Source of the DNA: a virus | Reading direction: 5' to 3' (one strand) | Virus record (IMG/VR): IMGVR_UViG_3300048008_000449 | Span: 124,001 to 188,000 of that record | DNA length: 64,000 nucleotides | In this document: piece by piece, positions 1 to 64,000 of the stretch | Layout: each line of letters starts with the position of its first letter | Numbering within the stretch: position 1 is the stretch's first letter | The notes under the pieces: generated by a model | What the model saw: only the letters and a program-made list of their open reading frames with translations | What the model was told of the DNA's origin: nothing | Databases searched by the model: none | Position numbers and translations under genes: made by a program

Positions 1-97
1 AAAACCCATTTACGAAAGGATTATTATTATCGTGTACTAACCATCCTATTGAAATTTTTTTGTTTTCTTTTAATAATTGATCTAACTGTTTACGCAT
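1..97 (-). CDS. Partial protein, N-terminal 32 residues only
   Basis: An ATG at 95-97 opens a minus-strand frame that runs off the window start without a stop. The visible part contains a KKISIGWLVHDNN stretch. This resembles the N-terminal SKELGFGWLYNNS and SNELCIGWLYNNN segments of the two large paralogues at 48.5-51.4 kb, so it may be a third, diverged member. That is inferred from about ten residues only. It starts 3 nt after the stop of the neighbouring gene, which fits an operon. Confidence 0.5.
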   Translation of the reverse strand, partial: MRKQLDQLLKENKKISIGWLVHDNNNPFVNGF

Positions 98-100
98 AAA

Positions 101-481
101 TTAATCCCAATGCATCACGTTATGCTTTTGATGCTCGTATGTTTCTTTTAATTGTGTCATTACAGGAATAGAAAATCTAAAACTAAATCTATTAAAATTT
201 ACGGCTGCAAAGCTAGCAGGCTCACATTCAGGTCTTGGTCCTGATTTACTGTGATACCACCAAATCTTTCCATCGCCCTTCATTTCTAAACCTTGTATTC
301 CTTCACCTTTATCCCAATTTTCTAAAATATATTCAAAATCTTTTTGAAGTATTTCTCTCGCAATAACAACATAGTCTGTTACTTTAAAAGAGATCTTAAC
401 TCTACCTAAATCTTTAAATAAGTAAATTTTAATTGGATCTGAAAATAAAACTACTTCGTCTCTATCCTTTATTGTAGGCAT
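101..481 (-). CDS. Hypothetical protein, 126 aa
   Basis: I do not recognise this protein. It has no clear signal peptide, membrane segment or catalytic motif, and it is mixed charged/aromatic with a WWYHSKSGP segment in the middle. Its start overlaps the end of the upstream gene by 20 nt, so it is translated as part of the same accessory operon. Function cannot be proposed. Confidence 0.65.
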   Translation of the reverse strand: MPTIKDRDEVVLFSDPIKIYLFKDLGRVKISFKVTDYVVIAREILQKDFEYILENWDKGEGIQGLEMKGDGKIWWYHSKSGPRPECEPASFAAVNFNRFSFRFSIPVMTQLKETYEHQKHNVMHWD

Positions 482-1211
482 CAGTTATCTCCTTTGCTAG
501 TTCTTTATTTATTTCTTGATGATTTTGAAAATCTTCATAGTATTGATGTATCCAATTTTGATCTGGACTATCAATTCCCACTGTATCCCATAATGTATTA
601 AGTCCATCTAATGTAGACCATTGACTTTGATTTAATGTAATATCACCTTCATCATCGTTAATTTCATTATTAAATTGTTTTTTAGCATTAAAATTAGAAA
701 CAATAGTTTCTGTTGATTGCCAAGCATGATCGTCTTTGCTGTAGTTTGCATTACGTTCATCTTCCATTAAGTAATTATACTCACGTGCTGCCCAACTAAC
801 AATGTTACCATCCCATTCGTCAATTCTTGTTCTAATCATTATTACTGGTATTCCTCTACTCCATTTCCAAATATCTTTATAATTTTGTGCATGTAGTAAT
901 ACGGCAATACTTTTTGTTTCAATTAAGTTTAATAATCCGTCTAATTGATCATTTGAAATATTCATAGTATTTCTAACGTTATAATTATACCATTGATTAT
1001 CAACATCTGATATATTCCAATAGTCATCATGTACACGTATTTTACCTAGCTCGCCTGGTTCATGGTCAATTTCTTTTCCATCTAGTTCGTAACTTGCCCA
1101 GTGTTCTCCTGCTTGGCTTTCTCCGTGTAACATAGGACTATTATTAAGCAAATATGGAACTTCCATTTGACTTATGCAACTATGACTGCATACTAAGTAT
1201 AGTGTATTCAT
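462..1211 (-). CDS. Hypothetical protein, possibly sulfotransferase-like (249 aa)
   Basis: The N-terminus (YLVCSHSCISQMEVPYLL) is arranged like the beta-strand/loop/helix start of the two sulfotransferase-like proteins at 3.1-4.5 kb (ECHLLMHTACLSGNFFL). A PVIMIRTR segment near residue 125 could correspond to the second substrate-binding strand of that fold. The resemblance is weak and no intact PAPS-binding loop is visible, so the function is a guess. The start codon directly follows the stop of the 84-aa gene upstream (TAA-ATG), indicating translational coupling. Confidence 0.6.
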   Translation of the reverse strand: MNTLYLVCSHSCISQMEVPYLLNNSPMLHGESQAGEHWASYELDGKEIDHEPGELGKIRVHDDYWNISDVDNQWYNYNVRNTMNISNDQLDGLLNLIETKSIAVLLHAQNYKDIWKWSRGIPVIMIRTRIDEWDGNIVSWAAREYNYLMEDERNANYSKDDHAWQSTETIVSNFNAKKQFNNEINDDEGDITLNQSQWSTLDGLNTLWDTVGIDSPDQNWIHQYYEDFQNHQEINKELAKEITDAYNKG

Positions 1212-1466
1212 TTAATCCTCTAAGTTTTTTCTTTTTTCTCGAATTGCTTCTTGCAAATCAAGTATTTGTTCATTTTCTATTAATCTAATAATTGTTTCAT
1301 TAACGCCTATTTCATGTTGTATCATTCCTAATTTAACCATTAACTTATCAATTTCCTTTGTGTAATAATCAAGTTCTTTTTGTTTACGAGCTCTTCTGTC
1401 GTAAATGTCTGATATATCAATTATTAACTTTGGTTTCTTATTACTGTTATGTCCTATTAAGCTCAT
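1212..1466 (-). CDS. Small coiled-coil protein, 84 aa
   Basis: A short, highly charged protein. Residues about 20-84 show regular hydrophobic spacing among many Lys/Glu residues, predicting a helical coiled coil. It has no membrane segment or catalytic motif. A good ribosome-binding site (AGAGG) lies about 7-10 nt upstream of the ATG. It is the first gene after the GC-rich intergenic stretch at 1484-1572. Function unknown. Confidence 0.65.
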   Translation of the reverse strand: MSLIGHNSNKKPKLIIDISDIYDRRARKQKELDYYTKEIDKLMVKLGMIQHEIGVNETIIRLIENEQILDLQEAIREKRKNLED

Positions 1467-1483
1467 CTGTCACCTCTTCTAAT

Positions 1484-1572
1484 AAAACACAGGGTTAGCT
1501 GTCCGCTGGCACTGTCCTACGGTGTTGACATGCAAGCAATGAATCTCTGCCGGGCCATGTTTGCTACCTGCT
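1484..1572. other. GC-rich intergenic stretch, unexplained
   Basis: About 90 bases between two minus-strand genes have roughly 55% G+C, against about one third around them. No start-to-stop gene of useful length fits. One minus-strand frame is open without an ATG. Short pairings exist (ACATG/CATGT and GGCA/TGCC on the minus strand) and GGACAG occurs twice, but I cannot fold it into a tRNA or a riboswitch class I know. It could be a structured RNA or a recently acquired fragment. Confidence 0.4.
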
Positions 1573-1576
1573 AGTA

Positions 1577-2284
1577 CTATTTACCAGTAAAAATACTGTA
1601 CCCAATTTTGTATTCAATACCTTGAGCATTAAAGTTTACTGCACTATGTAATTTACCCATATCAAATGTAATTGCATCGCCAGGTTGCCAACGTACAATT
1701 GATTCTACTGTAAGTCCGTGTAGAGCTTCGTATGGTACATGTGTTAGATATTCATCGTATATTTGTTTATTAAATGGAATATCTGTGAATCCTTCTATCT
1801 TAGAATAATCAGTTAAACTTTTATTATAAAAACTTTCAGGTACTTTTGGATATCCTCTAAAACACTTAATAGGGCCATCTAAATAATATTGATCAAATAC
1901 AACAAAATTAGTTGGCTTTGATATTTCTAAAGGAATAACTACTGTCTTAAAGATATCATATATCTTTTCGTGATAATCATCGTTATGAACTATGTGAGGT
2001 CTTTCTACTCTAAATATATTACTACCCCAAACCATATTGTCGCCAATTAAATTATCTACAAAATTTTGTACAGGAGTAAACCATGATTCATATTTCTGTC
2101 TGTCTGGGCTATAGTTCATTACTACAGGACCTTTTGATCCTATATCTTTGTATTTTACAATTTGCTCAGAGTTGTGATACTGATTAAGTAAGTAATCGAT
2201 AAATCCTTGATTAACTACACCTTTGTGTAATTTTGCTGTTTCGTATCTATCAGTAATAACTTTCTTTTGTTCAGCAGTTCTCAT
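1577..2284 (-). CDS. 2-oxoglutarate/Fe(II)-oxygenase-like protein, 235 aa
   Basis: A likely non-haem iron dioxygenase of the double-stranded beta-helix fold. The iron-binding H-x-D appears as HND near residue 99 (RPHIVHNDDYHE). The distal His lies in GKLHSAVNF near residue 212, followed by the closing strand EYKIGYSIF. WQPGDAITFD is the typical strand before the distal His. Substrate is unknown. Its ATG overlaps the stop of the reductase gene (ATGA), so the two are co-translated, and the reductase could supply electrons; that link is inference. Downstream is the GC-rich stretch. Confidence 0.65.
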   Translation of the reverse strand: MRTAEQKKVITDRYETAKLHKGVVNQGFIDYLLNQYHNSEQIVKYKDIGSKGPVVMNYSPDRQKYESWFTPVQNFVDNLIGDNMVWGSNIFRVERPHIVHNDDYHEKIYDIFKTVVIPLEISKPTNFVVFDQYYLDGPIKCFRGYPKVPESFYNKSLTDYSKIEGFTDIPFNKQIYDEYLTHVPYEALHGLTVESIVRWQPGDAITFDMGKLHSAVNFNAQGIEYKIGYSIFTGK

Positions 2285-3060
2285 CCAACAAATGCTCTTT
2301 CTATTACAAATTCACCAGGTGTCTTGCTATCGCCTTCGTTAAATCCTATTCCCTCTAAATAATCTTTTAGTTCTAAATTCATTTCCATTGATCCACATAT
2401 CATAACTCTATCGTGTTCTGCATCAATTGGTGGTAACAATAATTTATCTTGTACTTTACCTTCATACATTGCTGTTGTTACTCTGCCTTCATTTTCATAA
2501 GGCTCACGTGTACATGTAAAATATGTTCTAAGTTTTCCTTCAGTAACTTCGCCAAAAATCTCATCAGTATTTAGGCTTTCAATAAGCTCTCTAAAAGGTA
2601 ATTCTTTTGCTGTTCTTGCACCCCATACTACAATTACCCTACTGTAATGTTCATACGTGTCTACGCCTCTTATAATGCTCATAAACGGTGCAATTCCGGT
2701 ACCTGTAGCTATTAGGTATAAGTTACGTCCAGGCTTTAAATTTGTGTGTACTAAGGTGCCTACTGCTTTACTATTCACTATTATTTCGTCACCTTCTTTT
2801 ACATGTTGTAATTTACTTGTTAATGGACCATCTTGTACTTTGATACTATAAAATTCCAATGTTTCTTGATGATTAGGACTTGCTACACTGTATGCCCTCA
2901 TTATAGGTTTATTCTTTTGTAATTTTTCTGACCAATTATCTAATCCAATCATTAAAAATTCACCGTCTCTAAAACGTGTACCTGGATCACGTGTTATTTC
3001 AAAATGCATTAATTGATCTGTATAGTGTGTTACGTTAAGTACTTTTTCTTTATTTGCCAT
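2281..3060 (-). CDS. fpr: Ferredoxin/flavodoxin-NADP(+) reductase
   Basis: A complete FNR of the short bacterial Fpr type (259 aa, usual length about 250-260). The FAD-binding motif RAYS is at residues 55-58, the nucleotide-binding glycine loop GTGIAPF at 120-126, an ICGS segment lies near 222-225, and a C-terminal aromatic is followed by VG. It would exchange electrons between NADPH and ferredoxin or flavodoxin in the host cytoplasm. No ferredoxin gene is visible in the window. It lies 1 nt after a sulfotransferase-like gene and overlaps the oxygenase gene by 4 nt. It is an auxiliary metabolic gene for a phage. Confidence 0.9.
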   Translation of the reverse strand: MANKEKVLNVTHYTDQLMHFEITRDPGTRFRDGEFLMIGLDNWSEKLQKNKPIMRAYSVASPNHQETLEFYSIKVQDGPLTSKLQHVKEGDEIIVNSKAVGTLVHTNLKPGRNLYLIATGTGIAPFMSIIRGVDTYEHYSRVIVVWGARTAKELPFRELIESLNTDEIFGEVTEGKLRTYFTCTREPYENEGRVTTAMYEGKVQDKLLLPPIDAEHDRVMICGSMEMNLELKDYLEGIGFNEGDSKTPGEFVIERAFVG

Positions 3061-3061
3061 A

Positions 3062-3832
3062 TTATATCTTGTATACTAATTGAGTATATTCCTTAATTAC
3101 TTCTTTCCAATTTGCCAGTGGTTCTCCACCGATCTTTTTTAATAATAATGCATATTCGTCTTCATCAACATCAAATAATAATTTACCTGCGTCAATAACA
3201 TGTACGTCTAGCATTGTTTTTAATTCATCCATTTTTTCTCGCTGACCTTCTAATTGATCAATTAAGAATTTTTTATTCATTTCTACGCCAGTATCTTGGA
3301 ATGTTTCTGGTTCTCCGTTTTTATCTTTGTATGGTCTTAATCTTCTTGCTCTTTCTAAAAATATATCAAAATGTTCTGCACTAGATACATCAGGAAGATA
3401 TAAACATTTAGGTTGAACTGTTTCTAGCAATTGTTGAATTGCTCCTTCTTTCCAACCTTCTTTAACATTGTGTAATAAATTTGGCTTGCAACATATTTTA
3501 GTAAACGTTGCTGAGTTACGTTCATGTGGATGATTGGCTGCAGTAATTGCAGAAAATATAACATGTTCTTTCCATGACATTTTATCTTGATTATCATGTG
3601 TTGTATTTCTAGATGTACCAACTGCACCTTTCCATAAGTTGTGTCTTTCAACTGCAAGGTGTAATGTTTCGTCTGCTTTTTGCCCCCAAAACTTATCAAT
3701 ACGTTTATCAATTCCATAACAGTCTGCAGTTAAAAATTCATCATGTAAAGATATAAAATATAAAAAGAAGTTACCACTTAAACAAGCTGTATGCATTAGT
3801 AAGTGGCATTCAATATCTTCTGCTTTATTCAT
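3062..3832 (-). CDS. Sulfotransferase-like protein A, 256 aa
   Basis: Paralogue of the next gene upstream. Both start ECHxxxHTxxxxGNxFLxxFxLH, where the loop HTACLSGNFFL resembles a degenerate PAPS-binding loop. Both end with a D-x-x-KLLF segment followed by an EY helix and G-x-EPLxxWK, which is the usual tail arrangement of phage sulfotransferase-like proteins. The classical PRSGTT loop is not intact, so catalysis is uncertain. The start lies inside the end of the upstream paralogue (8-nt overlap), and the stop is 1 nt from the reductase ATG. A tandem duplication is the simplest origin. Confidence 0.65.
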   Translation of the reverse strand: MNKAEDIECHLLMHTACLSGNFFLYFISLHDEFLTADCYGIDKRIDKFWGQKADETLHLAVERHNLWKGAVGTSRNTTHDNQDKMSWKEHVIFSAITAANHPHERNSATFTKICCKPNLLHNVKEGWKEGAIQQLLETVQPKCLYLPDVSSAEHFDIFLERARRLRPYKDKNGEPETFQDTGVEMNKKFLIDQLEGQREKMDELKTMLDVHVIDAGKLLFDVDEDEYALLLKKIGGEPLANWKEVIKEYTQLVYKI

Positions 3833-4517
3833 TTATAGTTTCCTTTGCGTACATTAATTTCTTTTTCCATTTATGTAAAGGTTCAGTACCTAAATGTTTT
3901 ATAACGTTTTCATACTCTTGCTGATCATATTTAAAAAGTAATTTATCAACATCAACTTCAACTACAGTATGGTTTTCTTTAATGATATTAATTGCTCTAT
4001 CACTTTTGTTTTTTTGTTCTATAGTGTTTCTATAAATTTCTTCGTATTGACTTTCGTCTACTGTATTCAATAACATTAATCGTCTTGTTATCTTATTATA
4101 AAATTCTGTATTTTCTAAAGGAGTGGATAAATGATATATTACATTAGTACTTATGATGTCCATATGACCTAAACTAACAAATCTTTGTGGTGAATGTATT
4201 TCTGGCTTTACTAGCAATTTAGTAAATTCTGTTTTATCTCGCCATTTAGTATTTGTTTGTTCTTGTAACACATTATTAACATGTGTTTCCCAAGACATAT
4301 CTTTAATAAACCATCTATGATAATCATCAGGTCTAAAATGAAAAAAGTCTCCTTGACCTTTATCGTTATATTCACCATCTTCTGTAATTTTCTTTACTGT
4401 GAATCGAGGACGCAAAGGCGCCATTGCAAAATCTTTATGTAGATTAAACAACCATAAAAATGTATTTCCGTAAAATCCTTGTGTATGTAAACATACGTGA
4501 CATTCAATTTGTTTCAT
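3825..4517 (-). CDS. Sulfotransferase-like protein B, 230 aa
   Basis: Paralogue of the 256-aa neighbour. The shared N-terminus is ECHVCLHTQGFYGNTFLWLF and the shared C-terminus includes VDVDKLLFKYD and LGTEPLHKWKK. The central part differs, as expected for a substrate pocket. A role in modifying a small molecule or cell-surface sugar is possible from the fold but unproven. The stop codon ends 1 nt before the downstream side of the small membrane-protein gene at 4519. Confidence 0.65.
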   Translation of the reverse strand: MKQIECHVCLHTQGFYGNTFLWLFNLHKDFAMAPLRPRFTVKKITEDGEYNDKGQGDFFHFRPDDYHRWFIKDMSWETHVNNVLQEQTNTKWRDKTEFTKLLVKPEIHSPQRFVSLGHMDIISTNVIYHLSTPLENTEFYNKITRRLMLLNTVDESQYEEIYRNTIEQKNKSDRAINIIKENHTVVEVDVDKLLFKYDQQEYENVIKHLGTEPLHKWKKKLMYAKETINE

Positions 4518-4518
4518 T

Positions 4519-4761
4519 CTATATCCAGTTTATAACACCACGGACAGCTAAAGCAAAGTACATTAGTTCCATTAATGCTCTTGGTATGTCTTTGTCTTTG
4601 TATCCCATATATACCCAGATGCTACAACTAAAACAGGCTATACCCCACCCCATCCATTGATACTCTGCTTGTCCACCACTAAGTAAAAAAGCACTTGCCA
4701 TAGCTAAAATAAAACCTAACCAACGAAAACCATCTATGTCTTTGTAGTATCTTATTTTCAT
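4519..4761 (-). CDS. Small membrane protein, 80 aa
   Basis: The longer open frame runs back through two tRNA genes, so the start is taken at the ATG at 4759-4761 (MKIRYYKDIDG). Three hydrophobic helices are visible (about residues 12-28, 36-53 and 62-80). The pattern resembles the short PnuC/YgjV-like membrane proteins, but no substrate residues can be assigned. A late-type promoter CATAAATA ends 5 nt before the ATG, so the transcript would start at the AUG. Confidence 0.7.
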   Translation of the reverse strand: MKIRYYKDIDGFRWLGFILAMASAFLLSGGQAEYQWMGWGIACFSCSIWVYMGYKDKDIPRALMELMYFALAVRGVINWI

Positions 4762-4766
4762 ACTGT

Positions 4767-4774
4767 TATTTATG
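4767..4774 (-). promoter_or_regulatory. Late-type promoter (CATAAATA), leaderless
   Basis: CATAAATA on the minus strand, then 5 nt (ACAGT), then the ATG of the 80-aa membrane protein. In T4 late promoters the start site lies about 6 nt after this octamer, which here is the A of the ATG. Confidence 0.65.
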
Positions 4775-4778
4775 TAAG

Positions 4779-4853
4779 TGGTAGTCCCTAGGAGAATCGA
4801 ACTCCTCTTTTCAGGATGAAAACCTGATGTCCTAACCGATAGACGAAGGGACC
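4779..4853 (-). tRNA. tRNA-Glu (anticodon UUC)
   Basis: A full cloverleaf on the minus strand. Acceptor GGTCCCT pairs with AGGGACT, the anticodon stem TCAGG/CCTGA holds loop TTTTCAT (anticodon TTC), and the T-arm is AGGAG-TTCGATT-CTCCT. The discriminator A is followed by an encoded CCA (4779-4781). It lies 2 nt after tRNA-Asp and should be processed from the same transcript. Confidence 0.93.
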
Positions 4854-4855
4854 AT

Positions 4856-4932
<77 letters not shown>

Positions 4933-4944
4933 TTATTAGTTAGT

Positions 4945-4973
4945 ATTATAAGTTATCTTAGTATATTTGTCAA
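4945..4973 (-). promoter_or_regulatory. Host sigma70-type promoter of the tRNA pair
   Basis: TTGACA at 4968-4973, a 17-nt spacer and a perfect TATAAT at 4945-4950, reading toward tRNA-Asp and tRNA-Glu. The predicted start is about 6 nt before the tRNA-Asp 5' end. The -35 overlaps the last codon of the nuclease gene. Confidence 0.8.
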
Positions 4974-5404
4974 CACCAAGATTCTTTTTTATCACCATAG
5001 TATTCTCTGGCAAATCCATTATCAATTAGCATGTGTCTAAGACTTTTGCCATCAATAATAATATCGCCTAATACTCTGCCACCAAACTTATCCCATTTAG
5101 CAATTGCTACTTGTAGCGTTGTAGATGCGTTAAGTTTATCTTTAGTGAATTGAGATGCTTTCTCACCCCATGCGGCTTCTCTTTCGCACTCAGCTCTCCA
5201 ACCTTTTTCAGGTGTATCAACACCATAAACACGAATGCTTAGTTCTTGTTTAAGTGGTGCTGGTAAAAAGTCTGCTCTAAATGCTACAGTATCACCATCA
5301 ATAACTCTTGTGATTTCGAAGTCATATACTTCCATTGCAATGTCTTTTGCAAAAGCCGGAAGTGTAATAACTGCACAAAATAATATTGTTATTAATTTTT
5401 TCAT
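4970..5404 (-). CDS. Secreted thermonuclease-like (SNase) protein
   Basis: 144 aa with an N-terminal signal peptide (about residues 1-19, MKKLITILFC then a hydrophobic run ending AFA). A staphylococcal-nuclease domain follows: VIDGDTV near 34-40, RVYGVDTPE near 58-66 carrying the catalytic Arg and acidic residues, the KWDKFGGRVLG strand, and the C-terminal YYGDKKESWC. It should cleave DNA or RNA in the periplasm or outside the cell. The signal peptide is odd for a phage nuclease and suggests either envelope-located nutrient scavenging or attack on competing DNA. An AGGAG ribosome site and a late promoter lie upstream. Confidence 0.85.
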   Translation of the reverse strand: MKKLITILFCAVITLPAFAKDIAMEVYDFEITRVIDGDTVAFRADFLPAPLKQELSIRVYGVDTPEKGWRAECEREAAWGEKASQFTKDKLNASTTLQVAIAKWDKFGGRVLGDIIIDGKSLRHMLIDNGFAREYYGDKKESWC

Positions 5405-5422
5405 AATATTCTCCTATACAGT

Positions 5423-5430
5423 TATTTATA
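5423..5430 (-). promoter_or_regulatory. Late-type promoter (TATAAATA) of the nuclease gene
   Basis: A perfect TATAAATA on the minus strand, 18 nt before the nuclease ATG, with AGGAG between them. Confidence 0.65.
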
Positions 5431-5438
5431 TAATTAAT

Positions 5439-5858
5439 CTATCTATGATGTTTTAATTCATAATAGTTGCCAGTTTCATCATTAGGATTTTTACCTTGAT
5501 AATCTCTAACCGCAGCTTTAATTGCATCTTCTGCTAACACACTACAATGAATCTTAACTGGTGGCAACGCTAGTTCTTCAACTATCGTTGTATTTTTTAT
5601 TTCACCAGCTTCAATTAAATTCATACCTTTTAACATAGTTGTTACCATACTTGAACTAGCAATTGCACTACCGCAACCATATGTTTTAAATTTTGCATCT
5701 TCTATGATACCATCTGTTACTTTAATTTGTAACCGCATTACGTCACCACAAGCCGGAGCTCCTACCATACCTGTTCCTACGTCTGCGGCATTGGCATCCA
5801 TTTTACCTACATTTCGTGGGTTATTGTAGTGGTCTAACACTTTTTCTGAATATGCCAT
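5439..5858 (-). CDS. iscU: Iron-sulfur cluster scaffold protein IscU
   Basis: 139 aa, normal IscU length. The three cluster-ligand cysteines are in their family contexts: C37 in GAPACGD (with the nearby Asp39), C62 in TYGCGSAIASSS and C105 in KIHCSVLAEDAI. The Hsc66-recognition-like LPPVK is also present just before C105. It assembles [2Fe-2S]/[4Fe-4S] clusters in the cytoplasm. No cysteine desulfurase (IscS/SufS) or chaperone gene is visible nearby, so it would depend on host partners. AGGAG precedes the start. It could support Fe-S enzymes needed in infection; that is inference. Confidence 0.92.
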   Translation of the reverse strand: MAYSEKVLDHYNNPRNVGKMDANAADVGTGMVGAPACGDVMRLQIKVTDGIIEDAKFKTYGCGSAIASSSMVTTMLKGMNLIEAGEIKNTTIVEELALPPVKIHCSVLAEDAIKAAVRDYQGKNPNDETGNYYELKHHR

Positions 5859-5870
5859 AAGCCTATTCTC

Positions 5871-6755
5871 CTATAAATATTTTATAAATTGTGTATTGTA
5901 TAAACCTTTTTTACGTTTATACATTTTTACATAATCAAGTAAAAACTTTTTCAATCTAAACGAACTCATTATATCTAGATATTCTGTAATAACAATAGGG
6001 CTTGTATACCAATCGTCACCTACTACTATATGATCTACTTCATTATTTGCATACGAGAATTGCGTATCCTGCGAATATGCTTCTGTCAGTTCTTGACGTT
6101 TTTGTACAAATAGTCTTTCATGATCTTCTGGTTCTCCTAAAACAACTGAGGTGTCGTATTTGTTTAGATTGTCTGCTAAATCATGATGGGCAAAATTTAA
6201 CTGCCACATGTATTTTAGTTTACCATCTTCCCATGCTTTAAGATATTCATTGTGATACTTTCCAAACCATTCTTCTTTCCAACCTTCAATGTGACTATGT
6301 TCTTTAGCCCATGATTCTGATTGCTCAGTAACATCATCTGCTGTTTCAATCCATGCAAACGCATAGTTTGTAATATAGAAAAATAGTTGTTCTTCTATTG
6401 TATTGTCAACTAAGATTGTTTTATCTGCTTTAATAATATTATCTGGGTTAGCTAAGTTTCCACTATAGTTACTCCAAATAGCTGTATCAAAGTCTTTTAC
6501 CACATCTTCAAGTTTTGAAAATGGATCAACAGTTCCATGTTCAGTTTTATCTAACTCTTTAAAAGAATCATTAAACTGTGCATGTAACGGATGATTTCCA
6601 TCTTCAATAACTATTCCACCGATGTGATTATGTTGAGGTCGAAGATATCCATCTGTAAACGAATATACTTCTGGCCCAATATTCATTTCTTGTGAAAGCC
6701 ACCAATGTATTCCTGATGCACTTCCTAAATTGTTTTGATATATTGCTAGTTTCAT
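5871..6755 (-). CDS. Hypothetical protein, 294 aa
   Basis: The open frame extends upstream into tRNA-Ala, so the ATG at 6753-6755 (MKLAIYQNN) with AGGAC upstream is taken as start. The protein is acidic and rich in Trp/Tyr/His and has no signal or membrane segment. Segments TILVDNTIEEQLFFYITNY and SPIVITEYLDI look like alternating beta/alpha structure. I see no catalytic motif that I can name. It sits between tRNA-Ala and iscU. Confidence 0.65.
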   Translation of the reverse strand: MKLAIYQNNLGSASGIHWWLSQEMNIGPEVYSFTDGYLRPQHNHIGGIVIEDGNHPLHAQFNDSFKELDKTEHGTVDPFSKLEDVVKDFDTAIWSNYSGNLANPDNIIKADKTILVDNTIEEQLFFYITNYAFAWIETADDVTEQSESWAKEHSHIEGWKEEWFGKYHNEYLKAWEDGKLKYMWQLNFAHHDLADNLNKYDTSVVLGEPEDHERLFVQKRQELTEAYSQDTQFSYANNEVDHIVVGDDWYTSPIVITEYLDIMSSFRLKKFLLDYVKMYKRKKGLYNTQFIKYL

Positions 6756-6768
6756 TAATTGTCCTATT

Positions 6769-6844
6769 TGGTGGAGGTAACCGGGATCGAACCGATGACC
6801 TATTGCTTGCAAAGCAATCGCTCTCCCAACTGAGCTATACCCCC
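6769..6844 (-). tRNA. tRNA-Ala (anticodon UGC)
   Basis: Minus-strand cloverleaf. Acceptor GGGGGTA pairs with TACCTCC and contains the G3-U70 pair that identifies alanine tRNAs. Anticodon stem ATTGC/GCAAT encloses TTTGCAA, and the T-arm is ATCGG-TTCGATC-CCGGT. Discriminator A and encoded CCA follow. Confidence 0.94.
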
Positions 6845-6851
6845 TTAATTT

Positions 6852-7058
6852 TTACTCTTCAAAGTATTTATTCAATACTTCTAGATGATCATCATATTTT
6901 GCAATCAAACCCAATTGTTCTTCAATTGCTTCAATAATATCTGGATGTTCGCCTATACCTACTGATTGATTTAAGTATACATGAACATTAGCTTTATGTT
7001 TTGCAATTTGTCCTTCGGCATGAGCTTTTAGTGCTCCTAATAAATGTTCTCTCATCAT
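6852..7058 (-). CDS. Small conserved T4-like phage protein, 68 aa
   Basis: An all-helical small protein (REHLLGALKAHAEGQIAKHKANV, then VGIGEHPDIIEAIEEQL). The pattern is one I associate with small proteins conserved in T4-like marine myoviruses, with no assigned function. Two ATGs are adjacent (7053-7058). GGAAG upstream fits either. It lies between tRNA-Leu and tRNA-Ala. Confidence 0.75.
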   Translation of the reverse strand: MMREHLLGALKAHAEGQIAKHKANVHVYLNQSVGIGEHPDIIEAIEEQLGLIAKYDDHLEVLNKYFEE

Positions 7059-7145
7059 ACTTCCTTTCGTTGTACTCTTCTTTTGTATTTCCTAATATAT
7101 GGCAATATTTCAGCCCGGCAGTCCTGTTGCCGTCTCCTTTTGTGT

Positions 7146-7230
7146 TGGTGCCCTCGGAGAGACTCGAACTCTCACGTCTTGCGACACAGGTTCCTAAGAC
7201 CTGCGTGTCTACCAATTCCACCACAAGGGC
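7146..7230 (-). tRNA. tRNA-Leu (anticodon UAG)
   Basis: A class II tRNA with a long variable arm (TGTCGCAAGACGT). Acceptor GCCCTTG pairs with CGAGGGC, anticodon stem CAGGT/ACCTG encloses CTTAGGA (anticodon TAG), and the T-arm is GAGAG-TTCGAGT-CTCTC. CCA is encoded. Confidence 0.94.
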
Positions 7231-7235
7231 CTTAG

Positions 7236-7311
<76 letters not shown>

Positions 7312-7328
7312 TTTATTAAGTTACGTTT

Positions 7329-7336
7329 TATTTATC
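7329..7336 (-). promoter_or_regulatory. Possible late-type promoter (GATAAATA) of tRNA-Thr/Leu
   Basis: GATAAATA 17 nt upstream of the tRNA-Thr 5' end on the minus strand. It overlaps the stop codon of the 58-aa gene, so chance occurrence cannot be excluded. Confidence 0.4.
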
Positions 7337-7511
7337 AACTAAAAACGGACTCTTTAATTTGAATGACTTGTGGAACAAGATCTATACCTAGCTTTGCCTC
7401 AAAATTGTCTGTCCAAGGATCAACTCTAGCTTCTTTAAGATGTTCTAACATATCTAGAATATCTTTATTGTCTATATCTTCATACCATAAGTCGGTTGAA
7501 GTATCACCCAT
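7335..7511 (-). CDS. Small acidic protein, 58 aa
   Basis: A short minus-strand gene from ATG 7509-7511 to TGA 7335-7337. It encodes an acidic helical protein beginning MGDTSTDLWYEDIDN, with DMLEHLKEAR and a C-terminal PQVIQIKES. Its ATG shares a base with the stop of the upstream 93-aa gene (TAATG), a typical coupling signal. No known domain. Confidence 0.6.
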   Translation of the reverse strand: MGDTSTDLWYEDIDNKDILDMLEHLKEARVDPWTDNFEAKLGIDLVPQVIQIKESVFS

Positions 7512-7792
7512 TATTGTAATTCCGGAAACATTTGTTTCACGTAGTTTCTTACTATAACTTGTGTATCATTATCACAACTTTCAGTTACTACTGAATTAGT
7601 ACCTTTCACTCTAACTTCTTCTTTTGCTAGTTGTAGCAATTCGCGTTTGTTGAGCTTTTGTACCGTTGTTAAATCAACTGCGTTACTTGTAAGAGCACTA
7701 ATTACATAATTGCTTACATCTTGTTCACTCATTGGAACTTCAATTTTAGCTTTAATGCGTTTTACTCCGTCTTTATATTCTGTTGCTCTCAT
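7511..7792 (-). CDS. Hypothetical protein, 93 aa
   Basis: A small protein with a charged N-terminus (KDGVKRIKAKIEVPMSE), a helical middle (NKRELLQLAKEEVRVKG) and no signal, membrane or catalytic motif. It is probably a conserved phage protein. It is driven by the host-type promoter at 7858-7886 and translationally coupled to the 58-aa gene and then the tRNA cluster. Confidence 0.65.
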   Translation of the reverse strand: MRATEYKDGVKRIKAKIEVPMSEQDVSNYVISALTSNAVDLTTVQKLNKRELLQLAKEEVRVKGTNSVVTESCDNDTQVIVRNYVKQMFPELQ

Positions 7793-7857
7793 AATTATTC
7801 TTTAACCATTATTTGTGTTTCTATTAGCCTTTACTTTTACTTCTTCTATTAAGTACT

Positions 7858-7886
7858 AATATACTAGTAAGATGAGGTTTTGTCAA
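7858..7886 (-). promoter_or_regulatory. Host sigma70-type promoter
   Basis: TTGACA at 7881-7886, 17-nt spacer, TATATT at 7858-7863. It reads into the 93-aa and 58-aa genes and on into tRNA-Thr/Leu. It lies in the 139-nt gap after the fibre gene. Confidence 0.7.
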
Positions 7887-7931
7887 CCAAGAAATGTTAT
7901 TTTTTATAGATTATTTAAAGATTCTGGTAAA

Positions 7932-9452
7932 TTATGGGGTTTGTTGGAATTGTGATGGTACTAGTTGTACCCATGTTGTTCCATTCCAACCTTCAAACAT
8001 AGCTGTATCTGTATTGAAAAAGAATTGTCCTGGTACTGGACTAGTTGGTCTTTGTGCAGCAGTACCATTTTCCGCAATAGCTGGTGTTCCTGGTATTCCT
8101 GCTGGTCCTGCTGGTCCTTGTGGGCCAGTTGGTCCTTGTGGGCCTGCTACTGTACTATCTGCACCGTCTTGACCATTGATACCATTGATACCATTAGTAC
8201 CATTTGTTCCGTTAGCACCGGCTGGTCCTGCTGGTCCTTGTGGTCCTGTTGGTCCAGTTGGGCCTGTTGGTCCAGTTGAACCTGTTCCTGTTCCTGAATT
8301 ACCAGTAACTACTTCTTCATTTAAATTTGTAGTAGATGCAGGAGAAGGTGTAACTTTTGTTCCAGTTTCAGCTAATCCAGTCATACCTGGTTGTTGTTGT
8401 GCAATTCTAGGACTTCCAGAACTAGATTCTTGTACGGTTTGCGTACTACGTTCAGTGTAACCTATAACTCTATTACAATGATCGTATATTGGTTCTCTTT
8501 CAGACAATGGCACTGTTGGATCGCCATCGTTTTCTAATCTATTTAACATTTCAGGTTCAAGTAGATAATGGAATATATTATTTCCATCTTCGTCTACTTC
8601 ATAACCTTTTAAACTATTATAAACTGATTGTAAATTACTTGCATACTGTTGACTTTTTGCAAGTGTCATGTTATCTGTATCTATTGCAACACCAACACCT
8701 GTATTAATTCTTTCTTGAGGTGCAAATAAACTACCACCTTGTCCACCTGATTCTGTTCCTGCAAAATTATTTTCAAACTCAATTAAGTTTCCAATATCAT
8801 TTTTAAATGCATTCAAATCACTTATAATATTGTTTTTAACTGCTTCTGGTAAATTTGCTAGGTTGTTAAATTGTGATCCTAGTTTTTGTAATAGTCCACC
8901 TGTAAATAAGTTTGGGTTAAACTTACCATCTGTACCAATACATCCGCCAATATCGCTATCTGCCATTTGACCCAATGTATCAAGTATATCTTTACCTGCA
9001 CCTGTGAAACTTCCCATTGCATCTCTTAATACGTTTGGAATAGCACGTGGAACAACTGGTGTACCACAGAAGTTAATCATATTAGCAATAGCCGCAAATT
9101 CTGCTATAGCCGCATTTAATCTTCCTAGTGCGTTATCAATGTTAGTGTGTGCGATAAAGTCGTCTAATGCATTTTCTGCTTCTTGTAATGCATCTCTTAA
9201 ATCTTCTAAGCCTGCAGGTATCTCAGGTATTAGTCTACCTATGTTAACCTTTAAGCATATTTGTAAATTTGGGAGTTTTATGCCGTTTCCGGCCAATATA
9301 CTACAAATGATTTCTTTCAAGCTGTACGCTTGTGTTTGAGCTGTTATACTACCATTATTTAGGTCTATATCAGCACCAGTAGGAATATCAACAGTTGTTC
9401 TATTGATATAATCACTAGCGTCTTTCAAGCCATTTACAAAATCATTTGCCAT
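7932..9452 (-). CDS. Collagen-like virion fibre/structural protein
   Basis: 506 aa. The N-terminal 370 residues form a mixed helical structural domain with several cysteines (CSILAGN, LQICLKV, NFCGTP, GGCIGTDG). Residues about 390-460 are collagen-type Gly-X-Y repeats (TGPTGPTGP, GPQGPAGPAG, NGTNGTNG) interrupted by NGINGINGQDGADS. The C-terminus (GQFFFNTDTAMFEGWNGTTWVQL) is a small beta module like those inserted in gp18 and gp15. Gly-X-Y repeats would form a trimeric stalk, so a fibre or baseplate/tail decoration is likely. It lies directly behind the PAAR tip gene, which supports a tail-tip location. Confidence 0.8.
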   Translation of the reverse strand: MANDFVNGLKDASDYINRTTVDIPTGADIDLNNGSITAQTQAYSLKEIICSILAGNGIKLPNLQICLKVNIGRLIPEIPAGLEDLRDALQEAENALDDFIAHTNIDNALGRLNAAIAEFAAIANMINFCGTPVVPRAIPNVLRDAMGSFTGAGKDILDTLGQMADSDIGGCIGTDGKFNPNLFTGGLLQKLGSQFNNLANLPEAVKNNIISDLNAFKNDIGNLIEFENNFAGTESGGQGGSLFAPQERINTGVGVAIDTDNMTLAKSQQYASNLQSVYNSLKGYEVDEDGNNIFHYLLEPEMLNRLENDGDPTVPLSEREPIYDHCNRVIGYTERSTQTVQESSSGSPRIAQQQPGMTGLAETGTKVTPSPASTTNLNEEVVTGNSGTGTGSTGPTGPTGPTGPQGPAGPAGANGTNGTNGINGINGQDGADSTVAGPQGPTGPQGPAGPAGIPGTPAIAENGTAAQRPTSPVPGQFFFNTDTAMFEGWNGTTWVQLVPSQFQQTP

Positions 9453-9453
9453 A

Positions 9454-9738
9454 TTATTGTCCTATGTACACATCTGGACTACCCGAGCTTGCGTCTGGTC
9501 CACAATGTGGTGGAATAGGACAAAGTGTGTCTGAACCGGCTGGATTGCCATTCAGTACAACTAATTTTCCGCCTACAAATACATTTTTACATCTAGCACC
9601 AAGACTACCGCCGCCGTGACTATTTGTGTCACCGTCAACGCTGATTGGTTGTGTATTTACATGGACATTCATATGTGCTAGTGCATTTGTACTTGCACCA
9701 CATAGTCTAGAATCTCCGTTTCTATGTACTTGAGGCAT
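9454..9738 (-). CDS. PAAR-type tail spike tip protein
   Basis: 94 aa with the short glycine/histidine/cysteine-rich repeats of PAAR proteins: CGASTNALAHMNVHVN, then SHGGGSLGARCKNVFVGGKLVVLNG, then CPIPPHCGPDASSGSPDVYIG. PAAR proteins form a metal-stabilised cone that sharpens the central spike (T4 gp5.4 role). It overlaps the upstream gene by 17 nt and is followed 1 nt later by the fibre gene. Confidence 0.8.
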   Translation of the reverse strand: MPQVHRNGDSRLCGASTNALAHMNVHVNTQPISVDGDTNSHGGGSLGARCKNVFVGGKLVVLNGNPAGSDTLCPIPPHCGPDASSGSPDVYIGQ

Positions 9739-10027
9739 TTGCTACTGTTAATCCTGTACTTTGTTTAATATACATGTCGCTGGCATCTTTTGCAGATTTA
9801 ACTACACATATAATATTATTTATCTTTAATTTGATCTTAGTATCTGGAGTAACTGTAAACATATAAGGTGCTAAAGCCATCCCATTCTGGGCGGCTATTA
9901 GTATGTAAGGCTTAGATACTGTAATATCAGTATCATTTTCTGAGTCTAAACGTGCGATCATTTCCTCACCTGAAGAAAGTTTTATGCTTACTACATCGCC
10001 GTTAGTGTATGGTGTTTCTATTAACAT
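9722..10027 (-). CDS. Conserved small beta-barrel (Sm-like) phage protein
   Basis: 101 aa. The N-terminus (PYTNGDVVSIKLSSGEEMIARLDSE) has the strand pattern of Sm/LSm barrels: a bent beta sheet with G-D-x-V-S-x-K-L-x-S-G-E-E. I associate this small family with T4-like marine myoviruses, usually next to tail genes. Function unknown; RNA binding or a baseplate role are both possible. It is part of the nrd-to-fibre operon. Confidence 0.6.
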   Translation of the reverse strand: MLIETPYTNGDVVSIKLSSGEEMIARLDSENDTDITVSKPYILIAAQNGMALAPYMFTVTPDTKIKLKINNIICVVKSAKDASDMYIKQSTGLTVANASST

Positions 10028-10030
10028 ATA

Positions 10031-10288
10031 TTATGCTCCTATTTTATGACCCGTTCCATTGTAACCTGTATCTTCAATGTATTGGACCATTTGGTCATAT
10101 CCGCCAACTTTATTACCGGATATAATTATTTGTGGGAATGTTCTGGCACCTGGAAAAGTTTCCATAACATCTTCCCTTGTAAAATCTTCGTCTAGTTGCT
10201 TATACTCATAAGCATATCCACGTGATTCACATAGTGATTTAGCCCTTACGCAATAAGGACATGCTGTCTTTCCGTAAATTATTATCAT
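10031..10288 (-). CDS. nrdC: Glutaredoxin
   Basis: 85 aa with the redox motif CPYC at residues 10-13, cis-Pro loop RTFPQIII near 50-57 and the GSH-binding GGYDQ at 62-66. It supplies electrons to ribonucleotide reductase. It is encoded immediately after nrdB (1-nt overlap), which supports that job. Confidence 0.92.
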   Translation of the reverse strand: MIIIYGKTACPYCVRAKSLCESRGYAYEYKQLDEDFTREDVMETFPGARTFPQIIISGNKVGGYDQMVQYIEDTGYNGTGHKIGA

Positions 10289-11415
10289 TATAAACTCATT
10301 CCTGAAAATGTATCTTCTGATACGTCTTTTTTAACACCGCCAATAACATAACTACTAATTTCTGTTTCTTGAGGTGCTACTTGTACTTCTGCTCCACTAA
10401 TCCATTTAGCTGTCCATGGTAGTGGATTTGCTTGTGGTGTTGTGTATGGACATTTCATTCCTAATGCTGTCATACGTTTACAACAGATCCATTCAATATA
10501 ATCATGTAATAGTTGTGCATTAAGACCAATCATACTACCGTCTTTAAATAGATAGTTAGCCCATTCTTTTTCTTGCTCAACTGCATCAACAAACATTTGT
10601 GATACTTCTTCTTTACATTCTTCTTGAATCTTAGCAAAGTCTGGATCTTCTTTTGTTAATACTTTTGAAAGTAAATATTGTGTACTTGCTAAGTGAACAT
10701 TTTCATCACGTGCAATAAATTTAATAATTTTAGCATTACCTTCCATTTTCTTTAATTCTGCGAATGCCCAAGAGCAAGCAAAACTAACATAGAAACGAAT
10801 GCCTTCTAATACGTTAACACTATTTGCACACATCCAAATTTTCTTCTTTAGATCATACATATTAATTTCAACTGTTTTATTATTAACTTTATGTGTTCCT
10901 TCACCTAACAATTGATAGTACTGTGAATATTCAATAAGGTCATTGTAATATTTAGAAATGTCATCTGCACATTCTACAATTTCTTTACTATCTGCTAATT
11001 CATCAAATACTATTGTAGGATTATTATAGATATTACGAATAATATGTGTATAGCTACGTGAGTGAATTGTTTCACTGAATGTCCATGTGATAATCCAGTT
11101 TTCAAGTTCTGGTAAGCTAGTAATAGGACCAAATGCTTCAACAGGTGCTCTACCTTGTACACTATCTAAAAGTATCTGTCTTTTAAGATTACTTGTAAAA
11201 ATGTGCTGTTCGTGATCAGTTAGATCTTTAAAATCTTTTGAATCTTTACTTACATCAACTTCTTCAGGTCTCCAAAAGAAACCTAATTGTTTATCTGTAA
11301 GTTTATCAAACTGTTTATACTTAACAGTATCGTATCGCTGAAATCCAAGATCTCCATCTAGAAATGCATTTGCTTCAGTATGGTATTTTTCGTTATTTAC
11401 GTTTAATATTGACAT
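10288..11415 (-). CDS. nrdB: Ribonucleotide reductase class Ia, beta subunit
   Basis: 375 aa, matching E. coli/T4 NrdB length. Diiron-site segments are intact: LLDSVQGRAP (Asp ligand), SETIHSRSYTHI (Glu and His ligands and the radical Tyr), LEGIRFYVSFACSWAFAE (Glu ligand) and ARDENVHLASTQ (Glu and His ligands). The C-terminus is acidic/hydrophobic, as needed for binding NrdA. It makes deoxynucleotides for phage replication. AAGGA precedes the ATG, and it follows nrdA by 12 nt. Confidence 0.96.
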   Translation of the reverse strand: MSILNVNNEKYHTEANAFLDGDLGFQRYDTVKYKQFDKLTDKQLGFFWRPEEVDVSKDSKDFKDLTDHEQHIFTSNLKRQILLDSVQGRAPVEAFGPITSLPELENWIITWTFSETIHSRSYTHIIRNIYNNPTIVFDELADSKEIVECADDISKYYNDLIEYSQYYQLLGEGTHKVNNKTVEINMYDLKKKIWMCANSVNVLEGIRFYVSFACSWAFAELKKMEGNAKIIKFIARDENVHLASTQYLLSKVLTKEDPDFAKIQEECKEEVSQMFVDAVEQEKEWANYLFKDGSMIGLNAQLLHDYIEWICCKRMTALGMKCPYTTPQANPLPWTAKWISGAEVQVAPQETEISSYVIGGVKKDVSEDTFSGMSL

Positions 11416-11427
11416 GTTGTTTAATCC

Positions 11428-13752
11428 TTATATCACACAACTTTCGCAGTAGTCGTCATACTCTTCGTCCGTGCTAAATTCTTCTCTACCAAGCATCTGC
11501 TCAGCATTCTTCTTATCAAAGTCAATTTCACCTTGACCATCATATGTGTTAAAATAGTATAATTGTTTTCCACCGTACTTGTAAAACATTACAAGATGTT
11601 GTAGCATAACACTCATTGGAATCTTTTCTTCTTCATAAAATTCCGGGTTGTAGCTTGTATTTACACTAATACCTTGATCAATATATTTTTGTAATACTGC
11701 CATAATTTTTAAATATCCTTCTGGGCTTTTTTGACCCCATAACAGATCGTATTTATTCTTTAACCTAGGATAACCAGGCACAACTTGTTTTAGTACTCCA
11801 TGTTTGCTTTGTTTAACACTTACAAATGCACGTGGTGGTTCAATACCATTAGTACTGTTACTAATTTGTGCTGATGTTTCAGCAGGCATTAATGCCATTA
11901 ATGTACTGTTACGTATTCCTGTTTTTTGTAACTGTTTACGCAGACTTTTCCAAGGCATACGTTCTTTATGTGGAACTAACTCATCTAGTTCTTTTTTGTA
12001 TGTTTGGTTAGGTGTAATACCTTGTCCATATTTTGTTTCGTTAATTCCTGAAATATTACCTTTTTCAATTGCTAAATCTGCACTTGCTTTAATTAAGTAA
12101 TAACTCCATGCTTCTGTCCATGTGTCAACTAATGCTAATCCTTTTTTATCAATATCTTGATAATTTAAATCATTCTTAGCCAACCAATATGCAAAGTTAA
12201 TAATACCAATACCTAATGGACGTCTTTTCATTGTACTAAGTTCTGCCGCTAATACTGGATAATTTTGATAATCCAATAGCTCGTCTAAGCCACGTACTGC
12301 TAATCTACATATACGTTCAAAGTCCTCAGGTGTTCTAACGTTACCCCAATTAATCGCACTTAATGTACATAAACTAATTTCACCTTCTTCATCATTAAAC
12401 GAAGAAAGAGGTTTTGTAGGTAAATTAATTTCACAACACAAATTGCTTTGTTTTACTGGTGCAACTTCTTCTAAAAATGCTCCATGTGTATTTGCATGAT
12501 CTACATTTTGTAAATAAATTCTTCCTGTGTTTTTACGTTCTTCCATAAACATACCAAACAATTCAGATGCTGGTAGTACTTTTTTCCTAGTAACTGTTCT
12601 TTCTGCATTCTCATATAATTCTTTAAATTTATCTTGATCGTTAAAAAATGCCTCATATAATCCAGGAACATCACTAGGTGAGAAAAGTGTAATGTCTTTA
12701 CCAGTTAATAGACGTTCGTACATAAGTTTATTAAATTGTACACCATAGTCCATATGTCTAACACGATTATCTTCTGTGCCTTTATTGTTCTTTAATACTA
12801 ATAGTTCTTCTGCTTCTAAGTGCCAAATTGGATAGTATAGTGTTGCCGCTCCACCACGAACGCCACCTTGGCTACATGATTTAACTGCACTTTGAAATAA
12901 TTTATAAAATGGAATAACACCTGTATGTGTTGCATCGCCTCGTCTAATAGGACTTCCTATTGAACGAATACTACCTGCTCCAATTCCAATACCTGCTTTT
13001 TGGCTAACATATTTTACAACACTAGCACTTGTAGCATTAATACTATCTAAGCTATCATCTGTTTCGATTAATACACAACTACTAAATTGTCTTTGAGGTG
13101 TTCTAAGTCCTGCCATAATAGGTGTAGGTAAACTAATATCAAAGTTACTAATAGCATCATAATATTCTTTTACATATTTCATTCTAGTTTCTTTTGGATA
13201 CGAACTAAACAATGTAGCTGAAATCATCATATATGCAATCTGTGGAGTTTCAAATATTTGTCCTGTTACTCTATTCTGAGCTAGATACTTACCACGGAAT
13301 TGTTCCATTCCAACGTAAGAAATATTTTCATCACGATCATGTTTAATGTAACTGTTTAATTGATCAATTTCTTCTTCTGTATAAACGGAGAAAAAACTTT
13401 CGTCGTATATTCCTAGTTCAACATTCTTACGTGCAATATCACTTAGATGATCTGGATCAAATGAATTGTAAACGTTTTTTCTTAGATGATAATTGATTAA
13501 TCTACCTGCTACCCATTGATAATTTGGTGTTTGTTCGTTAATAAGATCGGCTGCGGCTTTGATTAATGTTTCTTGTATATTTGTACTTTCAATTCCATCA
13601 TAAAACTGTAAATGACTTTTAATTTCTACTTCACTAGCACTAACACCGGTAATACCTTCACATGCGTAAAATACAACTTTGTGCATTTTTTCTAAATCAA
13701 GTACTTCTGTAGTACCATCTCTTTTTATAATTTCTATTTGATCTTTGCTCAT
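11428..13752 (-). CDS. nrdA: Ribonucleotide reductase class Ia, alpha subunit
   Basis: 774 aa. An N-terminal ATP-cone domain (IIKRDGTTEVLDLEKMHKVV) is followed by the ten-stranded catalytic barrel. Recognisable features are SSCVLIETDDS with an active-site Cys, CCEINLPTKP with the loop Cys pair near residues 445-446, the LCTLSAINWG segment and PAETSAQISNSTNGIEPP. The tail ends CESCVI, the mobile cysteine pair reduced by glutaredoxin. Together with nrdB and the glutaredoxin gene it forms a complete class Ia operon. Confidence 0.96.
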   Translation of the reverse strand: MSKDQIEIIKRDGTTEVLDLEKMHKVVFYACEGITGVSASEVEIKSHLQFYDGIESTNIQETLIKAAADLINEQTPNYQWVAGRLINYHLRKNVYNSFDPDHLSDIARKNVELGIYDESFFSVYTEEEIDQLNSYIKHDRDENISYVGMEQFRGKYLAQNRVTGQIFETPQIAYMMISATLFSSYPKETRMKYVKEYYDAISNFDISLPTPIMAGLRTPQRQFSSCVLIETDDSLDSINATSASVVKYVSQKAGIGIGAGSIRSIGSPIRRGDATHTGVIPFYKLFQSAVKSCSQGGVRGGAATLYYPIWHLEAEELLVLKNNKGTEDNRVRHMDYGVQFNKLMYERLLTGKDITLFSPSDVPGLYEAFFNDQDKFKELYENAERTVTRKKVLPASELFGMFMEERKNTGRIYLQNVDHANTHGAFLEEVAPVKQSNLCCEINLPTKPLSSFNDEEGEISLCTLSAINWGNVRTPEDFERICRLAVRGLDELLDYQNYPVLAAELSTMKRRPLGIGIINFAYWLAKNDLNYQDIDKKGLALVDTWTEAWSYYLIKASADLAIEKGNISGINETKYGQGITPNQTYKKELDELVPHKERMPWKSLRKQLQKTGIRNSTLMALMPAETSAQISNSTNGIEPPRAFVSVKQSKHGVLKQVVPGYPRLKNKYDLLWGQKSPEGYLKIMAVLQKYIDQGISVNTSYNPEFYEEEKIPMSVMLQHLVMFYKYGGKQLYYFNTYDGQGEIDFDKKNAEQMLGREEFSTDEEYDDYCESCVI

Positions 13753-13810
13753 CTGTATCCCGTTCTTGTTAAAAATAGTTATGTATTTAACATGTAATGT
13801 TGTTCAATAA

Positions 13811-14245
13811 CTATTTGCTTAATGTACTAATATCTATATCCTTTAGTACATCAAGTGTGTCGATTAGTTTTAGGTTGTCAATTATATCATAATTATAGTT
13901 TAAAATATAACAATTGTCAACTGAAACAATCAATTTAATCTCACTTTTTTCTACACTCTGTACTAGTAATATTTTACATGGAATACCACTGTAGTACAAT
14001 GTATAAGCAATGCCTAACGAAACAACGTTCTCGTCATATTCGTTTGCATGTAGTAAGTCCCATGGGTTTGGCCATGTGCTTTCATTATAAGGATCGATTA
14101 CCCTAACACTGATAGGTGCCATCTTCCAGAATTGTGTTACAACCTCAAGTTTAGGAAGTAAGTCGTCTAAAGCCTCTATCTCTTTTCTCAGAGTTCTCCA
14201 AGTACGGAGACGCGACTTTACTGGTAGTTGCCATATATCTTTCAT
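13811..14245 (-). CDS. Conserved T4-like marine phage protein, 144 aa
   Basis: Family pattern seen in T4-like marine myoviruses: an N-terminal RTWRTLRKEIEAL helix, then FWKMAPISVRVIDPYNESTWPNPWDLLHANEYDEN and VSLGIAYTLYYSGIPCKILLV. The last part resembles the beta-sheet of transglutaminase-like folds but no catalytic triad is evident. It lies between the exonuclease and nrdA. Function unknown. Confidence 0.75.
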   Translation of the reverse strand: MKDIWQLPVKSRLRTWRTLRKEIEALDDLLPKLEVVTQFWKMAPISVRVIDPYNESTWPNPWDLLHANEYDENVVSLGIAYTLYYSGIPCKILLVQSVEKSEIKLIVSVDNCYILNYNYDIIDNLKLIDTLDVLKDIDISTLSK

Positions 14246-14301
14246 TAATATGTTAACAGGTCAAAAAAAACTTGTCTGGTATTAAAATGTAACGTCGACA
14301 T
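14245..14301 (-). CDS. Possible 18-aa leader peptide
   Basis: ATG at 14299-14301 opens an 18-codon frame (MSTLHFNTRQVFFDLLTY) ending TAA. The TAA shares its last base with the ATG of the 144-aa gene (TAATG). It lies directly behind the late-type promoter at 14330. Coupling to the next gene is plausible, but the frame is short enough to arise by chance. Confidence 0.3.
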   Translation of the reverse strand: MSTLHFNTRQVFFDLLTY

Positions 14302-14329
14302 GTTTCTTTTGTTGTTCCTTGTATTAATA

Positions 14330-14337
14330 TATTTATG
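14330..14337 (-). promoter_or_regulatory. Late-type promoter (CATAAATA)
   Basis: CATAAATA on the minus strand at the very end of the exonuclease gene, reading toward the 144-aa gene and nrdA. Confidence 0.5.
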
Positions 14338-15022
14338 ACAGGTTATAGAATTTCTCTAAACGTTGGGCCCATTTCATTTCCCAATTTTTAAAGTCTTCTG
14401 GACCACTTTCGAACAGTTGCCATTGACAATCACCACTACACATAAAGATAGCAATACGATCAATTGTAGTATTGTACATTTCGTTATGTGCGTTTGCATA
14501 GGCGGCACCTTGTAAGAAATAATCTTCAATCCATTCACGTTTTTTAGGCTTATTAGTCTGCTTAAAGTCCATAATAGTTGGATGTCCTTTATAAACACCA
14601 ACTAAGTCAGTTGTGCCAGCATATAATCCAGCCGCACATAAATTAACTTCAGTTCCCCATATCTCACTAACATCATCTTCAATATTATCCACAACAACCT
14701 GTGCCATTGCCTTAGCTTGTTTGTGTACTATATTATTTCCAGGGTTGTATGTTTCATACTCGCCTAATGCCCAATGTTCTAATATATTGTGCATAACTGT
14801 ACCTCTATTGGCAGCAGTTGTTGTAATGCGTTGTGCTTCTTCTGTACCTACTCTTTTTCTCCATGCCGCCAATCCTGCACGTTTTTCTGCAGGCTGTGTA
14901 GCACTTAAAATAGTGGTAACACTTGGAACAGGATCGCCCCAAGGATTCTCATATAGACGTTTTCCGTCTACACTAGTTCGTTTTAATTCTTTATATGGAT
15001 ATGGACTTTTAATCTTTAACAT
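14333..15022 (-). CDS. RecB/Cas4-like PD-(D/E)XK exonuclease
   Basis: 229 aa. Nuclease motifs of the PDDEXK_1 family appear in order: GTVMHNILEHW (His and Glu, near residues 74-84), AGTTDLVGVYKG (Asp), TIMDFKQTNK (the D-x-K core) and DYFLQGAAYANAHNE (motif QxxAY). It degrades or resects DNA and needs Mg2+. T4-like marine phages commonly carry such an exonuclease. A host-type promoter ends 6 nt before the ATG, so the mRNA is predicted to be leaderless. Confidence 0.88.
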   Translation of the reverse strand: MLKIKSPYPYKELKRTSVDGKRLYENPWGDPVPSVTTILSATQPAEKRAGLAAWRKRVGTEEAQRITTTAANRGTVMHNILEHWALGEYETYNPGNNIVHKQAKAMAQVVVDNIEDDVSEIWGTEVNLCAAGLYAGTTDLVGVYKGHPTIMDFKQTNKPKKREWIEDYFLQGAAYANAHNEMYNTTIDRIAIFMCSGDCQWQLFESGPEDFKNWEMKWAQRLEKFYNLS

Positions 15023-15028
15023 GCATTA

Positions 15029-15057
15029 AGTATACTACTGTTGTGATAAGATGTCAA
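15029..15057 (-). promoter_or_regulatory. Host sigma70-type promoter, leaderless (exonuclease)
   Basis: TTGACA at 15052-15057, 17-nt spacer, TATACT at 15029-15034, then 6 nt and ATG. The expected start site is the A of the ATG. It lies inside the 3' end of the SGNH gene. Confidence 0.75.
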
Positions 15058-15796
15058 TGGTTTCTTCAGTTAAAATAAAATTATTTAACACCCATGTATT
15101 ACTAAACAACGACCAGTGGTTATCATCCGGTGCTACTGTTAATCCATTTCTAAATGCTATTTCCATATGGACTTTTGTATCTTTTGTAAATACCCACTCG
15201 CCTTCATCTATAAATTGTTTATATAATTCAACTTCTGCTGTACGTAATTGTGGCTTATCTACCATACGTAATAATTCTAACTTAATAATATGTTCAAAGT
15301 TATATAATGTATCCATGTTATCGTACCATTTATCGTTCCATGAATGATATACATCTGATACACTTTTACGTGCTAATGATTCAGTAATGTTTGATTGTAC
15401 ATTTTTTGGAAAATTATCATTTGGGGAATTTCTAAACATACCTGCATTTCTATGTATTGAATACCATATATGAGGTGGGCCATCTAACGTAGAGTAATTA
15501 TTATCAATTTTTTGTTCTTCAAATTCAAAGTCTCCAGTACTACCAACTTCAAATACTCTTTGCTTGAATGTTCTATTAGTAAAGATAATATCAATGCCAC
15601 GTAGCTTTGCATCAAGTAAACACCATTCATAGTAGTCGTGTCCACGACCTCCTATTGCGTAATTATAATATTGATGTTGTGGGAATTTTTGTGCTAGTTG
15701 ATAAGTCCAACTATTCTTTTCTACTTTGTCTTGCCAATATGCTGAAAAACTATCGCCTATAAAAGCAATCTTTTTGCCTACCAATAAATGTACCAT
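15035..15796 (-). CDS. SGNH/GDSL-like hydrolase
   Basis: 253 aa. Block I FIGDSFSAYW near residues 11-20 carries the nucleophilic Ser. Block II is NYAIGGRGHDYYEW (Gly). Block V is PDDNHWS near 229-235 with the catalytic Asp-x-x-His. These enzymes cleave esters, such as acetyl groups on polysaccharides. It has no signal peptide. It overlaps the upstream virion gene by 19 nt, which hints at a virion-associated or late-expressed enzyme. Substrate is unknown. Confidence 0.8.
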   Translation of the reverse strand: MVHLLVGKKIAFIGDSFSAYWQDKVEKNSWTYQLAQKFPQHQYYNYAIGGRGHDYYEWCLLDAKLRGIDIIFTNRTFKQRVFEVGSTGDFEFEEQKIDNNYSTLDGPPHIWYSIHRNAGMFRNSPNDNFPKNVQSNITESLARKSVSDVYHSWNDKWYDNMDTLYNFEHIIKLELLRMVDKPQLRTAEVELYKQFIDEGEWVFTKDTKVHMEIAFRNGLTVAPDDNHWSLFSNTWVLNNFILTEETIDILSQQ

Positions 15797-16386
15797 TTTA
15801 ATGTCTTACTGGTATTTGCATTTGTGAGTCTTTCAATTTTATATCCTAAATTTTGAAAATGTTTAATTACTGTTTCCATTTGACTTTGTAATCCACGATC
15901 TGTAAGTGTACCTTGCCATACATTAAAATAGTTGACACTAGTTGGGTTTGTAATACTATACGTTCCTGGTGCAAATCCTAAATTTGCTGTTCCTGCACCA
16001 ATATCATAATTCCATGATGCAAATGAACCTTCAATTGTTAGTACTAAGTATCCTGCGTCTTTGCTTGCTGTTAATCCTGCTAATCCTGCATCGTTAATAT
16101 CTGCAACAATAGAATTAAGATTTGTTCCACTTGTTCCAAGTGTTATTGTTTGATTATTAAAAATAAGTGTGTCACCTACAGTTATTGTGGGGTTATTAAC
16201 TGTACCAATTTTTTGTATGCTAGGAGTTGAGTTTGTCATTGTAGTTGTGTCTGATACAGTACCTTCAAATTTACCTAATGCACTCTGTGAAATAACAACT
16301 TCCATGATAGCTTGTGTTTCTTTGTACACAATCATATCTTGTGATGCTTTAGCTCTTGCTTGGGCTGCGTTTAATCCTACACTCAT
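15778..16386 (-). CDS. Conserved T4-like marine phage structural protein, 202 aa
   Basis: The N-terminal helix NAAQARAKASQDMIVYKETQAIMEVVISQ and the C-terminal FNVWQGTLTDRGLQSQMETVIKHFQNLGYKIER are typical of a family I associate with T4-like marine myovirus genomes. The middle (about 50-140) is Thr/Gly-rich beta structure. It is probably a virion component, role unknown. It overlaps the next upstream gene by 4 nt (ATGA). Confidence 0.7.
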   Translation of the reverse strand: MSVGLNAAQARAKASQDMIVYKETQAIMEVVISQSALGKFEGTVSDTTTMTNSTPSIQKIGTVNNPTITVGDTLIFNNQTITLGTSGTNLNSIVADINDAGLAGLTASKDAGYLVLTIEGSFASWNYDIGAGTANLGFAPGTYSITNPTSVNYFNVWQGTLTDRGLQSQMETVIKHFQNLGYKIERLTNANTSKTLKWYIYW

Positions 16387-16709
16387 TTGTTTAACTCTTT
16401 GTCTACTTGCTTCTTAGCCATTGCTTTTACTTGTTTCTTATTCTTTTCTGGATCTACTTTATTCATATTGCTAGCACCCATGCTGGCAGTATTAAAATAT
16501 ACTATACCATCTTTGATGTTATTAACAATAGGGAGGTTTTGAATTTCATCAAATAGTGATTCACCATCTGCATCTATTCCCATCGCCACCAACTCTTTAA
16601 CTAGCGAGTCTAGAGGAATACTCTCCACACCTTCGCTACTTAGAATTGAAAGTAGATCAATTACCTTTGCATCTACTTGTGATATTTCAAATAGATCAGC
16701 GTATCTCAT
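16383..16709 (-). CDS. Conserved hypothetical protein, 108 aa
   Basis: The first 75 residues look like a winged-helix-like fold (VIDLLSILSSEGVESIPLDSLVKELVAMG then VNNIKDGIVYFN). The tail is Lys-rich (EKNKKQVKAMAKKQVDKELNK). It sits in the block of small conserved genes 15.8-22.3 kb and overlaps the downstream gene by 4 nt. Function unknown. Confidence 0.65.
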   Translation of the reverse strand: MRYADLFEISQVDAKVIDLLSILSSEGVESIPLDSLVKELVAMGIDADGESLFDEIQNLPIVNNIKDGIVYFNTASMGASNMNKVDPEKNKKQVKAMAKKQVDKELNK

Positions 16710-16713
16710 AGCT

Positions 16714-17478
16714 TTACTTCTTCAATGCCGCAAATGCTTGTTTTAATACTTCTTTGTTGACTTTGCCGTCTGCTTGTGCTTCTTTTACCATACGTAGTGC
16801 ATTTAGATATGAATCTTCTTTCATCTCTCTGCCGTCTACATCGGTTTCAGCTGACGCTGCATCTGCACCTTCAAAATCATCTTCTGCAGGCTCAACTGGT
16901 GCATCCGTGTCCATTGCTGGATCTGCTGGTGCATCAAGTTCAGGACCTGTGTCCATTGACATATCTGTTTCTGGTGCTTGGCCTTGTGCTACTAAAACTG
17001 CATCAGCAACTTGCTGATTTGCTGTCTTAACTGCTTCAAGTGCTGAACTAATTGCTGTTTCAGCTGATACATTAAATGCATCTGCTTCTGCTACACCAAC
17101 TTCTTCTTTCATTGCGTTAGTGATGCTCATTAATTCTTCTACTTGCATGCTAGCTAAATTTTCAGCCATTTTTTGTAGATCGTCTGCCATTTGCTTTGCC
17201 GCTAGAAGTACTTCAGCTTGATCAAGTTCGCCTTCCATTACTGGATTCTTTTCCATAACTGTGTTTATACCTTCTAATACTAACAATAACTTCTGATATT
17301 GTTTATCGTTAACCTCAACGCCGTTTTCACGTAATGCGTTGATTTTCTTTTCAGTAACTGTTTTTACTTTGGTTAGTTTTGCATTACCTGCACCAAAGTC
17401 AAACTGCATACCGAATACTTCTTTTAGAACACTATCTAACTTGGTTAGTTTGTTCACTTGTAATTGTTTTAATTCCAT
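16714..17478 (-). CDS. Conserved T4-like protein with acidic linker, 254 aa
   Basis: The start is taken at the ATG at 17476-17478 rather than the TTG two codons upstream. It has an N-terminal domain of helices (LQVNKLTKLDSVLKEVFGMQ), a long helical middle (AAKQMADDLQKMAENLASMQ), an Asp/Pro/Ala-rich acidic linker (about 165-215) and a C-terminal helical tail (ALRMVKEAQADGKVNKEVLKQ). Such proteins occur among head-core or neck genes in T4-like marine phages, but the role is not known. A late promoter lies upstream. Confidence 0.7.
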   Translation of the reverse strand: MELKQLQVNKLTKLDSVLKEVFGMQFDFGAGNAKLTKVKTVTEKKINALRENGVEVNDKQYQKLLLVLEGINTVMEKNPVMEGELDQAEVLLAAKQMADDLQKMAENLASMQVEELMSITNAMKEEVGVAEADAFNVSAETAISSALEAVKTANQQVADAVLVAQGQAPETDMSMDTGPELDAPADPAMDTDAPVEPAEDDFEGADAASAETDVDGREMKEDSYLNALRMVKEAQADGKVNKEVLKQAFAALKK

Positions 17479-17513
17479 GTTCAATACCCCACTAGGTTTT
17501 TTATATTATATTG

Positions 17514-17521
17514 TATTTATG
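17514..17521 (-). promoter_or_regulatory. Late-type promoter (CATAAATA)
   Basis: CATAAATACAATAT on the minus strand 35 nt before the 254-aa gene. The downstream CAATAT extension is shared with several other late promoters here. Confidence 0.65.
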
Positions 17522-17522
17522 C

Positions 17523-18140
17523 TTAAAGGCTACTTTTGATTTGATTTTTGATACTTTTCATCTTTTGCAGTGCAGATCCTTGTTTTGCCATAGCAATATC
17601 TATCTTACTTGACTCTGTTAGCGTTTTTGCCTTCATTTTAAACGTGGCTGCTTCTGCTAAAGCACTAGAATATCTGTTATCTAAATCCAATAATCTTTCA
17701 ACCTTACTGTCTTTTTCAAATAATAAACCTTTTACAATACCCATCGCTGTCTCGAACAGTGCTATTTGATTGTATATAATTTCGTCACCTTCTTTAATAT
17801 TATAGAACGTTTTTGTCATACCAGGAATAAGAGTAGCTTTTTCTAATACAACTTCATAATCACCTACTGTAACACTATTACCTTTTTTAGTCACTGCTGA
17901 TAATGTAATATCATTATGTGATTCTTGAATAACTTCTTCAGTAGCTTTATGTGTAGCTTCGTCAAGTTTTTGTAATATTTCTAGCATGCCTTGTGCGTCT
18001 TTGCTTACTCCTGCAATAACGTTTGGCGTTGGTGTATTTCTTTGTGATTTTAATTTTTGATGTGCTGTTGGTTCTTGATTTGCGGCTTCATTAAGTTTGT
18101 TAATGATATCCATCATTCCTTGTGTTTCTGGTGTTGGCAT
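17523..18140 (-). CDS. Conserved T4-like protein, 205 aa
   Basis: It contains two copies of a short N-terminal motif (TQGMMDIINKLNEA and AQGMLEILQKLDEA), a central beta segment (NSVTVGDYEVVLEKA) and a C-terminal long helix (LLDLDNRYSSALAEAATFKMKAK). The pattern fits a structural or assembly protein of T4-like marine phages. Function unknown. Its ATG shares a base with the stop of the upstream gene. Confidence 0.7.
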   Translation of the reverse strand: MPTPETQGMMDIINKLNEAANQEPTAHQKLKSQRNTPTPNVIAGVSKDAQGMLEILQKLDEATHKATEEVIQESHNDITLSAVTKKGNSVTVGDYEVVLEKATLIPGMTKTFYNIKEGDEIIYNQIALFETAMGIVKGLLFEKDSKVERLLDLDNRYSSALAEAATFKMKAKTLTESSKIDIAMAKQGSALQKMKSIKNQIKSSL

Positions 18141-18349
18141 TATAGGCTCCCTTTCATTCGTTCAAAATATACTTTGTTATTCTCCACTATTTTCTTAACA
18201 ATATTTTTGTTAACTAGGCTTTGAATTAGGTAACACTCACGTTCAGATAAATCTTCTTTGCATGTACGTTCTAATAAATTTTCGTACATCTCGCTTTCGT
18301 GAAGTGATAAAAATGTTGGGATTCCGCCTGGAGTTTCAATGCTTTTCAT
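18140..18349 (-). CDS. Small hypothetical protein, 69 aa
   Basis: A helical protein (LHESEMYENLLERTCKEDLSERECYLIQSLVNKN) ending in a basic beta segment. It could be a small winged-helix fold. It is coupled to both neighbours by 1-nt overlaps. No known function. Confidence 0.6.
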   Translation of the reverse strand: MKSIETPGGIPTFLSLHESEMYENLLERTCKEDLSERECYLIQSLVNKNIVKKIVENNKVYFERMKGSL

Positions 18350-18858
18350 TATGCTATCCCGGCTGCCTTTTTTAGGCGTTCAATTTCTTGTGCGTTATAC
18401 GCTGACTGGTTACTGTTATTTGCAATACCTTGTGCGTTTTGATTTCTTTGATCATCATCTGGATCTGATTTACTGCTAGTTCTTGGTCCAGGATCTCCTG
18501 TTGGTACTTTCCTAGAACCTGCTGTGTATCTCTGACTGCCTCTAGAATCTCTATTTGCATCTTGATTAGAAATAGTTGCACGTCTTTGGTCTACACCTGA
18601 TCCTTGTGATCTAATTGTTGCTCTACTTGGTTGGGCTGTTTGTGTTGTTCCATATGCTTCTGAAACTGCACTTAAATCTATAATTTCTGAAAACCCATCG
18701 CCGTCATCGCTTTTCATTGTGCTTAATAGTTTTAAAGTTTGTGAAAAAGATAAACCTTTTAGTTGACTAACAACTTGTTCCTTTGTTAGTTCCATTCCAA
18801 ATTTTACGTTTGCAAAATCTATTACTGTATCAATAGTACTGTTATTTAAAATATTCAT
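18349..18858 (-). CDS. Conserved hypothetical protein with disordered linker, 169 aa
   Basis: An N-terminal helical domain (about 1-65, VIDFANVKFGMELTKEQVVSQ) is followed by a Gly/Ser/Arg/Asp/Gln-rich disordered segment (about 75-150) and a short C-terminal helix (AQEIERLKKAAGIA). The build resembles scaffold or prohead-associated proteins. That is only an analogy. Confidence 0.65.
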   Translation of the reverse strand: MNILNNSTIDTVIDFANVKFGMELTKEQVVSQLKGLSFSQTLKLLSTMKSDDGDGFSEIIDLSAVSEAYGTTQTAQPSRATIRSQGSGVDQRRATISNQDANRDSRGSQRYTAGSRKVPTGDPGPRTSSKSDPDDDQRNQNAQGIANNSNQSAYNAQEIERLKKAAGIA

Positions 18859-19142
18859 CCTCTTGCCTTATTTAACCTTGCAACAATACGACTAGCTGGG
18901 CTAAGTCTTTTTGTTCTTTGCGCCTTTTTATTCATCCTAGCACCTTTGGCGGCTTTTGTTCTTTTTAAAATAAATCTCTTCTTAAGATTTATTGGGGCTG
19001 CACATTGACTAGGATTTGCAACAACCCTTCCTTTACGTGGACCTACAGTGCAACGAAACTTTCTCGTTACTGATTTGCCACGTTTAGCAAAAACTACTTT
19101 TGCTTCTGTAACAACTGTATTATATGCCTCGTTCAGTAACAT
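18855..19142 (-). CDS. Small very basic conserved protein, 95 aa
   Basis: Lys/Arg-rich throughout, with CTVGPRKGRVVANPSQCAAP (two Cys) and the tail KGARMNKKAQRTKRLSPASRIVARLN. This is a known conserved pattern in T4-like marine myoviruses. The charge suggests nucleic-acid binding or packaging with DNA. It overlaps its downstream neighbour by 4 nt. Confidence 0.7.
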   Translation of the reverse strand: MLLNEAYNTVVTEAKVVFAKRGKSVTRKFRCTVGPRKGRVVANPSQCAAPINLKKRFILKRTKAAKGARMNKKAQRTKRLSPASRIVARLNKARG

Positions 19143-19145
19143 TTA

Positions 19146-19430
19146 CTATCCACCTACCAGTGGTGTTACTGTTTGTAAATTTAGTAGTAGTAATACTACA
19201 GTAGAAAGCAATCCTGCAATAACCGTAGCGGCAGCACCAATAACTAGTTTATTACTAGATAAGGTTGAAGCAGTTTGTTTTTCTGCCATCTTGCCCATTG
19301 TTTCTGTCAAAGAGTCTACTTTAGACTCTAGTCTATTTAATTTTTCTTCTAACACGCGATATCTCTCTGCACATAAATCTACATGTGCTTCTAGATTTTC
19401 ACGCTCAAGTCTTGACTGGTTCATTGCCAT
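19146..19430 (-). CDS. Coiled coil plus C-terminal membrane anchor, 94 aa
   Basis: The start is placed at ATG 19428-19430 (MAMNQSRLERE), preceded by GAGAG, rather than at an upstream TTG. Residues about 8-58 form a coiled coil (VLEEKLNRLESKVDSLTETM). Residues about 65-90 are one transmembrane helix (KLVIGAAATVIAGLLSTVVLLLL). The topology is like a tail-anchored or holin-type protein. Lysis function is only a possibility. Confidence 0.7.
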   Translation of the reverse strand: MAMNQSRLERENLEAHVDLCAERYRVLEEKLNRLESKVDSLTETMGKMAEKQTASTLSSNKLVIGAAATVIAGLLSTVVLLLLNLQTVTPLVGG

Positions 19431-19501
19431 ATTTTGCTCTCGCAATCTTTAGCAGCGTCTTATAGAGCTGATTTAATTATATACATTCGTTGTACATATA
19501 C

Positions 19502-19509
19502 TATTTATA
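19502..19509 (-). promoter_or_regulatory. Late-type promoter (TATAAATA)
   Basis: A perfect TATAAATA on the minus strand overlapping the stop of the 151-aa gene, 71 nt before the coiled-coil/membrane gene. Confidence 0.6.
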
Positions 19510-19960
19510 TGTTTTGGCGATAGTTAAAGTACGTGTTTTTACTTGCTGTACTTGTATCTACTATCTCAGGATTAATATTTGCTGTTTCATCTAATATTGT
19601 ATGAACTGGCATTTTATCAAAATCCTGTACTAACATATGAATACTGTTTTCTTCATATTTCCATGCATCTGCTGTTTCACTAGCAAACTTTAATACCCAA
19701 ACATCCTGTACTCCAGAAAAGTTTGAACCAAAATCATAGTCATCTAAATTCTGTGCGTCTAAAAACTCAACTGAACTTAATACTGGTTGAGAACGTAAAC
19801 TTATACTTTGAATGAAAGTATTTAAATTTTGTGCTTGATAGTATCCTTTTGCATCTACTTTAGGACTAACAACACCTGAATCTGTGATATCTATTAATGT
19901 ATAAACTGTATAGAAGTCAGTCGACCCTGTTAAAACCTCATTCGGTCTACTTACACCCAT
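19505..19960 (-). CDS. Conserved T4-like structural protein, 151 aa
   Basis: A beta-rich protein (DFYTVYTLIDITDSG, QPVLSSVEFLDAQNLDDYDFG, VWVLKFASETADAW). The pattern is one found next to tail/head genes of T4-like marine phages. No enzyme motif. It follows the 251-aa gene by 2 nt. Confidence 0.65.
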   Translation of the reverse strand: MGVSRPNEVLTGSTDFYTVYTLIDITDSGVVSPKVDAKGYYQAQNLNTFIQSISLRSQPVLSSVEFLDAQNLDDYDFGSNFSGVQDVWVLKFASETADAWKYEENSIHMLVQDFDKMPVHTILDETANINPEIVDTSTASKNTYFNYRQNI

Positions 19961-19962
19961 TA

Positions 19963-20718
19963 TTACATGCCTGTAAGTTTACCAGCAGTATAACCTGCCG
20001 CAAACGCCGCTGCACCACGTGCAATACGTTTCCCAATACCTGATTTTTCTTTATCACCAAGTTCTAATCCTGATTCTGCTGAATATTTAGAAAATATAGG
20101 AAACAAGTCACTGCGTCTAGCATTTAGTCTAAAATGTTTATTAATTTGTGTTGCCGCTAATTGTTGTTGATTTGTTGTTAAATTAGTCCAGTCACCTACT
20201 AAACGTCTTGCCGCTCTTAGTTTAGGATCTTGTATTGCTAGATCCTTTTCTAATTTGTAGAAAAACGCTTGTGCTTGTCCTGGGTTAACTTTACCAGTTT
20301 CAATCTGCTTCATAAACATTCTAATTTTACGCTGATCAATATTTACTTTATTTAAAAGTAATTTATCAGCTTCTGAATTTACTAGTCCTTCTGGTTTTAA
20401 AATTGTATGTAATGACTGATACATATCAGTTCCACTTGGACTAGGTCTATTGTAATTTCCAAATCTATTTGTATTTTTTGCATAATTTTTTGCAACAGGT
20501 GCATACTTGTAATCATTTGACATAGCATATAAACTTAACATGCTTACAAAAAAATGATCTGTAACTGTTCTAGCACCTTCTTTACTAATTTGATGTTTTG
20601 ACTTAAACATACGTGCTTCACCTAGTGAATTCATAAATGAATATTGGTTAGTAGTATCATCCATTGTATGTCCGCCTTCCATAGCCGCATATTGTTGCAA
20701 TGTATATTTTTTAGTCAT
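19963..20718 (-). CDS. Conserved T4-like protein, 251 aa
   Basis: It is mostly helical. The N-terminus has LQQYAAMEGGHTMDD, the middle has a VTDHFFVSMLSLYAMSNDY helix, and the C-terminus carries a Gly/Ala-rich amphipathic or membrane-active helix (GIGKRIARGAAAFAAGYTAGKL). Function unknown. The 3' end of its upstream neighbour overlaps it by 8 nt. Confidence 0.65.
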   Translation of the reverse strand: MTKKYTLQQYAAMEGGHTMDDTTNQYSFMNSLGEARMFKSKHQISKEGARTVTDHFFVSMLSLYAMSNDYKYAPVAKNYAKNTNRFGNYNRPSPSGTDMYQSLHTILKPEGLVNSEADKLLLNKVNIDQRKIRMFMKQIETGKVNPGQAQAFFYKLEKDLAIQDPKLRAARRLVGDWTNLTTNQQQLAATQINKHFRLNARRSDLFPIFSKYSAESGLELGDKEKSGIGKRIARGAAAFAAGYTAGKLTGM

Positions 20719-20911
20719 TTTTGTTCTCCGTTGCTATCATTAAACATGTTTCGCTTGCATAAGTTTTAAAATAACGTGGAGCGAAAGCATGTACAAATAC
20801 TGCCATTGATGCTCTTTTTAAACTCCATGCAATACTTATTGCATGTTTAAAATGTTGCCAACGTGTCATGTTAGCTTCTTCTAAATGTAGTTTACATTGT
20901 TTACTGTACAT
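20711..20911 (-). CDS. Small conserved protein (capsule/DUF6356-like), 66 aa
   Basis: The core RWQHFKHAISIAWSLKRASMAVFVHAFAPRYFKTYASE matches the small DUF6356-type family as I remember it. An alternative start at the internal ATG (MTRWQHF) is possible. The hydrophobic helix with basic flanks could be membrane-associated. Function unknown. Confidence 0.65.
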   Translation of the reverse strand: MYSKQCKLHLEEANMTRWQHFKHAISIAWSLKRASMAVFVHAFAPRYFKTYASETCLMIATENKND

Positions 20912-22104
20912 TAATTATTCCTTGCCATGTTTGCCGCTGTAAAGCCTGCTCTATTAACAAGTTTAACATCTTTGTCAACTACATAACCTTCTCCGCCACG
21001 TTGTCCATTTGTATATGATTCTACATCTGCGTCTTGTGCGTCTAAAGTTTTGATGACTGTATTTTTAACTTTCATAATTCCTTTAATAAAATTAAAAGTT
21101 GCATTAAACCCATCTATGTTACTATTTATGTATTCTAAAAGACGAGCTTGTTTTGGTTTTGATAATTTACTTCCTTCAACATACTTTTGAAATGTACTTC
21201 CTAAATTATCTAAGTTACCTGCTTTTACACTATTATTAATATAAGCATAAAGTATCTTACCAAAGTCTGCCATTTTTAATTCTGCTGGTACTGCAAACAA
21301 TTTATCTATTGCTTGTGCATTTTTATCTAAATAATTCTCTAATTCGTCTATTGCTGGAATATCTACACCTGGTGATTTTTGTACCATTACAGGTGGCATA
21401 ATATATGTTGGTCCACCTTGGAATTGTGACATATCAACTTTACTCTTTTCGCCATCAAGTCCAATTGACATGTGTACTACGACACCTACGTCACTGTCTG
21501 TTATTTTCTTTCCAACTTCGCTATCTACTTTAACCTGATATGTTGTTGTATTAGGAGTGAATATATATTTGTTTTCTTTTACGTCTGGCGTTGTAAACCA
21601 TAGTAAGTCACCCATTACATATCCTCTAAAATCACTTGGTACAGTTGCTTCTACTTTATCCCAGATACTTCTCATTTTACCTGCGAATGCTTTATAGTTT
21701 GCCGCTTTAGTAGCATCAGGATTGCTTGCACCAGGACGATTGAATAACATTTTTTCTAAGCCTTCAGCACTAGTTGGTTTACCATCATATCCTTTAGCAG
21801 TAAATCCACTCTTATCTGTTAATATAAACTCGCCTTGTTCATTACGACCAAATATAACGGCCGGAGATCCATCCCATTTAATAGTTACTGTGTTAGGTTG
21901 TTGTTCTACTTGATGTAGTGTAGCAATTGCTTTTCTTGCACCCGCTGAAGCATCCCATAGAATTAAGTCTTCTAAATGCTGAATACGTGCATCTTCACGT
22001 AGCTTTTTAGCTTCTGGTTGGAATAAATCTTTTCCAATTAATCTATGTAGTCTAGAATTTCTAGGCTTACGCTTTTTGCTTCCTACAATATCTGTTATTT
22101 TCAT
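20911..22104 (-). CDS. Putative nucleotidyltransferase (ligase-like) protein, 397 aa
   Basis: KWDGSPAVIFGR at residues 76-87 matches motif I of covalent nucleotidyltransferases (ATP-dependent DNA/RNA ligases, K-x-D-G). A downstream RGYVMGDLLW near 160-169 could be motif III. Near the C-terminus RGGEGYVVDKDVKLVNR (about 368-385) combines EG-x-V (motif IV) and K-L (motif V). The distance between motifs III and IV is unusually long, with an inserted region of about 200 residues. Nick or RNA-end ligation is therefore a reasonable but unproven proposal. It is a large conserved protein in T4-like marine phages. It overlaps the 82-aa gene upstream by 4 nt. Confidence 0.6.
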   Translation of the reverse strand: MKITDIVGSKKRKPRNSRLHRLIGKDLFQPEAKKLREDARIQHLEDLILWDASAGARKAIATLHQVEQQPNTVTIKWDGSPAVIFGRNEQGEFILTDKSGFTAKGYDGKPTSAEGLEKMLFNRPGASNPDATKAANYKAFAGKMRSIWDKVEATVPSDFRGYVMGDLLWFTTPDVKENKYIFTPNTTTYQVKVDSEVGKKITDSDVGVVVHMSIGLDGEKSKVDMSQFQGGPTYIMPPVMVQKSPGVDIPAIDELENYLDKNAQAIDKLFAVPAELKMADFGKILYAYINNSVKAGNLDNLGSTFQKYVEGSKLSKPKQARLLEYINSNIDGFNATFNFIKGIMKVKNTVIKTLDAQDADVESYTNGQRGGEGYVVDKDVKLVNRAGFTAANMARNN

Positions 22105-22349
22105 TTAGGACCTCTAATCTTCTTAACTCCACGGTTAAAACGTTCTGCATCTCTATTCTTAATACTTAACATAATACGTTTAGTAAGATCTTGAGCAGTA
22201 TCTACATCATAATTAGAATCAATCATCTCAAGAATATTAATAATACTACTTATTGCATTATTACCTTTACTCTCCAGAATGCTAGTCTTGTCTTTTCTAG
22301 GGGCAAGTGAGTTAATTTCCTCTAATAGACTTCGAGTACGTTTTTTCAT
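22101..22349 (-). CDS. Small basic helical protein, 82 aa
   Basis: Basic N-terminus (KKRTRSLLEEINSLAPRK), helical middle and basic C-terminus (DAERFNRGVKKIRGPK). It has a late promoter and GGAGA upstream, and a 4-nt overlap with the ligase-like gene. No known domain. Confidence 0.6.
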   Translation of the reverse strand: MKKRTRSLLEEINSLAPRKDKTSILESKGNNAISSIINILEMIDSNYDVDTAQDLTKRIMLSIKNRDAERFNRGVKKIRGPK

Positions 22350-22380
22350 TTTTTTTCTCCGTAATAAGTTTACTTTGTAG

Positions 22381-22388
22381 TATTTATC
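22381..22388 (-). promoter_or_regulatory. Late-type promoter (GATAAATA)
   Basis: GATAAATACT on the minus strand directly after the helicase stop, 31 nt before the 82-aa gene. It starts the late unit running down to about 16.7 kb. Confidence 0.6.
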
Positions 22389-23791
22389 TAACTATTACTT
22401 CTTTTGAGCATACTGCGAAGTTTATCATGCCCTGTTATAGTGTTTTCAACAACACTATTCTCAGCAATGTTCTTTTCTTGGTGTGTTGTTTTGTTTTGTG
22501 CCTTAATTTTCTCAAACATAGCACTAGGTTGATTCATTGTAGATCCTGCTTCATCGTCATCTAAGTCCTCAATACGTAAGCCTGATATATCAAATTTTAA
22601 GTCTACTTTTTGTCCAACACCGCTACTACTACGTGTTTTCATAAACTGAATTTGATAACGCCCACGTTCACGCATAGCTTGGCTTGTAAAAATACCAATT
22701 ACGTTATCCGCTGTTTGAATCTTACTTAAACCACCAGCAATATGAGAATGATCAAATTCTACTTCTTCTACAGCCGCTCTGTTTAGCTGTGATGCTGTAG
22801 CAAATAGTAAATCATGTTCTACTGCAAAGTTACGCAATTCTTCAGATACAAACTTATCTTTAATAAACAAATCACTAGGATTAACTTTGCTCTGTGCTGG
22901 CATCATTAAGTCTAAGTAATCTATACAAATTGCATCAATTTTAATATCGTTCTTAACTTCATATTCACGTAAGTAACTAGTAATAGCATTGATTGTAATA
23001 CCATTTGGTAATTGTACAATTTGTAATTTACCTGCATTTTTACCTTGCATACGTACTTTTAAATCTACGTCATCTGCATTTTTAAATACGTCACGTGTAT
23101 TCATTCCTGTTAACATACTATCTAATCGCATACTACATAGTTCTTCACTAAGTTCTAAACTAATGTATACAACATTCAAGCCTGCTAGTGCCCAATTTAA
23201 TCCTAAGTTTTGTAAGAACAAACTCTTACCACCACCTGATGGTGCAGCAAATATATTCAATTCACCTCTATTAAATCCACCATATAGTTTCTTATCAATT
23301 TCTGCCCAACCTGTACTTGTACCGCCACGCTGATTACGTACTCTTTCAATACGTTCTGCAGGAGATTCCCAATAGTCTGTTCCCATATGTTTAGCAAGTC
23401 CAATTTGTACTGCTTCTTTTACCATACGTTCTACTGGTCCATAATCACCCTTTTCCAATAAATCTGCACTTTTTAAAATTGCCGCTTCTAATGCTTTATG
23501 TTTACAAAATACTTCAAACTCATCAATAAACCATTTCTTATGTCTATCATCTACGTCTTTTAATTCTTGTAATTCTAATCCTGTTGTTGCTACAATTTGT
23601 TCTAATGTAGGTAATGCACTATATCCAGTTGCATGTTCTTTTATAAACTCTACACCTTTACGTAATTCTCTATCAAAGTATTCAGGATCTAATATGCCGT
23701 TTACCCTAGCAAATAAGTCTTTATCTTGTGCTAAAAATTCTACAAACAATCGTTGTAGATCTATATTATATTCTTTTGCTTGTTCTGTCAT
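22388..23791 (-). CDS. gp41: Replicative DNA helicase (T4 gp41, DnaB family)
   Basis: 467 aa from ATG 23789-23791, which overlaps the primase stop as ATGA. An upstream TTG would add two residues. The N-terminal helical domain runs to about residue 140. The RecA-type motor has Walker A APSGGGKS near 183-190, a Walker B-like IDAICIDYLDLM near 302-313, an ATASQLNR loop and the terminal GRYQIQFMKTRSSSGVG arginine finger region. It unwinds DNA 5'-3' at the fork with primase gp61, whose gene is immediately upstream. Confidence 0.93.
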   Translation of the reverse strand: MTEQAKEYNIDLQRLFVEFLAQDKDLFARVNGILDPEYFDRELRKGVEFIKEHATGYSALPTLEQIVATTGLELQELKDVDDRHKKWFIDEFEVFCKHKALEAAILKSADLLEKGDYGPVERMVKEAVQIGLAKHMGTDYWESPAERIERVRNQRGGTSTGWAEIDKKLYGGFNRGELNIFAAPSGGGKSLFLQNLGLNWALAGLNVVYISLELSEELCSMRLDSMLTGMNTRDVFKNADDVDLKVRMQGKNAGKLQIVQLPNGITINAITSYLREYEVKNDIKIDAICIDYLDLMMPAQSKVNPSDLFIKDKFVSEELRNFAVEHDLLFATASQLNRAAVEEVEFDHSHIAGGLSKIQTADNVIGIFTSQAMRERGRYQIQFMKTRSSSGVGQKVDLKFDISGLRIEDLDDDEAGSTMNQPSAMFEKIKAQNKTTHQEKNIAENSVVENTITGHDKLRSMLKRSNS

Positions 23792-24801
23792 TTGCAATAC
23801 TTTCTCATTAATAGTTCAATTTTAGTTGAATTCTTTTCAGCACTATCTATTATACTTGTTATTGTATACAATCTTCCGTATTTTGTCAAGGCATCACTTG
23901 CATCTTTACAATCTTTCCACTCGGGAAATGCTACCATCCAACCATTTTTTATAGCTGATTTACACATTAATTTACCAGCTTCATCTGCGTCTGGTAATAC
24001 TATAATTTGTTTTTCTAAGCTATGTAATATGTCTGCTTGTTCGTCATTTATATTATTACTACCAATTGCACAACCATCTGTAACAATAGCATCAAGTTGG
24101 CCTTCAGTTACAATAACAAACTGTTTATCACTGGTTTGTTTATCTAACCCATATACAAAGTCTTTTTTAGGTTGCTGATTATAGTATTTAGGCATTCCGT
24201 CAGGAATATTGTTTCCTGCCCATCTTGCTGTATAACCAACTACTTTACCTTTATATGTAAATGGTAATATAAATCTTTTATTTACTCTTCCATGCTGTTT
24301 ACTAGGACTCCACATAAATCTAGAATCTGTTACATCGAATCCTCGATCTGTTAAGTATGCTACTGCTTCTGTCCAATCTGCATTTGGCTCTGTAAATTCC
24401 ATAAAAGGTTTTGCATCATCAGGAAGTTTTTTCTCATCCCAATCAATAACTAAATTTTTACGTTTTTCAGTTTTTATTAATAATGTTTCTACGTCTTGTT
24501 CACGTAATAGTTCTAACTGTATACGTTGTATATCACTCTCATCAGCACCAAGTGTAACTAACAAGTTTTTTAACCTTACTGTAATTTTACTTTGTGGACT
24601 CCAACCTGTTTTATAGTTGCAATTAAAACAATTATACTGAAATTTATCATCATCAAATAAGAACCCACCTCTGCCTTTCTTATCTGGTCTTGCTTGTCCA
24701 TTACGTACACACATAGGACAGTTACCGCTAATCCAACCACTAGGGCTAGACCGCCAATTAACCGGAACCAGAGTTCTCACGTATTCATTCATTAAAGCCA
24801 T
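23788..24801 (-). CDS. gp61: DNA primase (T4 gp61)
   Basis: 337 aa. A zinc-ribbon (C28-x2-C31 and C58-x2-C61) is followed by the primase core. A TOPRIM domain has VTEGQLDAI (catalytic Glu) and the acidic VLPDADEAG. SGNCPMC and NCFNC give the zinc site. It synthesises RNA primers with helicase gp41, encoded next with a 4-nt overlap. A host-type promoter ends 6 nt before the ATG, so the transcript should begin at the AUG. Confidence 0.93.
   Translation of the reverse strand: MALMNEYVRTLVPVNWRSSPSGWISGNCPMCVRNGQARPDKKGRGGFLFDDDKFQYNCFNCNYKTGWSPQSKITVRLKNLLVTLGADESDIQRIQLELLREQDVETLLIKTEKRKNLVIDWDEKKLPDDAKPFMEFTEPNADWTEAVAYLTDRGFDVTDSRFMWSPSKQHGRVNKRFILPFTYKGKVVGYTARWAGNNIPDGMPKYYNQQPKKDFVYGLDKQTSDKQFVIVTEGQLDAIVTDGCAIGSNNINDEQADILHSLEKQIIVLPDADEAGKLMCKSAIKNGWMVAFPEWKDCKDASDALTKYGRLYTITSIIDSAEKNSTKIELLMRKYCK
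23861..23889 (-). promoter_or_regulatory. Possible internal promoter before the helicase gene
   Basis: TTGACA at 23884-23889, 17-nt spacer, TACAAT at 23861-23866, inside the end of the primase gene and 70 nt before the helicase ATG. It is coding sequence, so it may be coincidental. Confidence 0.35.
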
Positions 24802-24807
24802 GTGTAT

Positions 24808-24836
24808 ATATTACACTCTAACTATAACTTTGTCAA
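24808..24836 (-). promoter_or_regulatory. Host sigma70-type promoter, leaderless (primase)
   Basis: TTGACA at 24831-24836, 17-nt spacer, TAATAT at 24808-24813, then 6 nt (ATACAC) and the primase ATG. It overlaps the C-terminal codons of the upstream virion gene. Confidence 0.75.
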
Positions 24837-25644
24837 GTGTTCCTGTAGGTTGAGTGTGTTTTGTTCTAATATATTTGACATTTGTACGGAATGTCCATGG
24901 ATCTATGCCAGTGTGCCCGTTATATGGGTAGAATGGTTGTGTATATGTACCTAATGTAATATCAAACCAATCATCTTCTGTTGGGTTATCGCTTAATGCA
25001 CCCTGTACCCAAAAGTTACCAGTATATCCTGTTCCGTAAACAGCAATAGTAATAAGACCGTTTGGCTTATTATAATAACCAGTTGCACGTAATGCACTAC
25101 TAAAGTAATATGTGTCTGTGTTGATTATTTGTGTAGTAAATGAATCATTAATTTGTGTAGTAAGTGGTAATGCATCGCCTTCTTCTGAACACTCAACTGT
25201 ATAATTAGGTCTCATATTCAAATCACAATACATAGGAACTACTAAGCCCTTGTCAGTTGTGTAACTAAAAACTAAGTCATATAACCCTTGTGAAAATAAA
25301 CTACTTTCACCACTAGTTATTACTACTTTCACAGATCCTGCATCATAATCAGTTATTATTGCTTTTTTACTTATTACTGTTGATCTATCGCCTCTGTCAA
25401 TTAATGATACTTGCATTGTTGTACCATGAAGCATAATAGGTTTTCTATCTTGATTTTTTACAAAGAAGAAAAACTCAGTATCAAACCCACGAAATAGTTT
25501 TAAAAATCTATAATTAACTGGACTATTAACGGCAGTACCTTTAGCACTTGCATATTTTCCTAATCCTGGTGCTGAACCATGATCCTCTAATGCGTATAAT
25601 TCGCCTGTTTGGTTTATATTATATGTTGTTCCGTAATTTGACAT
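24811..25644 (-). CDS. Conserved virion structural protein, 277 aa
   Basis: An all-beta protein. FLKLFRGFDTEFFFFVKNQDRKPIMLHG near residues 47-74 and GLYDLVFSYTTDKGLVVPMYCDLN near 117-145 suggest an N-terminal Ig-like module. The C-terminal half (GLITIAVYGTGYTGNFWVQGALSD ... FDITLGTYT) looks like a second beta-sandwich. The family occurs in T4-like marine phages as virion protein. It has a late promoter and AGGAG upstream. Exact position in the particle is unknown. Confidence 0.7.
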   Translation of the reverse strand: MSNYGTTYNINQTGELYALEDHGSAPGLGKYASAKGTAVNSPVNYRFLKLFRGFDTEFFFFVKNQDRKPIMLHGTTMQVSLIDRGDRSTVISKKAIITDYDAGSVKVVITSGESSLFSQGLYDLVFSYTTDKGLVVPMYCDLNMRPNYTVECSEEGDALPLTTQINDSFTTQIINTDTYYFSSALRATGYYNKPNGLITIAVYGTGYTGNFWVQGALSDNPTEDDWFDITLGTYTQPFYPYNGHTGIDPWTFRTNVKYIRTKHTQPTGTLDKVIVRV

Positions 25645-25663
25645 GTGTTAGACTCCTGTATTG

Positions 25664-25671
25664 TATTTATC
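25664..25671 (-). promoter_or_regulatory. Late-type promoter (GATAAATA)
   Basis: GATAAATACAATAC followed by AGGAG and the ATG of the 277-aa virion gene. It is divergent from the plus-strand late promoter 22 nt away. Confidence 0.65.
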
Positions 25672-25693
25672 AAATACTACCAGATTTTGAAAG

Positions 25694-25701
25694 CATAAAT
25701 A
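25694..25701 (+). promoter_or_regulatory. Late-type promoter (CATAAATA), plus strand
   Basis: CATAAATA, 6 nt (GATGTA), then the ATG at 25708. The predicted start lies within a base or two of the AUG, so the mRNA would have almost no leader. Confidence 0.6.
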
Positions 25702-25707
25702 GATGTA

Positions 25708-26079
25708 ATGCAAACGAAACATCAGAAACTCTTGGACGAATATCCGTTCCTTACTGTAGTAGAGTATGCTAGCAATGAGTATCTTGGTATAATTCAAAAC
25801 ATAGATAACCATGTTGCTAGTATGTATGTCTACGATCGATTAAACGAAACCTCAGAAAAAGCAAAGTTCTTAGCACTTGGCGAAGAATGGTGGTGGGAAA
25901 CTAATAGAAAGTTACCTATTAATATTGCATTACTTAATAGATGGAATTTCCAATATTGTGTACAAAGTTTTAATGTTAAACAAATGGACGTAATTGCAGG
26001 GCCTGAAGTAAGATTAAGTAATAGCATTACTAAACGTATCAAACGCAGAAGTATTAATCTTGTAAAGAAAAACCAGTAG
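25708..26079 (+). CDS. Conserved hypothetical protein, 123 aa (plus strand)
   Basis: This is a lone plus-strand gene in a minus-strand region. A beta-sheet core is suggested by FLTVVEYASNEYLGIIQNIDNHVASMYVYD. EEWWWETNRKLPINIALL follows, and the end is basic (KRIKRRSINLVKKNQ). The family pattern is one I associate with T4-like marine phages; function unknown. It has its own late promoter. The last 26 bases overlap the convergent mini-DnaE gene. Confidence 0.7.
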   Translation: MQTKHQKLLDEYPFLTVVEYASNEYLGIIQNIDNHVASMYVYDRLNETSEKAKFLALGEEWWWETNRKLPINIALLNRWNFQYCVQSFNVKQMDVIAGPEVRLSNSITKRIKRRSINLVKKNQ

Positions 26080-26638
26080 CAAGCATATTTAATTGTAATA
26101 CAATAGCCATTGCATATGCATGGGCATGTGCTTTCTTAAAATAGTAGTCGCCATTTGTAGGCTTTATCCATACTTCATTATTAATGGTATTCCAATCTTT
26201 ACCAATTAAATATCTTTTGGCTGGTCTAATTACTGCTAATACTGCGGCCATTTGTTCTACACTCTTAGGTTTCATCTGCCCAACAACACCAAAGTGTTTA
26301 TGAATATGAAAACATTGTTCTACAACTTCTTTGTGTTCTAACAATTCCCACATTGGTTCCATTGCTAGTAAATCATCTAATTGTTTCTTAGATTCAATCT
26401 TTTTATATAAGCCAACGTTAAGTATATCAATTTTAAAATATCCCATACTTTCAGCTTCTTTGTGATCAATTGTAGACATACCTGTAAATGGATTGCTAGG
26501 AATGTCATGGAAGTATATACCAGTATTGTGCTTAACTTGCTTGTTATCACGTGCAATCATTGCTGGTATTCCATTAATAATATTAAGTAGCTTATCTCTA
26601 TTTGCTACATCAATATCAATATCTGTGTTTACTATCAT
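26054..26638 (-). CDS. Miniature DnaE-like (DNA polymerase III alpha) protein
   Basis: 194 aa. Segments match the catalytic core of bacterial C-family polymerases in order. TDIDIDVANRDKLL (5-18) matches PDxDxDFxxxxRxxV, whose Asp residues bind the catalytic metals. KHNTGIYFHDIPSNPF (36-51) matches KHAGGVVIAP. IDHKEAESMGYFKIDIL (57-73) matches the VEYAGLVKFDFLGL motif with the third catalytic Asp (D71). VVEQCFHIHKHFGVVGQMKP matches TAVFQLES-type sequence, AAVLAVIRPAK matches ALVALxRPGP, and YFKKAHAHAYAMAI matches FNKSHAAAYA. The PHP domain, the long fingers segment and clamp-binding tail of about 1,000 residues are absent. Role unknown: polymerase remnant, decoy or regulator. Confidence 0.75.
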   Translation of the reverse strand: MIVNTDIDIDVANRDKLLNIINGIPAMIARDNKQVKHNTGIYFHDIPSNPFTGMSTIDHKEAESMGYFKIDILNVGLYKKIESKKQLDDLLAMEPMWELLEHKEVVEQCFHIHKHFGVVGQMKPKSVEQMAAVLAVIRPAKRYLIGKDWNTINNEVWIKPTNGDYYFKKAHAHAYAMAIVLQLNMLATGFSLQD

Positions 26639-26721
26639 TTTGGATCCTCGTTGTTCATTTTATACAATAAAAAAATTGGTATTATAAAACAACATAATAC
26701 AAAAAGCAAAGACCATATCAT
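26635..26721 (-). CDS. Single-pass membrane microprotein, 28 aa
   Basis: ATG 26719-26721 overlaps the stop of the zinc-finger gene as ATGA, and its own TGA overlaps the mini-DnaE ATG as ATGA. It encodes a strongly hydrophobic helix (IWSLLFVLCCFIIPIFLLY) followed by KMNNEDPK. Both overlaps and the clean membrane profile support a real gene despite its size. GGAG lies 10 nt upstream. Confidence 0.5.
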   Translation of the reverse strand: MIWSLLFVLCCFIIPIFLLYKMNNEDPK

Positions 26722-27389
26722 ATAGTTGCTTGCTCCATTATTTCTTTTACCCATTTAGTATCTTGTGGGTTTACTTTCATTGCACGTTCCCAATAATCTA
26801 TTTCTAAATAATCAGTAACCATTTTAATTTGTTCAGGATTAAATCTATCAATTAATCCTTGCGCCGCATTACTATTAAATAGTACCCATGGCGAAATCTT
26901 TCCACTACAAATATGAAATACTGCTAAATTAGGTGATACTATTTCAAAATAATTATTATATGTTGTATTGTTTTCTTTTGCCCAGTTTTGTAAAAATAGT
27001 ATTGTACGTTCTACTGCCCTATCTACTGTCTCAGTTCTTAAACGTTCTTTCATCCATGATGTAAACTGTTTATCTTTACACCAATGGTCAAGTCTTACTT
27101 GGTTTCTTACTAACCAAGTTGCGTAAGCCGGAACATCATCGATACCAATGTCGCGACAATAATAACCAAACTTACAGAAGCCAATATAGTATTGACTCTT
27201 TGCAAAATCTTCGTAGCTTTTTTCATTCTTTGAATTTGTTCCTATTTTATAAAATAATTGAAATGCTCTAAAACCAAGTTGAACATGTTGTTCTCCTTTT
27301 TGCATAAATCTACGTTTCTGTTCACACATATGAACAGCTAGTGTACTTTCTTTTTTAAATGTTTTAGAACAGTATCCGCATTTATACAT
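26718..27389 (-). CDS. C2H2 zinc-finger protein, 223 aa
   Basis: An N-terminal classical zinc finger, CGYCSKTFKKESTLAVHMCEQ (residues about 4-24), with C-x2-C and H-x(n)-C ligands. The rest is helical with many aromatic residues (FQLFYKIGTNSK, YYIGFCKFGYYCRDIG). I associate this zinc-finger protein type with T4-like marine phages. DNA or RNA binding is likely, the target unknown. It overlaps the upstream oxygenase gene by 8 nt. Confidence 0.75.
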   Translation of the reverse strand: MYKCGYCSKTFKKESTLAVHMCEQKRRFMQKGEQHVQLGFRAFQLFYKIGTNSKNEKSYEDFAKSQYYIGFCKFGYYCRDIGIDDVPAYATWLVRNQVRLDHWCKDKQFTSWMKERLRTETVDRAVERTILFLQNWAKENNTTYNNYFEIVSPNLAVFHICSGKISPWVLFNSNAAQGLIDRFNPEQIKMVTDYLEIDYWERAMKVNPQDTKWVKEIMEQATI

Positions 27390-28050
27390 TAACAGTTTCC
27401 TTTTTCCAGAAAGGATCAGTCCAATTCTCTTTTAAGTTTTCTGGTCTACTAACTTTCATAGTATATAACGAGTTATTAATCAAGTCAACATATTTTTCTG
27501 TTGGTTGTCCAGTCCATGGAGCACCTATACATAATGTGACTTTTTCTTCTGTACCTGGCTCAAGTGCATGTGGATGACTACCATCCAATACATATGTAGT
27601 ATAATTTTGTGGAATATAAACTTTATTATCTTTCTTATCTATAAAATACAATTTATCAACATTACCGTTTAACACGATTCTAAATTTATGTTGCAGTGAT
27701 CCTATTTCATCAACCTTACTATCTAAATGTACATTTAATCCATAGTTTGCTGGCGTTCTTAAAATAGTAACTCTGCCAACTGGTTCCATCCATGGAAATA
27801 CTTTTTCTTTTAAAAGTTTTTGTGTAAATGTCCAATTCTGTGCAGGTTTGGTATATGCAAACTCTCCATATCTTGTATTTTTGCCTTCTGCTTGTCCGCC
27901 AAGTTGACCTTCTGCATTAAATACAGGTAGCATCTTGCATCCACGAAATTCGTTATAATGCCAGTAACTATCATCAACTGACATTACTTCATTATACATA
28001 GCTTTTCTATCTTCATCTGTTATATTTAGATCTAAAGCCGTAAACGTCAT
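27382..28050 (-). CDS. Aspartyl/asparaginyl hydroxylase-like 2OG oxygenase, 222 aa
   Basis: GLNVHLDSK near residue 108 supplies the H-x-D iron ligands. HKFRIVLNGN near 121-130 is the strand carrying the 2-oxoglutarate Arg/Lys. VLDGSHPHALEPGTEEKVTLCIG near 153-176 has the distal His and closing strand. This is the AspH (Asp_Arg_Hydrox) arrangement. Substrate unknown. It is co-translated with the zinc-finger gene (8-nt overlap) and with the 152-aa gene (4-nt overlap). Confidence 0.75.
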   Translation of the reverse strand: MTFTALDLNITDEDRKAMYNEVMSVDDSYWHYNEFRGCKMLPVFNAEGQLGGQAEGKNTRYGEFAYTKPAQNWTFTQKLLKEKVFPWMEPVGRVTILRTPANYGLNVHLDSKVDEIGSLQHKFRIVLNGNVDKLYFIDKKDNKVYIPQNYTTYVLDGSHPHALEPGTEEKVTLCIGAPWTGQPTEKYVDLINNSLYTMKVSRPENLKENWTDPFWKKETVNV

Positions 28051-28505
28051 TTTAATAATTCTTTTATTTGTTTTTTATCTAGCCCGTACTCTTCAAAAAG
28101 ATCTTTCCAATCATCTTTTGTTTTAGTACTAATAAATATCTCTACTTCATCATCATTTAAATGACTATAATTTTCAACTACCCACTTTTGAATCTTATTC
28201 TTTTTCATTGCCTTACCTGGTGGTAGCCATGGATGAAATGTAGTCTTACCTAATCCAACTAATTGCATCAGTTGATACTGCAATTGTGGATGTTTACGTA
28301 ATTTGTTAAAGTGTACATTAACTACTTCATTAGTCCATTCTAAATAATGTTCAGTAAACATCTTGTCTCCACAACTACTAGTATAACGCATAAGTAGCCA
28401 TAAGCCAAGTTTGTTTTTCTCTTCATCAGTTAAACTATCATACCAAGTTCTATCTTTAGTATCAATAGATCTCATCTCTTCTTTGATGTTTAGTTTATTT
28501 GACAA
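28047..28505 (-). CDS. Conserved T4-like phage protein, 152 aa
   Basis: The family pattern WYDSLTDEEKNKLGLWLLMRYTSS, then HYLEWTNEVVNVHFNKLRKHPQLQYQLMQLVGLG and FHPWLPPGK, is known to me from T4-like marine phages. It may correspond to a replication accessory protein such as the small clamp-loader subunit gp62, but I cannot confirm this. All-helical. It overlaps the neighbours at both ends. Confidence 0.65.
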   Translation of the reverse strand: MSNKLNIKEEMRSIDTKDRTWYDSLTDEEKNKLGLWLLMRYTSSCGDKMFTEHYLEWTNEVVNVHFNKLRKHPQLQYQLMQLVGLGKTTFHPWLPPGKAMKKNKIQKWVVENYSHLNDDEVEIFISTKTKDDWKDLFEEYGLDKKQIKELLK

Positions 28506-28716
28506 TTATTACTTCCCCTTCAGTTTCTATCCAAACTTTTGCACCACACGGTAATGGTTTATCTGGACTATAAACAACTTTACTATCACCTTTAATATGT
28601 ACTTCATGTGCATAGTCATTGCTCTTAGATGTTTTACATGTTAACACAGGCTCTCTATCACCAGACTTAGCGTTACGTTTAATTATATGCTGATTAACGT
28701 GTATTCTAGTTTTCAT
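28495..28716 (-). CDS. Small conserved phage protein, 73 aa
   Basis: The start is taken at ATG 28714-28716 (MKTRIHVNQHIIKRN), not the upstream TTG that overlaps the neighbour. It is basic and beta-rich (EPVLTCKTSKSNDYAHEVHIKGDSKVVYSPDKPLPCGAKVWIET), a pattern recurrent in T4-like marine phages. Function unknown. Confidence 0.7.
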   Translation of the reverse strand: MKTRIHVNQHIIKRNAKSGDREPVLTCKTSKSNDYAHEVHIKGDSKVVYSPDKPLPCGAKVWIETEGEVIIVK

Positions 28717-28720
28717 TGTA

Positions 28721-29221
28721 CTACCAAAGCTCGCTAATGTCAAGTACCTCAGGTAACTTGTTTGATTCTTTTACAAATAATACACAAGGTGCATTTGGTC
28801 CATCATGTAGTGGTACATTTAGTAAATGGCCGAATTTAAGTTTAGGTGCATACCATTTAACATCAGTATAAATGTTAGTAATGCTTACATCCAAGTACTT
28901 AGGTGTAAAACCAGTTACTGGATTAAATGCAAATACACTAAAACCTCTATCATTTAAACTCATTAAACTTAATACTTCTGGATCTCCTACTGTAGGATCG
29001 CAAATTACAACACTCCAATCTAATGGCATAGTAATTTGATATTCACCAATTTTTAATACTGCCGCTGGTGCATAAAAACTTTCCAAGAACACTAATGGGA
29101 TGAAGTAGTAATCAATAAAACCTGGATTACTGTAATCTAAAATACTGTATCTTAAATCATCTATAGTATCTGGTATGTCATCTAGTTCATACGTTTCGTT
29201 TTCAACTGTTAATATTTTCAT
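28721..29221 (-). CDS. Conserved T4-like phage protein, 166 aa
   Basis: The pattern IPLVFLESFYAPAAVLKIGEYQITMPLDWSVVI, then LNDRGFSVFAFNPVTGFTPKYLDV and DVKWYAPKLKFGHLLNVPL, is strongly conserved in T4-like marine myoviruses, next to UvsW. It is beta-rich without enzyme motifs. Function unknown; the constant company of uvsW suggests a replication/recombination-linked job. Confidence 0.75.
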   Translation of the reverse strand: MKILTVENETYELDDIPDTIDDLRYSILDYSNPGFIDYYFIPLVFLESFYAPAAVLKIGEYQITMPLDWSVVICDPTVGDPEVLSLMSLNDRGFSVFAFNPVTGFTPKYLDVSITNIYTDVKWYAPKLKFGHLLNVPLHDGPNAPCVLFVKESNKLPEVLDISELW

Positions 29222-29230
29222 TATTTTTCC

Positions 29231-30682
29231 TTATTGCCAATCAACTTTTTCAATGCTGAATGGATAGTTTGCTTCTTTATAAAACTTCTTACGCTCTGTT
29301 AAGTGTTTTTTGCTAAATTTTGCTGTACTGGTGATGTCCCATATTTGAACATTATCTTTATCTTCTGCTTTACGTATTCCACGACCAATACTTTGAATGA
29401 CTCTAACAAAACTCTTTCCAGGTTCTATTAGTACCAGATTAAAAATACGTGGAATGTTAATTCCTACTGCCGCAACTCCATAAGTTGCTACTACAATTTG
29501 ATTAGTTCCTTCATTAATATTATCATACTGATCTTTACGATCTGTAGTTTTCATTTCTCCACTAACAAAGTTAGCTTGTGGAAGATTATCACAAATTAAT
29601 CCACCTGCTTTAATCCTATCTACTAATACAAGTGTATTGCCTGATGCTGATACTTTTTCAATTAATCCACTTACATATTGCATACGATCTTTATCTGTAG
29701 TAAGATAAGTTAATTCGCTTTGATAATTATTATACTCTGCAAATTCTTTCATTTGCACAACGTTAACATGACATTGACTAAGCACATCCATGCCTTGTAG
29801 TTCGCTTGCACTAAGTTTATTAGTTACATCACCTAAGCATGCTTGCAAACTAACTTTCTCATGATCTGCTTTAGGTATAGTACCTGTTAATCCCCAACGT
29901 AGTGGAATGTTTGCAAATTCTTTAGTAAGTAATTCTTTTAACACATCTGCTTTTGCTTGGTGCACCTCATCTACTATTACACATACAACGTCTTCAGCAA
30001 AGTCTGCTAAACTTAGGTCTGATTCACCTTCTCTAAATCTTTTCTTAATACTATTCAAACTTTGCCATGTACAAATAGTATGAGTTTTTCCTAATTCTTT
30101 TTTATCGCCAAAGTAAACACCAACGTCTAATCCTAGATTGTTATAATCATCAAATGTTTGACGTACTAAATCTTTGTTTGGTACAATAACAATTGATCTT
30201 CCATATGTTTCCACACGTTCGCTAAGTGCCGCGGTTATTAATGTTTTACCTGCACCTGTTGCAATTTCTTGTAAACAATGTGGAGTCTCTAAAAACTTAT
30301 TAACAATCTCAATCTGATAATCACGCAATGTTACTGGCTCACCTGCAACCGGATGTTTTTCTGGCCATAATTTATGTTGAAATGTAGTTTTATCAACTGT
30401 TGGAAAATTAAAATCAAACTTATTTCTTAAGTCATCAATATCAATTTCATATCCATTATCCATAATAGTAGGAAGTACTCTATCAAGTAAATTAATATAA
30501 GTAACACCACCTACTGTAAAGTAACTTTGACATCCATCCCATCTACCTAATTTATATGCTGGCACATGGTATGCATATGGTAAAAAGAACTTTAATTCTT
30601 TCTCACATTTACGGCGGGTATTAACATCAAGACCTTCTATCTTGCAGTTAACTTCATCTTTTAAAACAATTTTACATTTCAT
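29231..30682 (-). CDS. uvsW: UvsW-type DNA/RNA helicase
   Basis: 483 aa from ATG 30680-30682 (MKCKIVLKDEV). A frame extends 9 codons further from a TTG, but this would overlap the promoter. An N-terminal UvsW-specific domain (residues 1-110) is followed by two helicase lobes: motif I ATGAGKTL near 141-148, DEVH near 239-242, and the arginine-finger motif IQSIGRGIRK near 436-445. It unwinds R-loops and branched recombination intermediates. Its promoter gives a leaderless transcript. Confidence 0.93.
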   Translation of the reverse strand: MKCKIVLKDEVNCKIEGLDVNTRRKCEKELKFFLPYAYHVPAYKLGRWDGCQSYFTVGGVTYINLLDRVLPTIMDNGYEIDIDDLRNKFDFNFPTVDKTTFQHKLWPEKHPVAGEPVTLRDYQIEIVNKFLETPHCLQEIATGAGKTLITAALSERVETYGRSIVIVPNKDLVRQTFDDYNNLGLDVGVYFGDKKELGKTHTICTWQSLNSIKKRFREGESDLSLADFAEDVVCVIVDEVHQAKADVLKELLTKEFANIPLRWGLTGTIPKADHEKVSLQACLGDVTNKLSASELQGMDVLSQCHVNVVQMKEFAEYNNYQSELTYLTTDKDRMQYVSGLIEKVSASGNTLVLVDRIKAGGLICDNLPQANFVSGEMKTTDRKDQYDNINEGTNQIVVATYGVAAVGINIPRIFNLVLIEPGKSFVRVIQSIGRGIRKAEDKDNVQIWDITSTAKFSKKHLTERKKFYKEANYPFSIEKVDWQ

Positions 30683-30688
30683 ACTAGT

Positions 30689-30717
30689 ATAATACATTAA
30701 CTTAGACAAAAAGTCAA
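30689..30717 (-). promoter_or_regulatory. Host sigma70-type promoter, leaderless (uvsW)
   Basis: TTGACT at 30712-30717, 17-nt spacer, TATTAT at 30689-30694, then 6 nt (ACTAGT) and the uvsW ATG. Confidence 0.7.
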
Positions 30718-30727
30718 GTTAAAGCCT

Positions 30728-31060
30728 TTATAATGTTAAATATTTTAAGAGTAAAAATAGACATATCATAGTTACTATAATAGAAACTATCAATGATAAC
30801 CAGAATCCTTGATGCATAATCAAATACGCAAACACAGGAAAGAATATTAAACTTACTAAAACAAAATAAACAGTTTCTTTTGCTAACTGTGAAAATACCT
30901 CAGGCTGAATTCCGCTATAATGCATAAAGAATATGCTTACAATACTGCTTAGTGGTATTCCTAATATAAGAGCACCAATAGTCGGGTTGCCTCGTTCTGC
31001 GGCAGTTACAACACCTGCTATTACTAGTCCACCTATAACTGCTTTAAGTAAGAATTCCAT
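30728..31060 (-). CDS. Small integral membrane protein (DUF3147-like), 110 aa
   Basis: Four hydrophobic helices (about residues 3-21, 26-45, 62-80 and 86-108) with a NPTIGALILGIPLSSIVS loop in between, resembling the DUF3147 family. It would sit in the host inner membrane; function unknown. A late promoter ends 5 nt before the ATG, so it is leaderless. Confidence 0.7.
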   Translation of the reverse strand: MEFLLKAVIGGLVIAGVVTAAERGNPTIGALILGIPLSSIVSIFFMHYSGIQPEVFSQLAKETVYFVLVSLIFFPVFAYLIMHQGFWLSLIVSIIVTMICLFLLLKYLTL

Positions 31061-31065
31061 AATAT

Positions 31066-31073
31066 TATTTATG
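31066..31073 (-). promoter_or_regulatory. Late-type promoter (CATAAATA), leaderless
   Basis: CATAAATA, then ATATT and ATG of the membrane-protein gene. The same ATAAATAATATTATG arrangement occurs at the terminase gene. Confidence 0.65.
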
Positions 31074-31077
31074 TCAT

Positions 31078-31101
31078 AAAAAAAGCCCCGAAGGGCTTTT
31101 T
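31078..31101 (-). terminator. Rho-independent terminator of the AAA ATPase unit
   Basis: On the minus strand, stem AAAAGCCC / GGGCTTTT with TTCG tetraloop, followed by further T residues. It lies 14 nt after the AAA ATPase stop codon. Confidence 0.85.
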
Positions 31102-31114
31102 CTAAAATTTATTT

Positions 31115-31981
31115 TTATGCTCTTCGCATACATGTAACTTCTGCAGTACGTTTCCACTTATCAGCACCAAAGCTCTTTTTAAGATCTGCAAGTTTAGTTA
31201 CCATTCTCAAACTAACTTCTCGCATTTTTTCTTTGTTAGAACACATGAAGTCCATTAAGTCATCTTGCTCTTCTGTTGTAAACTGATATTCATTAAGCAT
31301 ACCATCTGCAACAATCTGCTTACAACGTAGAACTTTTTCTCGCATTGTATCCATTGTAAGATCTAAGTAATGACATCTTGACATAATAGCCGCTAAGTGA
31401 TCAGCAATTTTACCACGCACATTATCAAACTTAAGGTTAGTAATAAAGATAACACTACCTTGGAATTCAAAAGTATCTGGAATACCTTCACGTCTTAGTA
31501 ATGCACTATCTGTATTCCAACTTAGTTTACGTTTCTTACATGAATCAAGTGCCGCTTTAAGCAAGTTAAGACTTGTCTCATCATACAATACTGTATCACA
31601 ATCGTCTAACACAAGAACACTATTTTTGTCTGCGTTATTGTAAAGTACTTTGTACAAACCAATTGCACTAGAAGCACCTTTAATAACTTCATAACGTAAT
31701 TTGTTACCTGCAATAGCATCAAACAAATTATTCTTTTCTAGAACTTGTTCAACACCAAAACTTTTACCAACACCTGGAGGGCCTGTTACAACCATACCAC
31801 GTACAACACCATCGATAGATGCTTGTGTCATATCGTCTAAGATGCTAAAACGCTCTCGCATACGTTCTATGATCATCTCATCTGTTTCTTTTGGATTGTC
31901 CTTTGCCTTACTTGGTAGGACCTCAATAATAGTCTCGCCTTTAGTGTTTTTACGAGCTTGTTTTAGTTGCATATTAGCCAT
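31115..31981 (-). CDS. AAA-type ATPase
   Basis: 288 aa. Walker A VVTGPPGVGKSFG near residues 67-79. Walker B VLVLDDCDTVLYDE near 120-133. Sensor-1-like SVIFITNLKFDN near 181-192. Then IMSRCHYLDLTMD as the arginine-finger/sensor region. It is conserved in T4-like marine phages as an unassigned ATPase, distinct from clamp loader gp44. It sits alone under a strong host-type promoter and before a terminator, so it is an early monocistronic gene. A good AGGAG site precedes the ATG. Confidence 0.85.
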   Translation of the reverse strand: MANMQLKQARKNTKGETIIEVLPSKAKDNPKETDEMIIERMRERFSILDDMTQASIDGVVRGMVVTGPPGVGKSFGVEQVLEKNNLFDAIAGNKLRYEVIKGASSAIGLYKVLYNNADKNSVLVLDDCDTVLYDETSLNLLKAALDSCKKRKLSWNTDSALLRREGIPDTFEFQGSVIFITNLKFDNVRGKIADHLAAIMSRCHYLDLTMDTMREKVLRCKQIVADGMLNEYQFTTEEQDDLMDFMCSNKEKMREVSLRMVTKLADLKKSFGADKWKRTAEVTCMRRA

Positions 31982-32014
31982 TTATAACTCCTGTTTTTTA
32001 TTAACTATACTTAC

Positions 32015-32043
32015 AGTATACAGTAAGACTTCTTGCTTGTCAA
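32015..32043 (-). promoter_or_regulatory. Host sigma70-type promoter with dyad (AAA ATPase)
   Basis: TTGACA at 32038-32043, 17-nt spacer containing AAGAAGTCTT, then TATACT at 32015-32020. TATACT is the first half of the inverted repeat TATACTGTAAGTATA. The same elements recur at 33226-33254 and 56100-56128. Confidence 0.8.
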
Positions 32044-32093
32044 CCTATATACGTCAACTTTTTTAATTTTTTTTTGGTTTGTTTATTCATAGA

Positions 32094-32121
32094 ATTGGGC
32101 CCAATATAAAAAGGGCCCAAT
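32094..32121 (-). terminator. Hairpin after the winged-helix gene
   Basis: Perfect 9-bp stem ATTGGGCCC / GGGCCCAAT with a 10-nt T-rich loop, 20 nt after the stop of the winged-helix gene. No T-run follows, so it may be a weak terminator or a processing/protection hairpin. Confidence 0.5.
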
Positions 32122-32140
32122 AATGTATATTTTGTGCTAA

Positions 32141-32401
32141 CTACGCCGCTACTCTTTTTTTAGCGATTGTGTACTCTACTGCTGGTCTGCCTTGCATGCC
32201 AGATTCGATCGCTGTAGCTTTGATGTTAAAGCCTTCAGCTCTTAATTCTGAAAGTCTTGCACCTGGAGATGCGATGTCTAATTTATCTCTTAGAACATCC
32301 ATAGTAAACGTTTTACCAGTTCCCCAAAATTTAGCTAGGATTTGTTGATTCTGTGTTCCTTCTTTAAAGAACTTAGTTCCTACTGCTTTTGCTTTTCTCA
32401 T
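32141..32401 (-). CDS. Winged-helix DNA-binding protein, 86 aa
   Basis: A small basic protein with the winged helix-turn-helix pattern: QQILAKFWGTGKTFTMDVLRDKLDIAS (helices), ARLSELRAEGFNIKA (recognition helix) and a beta wing ending PAVEYTIAKKR. It is probably an early DNA-binding regulator. It has its own host-type promoter and is flanked by hairpins, and it lies among the promoters that share a dyad, which makes it a candidate for binding them. That link is inference. Confidence 0.75.
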   Translation of the reverse strand: MRKAKAVGTKFFKEGTQNQQILAKFWGTGKTFTMDVLRDKLDIASPGARLSELRAEGFNIKATAIESGMQGRPAVEYTIAKKRVAA

Positions 32402-32445
32402 AATATAACTCCTTTTTTTATTATTGTTATTAGTTATTATTAAGT

Positions 32446-32475
32446 ATAATATATATGAGTTTTGCTATTTGTCAA
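32446..32475 (-). promoter_or_regulatory. Host sigma70-type promoter (winged-helix gene)
   Basis: TTGACA at 32470-32475, 18-nt spacer, TATTAT at 32446-32451. It starts directly behind the terminator at 32481-32504. Confidence 0.65.
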
Positions 32476-32480
32476 CCTTT

Positions 32481-32504
32481 AAAAAACCCTTATATTTCAA
32501 GGAT
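32481..32504 (-). terminator. Terminator overlapping the stop of the 234-aa gene
   Basis: Stem ATCCTT / AAGGGT (one G-U pair) with a 7-nt loop that contains most of the stop codon, followed by TTTTTT on the minus strand. Confidence 0.6.
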
Positions 32505-33194
32505 TTTAACCCGGTTAACCATAGTTTCTTTAGCATTTGTGTACTTTGATAGCTCATGTTTGTTAACAGTAGCCCTAATTTTAATGTTTCTACCGTTTAT
32601 AATGCTACTAATATCTGGCTGATCTCTCCACCAAAACTTAATTAAGTCTTTTTTAGCATATACAGTAGTAATCATGTAAATATTGCTAGTTTGTATGAAT
32701 TTAACATCCATTACTTCTACTGATAAATCGTAACGTTTACCTCTATCTCCAAAGTACTGGCTACTATGCTTTAGCGAAGATAACTTATCTTCAACTTCTT
32801 CACGTTTTTTGTCAATATTTACACTATGTGGTAAACTAGCTATAATACTAACAGTAAATTTGTTAACATTTGCTTCAGATAGAGATTTAACAACGTTAGC
32901 CTCAAAACTATTAAGGTTGTTAGTCATTTTCTTAATCATAAGTTTACCATTAATAACAGTAATCAAATCATTAGCTTTTGTAATTTGTTCTTCTGTAAAA
33001 TTCATTTTAGGATTTTCAATAATATCAACAATACATGATTTATTATCTTCAATTATGACTGGATTTTCAGGATCTGAGTGATCTGTATATCCTTGTCCAC
33101 TTTTAATAAAACCCTGTGTTTCATGAACTTGTATAGCCGCGGCCATAACATCCACAACTGTAATACTTGGCCAAGGTGTTCTATTCTTAGACAT
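32490..33194 (-). CDS. Conserved early phage protein, 234 aa
   Basis: Pattern PWPSITVVDVMAAAIQVHETQGFIK at the N-terminus. The C-terminal half is beta-rich: YDLSVEVMDVKFIQTSNIYMITTVYAKKD, then NGRNIKIRATVNKHELSKYTNAKETMVNRVKIL, which reads like a small OB-type barrel. No catalytic motif. A nucleic-acid-binding role near uvsX is possible. It is an early gene under a host-type promoter shared in design with the AAA ATPase gene. Confidence 0.7.
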   Translation of the reverse strand: MSKNRTPWPSITVVDVMAAAIQVHETQGFIKSGQGYTDHSDPENPVIIEDNKSCIVDIIENPKMNFTEEQITKANDLITVINGKLMIKKMTNNLNSFEANVVKSLSEANVNKFTVSIIASLPHSVNIDKKREEVEDKLSSLKHSSQYFGDRGKRYDLSVEVMDVKFIQTSNIYMITTVYAKKDLIKFWWRDQPDISSIINGRNIKIRATVNKHELSKYTNAKETMVNRVKILEI

Positions 33195-33225
33195 AATTGT
33201 TACTCCATTTAATTAATATACTTAC

Positions 33226-33254
33226 AGTATACGGCAAGAAGTCTTACTTGTCAA
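33226..33254 (-). promoter_or_regulatory. Host sigma70-type promoter with dyad (234-aa gene)
   Basis: TTGACA at 33249-33254, 17-nt spacer containing AAGACTTCTT, TATACT at 33226-33231 within TATACTGTAAGTATA. It matches the AAA ATPase promoter nearly base for base outside the spacer ends. Confidence 0.8.
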
Positions 33255-33258
33255 CCTT

Positions 33259-33717
33259 TTAAAGTGAAATGTCTTCTAATCCTGCCGCTCTAAGTTTTAC
33301 TACATTATTAATCTGAAACTGTTTAGCTTCTAATGCTTTAATCACGCCAATATACCTATTTCTAACCAAACTAAAGTCATTAATCAGATATTGTAAATCT
33401 ACTACATTTTGTTCACCGTCAACATACTTGTCTGCATCACGTGAACTAAGTGCTTTATTGTAGTTTTCTAAAAACTTACGAAATGTTTGGGATCGTAATT
33501 TACGCATCTCAGTATTTAAAAACTCTAGTATAGCTTCAACTTCTTGTAATTGGTTAAATCTATGTTCTACAATTCCTGGCATATCTCTACTTTGCTTTTC
33601 GAGGTTACCTTTCATACTGCATTCGAATCTTGCTTGATCAATTTCTTTTTCAAAGTGAGAGATAGCTGAAACTATCTCTCCAAGATTTGCGGTTACTTTA
33701 CGATACCATACACTCAT
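33259..33717 (-). CDS. Conserved phage protein next to uvsX, 152 aa
   Basis: All-helical: an N-terminal helix around SAISHFEKEIDQARFEC, a central LRSQTFRKFLENYNKALSSRDADKYVDGE and a C-terminal VRNRYIGVIKALEAKQFQINNVVKLRAAGLEDI. The pattern is one found beside uvsX in T4-like marine phages. A UvsY-like recombination mediator role is conceivable from position, but the sequence does not resemble T4 UvsY. It abuts the acidic 89-aa gene (1-nt overlap). Confidence 0.7.
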   Translation of the reverse strand: MSVWYRKVTANLGEIVSAISHFEKEIDQARFECSMKGNLEKQSRDMPGIVEHRFNQLQEVEAILEFLNTEMRKLRSQTFRKFLENYNKALSSRDADKYVDGEQNVVDLQYLINDFSLVRNRYIGVIKALEAKQFQINNVVKLRAAGLEDISL

Positions 33718-33986
33718 TAGTAATCTTCATCCTCGTCGTCTTCATTATAGTCGCCGAAAATATCTTCATCTTCTTCTTCGAGCTCTAGATACTCATCAAT
33801 TGCATCACTAAGGTATTCGCAATGATCAGCTATCTCTTTTACTGCTGGTTTAATATCAAATCCATGATCAACTAGAGCCGCAATTACTTTACTTGCAAAT
33901 TCAGGTTTATCTTTATCATTAATTAAAACAGTTGCTTCATCGTAAATATTAAAAACAAACTCAAAATCTCCATCAGTTAGATTCAT
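33717..33986 (-). CDS. Small acidic protein, 89 aa
   Basis: A helical body (residues 1-65) and an extremely acidic tail (about 66-89, ELEEEDEDIFGDY ... DDEDEDY). The tail could mimic DNA or bind UvsX/gp32. It overlaps the end of uvsX by 14 nt, consistent with co-regulation. Function unknown. Confidence 0.7.
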   Translation of the reverse strand: MNLTDGDFEFVFNIYDEATVLINDKDKPEFASKVIAALVDHGFDIKPAVKEIADHCEYLSDAIDEYLELEEEDEDIFGDYNEDDEDEDY

Positions 33987-35082
33987 TAACAGCCTCCGGT
34001 GTTGTTATAGTTTCATTATTAGCCATATCTTCTTCTGCCGCATCAGCAATTTCATTGTTGTATTCATTCATTACAACATCCAATGCACCGTCTTTGTTTG
34101 CATTCCAAGGTTTACGGAACATTTTAATTACTTCGCCTGTTGTTGGGCTAGTGTATTCTAAACTGTTTCCACTTTTCTTTAGCAAACCTTTTGCTTCAAA
34201 GAATTCAGTTAAGCCACTGTATGGACTCATACCTGTTTCATATGGGATTTCTACTTGCACACTTTCAAAGGGCTTAGAATATCTTGTTTTCATTACTTTA
34301 CAAGCCGCTCTAATACCAAATACTTGTGATGTTTTATTACCATCTGCATCAACTTTTAATTTAAGTTTACGCATTGCAATAACAATACTACTTGCATAGA
34401 TAAAGCCTTGTCCACCTGAGATCTTATCATCTGGATCAAACATATCTTGCGATGCATATGTATGGTTAGTTGCTAGTAATCCTACATTATATTCACCAAA
34501 CATGTTAACTGTGTTACGTACTAATGATGTTAGTGCTTTAGGCTTACGACCCATGTCACCTTTCATGTCACCTTTTTGAAACTGATCTACATCAGTAGGT
34601 GTTAGTAGCATACCCAATGAATCTACTACAAATAATACTTTAGGACGCTCATCTGGTTCTTTTTCAGCATATTCTGCTTTGTAGTCTTTCATGAAATCAC
34701 TAATAGTTCTAGCAACGTCATCAATCATTGACATGTTTAGTTTAAGTAGTTTTTCTGGTGTTGTGTCTACATCTAATGCATGTAGCCAACTTTCATCTAG
34801 TGCATTTTCACTATCAATAAGGATAACAAAAATACCTTGATCTTGTGCCGCTTTAACTACGTTACCTGCGGCAATGTAACTTTTACCTGCACCGGACTCT
34901 CCGGCTAGTACTGTTACTTTACCTAGTGGAATTCCTTTATTGAAATCATCACTAATTAGTTTATTTAATGTGTAATTTCCTGTACTAATCCATGTATCAG
35001 GGTCGTTGAATCCAACACTTAAACCTGGTACACTTTTTGTAATACTTTTACGGAATTTACTTACGTCAAATGGTCTTGCCAT
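33973..35082 (-). CDS. uvsX: UvsX recombinase (RecA family)
   Basis: 369 aa. Walker A GESGAGKSY at residues 61-69. Walker B VLFVVDSLGML near 148-158. The QFQKGDMKGDMGRKPKAL loop L1 region precedes LLATNHTYASQD, and DKISGGQGFIYASS is loop L2. It polymerises on ssDNA coated by gp32 and drives strand exchange and recombination-dependent replication. The gp32 gene lies immediately upstream, separated by a stem-loop. An AGGAGA ribosome site is present. Confidence 0.95.
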   Translation of the reverse strand: MARPFDVSKFRKSITKSVPGLSVGFNDPDTWISTGNYTLNKLISDDFNKGIPLGKVTVLAGESGAGKSYIAAGNVVKAAQDQGIFVILIDSENALDESWLHALDVDTTPEKLLKLNMSMIDDVARTISDFMKDYKAEYAEKEPDERPKVLFVVDSLGMLLTPTDVDQFQKGDMKGDMGRKPKALTSLVRNTVNMFGEYNVGLLATNHTYASQDMFDPDDKISGGQGFIYASSIVIAMRKLKLKVDADGNKTSQVFGIRAACKVMKTRYSKPFESVQVEIPYETGMSPYSGLTEFFEAKGLLKKSGNSLEYTSPTTGEVIKMFRKPWNANKDGALDVVMNEYNNEIADAAEEDMANNETITTPEAVNESN

Positions 35083-35105
35083 AATGTTTTTTCTCCTCTG
35101 TTATA

Positions 35106-35132
35106 AGTGAGGGCACTAAGGACACCCTCACT
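35106..35132 (-). promoter_or_regulatory. Stem-loop between gp32 and uvsX
   Basis: 8-bp stem AGTGAGGG / CCCTCACT with an 11-nt loop on the minus strand, no T-run, ending 12 nt before the uvsX AGGAG. It could be a processing or attenuation site that separates gp32 from uvsX expression. Confidence 0.6.
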
Positions 35133-35145
35133 CAATTTATATTAC

Positions 35146-36159
35146 TTATTGTTTACGGTTTCTAATTGCCGCTAAAATGTCCTGAGCACTCGGTGCATCA
35201 CCTGCAGGTGCGCCGGCTGTTGCCATTTCTGGTTCCGCTGGTGCTTGTGCTACTGGTTCCGCTACTGTCTCAGTTACAACTGCCGCTTCAGCCACTGGTG
35301 CCGCTGGTGCTGGCGCCGGAGTTGGTGCAGGTGTAGGAGCAGGAGCTGGTGTTGCGCCTGTTGCTGGTGCATCTACGCCATATGGACGATAGTATTGACC
35401 AAAACGTGCAGGATCATATAATTGACCATCAACACTTGCTTCAAACATTTCAAAGATTGCGTTCAATGCTTCTGCATCTGGTTTCTTAGGCAAGAAGTCA
35501 TTTAGATTAAACAAGCCATGTGTTGCAATTGCATCACGCTCTGCTTGATCTAATCCACGTTCTCTACGAGCCCAATTTGATGTAGAATAATCTGCATACT
35601 GACCTTTTGTAGATTTTACAATCTTAAAGTCTGTACCAGCTTCATAATCAGTAGGAATCTCTTGAAACTCAGGATCCATAAGTGCTGAACTAATGATTTT
35701 ATAAATTTGAGGTGAAATTACAAAACGTCTGATAGGATTCTCAGGTACTGAGTCTTCCTGCATTTCGCTTTGTGCTACAAATCCTTGAAAAATGTATGAA
35801 CGTTTTTTCCAATACTTACGTCCCATATCTTCCATAGTAGGATCTTTAAACCAAGGACGAATTTCAGCATGTACTGGGCATTGCTCTCCCCACATTTCCA
35901 CACATGGAACTTGTACTGTTACTGGTTTGTTTTCGTCTTGACCTTTTACTCCTGGAAATTGAAGACGGATCATTTGACGCTCTTTCCAAAAGAACGTATT
36001 GTTCTCGTCTGCGTCTGGTAAGAATCGTAATGTTGCTGATGTGCCTTCTGGAATATTCCAGTGTGCGAAGATGGCGTTGTCGCCTCCTTGACTGCTAGAG
36101 CTTGAGCCCTTTGTTTCTTGTGCCTGCAGTTTTGCACGGATTTCTGCTAAAGATGCCAT
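35146..36159 (-). CDS. gp32: Single-stranded DNA-binding protein (T4 gp32)
   Basis: 337 aa. The N-terminal LAEIRAKLQAQETK segment is the cooperative basic/LAST-type region. The OB core runs to about 250, with a zinc-type cluster in VPCVEMWGEQCPVHAEI, and has typical NRRF/YSTSNWARRERG-like aromatic-basic strands. Residues about 265-320 are an Ala/Pro-rich linker, followed by a short C-terminal AQDILAAIRNRK instead of the very acidic T4 tail. It coats ssDNA and recruits replication and recombination proteins. It has a long structured mRNA leader. Confidence 0.9.
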   Translation of the reverse strand: MASLAEIRAKLQAQETKGSSSSSQGGDNAIFAHWNIPEGTSATLRFLPDADENNTFFWKERQMIRLQFPGVKGQDENKPVTVQVPCVEMWGEQCPVHAEIRPWFKDPTMEDMGRKYWKKRSYIFQGFVAQSEMQEDSVPENPIRRFVISPQIYKIISSALMDPEFQEIPTDYEAGTDFKIVKSTKGQYADYSTSNWARRERGLDQAERDAIATHGLFNLNDFLPKKPDAEALNAIFEMFEASVDGQLYDPARFGQYYRPYGVDAPATGATPAPAPTPAPTPAPAPAAPVAEAAVVTETVAEPVAQAPAEPEMATAGAPAGDAPSAQDILAAIRNRKQ

Positions 36160-36264
36160 AATAATTTTCTCCTATATTAGCCTTTATTAGTAGTAGAACA
36201 TAAGCTCTACTTTGTGTTAACAACTAACCTCTCGTTAGTTATTTTTGTTTTTGCCTTTGTTAGC
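36160..36264 (-). promoter_or_regulatory. Structured leader of the gp32 mRNA
   Basis: About 100 nt between the promoter and the gp32 ATG. It contains a perfect hairpin at 36222-36240 (AACTAAC / GTTAGTT, loop GAGAG) and a second at 36192-36211 (AGTAGA / TCTACT). An AGGAG ribosome site follows. T4 gp32 represses its own translation by binding a folded leader, and this leader could serve the same purpose. Confidence 0.55.
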
Positions 36265-36270
36265 CTTTAC

Positions 36271-36299
36271 AGTATACATTTTATAGTACTTACTGTCAA
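36271..36299 (-). promoter_or_regulatory. Host sigma70-type promoter (gp32)
   Basis: TTGACA at 36294-36299, 17-nt spacer, TATACT at 36271-36276, followed by GTAAAG like the other TATACTGTAA promoters. Confidence 0.8.
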
Positions 36300-36317
36300 G
36301 TACTTTTTACCGAAAAA

Positions 36318-37598
36318 TTATGAAATTTTTCTACGTAAATCATTTACAACTGATTCAGCAATATTTTCTACTGGTTCAGATTGTTTTGCTGGCATTTTAT
36401 TGTTCTTATCTAAATAAGTTACAATTTTTGCCAATAACATAACAGTCTTTTGTGGCATGTTATGTAATTCTGTTCCTAAGTGACTTAGCAAGTTAAATGC
36501 TTCGTCGTTCTTGCTAGACATAGCAAGATAAGATAGCATGCTACTTAATTTTGCCATAGCTCCCATTCCACCTGAATATTTAATTGGATCTTCGTTATCT
36601 GGGTGTTCTGGATCGTTAGGGTCAATATTAAGTTTAAAATCTTCTTTATTTTTGATCATATCATACAGTCTGCTAAGATGTTCTTTTGTTAGATCTGTCA
36701 TACTATCTCTCTCCTTCACAATACGTGCTACGGTTTCTAATACTGCTTCCATATTTGCAGTTTCGAATGTATTGTACATGAATTTTTCAGTAATGTCAAC
36801 CTCTTTATCTGAATTTTCTACAATCTTAGTAGAAGAACCCTGAAAGTTGTTATAACCTCTAGAGGTTTGAAGACTGTGTACTGTTTGTTTTAATTCTTTT
36901 AATTTTAATTTAACGGTTTCAACAATATCAATGTTTCCTTCGTTAACTAATTTATTCGTACGTACATGACGTACAAATTGATTGCATTCTGCTACTTCTT
37001 TGCAGATACCTAAAATGGACTCACCTATTGTGTCATAAGGATTCCCGCCCATACTTACATGTTTAGCCATTGCCTTAGCACCAGCTAAATATTTGTGTGG
37101 AAAGCTAAATCTTTCACCTGCAGAGTTCTCAATAAAGAGTGCTTTGATATTACGTGATCTGCTTCCACGTACTTCTTCATTAACACCTTTTGAATGTTTA
37201 ATGATGAGTCTAGTTGACTCTGGTAATTGTATATAACTTGTTTTTAAACTTCCTGTTGCACGTGAATAGCCTTCTTTAACTGTTTCACTTGCGAAGTCTT
37301 TTGGTGCTATATTTTTATCAAATTTTCTTATTGTATATTCTGCCATAGCGTTATGTCCTGCTTTCTTAATACTATCTAAAAGATCTTTGTGCTTATCAAA
37401 ACTAAAATCTGCTCCTGCTTGTACAACAACTTCCACGTCATCATTTTCTGTTCTTATAGTGACTAGAAAATCTTGATCGTAAGCGTAAAATCTCGCTGAC
37501 TGATCTGCGTCTAAAGTTTTGTTACCTTCAAAATCAAACAAACGTAACTTAATATTTGCTCCTTTGATAATGTTAAAAATTTCTGTTGATAATTGCAT
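36318..37598 (-). CDS. Conserved T4-like phage protein, 426 aa
   Basis: The beta-rich N-terminus (IKGANIKLRLFDFEGNKTLDADQSARFYAYDQDFLVTI) resembles a family seen downstream of the terminase gene in T4-like marine phages. A central RGSRSRNIKALFIENSAGERFSFPHKYLAGAKAMAKHV segment follows, and the C-terminal half is helical (MGAMAKLSSMLSYLAMS). It may be a virion or packaging-linked protein. It has a late promoter and AAGGA. An AT-rich hairpin (GAAAAATT / AATTTTTC) overlaps the stop codon. Confidence 0.65.
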   Translation of the reverse strand: MQLSTEIFNIIKGANIKLRLFDFEGNKTLDADQSARFYAYDQDFLVTIRTENDDVEVVVQAGADFSFDKHKDLLDSIKKAGHNAMAEYTIRKFDKNIAPKDFASETVKEGYSRATGSLKTSYIQLPESTRLIIKHSKGVNEEVRGSRSRNIKALFIENSAGERFSFPHKYLAGAKAMAKHVSMGGNPYDTIGESILGICKEVAECNQFVRHVRTNKLVNEGNIDIVETVKLKLKELKQTVHSLQTSRGYNNFQGSSTKIVENSDKEVDITEKFMYNTFETANMEAVLETVARIVKERDSMTDLTKEHLSRLYDMIKNKEDFKLNIDPNDPEHPDNEDPIKYSGGMGAMAKLSSMLSYLAMSSKNDEAFNLLSHLGTELHNMPQKTVMLLAKIVTYLDKNNKMPAKQSEPVENIAESVVNDLRRKIS

Positions 37599-37619
37599 CT
37601 TTATAGTATTCCTTTAATG

Positions 37620-37627
37620 TATTTATC
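37620..37627 (-). promoter_or_regulatory. Late-type promoter (GATAAATA)
   Basis: GATAAATACATTAAAGGA on the minus strand, 21 nt before the 426-aa gene. Confidence 0.65.
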
Positions 37628-37636
37628 AAATAAGTG

Positions 37637-39193
37637 TTATAGTAAGCTAAAAGGCATGGGTTCCATACCGTCATCATCGTCAAAATCTTCGTTTAAGTAC
37701 TCAAATGCACTTTCTTCATATTTTGATACTTCCATACTCATTCTTACTATTAAAACTAGTGCCATTACAAGGTCATCGTTTTCACCATCTTTGGCTGCAT
37801 AACTATTGCCTCTAGCGATAAATGTTTTTAATTCTCTTAATAGCGGTTTACTTGCTATTTCTAATTTTTCTGTTTCTACCCAATGCTTTAATTTACTACA
37901 TGCTGATATTTTACTTTTGTGTGTAGTAGTAAATCCTCGTCTATAACGTTTAGCATTACCATGTGATTTTGTTTCACTTAAAAATGTACCTGGAAAGTTT
38001 TCTTCTCCAGTTTCTTCAACAACTACTAATGCTGCTTCTCCTAGTGTATTGTTTTCCATACTGTAATATATTTCACAATCACCGTTTGTTTCACTTTCAA
38101 TATATTGTGATATTTCTCTTAATATTTTTACTTGACCTTGAACCGTAGTTCTGTTATGCATCCACTCTGCAACTTGTTTCATTCCTGGCATACTGTATAC
38201 TTGAATAGCACTATTGTCGCCGCCGGTACCTAAACTAGGATCTAATGCTATTATATATAGTTTTCCTTTTGCTACCGGTGCATACCAACGTACTTGTCCT
38301 GCTTTAGCATAAGGATCACGTGCTTCCATATTACTAAGTCTAATACTATCAATAAGTGTTTCATCAAACGCAATAAATTCACAGTTATGTTCACGTCTAA
38401 ATCTTTCTTCACCAATTTTACCTTGTTCAATTTCTGCCCATTCCCAATCTCTATCTGGATGTACTTCCCATGAAGCTAGATAATGTGCAAATCCGTTAAT
38501 ACCTTGTTTTGTTTCATTTCCATGTTCATCTTGATTTTTATTAGCATCTCTCCAAATTTGTGCAAATTGATCATCATCCATGTTTGGTGTTGAAGTAATA
38601 ATACATTTACCACCTGTTGCTAGTGTAGGTGAAAGTGAAGTCCAAAATTCTTTAGCAATATTTGGTCTAACAAATGCAAACTCGTCTAAGTATGCTAACG
38701 ATATAGATAAACCACGTCCAGTATTTTCTGTTGTTGACTGTGCTACAATACGTGAGCCGTTATCAAATTCCAACGATCCTTTGTTATATGCAGTAACACC
38801 AGCTCTAATAAAATCAGGCAGTGTTTCGTATGCAAAACGTATACGTTGCATAATTTCACTTGCACCTGAATATTTGTGTGCCGCGATAAGAATAGTTTGA
38901 TCTGGATTAAACATTGCATACCATAGCAAGTATCCTGCCGCACAGGTACTTTTACCTGTTTGTCGTGCAAGCATACTAATACTATATCTATTATTATGAT
39001 ATGTATCTACTAGTTCTTCTTGGAAATCATATAGTGCAAACTTCATACGACCTTTAGTAGGATGCTGAATATAACAGTGTTCCTTCATAAAGTGTTTAGG
39101 ATCTTGAGTACATAGAGCAAGTTCTTGAATTTGCTCTTCTGTGTAACGTTCTTTTCTATAAGGGGTTTTGGTTAATTTTGTATCTACTGCCAT
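37637..39193 (-). CDS. gp17: Large terminase subunit (T4 gp17)
   Basis: 518 aa. ATPase domain: adenine-binding YDFQEELVDTYH, Walker A LARQTGKST at about 75-83, Walker B ISLAYLDEFAF near 167-177, and coupling motif IITSTPN near 198-204. The RNase H-type nuclease follows, with LDPSLGTGGDNSA (catalytic Asp) near 317-329, YSMENNTLGEA and a late acidic residue in AKDGENDDLVMA. It packages and cuts concatemeric DNA at the portal. It is somewhat shorter than T4 gp17. A late promoter 5 nt before the ATG makes the mRNA leaderless. Confidence 0.94.
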   Translation of the reverse strand: MAVDTKLTKTPYRKERYTEEQIQELALCTQDPKHFMKEHCYIQHPTKGRMKFALYDFQEELVDTYHNNRYSISMLARQTGKSTCAAGYLLWYAMFNPDQTILIAAHKYSGASEIMQRIRFAYETLPDFIRAGVTAYNKGSLEFDNGSRIVAQSTTENTGRGLSISLAYLDEFAFVRPNIAKEFWTSLSPTLATGGKCIITSTPNMDDDQFAQIWRDANKNQDEHGNETKQGINGFAHYLASWEVHPDRDWEWAEIEQGKIGEERFRREHNCEFIAFDETLIDSIRLSNMEARDPYAKAGQVRWYAPVAKGKLYIIALDPSLGTGGDNSAIQVYSMPGMKQVAEWMHNRTTVQGQVKILREISQYIESETNGDCEIYYSMENNTLGEAALVVVEETGEENFPGTFLSETKSHGNAKRYRRGFTTTHKSKISACSKLKHWVETEKLEIASKPLLRELKTFIARGNSYAAKDGENDDLVMALVLIVRMSMEVSKYEESAFEYLNEDFDDDDGMEPMPFSLL

Positions 39194-39198
39194 AATAT

Positions 39199-39206
39199 TA
39201 TTTATC
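39199..39206 (-). promoter_or_regulatory. Late-type promoter (GATAAATA), leaderless (gp17)
   Basis: GATAAATA, then ATATT and the terminase ATG. The predicted start is the A of the ATG. Confidence 0.65.
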
Positions 39207-39224
39207 TACGTAGTTAACAAAGAA

Positions 39225-39251
39225 AAACAGCGTAGACTAGCTACGCTGTTT
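39225..39251 (-). terminator. Terminator after the 563-aa gene
   Basis: On the minus strand an 11-bp stem AAACAGCGTAG / CTACGCTGTTT, 5-nt loop and following TTC. It lies 18 nt after the stop and directly before the gp17 promoter. Confidence 0.8.
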
Positions 39252-39269
39252 AAAGGGGATGTTATATTA

Positions 39270-40961
39270 TTATTTTTTATTTTTAGACGCTTTATATGCT
39301 TCTTTGATATCTTCAACTTTATGTTCTTTTAAGCCTACTTTCATATCTTCTGCATCTAAGTATCTTTTTAAACTTAGGTTCACGCTTTGTGCAAAGTTTT
39401 CGTATGGCTCACCATGTGATGTAGCTTCTTCTTCAGCTGCGCCTTCTGGTGTGTTTGCCCATTCGTTTAATTTTTCATTAATTTTTTCTTCGCTTAATCC
39501 TGCGTTCTTTAATAAGTTTATTAATTGTGTCGTGTCCATAGTTGGTGCCTCATTAACTTGTTCTTCTTTAGATTCTTTCATTTCGCTCATGCATGCCTCA
39601 CACATTTCTTTTAGTTTGTCTTGATCACAATCTGAATATTTTTTGCAAATTTCTGTTAGTGTCATTCCATCTTTACAACATTGCATTACGTCTGCTTTTA
39701 ATGGCATTTTGTCGTCTGCTTCATTTACAGATTCATCTGCTTTGTCGTCATCTTTAGAACCTTTTTTCTTAGCTAACATTTTTTCGAATGCTGCTTTTTG
39801 TGCTGGGCTTTGTGCTTCATTAACTTCTTCTTCTTTTACCCAATGATCGCCTGCCGCATCATGTGAATCATGTGTGCATTCACAACCTGGTTTAGGAGCA
39901 TCAATTTTACATCCGCAATCACTGCATACGCCTGATGCTTCAGTTACTTCCGCTTCCATTAAACCTAGCTCTTTTAATCTAGCTTCAATTGCTGGTCTTG
40001 CGTCTGCATCTGGTCCCATGTCAACTGACATTTGGTGGAATGTATCAAATAACTCATCGTCGCCTAATAAACCATACATTACATCACAAGCATTGTCACC
40101 GTCTTCACCTACTAATAATGGTTCTGCCATTATTTCTTTTAATTTTTCTACTTGTTCTGGTGATTCTGGAACTGCCCATGTACCTTCTTTAACAGGAGTT
40201 TGTTTTGCACCTGTTCCTGATAGATCTAAAATTCTACCTAATGCTTCTGCAAACTCATCATTTACTGAGTCAGATAATTTGTCTCTGCCCCATTTAAATT
40301 TACCGTCTTTTGGATTTGGTTTCATCCTAGTAATAATATCTTTGTTTACACCTAATCCATCATTTTTACGTGCATCTGCTTTTGCTTGATAAAATGGATT
40401 GTCTGCATGTGTGTATGAACTATCGCCTGATACTTTACGTACTGCATCTTGTGGCATTGTAGCATTACTCTTGCCCACTTTAATAGCGTTTGCTGTACTT
40501 GCTACTTTATTGTAACGATCCTGATAATTTTCTACTTGGTATGTTTTACCATCTACTTTAAATTCTTTTTTACCAGCTTTTCTAGCTTTTTCTAATTCAC
40601 CTGAAAATTCGTTGCCTTCATCTACATCTGCTTCATCAATTTCTGCTTCATCAATTTCTGCTTCTACAGATTCTTCTGGATTTTCTACACCATTACCAAA
40701 ATCATGAACTCTACGATACTCGTCTACAAAGTCCTTAATCGTATCACCGTCTAAATATCTAATTAGATCACTGTATACTGGATGCTCTGCTTCACAACCT
40801 AATTCATCACATAAATCATAAATTGGATCTGCAAACTCGCCTACTGCTTCTGTTGTTGGTATATTTTCTTCTGGTATGTTTTCTTCTACTGCTGGAGCCT
40901 GGCTTTGAGCTCTGTCTGTGCCGTGGCTAGCAAGTTTTAATATTCTGTCTAAATCACTCAT
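39270..40961 (-). CDS. Large acidic protein with cysteine clusters, 563 aa
   Basis: Low-complexity acidic N-terminus with repeats (EENIPEENIP, EAEIDEAEIDEADVDEG). A middle domain (about 130-340) includes DGKTYQVENYQDRYNKVA and helical segments. Two Cys clusters follow: CSDCGCKIDAPKPGCECTHDSHD near 345-367, which looks like a zinc ribbon, and MQCCKDGMTLTEICKKYSDCDQDK near 428-451. The C-terminus is helical. It is transcribed with late head genes and overlaps the 165-aa gene by 8 nt. It is probably an internal head or scaffold-type protein; function not known. Confidence 0.65.
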   Translation of the reverse strand: MSDLDRILKLASHGTDRAQSQAPAVEENIPEENIPTTEAVGEFADPIYDLCDELGCEAEHPVYSDLIRYLDGDTIKDFVDEYRRVHDFGNGVENPEESVEAEIDEAEIDEADVDEGNEFSGELEKARKAGKKEFKVDGKTYQVENYQDRYNKVASTANAIKVGKSNATMPQDAVRKVSGDSSYTHADNPFYQAKADARKNDGLGVNKDIITRMKPNPKDGKFKWGRDKLSDSVNDEFAEALGRILDLSGTGAKQTPVKEGTWAVPESPEQVEKLKEIMAEPLLVGEDGDNACDVMYGLLGDDELFDTFHQMSVDMGPDADARPAIEARLKELGLMEAEVTEASGVCSDCGCKIDAPKPGCECTHDSHDAAGDHWVKEEEVNEAQSPAQKAAFEKMLAKKKGSKDDDKADESVNEADDKMPLKADVMQCCKDGMTLTEICKKYSDCDQDKLKEMCEACMSEMKESKEEQVNEAPTMDTTQLINLLKNAGLSEEKINEKLNEWANTPEGAAEEEATSHGEPYENFAQSVNLSLKRYLDAEDMKVGLKEHKVEDIKEAYKASKNKK

Positions 40962-41451
40962 TGCCTTTTTCCTTTTCTTTTTTGAGTTTCGCTAACTCTT
41001 TAATAAATTTGTTGTTATATGCATCTCCAAAATGATCTTCAGCTTTGATTCCTGCTTTTTCATCTTTGCTGTATTCTGGCTCTGCTAATACACTCTTAAC
41101 TTCACCACCTTGTGGCGGTATTGCTTCATCTGGCTCATGTTCGCCTTTTACTTTAAGTACGCCATCAGCTAGACCAATCATATTACGGATGTCATTTTGT
41201 ATTTGCCATCCACTTGCAATAATGTTAGTTTCAAATTCGTATGTAAATACTTCGTACCCTCTAGCTTTAGGAAAATCACGTGGTGTACTTTGTAACATTG
41301 TTTTCTTCGCAGCACCGAGTCCTTTAGAGTCGTATTTTCCGAGGTGCTTCTCTATACGATCTTGTTGATCGTTGTTAAGTTCATGAATAGTTTTAATTTT
41401 AAACTTCCATGTTTTTTTAGCTTCCGTTAAGTATTCTGTGTACGATTTCAT
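40954..41451 (-). CDS. Conserved phage protein, 165 aa
   Basis: Starts SYTEYLTEAKKTWKFKIKTIHEL, a start pattern shared by a family of T4-like phage head-region proteins as I recall them. Then DFPKARGYEVFTYEFETNIIASGWQIQND suggests an alpha/beta fold. A charged tail ends ELAKLKKEKEKGNE. It has a late promoter and AGGAG. It could be a head-vertex or assembly factor. Uncertain. Confidence 0.6.
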   Translation of the reverse strand: MKSYTEYLTEAKKTWKFKIKTIHELNNDQQDRIEKHLGKYDSKGLGAAKKTMLQSTPRDFPKARGYEVFTYEFETNIIASGWQIQNDIRNMIGLADGVLKVKGEHEPDEAIPPQGGEVKSVLAEPEYSKDEKAGIKAEDHFGDAYNNKFIKELAKLKKEKEKGNE

Positions 41452-41474
41452 TGCTGTGTATTCTCCTATTAATA

Positions 41475-42020
41475 CTATTTATCTTTTTCGGGCAAGTTCT
41501 TCATGATTTCGGCTAACATATCTGTTCTATTGCCGATAATACGCCCTTCTGCACCTTCTTCTTCGTCTAAGCCTAATTCACTGTTTTTTTGTGCTACATA
41601 TGCATCAATTTTTTGACTGTCTTTTTCAAGTCTAGCTTGTCGCATTTGTAACTCAATCATTTTCATTTTTTTATCCATTTTAGCTTGTTTTGCTTGTAAC
41701 GCTGCTGATATCATTTTTGCCGCACTATCAAATATTGGAGCAGCATGTCTATCTTCTACATTCTTACCTAAATCAACTAATTCGTCAAATGTTTCCATAG
41801 CTTTTGTAGCATATGCGTCCATTTCTCTATCTAATTGTTCTAAACCCTCAACTGTAGGTAATGCAACATTAGCACGTTCTACCATGCTCATTTCGCCTTT
41901 ATATTCAGCTATTTCATTTTTAATATCTTCAGTTGTAGGTTCTGTATGCTCTGCTTCTTCTTCAGGCATTAGATCATCTAAATTAGGTAAATTTAGTTCT
42001 TCTTCTAATTTTTTTGTCAT
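41475..42020 (-). CDS. gp16: Small terminase subunit (T4 gp16-like)
   Basis: 181 aa, almost entirely helical. Acidic N-terminus (LNLPNLDDLMPEEEAE), then a coiled-coil core (AYATKAMETFDELVDLGKNVEDRHAAPIFDSAAKMISAALQAKQAKMDKKMKMIELQMRQ positions about 69-130) resembling the oligomerising central domain of T4 gp16, including the D-S-A-A-K-M-I spacing. It lies in the packaging/tail cluster upstream of gp17. It recognises DNA and regulates the large subunit. Confidence 0.65.
   Translation of the reverse strand: MTKKLEEELNLPNLDDLMPEEEAEHTEPTTEDIKNEIAEYKGEMSMVERANVALPTVEGLEQLDREMDAYATKAMETFDELVDLGKNVEDRHAAPIFDSAAKMISAALQAKQAKMDKKMKMIELQMRQARLEKDSQKIDAYVAQKNSELGLDEEEGAEGRIIGNRTDMLAEIMKNLPEKDK
41476..41483 (-). 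promoter_or_regulatory. Late-type promoter (GATAAATA)
   Basis: GATAAATAGTATTAAT overlapping the end of the gp16-like gene, 24 nt before the 165-aa gene. Confidence 0.6.
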
Positions 42021-42061
42021 ATTAAGTTTCCAATTATACTAGTACTTATCCTTTTAAAATT

Positions 42062-42511
42062 CTACTTTTTTCTCTTTTTCTTAGAATTTTGAGGCTTGTT
42101 AAATATCTGATGTTCAGTTATAACTCTAAAGCCCATGCCTTGTGATTTACACCAAGCATGACACGCTGCCCATTTTGCTTGATTAACTACGGCAGCAGCT
42201 TTCTGTGCTTGTGTTCTTGCTTCTGCTATTGTTTGACTAGCAGGTTTTATTTCAACCATTTCAGCATGATTTTTTCCATTCTTATCTTTATATACAATAA
42301 GTAAATCAGGAACATATGTTGTTTGTTTTCCTGTTAATGGATTCTTATATGGAATTCTATGTGTTTCACTTCCCCAACCTAATATAGCTGGATGATTATC
42401 ACACATACGCATAACTGCAAGTTCCCATCCACTTCTATATTGTGGTGCTCTTTTACCTATATACTTGTCTGGCTGTTGTGGAACAAATTGTCCCCTTTGA
42501 AATTTTGGCAT
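42062..42511 (-). CDS. gp4: Head completion nuclease (T4 gp4-like, TnsA/PD-(D/E)XK)
   Basis: 149 aa. YRSGWELAVMRMCDNHPAILGWGSE near residues 26-50 and TTYVPDLLIVYKDKNGKNHAEMVEIKPASQT near 64-93 hold the catalytic E, P-D and E-x-K of the TnsA-like fold. The tail is basic (KPQNSKKKRKK). T4 gp4 acts on packaged DNA ends before tails join. It shares a base with the gp54-like stop. Confidence 0.82.
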   Translation of the reverse strand: MPKFQRGQFVPQQPDKYIGKRAPQYRSGWELAVMRMCDNHPAILGWGSETHRIPYKNPLTGKQTTYVPDLLIVYKDKNGKNHAEMVEIKPASQTIAEARTQAQKAAAVVNQAKWAACHAWCKSQGMGFRVITEHQIFNKPQNSKKKRKK

Positions 42512-43356
42512 TAACCTGCGCCGTTTGTAGGAGCAGGTACTTTATAAGATACACCATCAATATTTCTAATTTTTTCACCTTTTTTCAAAGTGCCGTCCCA
42601 TCTTTCTAATTGTGGCTTATTAGATAAAACCTTTGGTTTCTTTTCTTTTGGTACTTGAGCTGTATCAAGTTTTTCAAGAGACTGATCAATTACATAATTA
42701 TTTTCAGTTGTTTCGGATTCTGGAACGTCATTAAAACCAGCGTCTGGTGTTACAGTGTCATCCATAACAGGTGGTGGTGGAGATGTTCCATCACTTATAA
42801 TATTGTAACCTTCATATGCAAACGATACTCTAAATACCGATGCTGAACTATCAGCATAGTCAAGTGTATCAGTGTCAACGTTTGTAATGTATGGATTAAA
42901 TATTTCTATTATGTTTGATCTATTAGCCGTATCTTTTCTTTTAATTGTTAACGTAGTAATAAAATTTCTACTCTGTGGTAATTCTAATCCTTTTGGAGAT
43001 TGTAACCAAGAAGCATAATCATCTTCATTCATTGGACCAGCAAAATAATATCTTGCATAGTCTTTTAGAAAGTCTTCCATATAATGGTCTTTAGTATCAT
43101 ACGCTGTTAGAGTAATAGGAGTATAATCTATTCCAGTCTGTACAATATTTTTACTATTATATTTGTTTAATGTCTGCGTTCTGTATGTAAACGTAGGCAT
43201 TTGAATGTTAGCAATTCGTGTTAAATCTAGAGGTTGTGGACTTCCTACATAATTCAAGGATACAGTAAACGAATACTTGTTTCTTGGTATTGCGTCTATT
43301 TCACCTTGAGCTGAAGATTGTCCATATAAGTAATAACCTGCGTCACCGATTGCCAT
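42511..43356 (-). CDS. Tail tube family protein, gp54/gp19-like
   Basis: 281 aa. RNKYSFTVSLNY, RIANIQMPTFTYRTQTLNKYNSKNIVQTGIDYTPITLTAYDTKD and IIEIFNPYITNVDTDTLDYADSSASVFRVSFAYEGY give the tail-tube beta-barrel. The same strand order occurs in gp19 next door. The C-terminus is a Pro/Thr/Glu-rich linker and a small GEKIRNIDGVSYKVP end. It is probably the tube initiator (gp54 role) or a tail-terminating paralogue. Confidence 0.7.
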   Translation of the reverse strand: MAIGDAGYYLYGQSSAQGEIDAIPRNKYSFTVSLNYVGSPQPLDLTRIANIQMPTFTYRTQTLNKYNSKNIVQTGIDYTPITLTAYDTKDHYMEDFLKDYARYYFAGPMNEDDYASWLQSPKGLELPQSRNFITTLTIKRKDTANRSNIIEIFNPYITNVDTDTLDYADSSASVFRVSFAYEGYNIISDGTSPPPPVMDDTVTPDAGFNDVPESETTENNYVIDQSLEKLDTAQVPKEKKPKVLSNKPQLERWDGTLKKGEKIRNIDGVSYKVPAPTNGAG

Positions 43357-43374
43357 TTTAGAGTCCTTTACTTA

Positions 43375-43983
43375 TTAAAGAGTAGAACCAGTATTGCTAA
43401 TATCGTTTGATGCTGATCCACTACTTAACTGGTCTGAACCATCAATAGTATGCAGTGCGTTATCAAAACGAACTGATAGTGTAACTTGTACCATGCTTGA
43501 ATCTGCGTAGTTTAAATCACCATACTGTACGTTAGTAATAAAGCAACCTTGTAATTCCCATGCATCAAAAGTTGCTGGTGATGTACTACCATTTGCACCA
43601 TCTAGTGTTTCAATCTTAACACCAAATTTGTATGCACTACCTGAGATTGCACTTGATTGATCTGCATGATCAACTTGTTTGTTTAGTTGGTTACCTAGCT
43701 TTTTAATAACATTTGATTTCATATCATCACGGAACACAATTGTTACTGGATCCCATGTATGCTTACCTGCAAGGTATATCTTTGAGTTGTACGAATCAAC
43801 TACAACTTCTTCATGTGTTAAATTTGGTCTGCCTGTGCTAATAACATTTTGTGTAACTTCATCAGTTCCACCTGTTCCACCTAAGTTACTAAATGTAACT
43901 CGGAAACGATATTGTAGCTTTGGCATAAGTGTAGTTCCTGAACTTGCATCAGTTGGTACACCAAAATTTGTAATTACGGCCAT
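43375..43983 (-). CDS. gp19: Tail tube protein (T4 gp19)
   Basis: 202 aa. The N-terminal MPKLQYRFRVTFSNLGG strand, then TRxxTxE-type NLTHEEVVVDSYNSKIYLAGKHTWDPVTIVFRDD and GCFITNVQYGDLNYADSSMVQVTLSVRFDNA, define the gp19 tube fold. It forms the inner tube of the contractile tail. It has its own strong late promoter and AGGAG, and is separated from the upstream cassette by a bidirectional hairpin. Confidence 0.88.
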   Translation of the reverse strand: MAVITNFGVPTDASSGTTLMPKLQYRFRVTFSNLGGTGGTDEVTQNVISTGRPNLTHEEVVVDSYNSKIYLAGKHTWDPVTIVFRDDMKSNVIKKLGNQLNKQVDHADQSSAISGSAYKFGVKIETLDGANGSTSPATFDAWELQGCFITNVQYGDLNYADSSMVQVTLSVRFDNALHTIDGSDQLSSGSASNDISNTGSTL

Positions 43984-44031
43984 TTGTTTTTCTCCTATAA
44001 TACTATACTGTAGTATCTTCTTGTTATATTG

Positions 44032-44039
44032 TATTTATC
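44032..44039 (-). promoter_or_regulatory. Late-type promoter (GATAAATA) of gp19
   Basis: GATAAATACAATATAAC on the minus strand, 48 nt before the gp19 ATG. The extended form is shared with the plus-strand promoter at 58500. Confidence 0.7.
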
Positions 44040-44053
44040 AAATCAACACTCAA

Positions 44054-44087
44054 AAAGATAGGTCACTTCTAAAAGTAACCTATCTTT
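44054..44087. terminator. Bidirectional terminator between the cassette and gp19
   Basis: 15-bp stem (AAAGATAGGTTACTT pairing with AAGTGACCTATCTTT on the minus strand, one G-U pair) with a TTAG loop. T-rich flanks lie on both sides. It sits 19 nt after the 99-aa gene stop. Confidence 0.8.
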
Positions 44088-44106
44088 AGTATTTTTTATT
44101 GGTTGA

Positions 44107-44406
44107 TTAAACAACCCAGCCTTCTTGAGCGATAGTTTCGCCTAGTTGACCTGCTGATTGTCCTAAATGGACACTTGAATCTGATGCTAAAATATACTCT
44201 TTGAATTCTGCAACTTTTTCTGCAGTTTCAAATTGATATTTAATCCATATTTTAGTGTCAATTAGTTTGTATTCCATAACGACATCAATTTCACCTGGTG
44301 TGAAACCTAAAATTGCGTCAGAAATAGCTTGGTGAGCTGAAGATGCTTTGAACTGCTCTATTGAAGTCCAATCACCTGGTACTCTTCTAATTTTATTAGT
44401 TTCCAT
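44107..44406 (-). CDS. Hypothetical protein, 99 aa
   Basis: A compact alpha/beta protein (GEIDVVMEYKLIDTKIWIKYQFETAEKVAEFKEYILASDSSV at about 38-79). It has no signal or catalytic motif. It is co-transcribed with the oxygenase gene upstream (11-nt gap), and together they form a two-gene insertion between gp18 and gp19. Confidence 0.65.
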   Translation of the reverse strand: METNKIRRVPGDWTSIEQFKASSAHQAISDAILGFTPGEIDVVMEYKLIDTKIWIKYQFETAEKVAEFKEYILASDSSVHLGQSAGQLGETIAQEGWVV

Positions 44407-44417
44407 AATAGTTCTCC

Positions 44418-45083
44418 TTAGTTACGGCTACAATCAACACCTTTACGGTCGCCCGCTGGGTGTGAGTATGGTAGCACATCAAGTAACCATTTTACTGTTT
44501 CTTCACGCTTGTCGTCATCGAGACTTAGTGCCGCACTTAAATGATATACTCCGTCAACAAAAGAAAATCCATAATGAACTTTTCTTGTGTTAATTGCGTA
44601 CCATCTACGTGCTTCTGGTTTAAAAATTTTACCATCTACAACAAAATGAAATTCTGCTGAGTTAGTGTGGTTTAAGTGACAAATCATTCTAAATGAATCA
44701 CCTGTGATTCCGTCTGGAGTAACTTGTCTCCATTTATCTCTGTGAGGAGCTAAGAAATCACCTTTATCGTATATTAATGAACCCAATGATTCAGTGTGTT
44801 CTGGTATGTTCCATGATTCTGGAATTACATTATATTCGTATCCTGCTTTAGGACCGTTATAATCATCGTTCACACGTGAACGTAGGATTTTTGATGGATC
44901 AGCATTTAGTGTGTCAATTTGTTCAATTGCATTATCTGGCACCCATGCATCTAGTTCGATGATGTCGCCTGCTGCGCCAAAAAGAAAATTAGTATCAAAT
45001 TTCATGCTAGTAGTTACTTCAGGGTTAAATCTGTGTTCACTCATGTTAGTAGCAATGATTTTAGCTTGTTCTAGTTTTACCAT
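44418..45083 (-). CDS. AspH-like 2OG/Fe(II) oxygenase, 221 aa
   Basis: FLAPHRDKWRQ near residue 112 has the H-x-D ligands. SFRMICHLNHTNSAEFHFVVDGK near 129-151 is the oxoglutarate-binding strand pair. RRWYAINTRKVHYGFSFVDGVYHL near 158-181 carries the distal His. The ends are charged. Substrate unknown; aspartyl/asparaginyl side chains or small molecules are family substrates. It has its own late promoter. Confidence 0.75.
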   Translation of the reverse strand: MVKLEQAKIIATNMSEHRFNPEVTTSMKFDTNFLFGAAGDIIELDAWVPDNAIEQIDTLNADPSKILRSRVNDDYNGPKAGYEYNVIPESWNIPEHTESLGSLIYDKGDFLAPHRDKWRQVTPDGITGDSFRMICHLNHTNSAEFHFVVDGKIFKPEARRWYAINTRKVHYGFSFVDGVYHLSAALSLDDDKREETVKWLLDVLPYSHPAGDRKGVDCSRN

Positions 45084-45150
45084 GGTGTTATCCTTTTTTA
45101 TATAAATTATAGCTCATTAGCTGAACTATGTGCATTGCAATGTGCAACTG

Positions 45151-45158
45151 TATTTATC
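45151..45158 (-). promoter_or_regulatory. Late-type promoter (GATAAATA)
   Basis: GATAAATACAG on the minus strand, 67 nt before the oxygenase gene and directly after the gp18 terminator. Confidence 0.6.
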
Positions 45159-45173
45159 AGTTAATGTTAAATT

Positions 45174-45203
45174 AAAAAAGGCTACTATATCTCTATAGTA
45201 GCC
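45174..45203 (-). terminator. Rho-independent terminator of gp18
   Basis: Stem GGCTACTATA / TATAGTAGCC with GAGA loop, followed by TTTTTT on the minus strand, 30 nt after the gp18 stop. Confidence 0.92.
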
Positions 45204-45232
45204 CTTAATATTATTAGTTATGTATTAACGTC

Positions 45233-47650
45233 TTACGAAAGATCGCCAGTGTTTACAATTCTAATTGGAATGTAAATAAATTCTGCTGATTTTGTAGGCT
45301 CAATTGCTACGTCAACATAAAATTCATTTGCATCAATTCTTGCTGGTGTGTTATTTGTTGTATCACACACAACTGCAAAATCGTAAATACCACGCTGTTG
45401 TAAAATGTTAGCTAGGAAACCATCAAATACTGCTTTAGCATTTGCACGTGTTCCTGCATCATTTGGTTCAAATAAGAACGGTCTTGAAATAACTGCAAAA
45501 CGCTCTCTTAGATAAGCTGTAAGTCTAGCTACGTTCACTCTGTCTAATGCTGAAGCAGTTGTATGAAGTGATTTTTGACCAAATACAACAACGCCCTCTG
45601 CCGGGAATCTTGCAATTGGGTTCAATTTGTTATCATACATTGCATCTCTAGAACCTTGTGTTAGTGCTACTTTAACGAACTCGTCTTCGCTGTTTAAGTA
45701 ACCAACGTTTGATGCGTTTTGTACAACACCACGTGTTAAACCTGCTGGTGCAAACCATTGGAATGACACATTATCACTGTATGCATATGTGTATAATGCA
45801 ATGTGTGATGCTGGTGCAACAACGCTATCGCCTGTTACTGGATTTGTAGTTAATGCGTGTGGGTAGTAAACTGCTGAATAAGTATTCTTAGTTACTAGTC
45901 CTTTTTCACCATTTTCAGTTGCCGCTGTTCCTTGAATCCAAGAAACTGCTTCTGTTGCATTTAAACGGAATGGAGCATCAACAATAACAAATGCTGTTTC
46001 GTCTTTGTCGCTGTTTAGTGTTACCATTTCGTCGTATAGTTCTGGATATGCTGGAGCTGCAATTAAACGGAATTGAACTGTGTCTTCACGTAGTTCTGGT
46101 TTAGCTGCTGATGCTTGCATAGCTGTTGTGACAACTTTACGCTGAGCTAATCTACCAAATGAACCACTGCCATCGGCTGCATTGCTTGCTTTGTTACGCC
46201 ATTTCCAAGGTGTTGCTAGTGAACTATCATATTCTCTAACTGTGCTTGAAGATCTACACATGTTAATACCAGTTATTCCAACTGGATGTATTAGTGGATC
46301 TGGAGCACCTGCTAATAGAGTTGCTTCAAAGGCACCTGCTGCTGTAGCGTTGGCAGTAATGTCGCCAAATACTATACCTGCACTTGTGCTTTGATCTGTA
46401 CCATCTTTTAATATCCATGCTGTACCGTTATGTCTGTAAATTACAGGATAACCGTCTGCATCTGTATCTACCCAGTAATCACCATCTGATAGTGATCCAC
46501 CGGATCCGTCTGTAGTTGGAGCAATAGTTACATACTGTACATCAGAAACTTTTTGCCATTTCTGTGTTCCACTATCGCTTACTACTTCGTAAATTGCTAA
46601 GTCGTTAACATCTGGATCAAACCAAAGTGTACCATCTACTGGAGCACCTGTTGGTTGAGTTACTGATGCGTTCATTACAAATCCGCCTGTTGCTGTAGTT
46701 GGGTCTGTTGAGATGTCATCCCAATCATTACCAATACTGTCATAACGTTTAATTGAAATGTCTGAAGTAGCAGTGTCTAGCCAAATGTCGCCATCTGTTA
46801 ATGTACGTGATGTTGCTGATGAACCATCTGCAAACGTATCACTTGTAGCACCAGTTGGTGCTGAAGCTTGTGCGTATGTTGCTTTTTCAGAAACAAATGC
46901 GTCAGCTACTGTTGTAAATAATTTAAGATCTACATTTAATCCGCTACCCGGTGTTGTTGTTTTAATCCATACATCACCTACTGATGGGCCTGCTGGCGCT
47001 GAGTAGTGTGGTGCGAATGTTGGTGTAACTGCTACCCATGCTGGGTTAGAGTCACCTACATAGTATTCAATTTTTGTGTCTGTTGTAGAATTTGCAACTG
47101 CTACAAGGTATTCACCTTGAGTTGCTGATGTGCTTGGAGCACTTCCATCTGTAAGTTCTACTGTTGGAGTTTTTTCTACCCAGCCTGCTGCTGAATATTC
47201 GAATATACCCCAACTTGAAGTTGAAGGGCTTACCCAATATGTATTATTTGCAGGATTACCTGTTGGTTCTGCTGAAAGTGGTCTCAATGCTGTTAAGTCT
47301 ACATCAGAACGTACAATGTACGCCGCTGAACTTTGACCTAAAAATGAGTATGCTGCCAATAAACCGTATTCGTTAGTTTCATCACCTTGTGATACTGTGC
47401 CACTTACCTTACGGAAGTCGACATTACCAAAATATTGAGTTAATTCTCTTTGTGATGTAACTAGAACAGGTTGGTTTGAATTTGCAGACTTTGTAAATTT
47501 TGCAATACCATCGGTTTCAGTTAGGGTTGGATCAACCTTGTCCTGACCAGTGGCAATGAAAATCATTGGTACAGTACCGGCACCGGCTGGACCGTAAACT
47601 GATTCGTCTGTTACTGTTACCTGGACGCCAGGTGAAACAAGATTTGCCAT
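45233..47650 (-). CDS. gp18: Tail sheath protein (T4 gp18) with repeat insertion
   Basis: 805 aa, against about 660 in T4. The N-terminal sheath domain (LVSPGVQVTVTDESVYGPAGAGTVPMIFIATG) and the C-terminal domain (ASALDRVNVARLTAYLRERFAVISRPFLFEPND, then DAN-x-FYVDVAIEPTKSAEFIYIPIRIVNT) are typical. Residues about 130-416 hold six related units with the pattern GD-x-W-x-x-T...I-x-x-Y...W, for example SDGDYWVDT and NGTAWILK. These would project from the sheath surface. The protein forms the contractile sheath. It has a late promoter and AAGGAG before it and a strong terminator behind. Confidence 0.93.
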   Translation of the reverse strand: MANLVSPGVQVTVTDESVYGPAGAGTVPMIFIATGQDKVDPTLTETDGIAKFTKSANSNQPVLVTSQRELTQYFGNVDFRKVSGTVSQGDETNEYGLLAAYSFLGQSSAAYIVRSDVDLTALRPLSAEPTGNPANNTYWVSPSTSSWGIFEYSAAGWVEKTPTVELTDGSAPSTSATQGEYLVAVANSTTDTKIEYYVGDSNPAWVAVTPTFAPHYSAPAGPSVGDVWIKTTTPGSGLNVDLKLFTTVADAFVSEKATYAQASAPTGATSDTFADGSSATSRTLTDGDIWLDTATSDISIKRYDSIGNDWDDISTDPTTATGGFVMNASVTQPTGAPVDGTLWFDPDVNDLAIYEVVSDSGTQKWQKVSDVQYVTIAPTTDGSGGSLSDGDYWVDTDADGYPVIYRHNGTAWILKDGTDQSTSAGIVFGDITANATAAGAFEATLLAGAPDPLIHPVGITGINMCRSSSTVREYDSSLATPWKWRNKASNAADGSGSFGRLAQRKVVTTAMQASAAKPELREDTVQFRLIAAPAYPELYDEMVTLNSDKDETAFVIVDAPFRLNATEAVSWIQGTAATENGEKGLVTKNTYSAVYYPHALTTNPVTGDSVVAPASHIALYTYAYSDNVSFQWFAPAGLTRGVVQNASNVGYLNSEDEFVKVALTQGSRDAMYDNKLNPIARFPAEGVVVFGQKSLHTTASALDRVNVARLTAYLRERFAVISRPFLFEPNDAGTRANAKAVFDGFLANILQQRGIYDFAVVCDTTNNTPARIDANEFYVDVAIEPTKSAEFIYIPIRIVNTGDLS

Positions 47651-47701
47651 ATTATAGCTCCTTTTCTATTTTAGAATATTATCTAAATTGTTATCTACAT
47701 G

Positions 47702-47709
47702 TATTTATT
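47702..47709 (-). promoter_or_regulatory. Late-type promoter (AATAAATA) of gp18
   Basis: AATAAATACATGTAG on the minus strand, 51 nt before the gp18 ATG, in the short gap after the oxygenase gene. Confidence 0.6.
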
Positions 47710-47744
47710 TAGATTTTGGAAAAACAGCGGTTTATAGAGTTAAC

Positions 47745-48527
47745 TTAGCCTTTAATTTCAGCTAAAAGCTGATCAAAACTTTCACATAGAATGTTTTCAA
47801 AATTATCACCCCAATGACCGTGAATAATCATATGAATTCTGTTTTCTGTACCAGTATTATGAACAGAATGCAATCTACCTATATCGATTGCTCTAGCATC
47901 ACCTGGTTCCCAAGGTACCATTCCTGCATCTTGCATGCAAAACTTTACTCCTGGTGGATTACTAAGTGCTACGTTAAAGGCTGCTAAGTGTCTTTCTTTA
48001 TAATCTAGATGTGGACTAATAAATCCACCCGGTTCTAGTAACATAAATCTAACTCTTTGATATTTTTTAAAAGGCCAGTGATTTTTAAGCCAATTAACTG
48101 TTACTGGGCACTTGTCTGCGATTTCTGTCCAACCAAATTCTGGTGCTTCGTCTTCTTTCCAAGCACCTTCTTCAACATAGTAATCATTGGGTTGTGTTTT
48201 ATCCCATCCTTGACCATGTACAACTATACTGCTCCAACCGGGATTTATATCGCCTCGGTGTTTTACATACTCACCTAAAAATTGCTCTGCTTCTTTTGCC
48301 ATTTGGTAGTATGGTACATCTAATTGCATTTTTAATGTAGGACAATTAGCTTGTTTCATTATCCATCTAGAGTATGGTATTTTTTGTTTTTTATCTGTTT
48401 TCCAATTTAAGAATTCTTCAGGAGGTAATGCCATATTTTCATAGTGAGAAATATCGCCATTCTCTTCAAAAAACTTTGTTACTTTTGCTAATTGTCTAAT
48501 TCTTATTTCTTCTTTGTCTTGTTCCAT
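47745..48527 (-). CDS. AspH-like 2OG/Fe(II) oxygenase, 260 aa
   Basis: The C-terminal catalytic half: RVRFMLLEPGGFISPHLDYKERHLAAFNVALSN near 158-190 gives H-x-D (HLD). WEPGDARAIDIGRLHSVHNTGTENRIHMIIHG near 207-238 gives the distal His and the oxoglutarate Arg. The N-terminal 150 residues are a less clear helical region (YSRWIMKQANCPTLKMQLDVPY). It overlaps the end of the 483-aa paralogue gene by 25 nt, so the three genes form one unit. Confidence 0.78.
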   Translation of the reverse strand: MEQDKEEIRIRQLAKVTKFFEENGDISHYENMALPPEEFLNWKTDKKQKIPYSRWIMKQANCPTLKMQLDVPYYQMAKEAEQFLGEYVKHRGDINPGWSSIVVHGQGWDKTQPNDYYVEEGAWKEDEAPEFGWTEIADKCPVTVNWLKNHWPFKKYQRVRFMLLEPGGFISPHLDYKERHLAAFNVALSNPPGVKFCMQDAGMVPWEPGDARAIDIGRLHSVHNTGTENRIHMIIHGHWGDNFENILCESFDQLLAEIKG

Positions 48528-49954
48528 TTAAATAACTTTCCTATATTCCACGGTGCAATTTTATCCCACTCTGGCATTCTATCAATGTGATGTTGTATCC
48601 AATTATATCCACCAGCTTCTGTAGCTGGACAAGTTGAGTACACTAACATATCGTTATCACTGTTATAATTATATTTATATATAGCATGTAATAATTCTCT
48701 ATGGATTTTATATCTTTCTTCTAATGTATACCATTTAGCTGTAACTTCATAATGAAATATATTACTTAGGTGTACATAGGTTGATCCTTGTCTCTGTGGT
48801 CGACATTTTATTGCAAATTTATCATGCTTATGTGTATTAAGCAAATTCTGATGATAATAATTTATGTTTAGTTTTGGAAATACTGTGCGATACCATTCTA
48901 GAAATCCTTCTTTATATATTTCATCTAGATGTTCTTCTGTATATTTTATTTGCTTAATACCTTTGAAGTATTCAAATTTACTATCATACTTTCCTACTCT
49001 ACTATCCATAAAGTTATTTGCAAACTGCGTAAAGTTAGTTCCATCCCATTCTTCAATTATCTGTTGCATACACCCTAGTGCATGTCTACTTACATCATAT
49101 ATCCATAATGTATCACCTTCTACTAATCCTTTGTCAAATGCAAAGAATATAGGAGATATTCCAGATGCTGGAGCAACTACTTTAGTAAATTTCTTAACTG
49201 GTGTGTCTTTTGGTGGTACAACATTTCTTCCATTTTCTGTATTAGCTATAAAGAAAATGTTTGGATTTGAAATTGTTAATGTTTCATGTATATTTCTAAA
49301 ACCGTCTTGCTTAACTTCACCATATGTATAACCTTTTGATGACCTTACATCTTCATTCCATGATATTATTTTGTGATTATCTCTTAGAAGGTGTTCTATT
49401 ATATTCCACCCGCCTTGTTTTCCTGTATATGTTCTTAAATTATTACCAGGTCCTATCCAATATGGTGTATATCCATCATGATGATTGTTTTCACTACGTA
49501 TTGGTTCTGGAAGTTGATATGGTTCAACATTATCTTCATGATTACCCCACTCTGGCTTACCTGCTGACTGCCACCATTCTAAGTCAATTAAAAAACATTG
49601 TGGATGTATTGAATAATAATCATCTCCTTTATCTAATACATGTCCAATAAGTTTAGCATCTATATTTTCTTCGTAAAATTTAGGAAATCTTTCTTCAAAG
49701 TCGTGTAATATAACACCCTGTTTAAATACAACCATCTTTTTAAAACCATTGCTAAGTGCTTTTTCAAATAAATCTACAATTTTTTCTTCTGCATATTGTT
49801 TATTACAAAAGAATGATAATTCTATAGACCAAAAGTCAAGTGTTGCTTTTGAAAAATGCGTTAAATAGTCAGACTTTATATTATTATTGTAAAGCCAACC
49901 TATACATAATTCATTGCTTTCAGTTTTTTGTCTCCACCAATCTTTTTTAAACAT
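48503..49954 (-). CDS. Large unknown protein, paralogue 1, 483 aa
   Basis: Paralogue of the next gene upstream along its whole length. N-terminal part: CIGWLYNNNIK, then KKMVVFKQGVILHDFEERFPKFYEENIDAKLIGHVLDKGDDYYSIHPQCFLIDLEWW, which looks like a glycosyltransferase-type sugar-nucleotide fold. Second part: TKVVAPASGISPIFFAFDKGLVEGDTLWIYDVSRHALGCMQQIIEEWDGTNF (positions about 255-306), which reads like a Rossmann-type methyltransferase with a glycine-containing motif I and an acidic YDVS. Function unknown. A two-domain transferase is my best reading. Confidence 0.6.
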   Translation of the reverse strand: MFKKDWWRQKTESNELCIGWLYNNNIKSDYLTHFSKATLDFWSIELSFFCNKQYAEEKIVDLFEKALSNGFKKMVVFKQGVILHDFEERFPKFYEENIDAKLIGHVLDKGDDYYSIHPQCFLIDLEWWQSAGKPEWGNHEDNVEPYQLPEPIRSENNHHDGYTPYWIGPGNNLRTYTGKQGGWNIIEHLLRDNHKIISWNEDVRSSKGYTYGEVKQDGFRNIHETLTISNPNIFFIANTENGRNVVPPKDTPVKKFTKVVAPASGISPIFFAFDKGLVEGDTLWIYDVSRHALGCMQQIIEEWDGTNFTQFANNFMDSRVGKYDSKFEYFKGIKQIKYTEEHLDEIYKEGFLEWYRTVFPKLNINYYHQNLLNTHKHDKFAIKCRPQRQGSTYVHLSNIFHYEVTAKWYTLEERYKIHRELLHAIYKYNYNSDNDMLVYSTCPATEAGGYNWIQHHIDRMPEWDKIAPWNIGKLFKWNKTKKK

Positions 49955-51413
49955 TTTTATTCCACTTTAATAACTTCTGTAAGTAATTATCAGGAATTTC
50001 TGTAAATTTATCCATTTCTTGTTTATCAATCCATACTAGATTTGGATGTGTAAGAGTTCCACGTGATGATAACACTAAAACGTTATTCTGATATGAGCTA
50101 TCTTTAATCTTGCCCATTAATTCATTATGTAATTCCCATCGTTGCTGTAAACTATAATAAAACGAAGTAGGTAAGTAATGAAATATGTTACTTAGATAAC
50201 AAAATGTTATTGGATGACGTAATCTATCTGTTTTAAAAGAATTAACAAATCCTTGATATGTATTTGGATCAAAAATGTTAATTGGCAAATAAACTACTTC
50301 AATCTCTGGTAATACTTCAGTTATCCATTTTTGAAATCCACGTTCATTTAATTTATCAAATACTTCTTGTGTATGTGGTAACTTATTTTTTCCTCTAAAT
50401 ATATCTCTTTGGTATTTTTCATCTGGTGCTAATTTATTCATTAAGTCAGTAGCAAATTTTTCGTAATTAGTACCGTCCCATTGTTCAATAATTGTTTTTG
50501 TAATATTAATAGCAAATTTACTAATATCGTAAACAAGTATCTTACTGTATTTGTCACATCCTAGTTCAAATGCATATATTAATGGTGTTAATCCTGCGGC
50601 CGGTACAACTAGTGTATCCCATTTTTCGTCCCATTCTGGATATTGTAATTTTCTTCTTTCAACTTCAAGATGAATATCTCTCAATGGCTCAGTATTAGCA
50701 ATAAAGAATATGTCTAAATCAATCTGTTCCATAACACCTGATAAATGTCTTGGTCCATCTTCTTTTACTTCTGGATAAGAATAATGTTTCTCATCTCTAA
50801 TATTTTTATTCCACGATAGAATTCGTTGTTGGTCATCTAATAAAGACTTTACTAAATTCCAACCTGTATGTTTTGCATTATATGTTTTAGTATTTTTACC
50901 TGGTCCAATCCAATGAGGGGTATAATCATCATGCCAATTTGATATACTTCTAGCAGGTTCAATTGTTTCTAATGATTTAGCTTCTGGTGAACCCCAAGCT
51001 GGCTTGCCTGCTTTTACCCACCATTCAACATCAAGCATAAATGCTTGTGGATGTAAAGAATAATATTCATCGCCTTTATCAACTATATGTCCAATAAATG
51101 TTGCATCTTTATTTTCTTCATAAAATTTTACAAACTGTTCTTTAAAATTAGATAAAGGAGTTGTTCCTTGTTTGAACACTAATATCTTTTTATATTTCTT
51201 CTCAACTGCATCTTCTAACAAACCTTCTATAGTATCATTGGCCATTTGTTCGTGGAAATAGAATCCCAATTCCATTGACCAATAATCTGTTAAGTTTTTA
51301 GTGTATCCTCGAGCGAAGTCATCTTTAATGCTATTGTTATATAGCCAGCCAAACCCTAATTCTTTTGATTTACTTTTATGTTGCCACCATTGATGCCCAA
51401 ACATGTTTAACAT
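49947..51413 (-). CDS. Large unknown protein, paralogue 2, 488 aa
   Basis: Same architecture as the 483-aa neighbour: FGWLYNNSIKDDFARGY, KKILVFKQGTTPLSNFKEQFVKFYEENKDATFIGHIVDKGDEYYSLHPQAFMLDVEWW, VDTHWIGPGKN-type segment (PHWIGPGKNTKTYNAKHTGWN), then TLVVPAAGLTPLIYAFELGCDKYSKILVYDISKFAINITKTIIEQWDGTNY. The high similarity points to a recent tandem duplication. AAGGA and a late promoter lie before it, and the end overlaps paralogue 1 by 8 nt. No certain function. Confidence 0.6.
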   Translation of the reverse strand: MLNMFGHQWWQHKSKSKELGFGWLYNNSIKDDFARGYTKNLTDYWSMELGFYFHEQMANDTIEGLLEDAVEKKYKKILVFKQGTTPLSNFKEQFVKFYEENKDATFIGHIVDKGDEYYSLHPQAFMLDVEWWVKAGKPAWGSPEAKSLETIEPARSISNWHDDYTPHWIGPGKNTKTYNAKHTGWNLVKSLLDDQQRILSWNKNIRDEKHYSYPEVKEDGPRHLSGVMEQIDLDIFFIANTEPLRDIHLEVERRKLQYPEWDEKWDTLVVPAAGLTPLIYAFELGCDKYSKILVYDISKFAINITKTIIEQWDGTNYEKFATDLMNKLAPDEKYQRDIFRGKNKLPHTQEVFDKLNERGFQKWITEVLPEIEVVYLPINIFDPNTYQGFVNSFKTDRLRHPITFCYLSNIFHYLPTSFYYSLQQRWELHNELMGKIKDSSYQNNVLVLSSRGTLTHPNLVWIDKQEMDKFTEIPDNYLQKLLKWNKNV

Positions 51414-51438
51414 ATATATTTCCTTTATAGTATATGTT

Positions 51439-51446
51439 TATTTATT
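51439..51446 (-). promoter_or_regulatory. Late-type promoter (AATAAATA)
   Basis: AATAAATAAACATATAC on the minus strand at the end of the dNMP kinase gene, 25 nt before paralogue 2. Confidence 0.5.
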
Positions 51447-52074
51447 CTATAATTTTTTGCAGAGTTTGAGACTTAAAATTTTCTAATGTAGATGTGTTAG
51501 TTAAGTTAATATCAAAATTCCAACCTGCCCAACTCCATTCGCTTTTATGTACATCAGGAAAAACAACAGACATACTGTTATGTTCAACATTATTTGCACC
51601 TGCTTGATTAATACTAGAAGCAGTAGCCCACCATAATGGTTTCTCATTTCTCCAAACAACTGCTGTTGTTCCACCTAATTTTTTAATTGCTTTAAGTTCA
51701 TTAAAAAATCTACAGTCACTAATAACAACATTTTTTGTACACATCTCAATTTGACGTTCACATGCCGCAACCCAGATATCTGGATGGAAATGTGTTCTCA
51801 AAACATCAGTGCCTACGTGTTGTAATGCAAATCTTGGAGTAAAATTAGGAATATCTAAACGCTCAGCCCACCACTCATCAACAGTTTCTCTCCATACTCT
51901 ACTTTCTGATGTATTTCCTTCTAGTAGGATTCTGTCCCAACCAAATATATTTGCACATGCATCTTTTAATACTCCTGCAAAACTAATACGTTGAAAGCCT
52001 TCTTCGATGAGAAAACCTGCGGCGGTGTCTTTTCCGTGACCAATAAGGCCACATATACCAATTACTTTTTTCAT
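51442..52074 (-). CDS. gp1: Deoxynucleoside monophosphate kinase (T4 gp1)
   Basis: 210 aa. P-loop CGLIGHGKDTAAG at about 8-20, RISFAGVLKDACANIFGWDR (substrate lid region), FTPRFALQHVGTDVLRTHFHPDIW near 79-101 and VVISDCRFFNELKAI near 116-130 (Walker B-type) match T4 gp1 kinases. It phosphorylates dNMPs to dNDPs for DNA synthesis, complementing NrdAB. A host-type promoter with a perfect TATAAT ends 6 nt before the ATG, so the mRNA is leaderless. Confidence 0.9.
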   Translation of the reverse strand: MKKVIGICGLIGHGKDTAAGFLIEEGFQRISFAGVLKDACANIFGWDRILLEGNTSESRVWRETVDEWWAERLDIPNFTPRFALQHVGTDVLRTHFHPDIWVAACERQIEMCTKNVVISDCRFFNELKAIKKLGGTTAVVWRNEKPLWWATASSINQAGANNVEHNSMSVVFPDVHKSEWSWAGWNFDINLTNTSTLENFKSQTLQKIIE

Positions 52075-52080
52075 AAATTT

Positions 52081-52109
52081 ATTATAGTGGGTTTTTAATT
52101 ATTTGTCAA
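52081..52109 (-). promoter_or_regulatory. Host sigma70-type promoter, leaderless (gp1)
   Basis: TTGACA at 52104-52109, 17-nt spacer, TATAAT at 52081-52086, then 6 nt (AAATTT) and ATG. It overlaps the end of the 211-aa oxygenase gene. Confidence 0.8.
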
Positions 52110-52734
52110 TAACAAAGTTATTGTTTCTAAGTTTTTCAACTACGTCTTCAAACTTCTCACCTAATACTTTAATTCTTAGGTAAATTCTTTCTCTTTTAAT
52201 AGTAGGTACACCGTGTACAGTCATTCCATTAAATAATGTAGGGTGCTTATTGCTATAGTAGTGATTATATTCAATATCTAAATCATTCCATCCATATTTC
52301 TTTTCATAGTTAACATTTCTTTCTGGGGTAACTCCAACTCTACTATAAAAACTAATTGGTTCGCCTGCATCTTCTGGCATAATAGGAAACATTATTCCAC
52401 ACCACATGTAATGATCAGTATGAGGGTGAAAGCTATAACCTGGATCGTAATGTAATAAATCAATGTCACGTGGAGCAATAGGTTGTTTGAAGTTAAACAT
52501 ATTAACGTATTTTTCTATTACTGGATAATCAAGTAAGTTTTTGCCTTCAGTTTTTTGTACTGCAATAGCGTTCATACCTGTTCTGCCTTTGAACTCTCTC
52601 TTTTCTGGAGAAAGGTATTGCATATAATCTCCAAATTGCATTATATTATGTTTATGTTGATTTACAAAATCTAATAGTTCTAACCTATCGTATGTTACTT
52701 CGTCGATAGTACAGTGGTGATTACCAAGTTGCAT
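52099..52734 (-). CDS. 2OG/Fe(II)-oxygenase-like protein, 211 aa
   Basis: IDLLHYDPGYSFHPHTDHYMWCGIMFPI near residues 91-118 holds H-x-D (HTD). NKHPTLFNGMTVHGVPTIKRERIYLRIKV near 164-192 gives the distal His and the C-terminal Arg. This is the prolyl-hydroxylase/Fe2OG type. It follows the neck gene by 3 nt and precedes gp1. Substrate unknown. Confidence 0.72.
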   Translation of the reverse strand: MQLGNHHCTIDEVTYDRLELLDFVNQHKHNIMQFGDYMQYLSPEKREFKGRTGMNAIAVQKTEGKNLLDYPVIEKYVNMFNFKQPIAPRDIDLLHYDPGYSFHPHTDHYMWCGIMFPIMPEDAGEPISFYSRVGVTPERNVNYEKKYGWNDLDIEYNHYYSNKHPTLFNGMTVHGVPTIKRERIYLRIKVLGEKFEDVVEKLRNNNFVIDK

Positions 52735-52737
52735 TTT

Positions 52738-53475
52738 TTACCCTATTACAAAGCCAAGTCCTGTACTTCCATCGTTGTATAATGTTAGTTCAGTTTCTAA
52801 TTTATCAATTTCTGCTTGTGCGTCTGCTCTAAGTTGATCTGCGTTCATTGTAGTACCACCTTGTGGTCCTGCAATCTGTGTAAATTTACCACGTGCTTCT
52901 GATAAGATCATTTTAGCATGAGCAAATGCATAATCTTTTAACCAAGGTCCTGCATATGTATCTTCTAATAAACTTTCTGTTGGTCTATAATTGTAGCAAT
53001 GCAATACTGCATTGTCATTTGCTTTAATTTTACGCTGTAAAATTAATTTTTTATCTTGAGGTCTCCAAGTAAACATTATTTCAGCACCAAATAGTCTACC
53101 CATTGTTTCTCTATTCTGTTGTAAGAAATCAAATGATGCTAATCCACCATTTCTACTACTTCCTAATAGGTACGTATTAATGTAAGCGGCTTGGAATGGT
53201 TCTATATCGTTACCTGTTCCACTACTTACACCAGTTGTTCTACGATAAATGTCACGAACTTCCATTACTTCTTCAGGTAAAGTATATTCACTTTGATCCT
53301 TTATCATATCTAATATAATAAAGCTCTCCTCAACTGCGTTTTCTGCACGTTGTCTATACTTTGATAAAGATTTGTCTATTGCTAGCTCATAATGTTCCGG
53401 ATCTAGCTCAACATCAATCATTCCACCACCTAGGCGAAGTTCTATTTCTTTTTGAAGTTTGTTTGATGCACTCAT
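52738..53475 (-). CDS. gp13: Neck/head-completion protein (gp13-like)
   Basis: 245 aa. LQKEIELRLGGGMIDVELDPEHYELAIDKSLSKYRQRAENAVEESFIILDM, then YTLPEEVMEVRDIYRR, LFGAEIMFTWRPQDKKLILQRK and the C-terminal ARGKFTQIAGPQGGTTMNADQLRADAQAEIDKLE...GFVIG match a family annotated as a neck protein in T4-like marine phages. It joins head and tail. Late promoter and AGGAG lie upstream. The exact number (gp13) is from memory and not certain. Confidence 0.65.
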   Translation of the reverse strand: MSASNKLQKEIELRLGGGMIDVELDPEHYELAIDKSLSKYRQRAENAVEESFIILDMIKDQSEYTLPEEVMEVRDIYRRTTGVSSGTGNDIEPFQAAYINTYLLGSSRNGGLASFDFLQQNRETMGRLFGAEIMFTWRPQDKKLILQRKIKANDNAVLHCYNYRPTESLLEDTYAGPWLKDYAFAHAKMILSEARGKFTQIAGPQGGTTMNADQLRADAQAEIDKLETELTLYNDGSTGLGFVIG

Positions 53476-53498
53476 TTACGTTATTCTCCTGCTGTATG

Positions 53499-53506
53499 TA
53501 TTTATC
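53499..53506 (-). promoter_or_regulatory. Late-type promoter (GATAAATA) of the neck gene
   Basis: GATAAATACATACAG on the minus strand, then AGGAG and ATG. Confidence 0.65.
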
Positions 53507-53513
53507 ATAACAA

Positions 53514-54233
53514 CTAGAAATTTATTGTACGTTTACCAATCCTGACAGGGTTATTTAAACACTCTTCTAGATATTTTCTAGCTACATTTTGCCATATTGG
53601 GTACTGCTCGTCTTTAATATCATCAATAAACAGTAATTGTTCAAAATTTGTATCTTTATATAATGAACAATAATGTTTAATATATGTAGTGTCTACTAGT
53701 TTAAGTTCGTCTTTAAATGAACTTGTATTAATTATGCCAGGTGTGTGATCGGTATATGTTAATCCATTCCAAGCATCATTGACATTTTGAAAACGAGTAT
53801 ATGGCTGATCAGCATCTGGATAATTATAGTCTATGTATATAATTTCATTTACTGCTTGGCGTTGTGCCCATCTTGCAAACAGTCTGCTTTTACCAGGATG
53901 AACATTAACTCTACCAGGAATCCAATATGCAACTGGCTTGTAAATTATATCTTGATCTGCCATATGCAAATTCTGTACTACATATCTGCATTGCTGTCCT
54001 GTCTGCATATGGAAAAAATTTTTACTATTGTTAATATAGTATTCGTAATGTTCATCTATTTCTTTCCAATTTTTTCTTACAAACCTTACCCAAGGTGCAA
54101 GAGTAGAGTATAATATTTCTGGAATACTTAGACTATAATTTCTAATATTAGATGCGTCGAAATAACCTATGTTTCCGCCGCATTCTATATGATTGTCATA
54201 CCATTTTACAAAGTCATTATATGCATTATCCAT
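53514..54233 (-). CDS. Hypothetical protein, 239 aa
   Basis: It has one short segment worth noting: VAYWIPGRVNVHPGKSRLFARWAQ near residues 102-125. HPGKSR resembles the phosphate-binding G-x-x-R loop of ParB/sulfiredoxin-like proteins. The rest (KWYDNHIECGGN, TYTDHTPGIIN, LLFIDDIKDEQYPIWQ) is unassigned. A late promoter 5 nt before the ATG suggests a leaderless late transcript. Confidence 0.6.
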   Translation of the reverse strand: MDNAYNDFVKWYDNHIECGGNIGYFDASNIRNYSLSIPEILYSTLAPWVRFVRKNWKEIDEHYEYYINNSKNFFHMQTGQQCRYVVQNLHMADQDIIYKPVAYWIPGRVNVHPGKSRLFARWAQRQAVNEIIYIDYNYPDADQPYTRFQNVNDAWNGLTYTDHTPGIINTSSFKDELKLVDTTYIKHYCSLYKDTNFEQLLFIDDIKDEQYPIWQNVARKYLEECLNNPVRIGKRTINF

Positions 54234-54237
54234 GCAA

Positions 54238-55530
54238 TTATTTATTAAATGTTGCTAGTAGTATAACTTCGCCGTTTACTCGACCGTTTAGTTTAGTTTC
54301 TGTTGTCTTTAATGTTTCGAACAACTTTTCTGTTTTAGATCTTGTAGCTTTTTTAACTTCTGGTAAGAATTCAGCAGGTTTACGAACAGTACGTTGTACA
54401 CTTTTGTCTTCATCGTAACCTATTATAGTAGTTCCTTTAACACTTAGTCCACTACCTTCACGTTTTAATCCCATAGGATCTACATTCTTAGCATAATACA
54501 TTCCTATCTTACGGTTCTTAGTGTTAAAAACCACCAGTATTCGGGCGTAAACAATATCTGCTGGTGTTATGCTACCTAAACCATAATCAGTGTCTGTTTG
54601 CTTAAATTTGAGCTTCTTAACAATATCTTCTGGACTCTTTGTACGAGTCTTACGTGGCTTACGATTTGCTTTACTTTCTGCTTCAACAATATCACATGCA
54701 TCTACTATTTTACGATATACTTCTAATAGTGCTTTTTTCTGTTGAGCATTAAGGTGATTATATCCTTCTTCTAATTGTTCACGCCAGTCATCAATTTTAT
54801 CTTTAGGAATTTTAGTATTAAGTTCTGTGTATTCTTCTAATCCGTGAATATACCCTTTACGTATAATACGTGCATGAGCTTGCTTAACACCTGCTCTACG
54901 AAACATCTCAACTGGAGCAAAGTCTTTTACAAATTTTAAATCATAACCTGAGTTAACCCAGTCGTCTAAAAATTGTTCAACTTCATCAGTCATTTGCATT
55001 GCGGCTTTATGAAGCAAATCTTGTATTGTAGGTTTATATACATTCGCTGTTCGTTTAGCTTCTGCTTCTGCTAATTTTTCAGCTTCTTCTACAAACGTTG
55101 AACCTTCTTCAATTGCATTAGTAATACGTGATTTAATATATGTAGAAATTGGCTGAGGTGTACCGCCTGTACCAGGAAGACTTTCCCAATATGCATTCCA
55201 TGCTAGGTGTATATCAGGACAACCCATTGTAAGCATACGACAGTAATATCCTGTTACTGCACTAAGTGATTGGCTTTTTGCTGCCTTTACACATTTAATA
55301 TCTTTTTTTGTATAATCATTTGCAAGCATCCAATCATATGCATACTCAACTAAATCGCTTGCTTTATAATTACGATAATAATATTCAGTTGCATGTTGTC
55401 TTTTAACATGATATTCTTTACCAGACCAACCGTCTGCACCCTCCCATGAAGGATCTTGTAATGAACCTTTACGGATTCGTTGTGAAGGTGCTCTTGCTTT
55501 TTTCTTTTTAGTAGCTTTGGGTAATGCCAT
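54238..55530 (-). CDS. Conserved T4-like phage protein, 430 aa
   Basis: A basic N-terminus (PKATKKKKARAPSQRIRKGSLQ) precedes a helical body (YNYKASDLVEYAYDWM, LNAQQKKALLEVYRKIVDACDIVEAESKANRKPRKTRTKS at about 238-277) and a C-terminal beta domain (ITPADIVYARILVVFNTKNRKIGMYYAKN, then SGLSVKGTTIIGYDEDKSVQRTVRKP). The family is conserved in T4-like marine phages and unassigned. A DNA-binding function fits the charge. It is an early gene behind the promoter at 55699-55727. Confidence 0.7.
   Translation of the reverse strand: MALPKATKKKKARAPSQRIRKGSLQDPSWEGADGWSGKEYHVKRQHATEYYYRNYKASDLVEYAYDWMLANDYTKKDIKCVKAAKSQSLSAVTGYYCRMLTMGCPDIHLAWNAYWESLPGTGGTPQPISTYIKSRITNAIEEGSTFVEEAEKLAEAEAKRTANVYKPTIQDLLHKAAMQMTDEVEQFLDDWVNSGYDLKFVKDFAPVEMFRRAGVKQAHARIIRKGYIHGLEEYTELNTKIPKDKIDDWREQLEEGYNHLNAQQKKALLEVYRKIVDACDIVEAESKANRKPRKTRTKSPEDIVKKLKFKQTDTDYGLGSITPADIVYARILVVFNTKNRKIGMYYAKNVDPMGLKREGSGLSVKGTTIIGYDEDKSVQRTVRKPAEFLPEVKKATRSKTEKLFETLKTTETKLNGRVNGEVILLATFNK
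54239..54246 (-). promoter_or_regulatory. Late-type promoter (AATAAATA), leaderless
   Basis: AATAAATA, then ATTGC and the ATG of the 239-aa gene. It overlaps the stop of the 430-aa gene. Confidence 0.5.
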
Positions 55531-55533
55531 TGC

Positions 55534-55671
55534 TTATACTCCGTGATAATCTTCGAACATATGACGATCTAGTTCGTCTGCTTTATTTTGATACTTATCA
55601 ATTAAAGACAAAACTTCGTCGGTTTGAGGTAATTTTTTTAATTCTTCGATGAATTCTAACAACTCCATCAT
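55534..55671 (-). CDS. Small acidic helical protein, 45 aa
   Basis: Two adjacent ATGs at 55666-55671 with AGGAG about 10 nt upstream. The product is helical and acidic (MELLEFIEELKKLPQ, EVLSLIDKYQNKADELDRHMFEDY). It is the first gene behind the host-type promoter at 55699-55727 and precedes the 430-aa gene by 3 nt. Its size is small but the ribosome site and position support it. Confidence 0.6.
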   Translation of the reverse strand: MMELLEFIEELKKLPQTDEVLSLIDKYQNKADELDRHMFEDYHGV

Positions 55672-55698
55672 AGTATGATTACTCCTGTGAATGTTCTA

Positions 55699-55727
55699 AG
55701 TATACGGCTTCTAGTTTATAGTGTCAA
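55699..55727 (-). promoter_or_regulatory. Host sigma70-type promoter
   Basis: TTGACA at 55722-55727, 17-nt spacer, TATACT at 55699-55704. It drives the 45-aa and 430-aa genes and overlaps the end of the 119-aa gene. Confidence 0.78.
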
Positions 55728-56070
55728 CCGGTTTGAATCCAAAATTAGCAACTACATGTTGAGAACCCGATGAATCTTCAACAATATCTCCAACACTAAC
55801 ACTATACATACGAGATAAACGTTCTATATTTTCTTCAGGACCCATGTTACCTGTGTGAAACACGCCTTCTAATCCATCAGCGGTAATGTTACTAACATGT
55901 GTATAGTAGCCTCGGTTAAAAGCATCAGCGGCAACTGTACCAATTTCATTTTTACTAAAGTTCATGTCTAGCTTTAATGATTGTTTATGAACAGCATCGT
56001 GTCCTTCAGCATTAACTAGATCTATTTCGGCATCTGTTAAATGAATTTGGTATAATTTATATGTTTGCAT
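55711..56070 (-). CDS. Conserved T4-like phage protein, 119 aa
   Basis: The pattern YKLYQIHLTDAEIDLVNAEGHDAVHKQSLKLDMNF, then ADAFNRGYYTHVSNITADGLEGVFHTGNMGPEENIERLSRMYSVSVGDIV, is strongly conserved in T4-like marine phages. A small alpha/beta protein of unknown function. It is an early gene with a host-type promoter carrying the shared dyad element. Confidence 0.8.
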   Translation of the reverse strand: MQTYKLYQIHLTDAEIDLVNAEGHDAVHKQSLKLDMNFSKNEIGTVAADAFNRGYYTHVSNITADGLEGVFHTGNMGPEENIERLSRMYSVSVGDIVEDSSGSQHVVANFGFKPVDTIN

Positions 56071-56099
56071 TTCTGACTCCTTTAATTAACTATACATAC

Positions 56100-56128
56100 A
56101 GTATACGATAAGACGTCTTGGTTGTCAA
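56100..56128 (-). promoter_or_regulatory. Host sigma70-type promoter with dyad (119-aa gene)
   Basis: TTGACA at 56123-56128, 17-nt spacer containing the palindrome AAGACGTCTT, TATACT at 56100-56105 followed by GTATGTATA. It closely matches the promoters at 32015 and 33226. Confidence 0.8.
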
Positions 56129-56140
56129 CCTTTAGTCGTC

Positions 56141-56168
56141 AGAAAAAACCCAATAAAATCAATGGGTT
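56141..56168 (-). terminator. Rho-independent terminator of the halogenase gene
   Basis: Stem AACCCA / TGGGTT with a 10-nt loop, followed by TTTTTC on the minus strand, 15 nt after the halogenase stop. Confidence 0.8.
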
Positions 56169-56183
56169 ATAATTTTTTTAAAT

Positions 56184-57389
56184 TTATTTTGATTTATAGT
56201 GAATTAATTTGTCATAATATAGTGCTAAAGTAGCCCATATTGCGTCTGGGTACAAGTTAGTATATTTGTTTCCCATTTTATGATAATTTTCCCATACTGT
56301 TTTACTTACATCAAACTTACTGTAATATTTCCAAAAATCAGTATCTGTTCTATCACTTAACATGTAATGATGTTTTATATATGTACTATTATCATTCCAA
56401 ACATTACGCATTGCTCTATTGTAAGTTTTAGCCCCATATCCACGTTTTAAGCACCGTACAAGCGTTGTTATACTGAATTGCGTCATAAACAGTGCATTAC
56501 TTTCTAAAGGGTCTATAAAGCCGTTACTGAGCCCTACTGCAACTACATTATTGTGCCAGGGATTAGCTAAGACACTAGGATTCCATTTTAACAGTCTAGG
56601 TGTTTTTCCCATAAAGGGAGTTCTGTGTGCATTTACTTTATTAAACTCTGCAAGTGCATCTTCGTCAGTTTGATGTTTGCTACTAAACACATATCCTGTT
56701 CCAATTCTATTTGTTAAATCAATTATAAATTGCCAACCATTACTACGTGCTACGCTTTGAGTGTATCCTTGTACATCATTATCTTGCAATTCAAAAGGAC
56801 AAACCCATGCTCTATCTACTAAATGATTTTCTAATTGTACTTCAGTATTGTCTTTTACAAATTTTCTACGAAACCCTGTGCAGTCTATATATAAATCATA
56901 TCCCTCTGGTAACTCGTCTAATGTGTCTATAATGTGAGTTACATTTTTACAATTATTTTTAACTATGTCTCCGGCTTTTTCAGCATCTAAGTGATATGCA
57001 GTTGCTTGCCAGCCACCTTTGTGATATAGTTGATCATTAATGTTATGCTTATCAACAATACCACTATCGTATTGTTGTTTCCATTTATCAAAAACATTAT
57101 TATCATTAAACCAAAAGGTGAATGCAAACGGATCGCCATTTGGCTTATTCCATTGACTCTTTATGTTTCCAAATTTCTTTTGTGCATTACTTTTTTCCAT
57201 CCATTCGTCTTCTGACATTCCCATGTCTTCAAAGAATTGTGCAATCTGTGGTAATGTACTTTCGCCTACGCCTATAATAGGAATATCACTACTTTCAATA
57301 AGTGTAATATCATAATCTGGAAATTGTTTTTCTAAGTATCCTGCGGCCCACCATCCAGTAGTTCCGCCTCCAATAATACAAATTTTCAT
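56184..57389 (-). CDS. Flavin-dependent halogenase-like protein
   Basis: 401 aa, shorter than tryptophan halogenases (about 500-540). The FAD-binding IIGGGTTGWWAA is at residues 5-16, GVGESTLPQ at 40-48, and the family lysine context NAQKKF-GNIKSQW near 68-80 keeps a Lys at the catalytic position (K72). GFIDPLESNAL near 303-313 matches the active-site PLES motif. The WxWxIP signature is altered to WQFIID, so halogenation is uncertain and another flavin-monooxygenase reaction is possible. No flavin reductase gene adjoins it, though an FNR gene occurs at 2.3 kb. It has its own late promoter. Confidence 0.75.
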   Translation of the reverse strand: MKICIIGGGTTGWWAAGYLEKQFPDYDITLIESSDIPIIGVGESTLPQIAQFFEDMGMSEDEWMEKSNAQKKFGNIKSQWNKPNGDPFAFTFWFNDNNVFDKWKQQYDSGIVDKHNINDQLYHKGGWQATAYHLDAEKAGDIVKNNCKNVTHIIDTLDELPEGYDLYIDCTGFRRKFVKDNTEVQLENHLVDRAWVCPFELQDNDVQGYTQSVARSNGWQFIIDLTNRIGTGYVFSSKHQTDEDALAEFNKVNAHRTPFMGKTPRLLKWNPSVLANPWHNNVVAVGLSNGFIDPLESNALFMTQFSITTLVRCLKRGYGAKTYNRAMRNVWNDNSTYIKHHYMLSDRTDTDFWKYYSKFDVSKTVWENYHKMGNKYTNLYPDAIWATLALYYDKLIHYKSK

Positions 57390-57408
57390 AGTTGTTCCTT
57401 ATATGTAT

Positions 57409-57416
57409 TATTTATA
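57409..57416 (-). promoter_or_regulatory. Late-type promoter (TATAAATA) of the halogenase gene
   Basis: A perfect TATAAATA on the minus strand, 19 nt before the ATG, with AAGGAAC between. Confidence 0.7.
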
Positions 57417-57446
57417 ATAACGCAGGCGTATTTTACCTGCGTTATT
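57416..57446. terminator. Intergenic hairpin after the SbmA-like gene
   Basis: 11-bp inverted repeat AATAACGCAGG / CCTGCGTTATT with a 9-nt loop. No T-run follows on the minus strand, so termination strength is uncertain. Confidence 0.55.
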
Positions 57447-57452
57447 AAATTT

Positions 57453-58424
57453 TTATTTTTCTTCAATTAGTCTTTCAAACTCTCTCAAACGTTTATATAC
57501 GCTTGCTAGTTCAATAATAGTAGGCCATGCTTTAAGTATATATTGCATTGAACCTTCTACTCTACCAAAAGCTCTAATAATTTGTTGCATCACACCTAGT
57601 GTTACAACACCTGCTACAATAGCTGGTGCTAAAAATACATAAGCTGATAATACATTTGCTTGTAAATATGAAATTCTACCTATATTAAAATACAAGTATC
57701 TAATATAAGATTTAAAGTGAATACTTCTTACATCTTGAAATAATTCATCAATTCTTTTAGGACGAATTGTCACATCATCTTCTGCAATTACAAGTATTTT
57801 TCTGTAAGCTGCTTCTTTCTTTTGTAAATCATATTCTACTCCAACTAGACGTAATAACCAACCTAATCCAATTAAGAATATTGTTCCTCCAATACTCCAA
57901 ATTAACGCACCAGTTACTAGTCCATATTGCCAATCACCAAAGAAGAAGATTGGAATACCAACTGATAGTCCTAATAGAATAGGAACAAATTGTACTAGAA
58001 CCATTACTGATTCAATTAAACTTGTACCAAGTCCTTCCATGATACGACTAAACTTAATAGTATCTTCTTGTACACGTTGAGCTGCACCTTCAATAGTACG
58101 TGCTTTGTCGTATACACTATGATACCATTCAACCATTGCTGCTCTCCATCTAAACAAATAGTGTGCAGTAAAGTAACTAACAACTACGGCAATCAAAACA
58201 TAAATTGCAGCCAAGTAAATAAAAGTTCCTAAACTACTCCAATATTCTGTAATTGTAATAGCGTTTGGTGCACCAAGTGCTTTTTGAATCATATCGTAAA
58301 ACTGCCCAAACCATTCATTAATTTTAACGTCAATTTGAACTTGTACCCATAATGAACTTAGGATAATAGCTGAACCCAGCCACGACCACAATGCCCATTG
58401 TTTTTGTGTGAAAAATCTAAACAT
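57453..58424 (-). CDS. SbmA/BacA-like inner-membrane transporter
   Basis: 323 aa with about six to eight membrane helices (WALWSWLGSAIILSSLWVQV, FIYLAAIYVLIAVVVSYFTAHYLFRW, VPILLGLSVGIPIFFF, GALIWSIGGTIFLIGLGWLL, AYVFLAPAIVAGVVTLGVM). The family motif YLFRWRAAM followed by TIEGAAQRVQEDTIKFSRIME near 85-125 is clear. SbmA proteins import peptides and thiazole compounds using the proton gradient. It is shorter than E. coli SbmA (406). It sits next to the halogenase, each with its own late promoter. Confidence 0.83.
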   Translation of the reverse strand: MFRFFTQKQWALWSWLGSAIILSSLWVQVQIDVKINEWFGQFYDMIQKALGAPNAITITEYWSSLGTFIYLAAIYVLIAVVVSYFTAHYLFRWRAAMVEWYHSVYDKARTIEGAAQRVQEDTIKFSRIMEGLGTSLIESVMVLVQFVPILLGLSVGIPIFFFGDWQYGLVTGALIWSIGGTIFLIGLGWLLRLVGVEYDLQKKEAAYRKILVIAEDDVTIRPKRIDELFQDVRSIHFKSYIRYLYFNIGRISYLQANVLSAYVFLAPAIVAGVVTLGVMQQIIRAFGRVEGSMQYILKAWPTIIELASVYKRLREFERLIEEK

Positions 58425-58468
58425 TTTCTTTTCCTTATATAAAATGCAGAATTAACTACATACATATC

Positions 58469-58476
58469 TATTTATG
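58469..58476 (-). promoter_or_regulatory. Late-type promoter (CATAAATA), SbmA-like gene
   Basis: CATAAATAGATATG on the minus strand, 44 nt before the ATG. It is divergent from the plus-strand promoter at 58500. Confidence 0.6.
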
Positions 58477-58499
58477 GCAACTATAGTATGACTAATTTG

Positions 58500-58507
58500 C
58501 ATAAATA
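58500..58507 (+). promoter_or_regulatory. Late-type promoter (CATAAATA), plus strand
   Basis: CATAAATACAATATAAC then AAGGAAAC and the ATG of the gp14-like gene. The same extended sequence occurs at gp19. Confidence 0.7.
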
Positions 58508-58528
58508 CAATATAACAAGGAAACCTGC

Positions 58529-59596
58529 ATGCCAAGATTAAGTTTATATAAACCATTTAAAGGTAACGACTATAAGTTTATGGATCACGCAATACGTGAA
58601 CAATTCGATATAGGTGGTACTGGAATACACGTACACAAATACCTAGGACCGGATCCTAAGAACGATAGTAAAGATCCTAGCGAGCCTAATTATGGCAGTG
58701 GTATGGAAATAGATAATATTACAGGAGAAGAAATTAATCCTGAAGGTTTAATTGACGAAACAAACATACAAGACTTATTGTTTATGGAAAACAGAGATCG
58801 TAAATACGATCCTGACGTATTTGAACTACGTGGTGTATATAATGTTAGTGATAATGATTTTGATTTAACACAATTTGGTTTATTTTTAACAAATGATACA
58901 TTGTTTATTAGTTTTCATATTAACGATATGGTAGAACGTTTAGGGCGTAGACTTATGCCAGGTGATGTAATTGAATTACCACATTTACGTGATGAACTTT
59001 TACTTACTAACGCTAGAGATGCTATTAATAAATTTTATGTAGTGCAAGATGCCGCTAGAGGAAGTGAAGGATTTTCACAAACTTGGTATCCACACATTTG
59101 GCGTGTTAAAGTAGCACCATTAACAGATACACAAGAATACGCAGATATACTTGGAACTGCTAATGATCCAGATAGTCTTAAAAATGATATAAGTGCATAC
59201 AAAACAGAACTTAACATTAGTAATGCTATTGTAAAGAGTGCTGAAGCTGCTGACCCACTAGGATTACCATTAGCTGACCATTTATTTGGTGTAGAGACTG
59301 AAGATAAAACATATAAGCATGGTGAGACATTAGAACAAGGCGATCAGTTTCCAGTAAGTCCAAACGAAGGTGAGTATTTTGTAAGAACAGACTTTACACC
59401 TAATAGACTTTTTGTCAGAAGAGGCAATAAATGGCATAGATTATATGATAATGTTACTGATCAAACATGGAGTGATAGAACATATAATGCTAGTAGCTTT
59501 ATTAATAACAATGCTACTACAGTTATCGACGATAAAGAGTTTCCTGAAAAGCAAGCACTTAGTCAAGTTATTAAACCAAAGAGTGATTTTGAATAA
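58529..59596 (+). CDS. gp14: Neck protein (gp14-like)
   Basis: 355 aa on the plus strand. MPRLSLYKPFKGNDYKFMDHAIREQFDIGGT, then VHKYLGP, NIQDLLFMENRDRKYDPDVFELRGVYNVSDNDFDLTQFGLFLTNDTLFISFHIN and MPGDVIELPHLRDE are typical of the gp14-type neck protein of T4-like marine phages. A GEYFVRTDFTPNRLFVRRGNKWHRL segment near 280-304 is the same small beta module inserted in gp18. It completes the head-tail joint. The gene for sheath stabiliser gp15 follows with a 1-nt overlap. Confidence 0.78.
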   Translation: MPRLSLYKPFKGNDYKFMDHAIREQFDIGGTGIHVHKYLGPDPKNDSKDPSEPNYGSGMEIDNITGEEINPEGLIDETNIQDLLFMENRDRKYDPDVFELRGVYNVSDNDFDLTQFGLFLTNDTLFISFHINDMVERLGRRLMPGDVIELPHLRDELLLTNARDAINKFYVVQDAARGSEGFSQTWYPHIWRVKVAPLTDTQEYADILGTANDPDSLKNDISAYKTELNISNAIVKSAEAADPLGLPLADHLFGVETEDKTYKHGETLEQGDQFPVSPNEGEYFVRTDFTPNRLFVRRGNKWHRLYDNVTDQTWSDRTYNASSFINNNATTVIDDKEFPEKQALSQVIKPKSDFE

Positions 59597-60951
59597 TGGC
59601 ACAACAATATTTTTACGATAAACAAATTAGAAGATACATTCAACAGTTTATAAGACTGTTTAGTGGATTCAGTGTTGAAATGGGTAAAAACGAAGAAGAC
59701 TTATCTGTATTTCAACAAGTTCCTGTACGTTATGGAGACATTAATAGAATGGCTGCACACATAACAAGAGAAAACAGTGAAAACATTATTAATACTGTTC
59801 CGTTTATAAGTTGTTACGTAACTTCATTAGATATGTTACCAGAAAGACGTACATATCAAGATCATGTTGATAAAGTTCAAGTATTTGAAAAGAAATACGA
59901 TGACACAACTGGTGAATATATAAATGAAAGAGGAAATAGTTATACTGTTGAAAGACATGCACCTGTTCCTTATATGTTACAAATGAATTGTGATATTTGG
60001 ACTTCAAACACAGACCAAAAATTACAATTAATGGAACAAATACTAGTATTATTTAATCCTACACTAGACATAAGAACAAACAATAGTCCAATTGACTGGA
60101 CTGCATTGAGTCATGTAGAATTAACTAATACAACATGGAGTACAAGAAGTGTGGGATCAAGCATAGATGATATTATTGATGTTGCTACTTTAAGTTTTAA
60201 TATACCAGTACATATTAATCCTCCAGCTAAAGTTAAACAGCAAAAATTAATTCATACAATTATAAGTGAACTGTATAACTTAGACGATACAAATTTAGAT
60301 TTGTTTAGAGAAGAGCAATCCTTTGATAAACAAACGTTGCAATATACAATTGTAACATACGAAGATAGAAAAGTGAAATACGAAGATGGTAATTTACAAT
60401 TATTAAACGCTAATGGGCAAAAACTTGATAACGATGGTTTAATACTAGACTGGTCTAAAGAGTTAAAACCTTTTGGTGAATTACGAACTGGAATAAGTCA
60501 ATTAAGACTTAGAAAAAATACAGACGTAAGTGACAAATCAGATGATATAATTGGTAAACTTGATTTCCATCCTAGTGACTCAAATCTATTAACAGTTGAC
60601 GTAGATCAGTCAACATTACCAACAAATACACTCACAGCCGTAAATGCTATTTTAGATCCAGTTAAAAATTATCCTGGAGATGGAACAGTTCCAGCCGCAT
60701 CATTAGGACAAAGATATATATTAATTAATGATGTACCTAGTAATCAATGGTTAAATGTTGTTGCCCACAGATATGATATTATTGAATATAATGGATCAAC
60801 TTGGAATGTAAGTTTTGATTCTTCTACAAATACAGATACTCAATATGTAACTAACGTAGCAAGCAACGACCAGTTAGAATGGAACGGTAAAGAGTGGGTT
60901 AATAGCTATGAGGGAATTTACAATGCAGGATTCTGGAGACTCTATCTTTAA
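59596..60951 (+). CDS. gp15: Tail sheath stabiliser (gp15) with C-terminal extension
   Basis: 451 aa, against 272 in T4. FYDKQIRRYIQQFIRLFSGFSVE, VPVRYGDINRMAAH, PFISCYVTSLDMLPERR and YMLQMNCDIWTSNTDQKLQLMEQILVLFNP, then IDWTALSHVEL, follow T4 gp15 (initial FY-x-x-x-x-RRY, then YEL-type strand, MEQIL and PF helices). The added part (about 280-451) contains repeated beta segments with YNGSTWNV and WNGKEWVNSY like the modules in gp18. It terminates the tail and binds the neck. Confidence 0.85.
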   Translation: MAQQYFYDKQIRRYIQQFIRLFSGFSVEMGKNEEDLSVFQQVPVRYGDINRMAAHITRENSENIINTVPFISCYVTSLDMLPERRTYQDHVDKVQVFEKKYDDTTGEYINERGNSYTVERHAPVPYMLQMNCDIWTSNTDQKLQLMEQILVLFNPTLDIRTNNSPIDWTALSHVELTNTTWSTRSVGSSIDDIIDVATLSFNIPVHINPPAKVKQQKLIHTIISELYNLDDTNLDLFREEQSFDKQTLQYTIVTYEDRKVKYEDGNLQLLNANGQKLDNDGLILDWSKELKPFGELRTGISQLRLRKNTDVSDKSDDIIGKLDFHPSDSNLLTVDVDQSTLPTNTLTAVNAILDPVKNYPGDGTVPAASLGQRYILINDVPSNQWLNVVAHRYDIIEYNGSTWNVSFDSSTNTDTQYVTNVASNDQLEWNGKEWVNSYEGIYNAGFWRLYL

Positions 60952-61000
60952 TATCGACGACCCGTGTGACGATGTAAGTCATTGGATAGGAAAAATATGA
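60923..61000 (+). CDS. Possible 25-aa peptide between gp15 and Nudix
   Basis: ATG 60923-60925 with GAGGG about 9 nt before. It encodes an acidic peptide (MQDSGDSIFNIDDPCDDVSHWIGKI) ending TGA that overlaps the Nudix ATG as ATGA. It also overlaps gp15 by 29 nt in another frame. Coupling supports it, but the size leaves doubt. Confidence 0.35.
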   Translation: MQDSGDSIFNIDDPCDDVSHWIGKI

Positions 61001-61431
61001 TAATAGCAAGTGGTTGTTTATTTTTAAGCACAGACACAGGAAGAATAATGCTTCAACAACGAAGCGGTGAAGTTAATCACCCACGAACATGGGGTTTCTT
61101 TGGAGGCAAGGCTGAAAAAGGTGAAAGACCAACTGAAGCACTATTGCGTGAAATAGAAGAAGAGCTTGGATTAGTTCCAGATATAAAAAAAGTTATTCCT
61201 GTTAATAAATTTACTAGTCCTAATAAGAAATTTGTTTACCATACATTTTTAGTCACAGTTGAAGAGGAGTTTATTCCTGTTCTTAATAACGAAAGTGATG
61301 GTTATTGCTGGATTAAAATTGGCAACTGGCCTAGACCGTTGCACCCTGGTGCAAAAATACAATGTAATTCAAAACAGTTTGTTAAAAAAATAAAAACAGT
61401 ATACGAACAGTTTACTACATCGCTGGATTAA
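60997..61431 (+). CDS. Nudix hydrolase
   Basis: 144 aa from ATG 60997 with AGGAA before it; a TTG 15 nt upstream is less likely. The complete Nudix box lies at about residues 37-59 (GKAEKGE, x7, REIEEELGL). It hydrolyses nucleoside diphosphates linked to another group, such as oxidised dNTPs or ADP-ribose; the substrate cannot be told. It is the last gene of the plus-strand block, and its end overlaps the convergent sulfotransferase-like gene by 17 nt. Confidence 0.92.
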   Translation: MIIASGCLFLSTDTGRIMLQQRSGEVNHPRTWGFFGGKAEKGERPTEALLREIEEELGLVPDIKKVIPVNKFTSPNKKFVYHTFLVTVEEEFIPVLNNESDGYCWIKIGNWPRPLHPGAKIQCNSKQFVKKIKTVYEQFTTSLD

Positions 61432-62131
61432 TAATACCCATTTCTTTTCTACTGAATATATTATTTAAAAATGAATTAAATACTTCTTCACTATCATATT
61501 GATGAATATCACTAAAATCTGGATCAATTTCATACATTTCAGAATTTGTTCTCATGCTATGTGAGAAACCCAATGCAGTTGCAGTTTCTTTCCAACCATA
61601 ATAACGTTTTAAATTAAAATTATTTTTTATTTCATTACATTCTATAGTAATTTGTTGTAGCATTCTTTCGTCATTTTTATACCAAGTATATATTGGATAT
61701 GTAATATCCCACCCACCTACATGTTTCCACCAATTAAAGCATTCTTGTGGTGTATCATAAAAAGACCAAAACCTTGCTTTTGGAAATAGTTGTTTTAATA
61801 ATGGCAAATGATAGCTAAACCAATGACTTTTAATAATTTTAGTTCCATAATTCCAATCAGTAAATGGTGCTTTAAATTCTTGTATTATTTCTTCTTTAGT
61901 TAATGTATCTAATATATCAAACTTATGTCCTACTGGATTATCAGGACCCCAATAAGCACCTCGATGCCATCCAACAACTTGTCCGTCAACTTTTTTTCTA
62001 TATACAAAGTTATTCTTATTATCAGACAAATTAATATCTTTACATATAAGACTAAGCATACGAATTGCTCCACTCCATCTAGATCCTGGAGCTCCTGTAA
62101 CTATAATTAAATCTTCACCTTGATATTCCAT
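61415..62131 (-). CDS. Sulfotransferase-like protein, 238 aa
   Basis: LIIVTGAPGSRWSGAIRML at 8-26 is a P-loop-like PAPS-binding segment with the GAPGSRWS pattern. KIIKSHWFSYHLPLLKQLFPKARFWSFYDTPQECFNWWKHVGGWD near 97-141 corresponds to the KSH strand and second PAPS-binding region, though the usual Arg-Ser are changed to Tyr-Asp. A short segment near 186-205 is the usual C-terminal strand. A small-molecule or glycan sulfotransferase role is likely. Substrate unknown. Confidence 0.65.
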   Translation of the reverse strand: MEYQGEDLIIVTGAPGSRWSGAIRMLSLICKDINLSDNKNNFVYRKKVDGQVVGWHRGAYWGPDNPVGHKFDILDTLTKEEIIQEFKAPFTDWNYGTKIIKSHWFSYHLPLLKQLFPKARFWSFYDTPQECFNWWKHVGGWDITYPIYTWYKNDERMLQQITIECNEIKNNFNLKRYYGWKETATALGFSHSMRTNSEMYEIDPDFSDIHQYDSEEVFNSFLNNIFSRKEMGIINPAM

Positions 62132-62940
62132 TAGTTTCCTTTATTAATTTCTTTTAAAATTTTGTTTGTAAGGTATTCATGTGTCTTAGGTCCTGGGTGT
62201 GTTTGGTCTCTTCCTAAATCTATCATTTCTTCTTTACTGTACTGTATTGATTTAATGTGTGTTGGTTCATAATCATAAAACCAATGCTTTCTTCTTTCGT
62301 TTGGTTCTAATATATAATACTGTGCATTTGGAAATGATTGTAGTAACGCTAGTTCAAACATTTTAAATATTTTACCATTGCTTTGTTTAAAAGTTTCTCT
62401 AACAAGTTTTCTAACTTTTTCATCTTTTTCTTTTCTTAACCAAAATCGCATAAGCCAATTAGTATCATTAACACCCCAAAAATCAGTAAGTATAACATAT
62501 TTTGGATTAAGTTTAAAATCAAATAGATTATCTGCCATATCAGTTAATGTATCAAAATCACTTATATTAAAATGATTTAATGATAATTTTTTAGAAAGCA
62601 AATATGGTATACTCATTTCATATGGTATTCCAGTTCCTAATAATAAACTTCCGCCGGCAAATACTATACCAACATCAGTTAAATCATCTGGACCTCTATA
62701 TCCATATTTGTTCCATTTATAACTAAAGTCTAAATTAGTATCATTATCCCAATCAAGTTCTTGTATTGCATTAAAAGTAAAATGATCAGTTCCATTTTCT
62801 CCTACTTTGCATTTGTTTCCTGTATCATGCCGGCCATAATATTTTATTGTTTCATTTGGCAATCTTGGCTGTTTTTCAGCTTTTTCTTTTTGATTATAAA
62901 AGAACTTTGGATCTACCTCAGGAAAGTCGTTTTCTATCAT
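62131..62940 (-). CDS. SGNH/GDSL-like hydrolase, 269 aa
   Basis: IVFAGGSLLLGTGIP near residues 90-104 is block I with the nucleophilic Ser (GGS in place of GDS). VILTDFWGVNDTNW near 149-162 supplies the Asn of block III. RDQTHPGPKTHEYLTNKI near 247-264 is block V with Asp-x-x-His. Ester hydrolysis of sugars or lipids is expected. Its stop overlaps the sulfotransferase-like gene start (1 nt), so they share a unit. Confidence 0.75.
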   Translation of the reverse strand: MIENDFPEVDPKFFYNQKEKAEKQPRLPNETIKYYGRHDTGNKCKVGENGTDHFTFNAIQELDWDNDTNLDFSYKWNKYGYRGPDDLTDVGIVFAGGSLLLGTGIPYEMSIPYLLSKKLSLNHFNISDFDTLTDMADNLFDFKLNPKYVILTDFWGVNDTNWLMRFWLRKEKDEKVRKLVRETFKQSNGKIFKMFELALLQSFPNAQYYILEPNERRKHWFYDYEPTHIKSIQYSKEEMIDLGRDQTHPGPKTHEYLTNKILKEINKGN

Positions 62941-63890
62941 ACTTTAATAACTCTATTAGGATCTGGATTATCAATCATGTGTTGTACTTTATCATTAATG
63001 AATCCAGTAAATTGGAAAGTAACTCTTGGTGTATATCCAAAGTTAGCTGTTCCATGTGGCATATTACACCAATCGTATGTTATACATTCGCCTGCTTTAT
63101 ACTGATGATAATATGTATTACCAAATTGCCATACATGTCCATAATCCCAATCTTGTAGCATAACTAAAAACCTTCTTAATTTTAAAGGATTTTTATCAGC
63201 GCCAGCTTTAGTCCATACTTCACGCCATCCTGGTCTTGCATATCTCATTTGTTGATCAATATGAATAGGAGTAACTTGTCCTAGTCTTTGAATATGTAAT
63301 CTGGATTGATGAACATCTACTCCTAATGCATCTATCATTCTAAGTAGTATTGCATACTCTGGTGATTCATTACGCTTTGCGAAATAGTTTTTTCCATCTT
63401 TATCAAATCTTGCTCTAACAACCATGTCATGATACATACTACTTACGTCTTCTTTACCAGAAGCAAGTAGAACGTCTTGTATTTCTCCGTCATGTAAATC
63501 TTTATCTTGTTTACTTAGATTACGCTGTCTATAATTTCCTATAGTCATTTCTGTTGCAGTTTTTAGTGCATGCTGTACTGCTTCACTAAAATCTCCTTCA
63601 AATCTACAAGGTACTACAAATGTTTCTTCATGTGGATCAGCAAAAGTATCAAAGTGCCAATCGGCACGTAATTTATTATGCTCCCATCTGCTTGGAACTC
63701 CATCTACTTTAAAAATGTTATCCATTTTGTCATGTTTTTCCATCTGTTCATTACTATACATTTCATCTTTATATGCTGAATCAATTTGGGTATTACCTTC
63801 TTGATGTTTATGTTCTGCTTTTTTAACTGCATCTACAAGGTCATCTATTTTATCGCCACTATAATAATTTTTATCTGTTTTTTGTTTCAT
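62937..63890 (-). CDS. 2OG/Fe(II)-oxygenase-like protein, 317 aa
   Basis: The catalytic core is in the C-terminal half: LHIQRLGQVTPIHIDQQ near residues 198-214 (H-x-D), LRRFLVMLQDWDYGHVWQFGN near 239-259, AGECITYDWCNMPHGTANFGYTPRVTFQFTGF near 267-298 (distal His and 2OG Arg). The N-terminal 180 residues are a charged helical region. It is the first gene of the 61.4-63.9 kb group and overlaps the SGNH gene by 4 nt. Confidence 0.72.
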   Translation of the reverse strand: MKQKTDKNYYSGDKIDDLVDAVKKAEHKHQEGNTQIDSAYKDEMYSNEQMEKHDKMDNIFKVDGVPSRWEHNKLRADWHFDTFADPHEETFVVPCRFEGDFSEAVQHALKTATEMTIGNYRQRNLSKQDKDLHDGEIQDVLLASGKEDVSSMYHDMVVRARFDKDGKNYFAKRNESPEYAILLRMIDALGVDVHQSRLHIQRLGQVTPIHIDQQMRYARPGWREVWTKAGADKNPLKLRRFLVMLQDWDYGHVWQFGNTYYHQYKAGECITYDWCNMPHGTANFGYTPRVTFQFTGFINDKVQHMIDNPDPNRVIKV

Positions 63891-63891
63891 G

Positions 63892-64000
63892 TTAATGTTC
63901 TTTACAGTTTGGTAACATACTAATAATTGTCTTTAAGTTATTTTCAGTTAAAAACACACTCATCAATATATGATATATGTCGTCTGACATAGCAAAGCTA
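63892..64000 (-). CDS. Small or truncated protein at the window end
   Basis: An in-frame stretch runs from the window edge to TAA at 63892-63894. If it starts at ATG 63988-63990 it is a 32-aa peptide (SDDIYHILMSVFLTENN ... SMLPNCKEH). The frame stays open upstream to the edge, so it may be the end of a longer protein. It stops 1 nt before the 317-aa gene ATG. Confidence 0.45.
   Translation of the reverse strand, partial: SFAMSDDIYHILMSVFLTENNLKTIISMLPNCKEH

Follow-up and report, generated by a model that had tools for sequence, protein, structure and literature searches.

To which family do two large tandem genes of a large marine phage belong, and in which process do their products take part? 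The genes, hereafter paralogues A and B, lie in a 64,000-nucleotide stretch of DNA (the window; positions 124,001 to 188,000 of IMG/VR virus record IMGVR_UViG_3300048008_000449) and overlap by 8 bp (Table 1). The initial annotation described them as full-length tandem paralogues, and their comparison bears this out: the proteins align from end to end with 194 of 492 positions identical (39%) and 303 of 492 similar (E = 1e-128), and the motifs quoted at the time (GWLYNN, FKQG, IGHxxDKGD, HPQ, WIGPG, YDxS and EEWDGTN) are found. Measured against close orthologues, dN/dS amounts to 0.04 for B and 0.14 for A, from which it follows that both are functional, constrained genes under purifying selection.

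Table 1. Features of the locus; positions are those of the window unless stated otherwise.
Feature	Position	Strand	Basis or remark
PF05118 Asp/Asn beta-hydroxylase (2OG/Fe), partner	47745..48527	-	Pfam Asp_Arg_Hydrox, E 5.8e-11
Paralogue A, 483 aa, GT-A-like/MTase-like family	48503..49954	-	ORF; copy adjoining the hydroxylase
Paralogue B, 488 aa, GT-A-like/MTase-like protein	49947..51413	-	ORF, AlphaFold2 model, Foldseek
B residues 1-228, predicted GT-A-like half	50730..51413	-	Foldseek matches to GT-A enzymes (PDB, BFVD)
B residues 229-488, predicted class I MTase-like half	49950..50729	-	Structure predicted for the homologous half in paralogue F; AviRa
KQG (residues 81-83 of B), degenerate counterpart of the GT-A DXD	51165..51173	-	33-sequence comparison
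HDDYTP (residues 161-166 of B), motif conserved in the N-half	50916..50933	-	D162 31/33, Y164 31/33, P166 29/33, H161 27/33
B D296, expected SAM-ribose-binding Asp, end of strand 2	50526..50528	-	Invariant, 33/33
Flavin-dependent (tryptophan) halogenase	56184..57389	-	PF04820, E 1.1e-72
SbmA/BacA-like peptide transporter	57453..58424	-	PF05992, E 2.1e-138
Paralogue D, 5' end	1..97	-	Full gene runs outside the window: G000:C1:122997-124097, 366 aa
Family copies (record positions)	9649-10926, 10926-12326, 102094-103452, 122997-124097, 172503-173954, 173947-175413		

A possible third copy had also been suspected at the window edge. Followed beyond the window start, this gene (paralogue D) proved to be a complete ORF, divergent and homologous to the family (combined profile E 4.7e-66), but the count was too low, since the 204,772-bp record contains six copies in total. 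Paralogue D is without the GHxxD/HPQ/HDDYTP region, and the HDDYTP motif is likewise missing from paralogue E.

Searches of Pfam, NCBIfam and PHROGs with A, B and 24 family members returned nothing above cut-off, and thus no match to a single-domain family, which would have refuted the initial annotation; ProRS-C_2, retrieved below cut-off (E 8e-4) for three of the 24 members, was taken as a chance match. Profile HMMs run against PDB sequences gave nothing meaningful for the family, a PADLOC search for anti-phage defence proteins, run on A/B and a few relatives, matched neither A nor B nor the hydroxylase, and tblastn of six family members found no match among 50,697 deposited phage genomes, in which a tail sheath used as positive control matched 2,613 records. 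Uncultured viral loci with a family member number at least 181, and among 291 genomes sampled from the bacterial phylum Bdellovibrionota 12 carry one, the bacterial relatives being recovered by patterns derived from paralogue F and none by patterns derived from A/B. It is an undescribed, widespread and unnamed family.

An AlphaFold2 model of paralogue B (pLDDT 84.4, pTM 0.80) matched both GT-A enzymes and class I methyltransferases when submitted in full to Foldseek. The PDB matches of GT-A type were POMGnT1 (E 3.4e-4 to 5e-4, prob 0.95-0.97), LH3 and PBCV-1 A64R, with low global TM-scores because the alignments span both domains, and AviRa was the top match of the full-length protein. The C-terminal half of paralogue F, modelled alone (pLDDT 90.8, pTM 0.88), retrieved class I SAM methyltransferases (INMT, NNMT, PNMT, EgtD, T4Dam), which account for almost all of the 50 best PDB matches (prob up to 0.98); these similarities are distant, with TM-scores of 0.3-0.46 (best TMq 0.41-0.46) and a Foldseek E of only 3e-3. 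The models place the predicted fold of the N-terminal half with GT-A and that of the C-terminal half with class I methyltransferases. The split into two halves proposed in the initial annotation is borne out, while the nucleotide-sugar binding suggested for the first half is not supported, a D-x-D motif occurring in none of the 33 family representatives used for residue conservation counts (third position Gly in 31, Asp in 2). For this reason, the family is not filed as a glycosyltransferase, and its GT-A half may be non-catalytic. In the second half of B, the motif I region keeps a single conserved Gly (G274, 30/33, often within P-A-[AS]-G) and the canonical GxGxG is absent, which, together with the low TM-scores and the weak E-value, means that this half could bind another ligand. 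N409 is near-invariant (32/33), and R206, K209 and Y213 are further conserved candidate catalytic residues. Comparison by hhalign revealed no relation between the N-half and a neighbouring DAD-motif GT-like family, nor between the C-half and a neighbouring MTase-like family.

The strongest clue to the role of the family is its partnership with a hydroxylase. Directly downstream of A, and overlapping it by 25 bp, lies a gene whose product is, as judged from its sequence, a bona fide PF05118 member (42.9 bits against a Pfam cut-off of 22.6), the HxD...H...R signature of Fe-binding residues and Arg being invariant in 59 distinct relatives. When the family was clustered at 60% identity, a PF05118 gene overlapped, adjoined or was fused to the family gene in 19 of 31 clusters, or in 23 when the leading gene of a tandem pair is also included; overlaps typically span 9-88 bp, and paralogues C and D have no adjoining hydroxylase. 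Fusions of the two occur in phages and bacteria and in both domain orders, and at a single locus (L154) a flavin halogenase, a PF05118 domain and a family member are joined in one polypeptide. The degenerate DXD, the missing canonical motif I and these fusions to catalytic partners could mean that the family has no catalytic function and serves the hydroxylase and radical SAM enzymes as a scaffold or a substrate-binding chaperone. However, the invariant SAM-ribose Asp, N409 and the conserved HDDYTP point to an active site that has been kept, and we consider such a passive role unlikely.

Radical SAM enzymes are the second recurrent association. In the phage, paralogues E and F are located inside a radical SAM gene cluster that also includes an amidinotransferase and an aminotransferase, and the virus record contains 16 radical SAM ORFs. 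The neighbouring radical SAM enzymes tested are mostly of the N-twitch type and match NCBIfam NF033640 above its curated cut-off, a name valid at family level only; the literature searched contained no report of such proteins being coupled with the new family. Matches of the amidinotransferase include HsvA, SxtG and an inosamine-phosphate amidinotransferase, all of them natural-product enzymes, and the grouping of radical SAM/SPASM or twitch, amidinotransferase, aminotransferase and halogenase genes, as seen in listings of ORFs of at least 60-120 aa, resembles natural-product gene clusters for RiPPs or small molecules. The halogenase is located with A/B, outside the radical SAM cluster. The E/F cluster has reciprocal best hits, ten in the sampled bacterial clusters, to a chromosomal cluster of ~29 kb in bacteria related to the predatory Bdellovibrio group (Bdellovibrionota), which comprises four family genes, two hydroxylases and many radical SAM genes, with housekeeping genes on its flanks. 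That the bacterial cluster is a prophage was rejected: one flank carries leucine-catabolism genes and the opposite flank genes that resemble those for sigma factors, primases and deaminases, as named by eye from their translations. In none of the loci fetched does a radical SAM gene lie closer than 6 kb to A/B. In the regions examined of Vibrio jumbo phages K566, VS1 and D479, radical SAM genes are shared, but neither the family nor the hydroxylase was found.

The halogenase was found in eight of ten A/B loci, as was the SbmA/BacA-like transporter, which occurs in no other family locus, and both are possible co-components of an A/B cassette; a related halogenase forms part of the L154 fusion. 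A dNMP kinase gene, 28 bp upstream of B, is present in nine of the ten A/B loci and suggests a reading in which hydroxylase, GT-like and MTase-like enzymes hypermodify DNA or a nucleotide supplied by this kinase. Outside A/B loci, however, the kinase occurs only at L020 and is missing from the bacterial chromosomal clusters, and PF05118 enzymes are not known to hydroxylate nucleobases, which makes this explanation very improbable. The A/B-hydroxylase operon also lies among tail genes, directly adjoining that for the tail sheath both here and in relatives, and PF05118 enzymes are able to hydroxylate Asp/Asn in proteins, so that virion proteins such as those of the tail sheath or baseplate come to mind as targets; yet E/F and the bacterial clusters are far from virion genes, and we give this idea little credence.

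The initial annotation had linked duplication of the genes to selection, possibly for surface modification. Selection is supported by the dN/dS values, whereas the surface role is not, the conserved partners being radical SAM/twitch enzymes and the PF05118 hydroxylase, and not capsule, LPS, sugar-nucleotide or polysaccharide export genes. A and B might still be active metal-independent glycosyltransferase-methyltransferases of host or virion surface sugars: metal-independent GT-A enzymes exist, a GT-A-like half is predicted by Foldseek, and GT-like, SGNH-like and amidotransferase-like genes are found close to some relatives. Considering the DXD-less representatives, these steadiest partners and the lack of relation to the DAD-type GT-like family, we regard surface glycan tailoring as rather unlikely.

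Our best explanation, proposed tentatively, is that A and B are tandem members of an undescribed family of tailoring enzymes acting with the PF05118 hydroxylase in a specialised modification pathway. Each protein would combine a GT-A-like domain devoid of the DXD metal motif with a class I SAM-methyltransferase-like domain. The hydroxylase would place a hydroxyl on the substrate, most likely a peptide or an amino-acid-derived scaffold, the GT-A-like half may bind this substrate, or else a sugar or nucleotide attached to it, and the SAM domain may transfer a methyl, or another group derived from SAM, to the hydroxyl so formed or to a site close by. The tandem pairs A/B and E/F could provide two specificities, one member of the pair being docked to the hydroxylase; A/B would belong to the cassette with halogenase and SbmA, and E/F to the cluster with radical SAM enzymes and amidinotransferase. 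Somewhat more speculatively, the PF05118 hydroxylase, the GT-A/MTase-like family and N-twitch radical SAM enzymes, with optional halogenase or amidinotransferase, may form a new pathway that makes or modifies a heavily tailored peptide or small molecule and is shared by large marine phages of the T4 type with chromosomes of the phylum of predatory bacteria. If so, phages carry a complete natural-product-like biosynthetic cluster; multi-step tailoring pathways are known from few phages, and VirX1 is the known halogenase of a marine phage. The A/B pair leads to an unnamed widespread family and to a gene cluster occupying about one tenth of the phage genome. The L154 fusion puts the substrate within reach of direct tests on a small set of proteins that can be expressed, and the parallel bacterial cluster offers a second, possibly easier system.

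Among known systems, the collagen lysyl hydroxylase/glycosyltransferase LH3 (PLOD3) and mimivirus R699 share the GT-A fold with the family in Foldseek PDB comparisons, and LH3 joins it to a 2-oxoglutarate hydroxylase, so that hydroxylation is followed by group transfer within one polypeptide. In contrast, the hydroxylase here belongs to PF05118 and not to the lysyl/prolyl family, the new family lacks DXD and carries an added MTase-like domain, and profile HMMs detected no similarity to LH3 or R699 among PDB sequences. With the NNMT/INMT/PNMT-type class I methyltransferases, AviRa and EgtD, it shares a predicted Rossmann-like fold and the Asp at the end of strand 2, but differs by the absence of GxGxG, an N-terminal GT-A-like fusion, TM-scores below 0.5 and the lack of an HMM match among PDB sequences. 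Unlike known PF05118 members, the partner hydroxylase is coupled or fused to the new family, a halogenase and radical SAM clusters. A T4-like marine virus genome of ~183 kb, TARA_ERS488813_N000010, is reported to encode 12 radical SAM genes, interpreted there as Fe-S metabolism; the passages found mention neither the new family nor its hydroxylase partner nor the bacterial cluster (PMC5332604). Full-length structural homologues (E down to 5.9e-32) are present in BFVD as uncharacterised proteins of uncultured Caudovirales (A0A6J7WK42, A0A6J7WH01 and A0A6J5KYS8).

Genes A and B share homology along their entire length (39% identity, E 1e-128), which confirms the initial annotation of tandem full-length paralogues, and the possible third copy at the window edge proved genuine: gene D, once completed beyond the window, is homologous to A/B, without their central motif block. 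The record extends this observation: outside the window it carries three further copies, C, E and F (see table). In the phylogenetic tree, A to D group in a single clade (support 100/99), E and F each fall in a separate clade (100/100 and 100/99), and every copy except D is accompanied there by orthologues of its own from other viruses; relatives of D came from searches instead. From these clades and the separate orthologues of the copies, A/B and E/F represent two separate, old tandem duplications. Against close orthologues, gene B has a dN/dS of 0.04 and gene A one of 0.14.

The window covers positions 124001-188000 of a 204,772-bp virus record, whose tail sheath resembles those of T4-superfamily jumbo phages, among them PA5oct, Phosso and Atu_ph07 (37-40% identity). 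No family member was found by tblastn among 50,697 deposited phage genomes. Relatives are encoded in at least 181 viral loci, and 12 of the 291 genomes sampled from Bdellovibrionota, the phylum of the Halobacteriovoraceae bacterium G017, carry the family. Grouped at 60% identity, the members fetched give about 31 clusters; these counts are drawn from fragmentary contigs. As far as searched, the family and its coupling to its partners are new.

The two halves initially read as a nucleotide-sugar-binding region and a Rossmann methyltransferase are supported as folds. The AlphaFold2 model of B (24-sequence alignment; pLDDT 84.4, pTM 0.80) matched first, using Foldseek against the PDB, the rRNA methyltransferase AviRa (E 3.4e-4, prob 1.00), together with the GT-A enzymes POMGnT1 (E 3.4e-4, prob 0.97), LH3 and PBCV-1 A64R, and NNMT/INMT-type methyltransferases. 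The C-half of F, modelled alone (pLDDT 90.8, pTM 0.88), matched INMT, NNMT, PNMT, EgtD and T4Dam (best E 3.5e-3, prob 0.98, TMq 0.41-0.46). We conclude that the predicted N-half is GT-A-like and the C-half class I methyltransferase-like, both matches being distant. The family is not assigned to the glycosyltransferases because the DXD motif is missing: its position reads x-x-G in 31 of 33 sequences, T-P-D in two and D-x-D in none. The N-half conserves HDDYTP; in the C-half (B numbering), D296 is invariant, G274 is found in 30/33 and N409 in 32/33.

Unbiased clustering of ORFs within 6 kb of family genes (114 loci) placed PF05118 hydroxylases in the commonest neighbour component (95 loci), with radical SAM genes next (79 and 69 loci); these counts, taken from fragmentary contigs, are biased by the mainly F-type patterns used for fetching. 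Because the hydroxylase component was linked to a second, 317-342-aa family as well, a dedicated profile was used to recount the hydroxylases: one lies adjacent to (same strand, <300 bp, usually overlapping) or is fused with 94 of 143 family ORFs, which represent 19 of 31 clusters. The remaining clusters are mostly the upstream gene of a tandem pair, or C and D types. Fusions place the hydroxylase before the family protein (L142, L159, L162; bacterial L169-L171), after it (bacterial L086), or before a halogenase and the family protein (L154, 1167 aa); L160 fuses the family to a B12-binding domain. The Fe-binding and Arg residues of the hydroxylase are invariant. In 12 loci, from both phages and bacteria, the unnamed 317-342-aa family is found next to the new family or fused to it. 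A GT-like family that conserves a D-[AG]-D motif also occurs in the vicinity of family loci, with 73 ORFs from 42 loci.

Because the constant unit is a hydroxylase plus a GT-A/methyltransferase-like protein, the simplest reading is sequential tailoring: the hydroxylase would hydroxylate a substrate, which the GT-A/methyltransferase-like protein would then recognise, transferring a SAM-derived group onto it. The transfer of a methyl is inferred; the GT-A half may be a binding module only. LH3, one of the structural matches, likewise hydroxylates and then transfers, using an unrelated hydroxylase and unrelated donor chemistry. Candidate target classes are peptides, small molecules, virion proteins and glycans.

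In eight of the ten A/B loci there is also a Trp-halogenase-like gene together with an SbmA/BacA-like transporter; L011 and L018, which account for the remaining two, are short contigs. The transporter is rare in phages, matching 4 of 50,697 deposited records, two of them records of 2.7 and 7.5 kb. Surface modification by A/B, as initially suggested, is a hypothesis. By eye, the WxWxIP-like motif of the window halogenase reads WQFIID, and the halogenase domain fused in L154/L153 retains a regular WIWK-type motif.

Coordinates of family members and associated features (G000:C1, full record; L, fetched loci)
Feature	Location	Strand	Remark
A	window 48503-49954	-	483 aa; 8-bp overlap with B
B	window 49947-51413	-	488 aa; tandem with A
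C	G000:C1:102094-103452		
E	G000:C1:9649-10926		
F	G000:C1:10926-12326		
PF05118 hydroxylase	window 47745-48527	-	overlaps A
Flavin-dependent halogenase	window 56184-57389	-	
SbmA/BacA-like peptide transporter	window 57453-58424	-	PF05992, E 2e-138
Possible 2-oxoglutarate-oxygenase-like ORFs	window 52099-52734, 44418-45083, 62937-63890	-	H-x-D...H by eye; no Pfam match
Sulfotransferase-like ORF	window 61415-62131	-	by eye
SGNH-hydrolase-like ORF	window 62131-62940	-	by eye
Radical SAM ORFs	G000:C1:1-25000 (L077, L081), 54405-55742, 67027-69409, 95429-97973		
317-342-aa family	L159:8127-9152, L160:8010-9038, L162:8373-9341, L085:11272-12225		no Pfam match
317-342-aa family as domain	L184:5758-8211		C-terminus
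D-[AG]-D GT-like family	L101:11471-12175, L131:4160-5083 and relatives		no Pfam match

E and F sit alongside at least 11 radical SAM ORFs in the record's first 25 kb; the whole 205-kb record has 16 by profile, most in this one cluster, and those tested are mostly of the N-twitch type (NF033640). The cluster also holds an amidinotransferase whose relatives include HsvA and SxtG (E 4.9e-25), an aminotransferase-like gene and a second PF05118 hydroxylase. A chromosomal cluster of the bacterial genome G293 (C1:~745-775 kb) combines more than 12 radical SAM genes, four family genes and two hydroxylases with an amidinotransferase (45% identity to that of the phage) and an aminotransferase-like gene (40%). 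We rejected reading it as a prophage because translations of its flanks, judged by eye, look like housekeeping genes: leucine catabolism to one side, and sigma factor, primase and tRNA deaminase to the other. Between the phage cluster and the bacterial clusters sampled, ten phage proteins form reciprocal best hits, mainly with G293. The company of radical SAM, amidinotransferase and aminotransferase genes here, and of the halogenase in the A/B loci, favours a natural-product-like scaffold as target. Twelve radical SAM genes were described earlier in a T4-like marine virus genome of 183 kb and interpreted there as Fe-S metabolism (PMC5332604). The phage radical SAM cluster contains nitroreductase-like genes too. 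A 240-aa radical SAM protein at L077 17777-18499 (+) scored 62.7 bits over its first half against viperin models (curated cut-off 180) and is probably a split radical SAM protein rather than a viperin.
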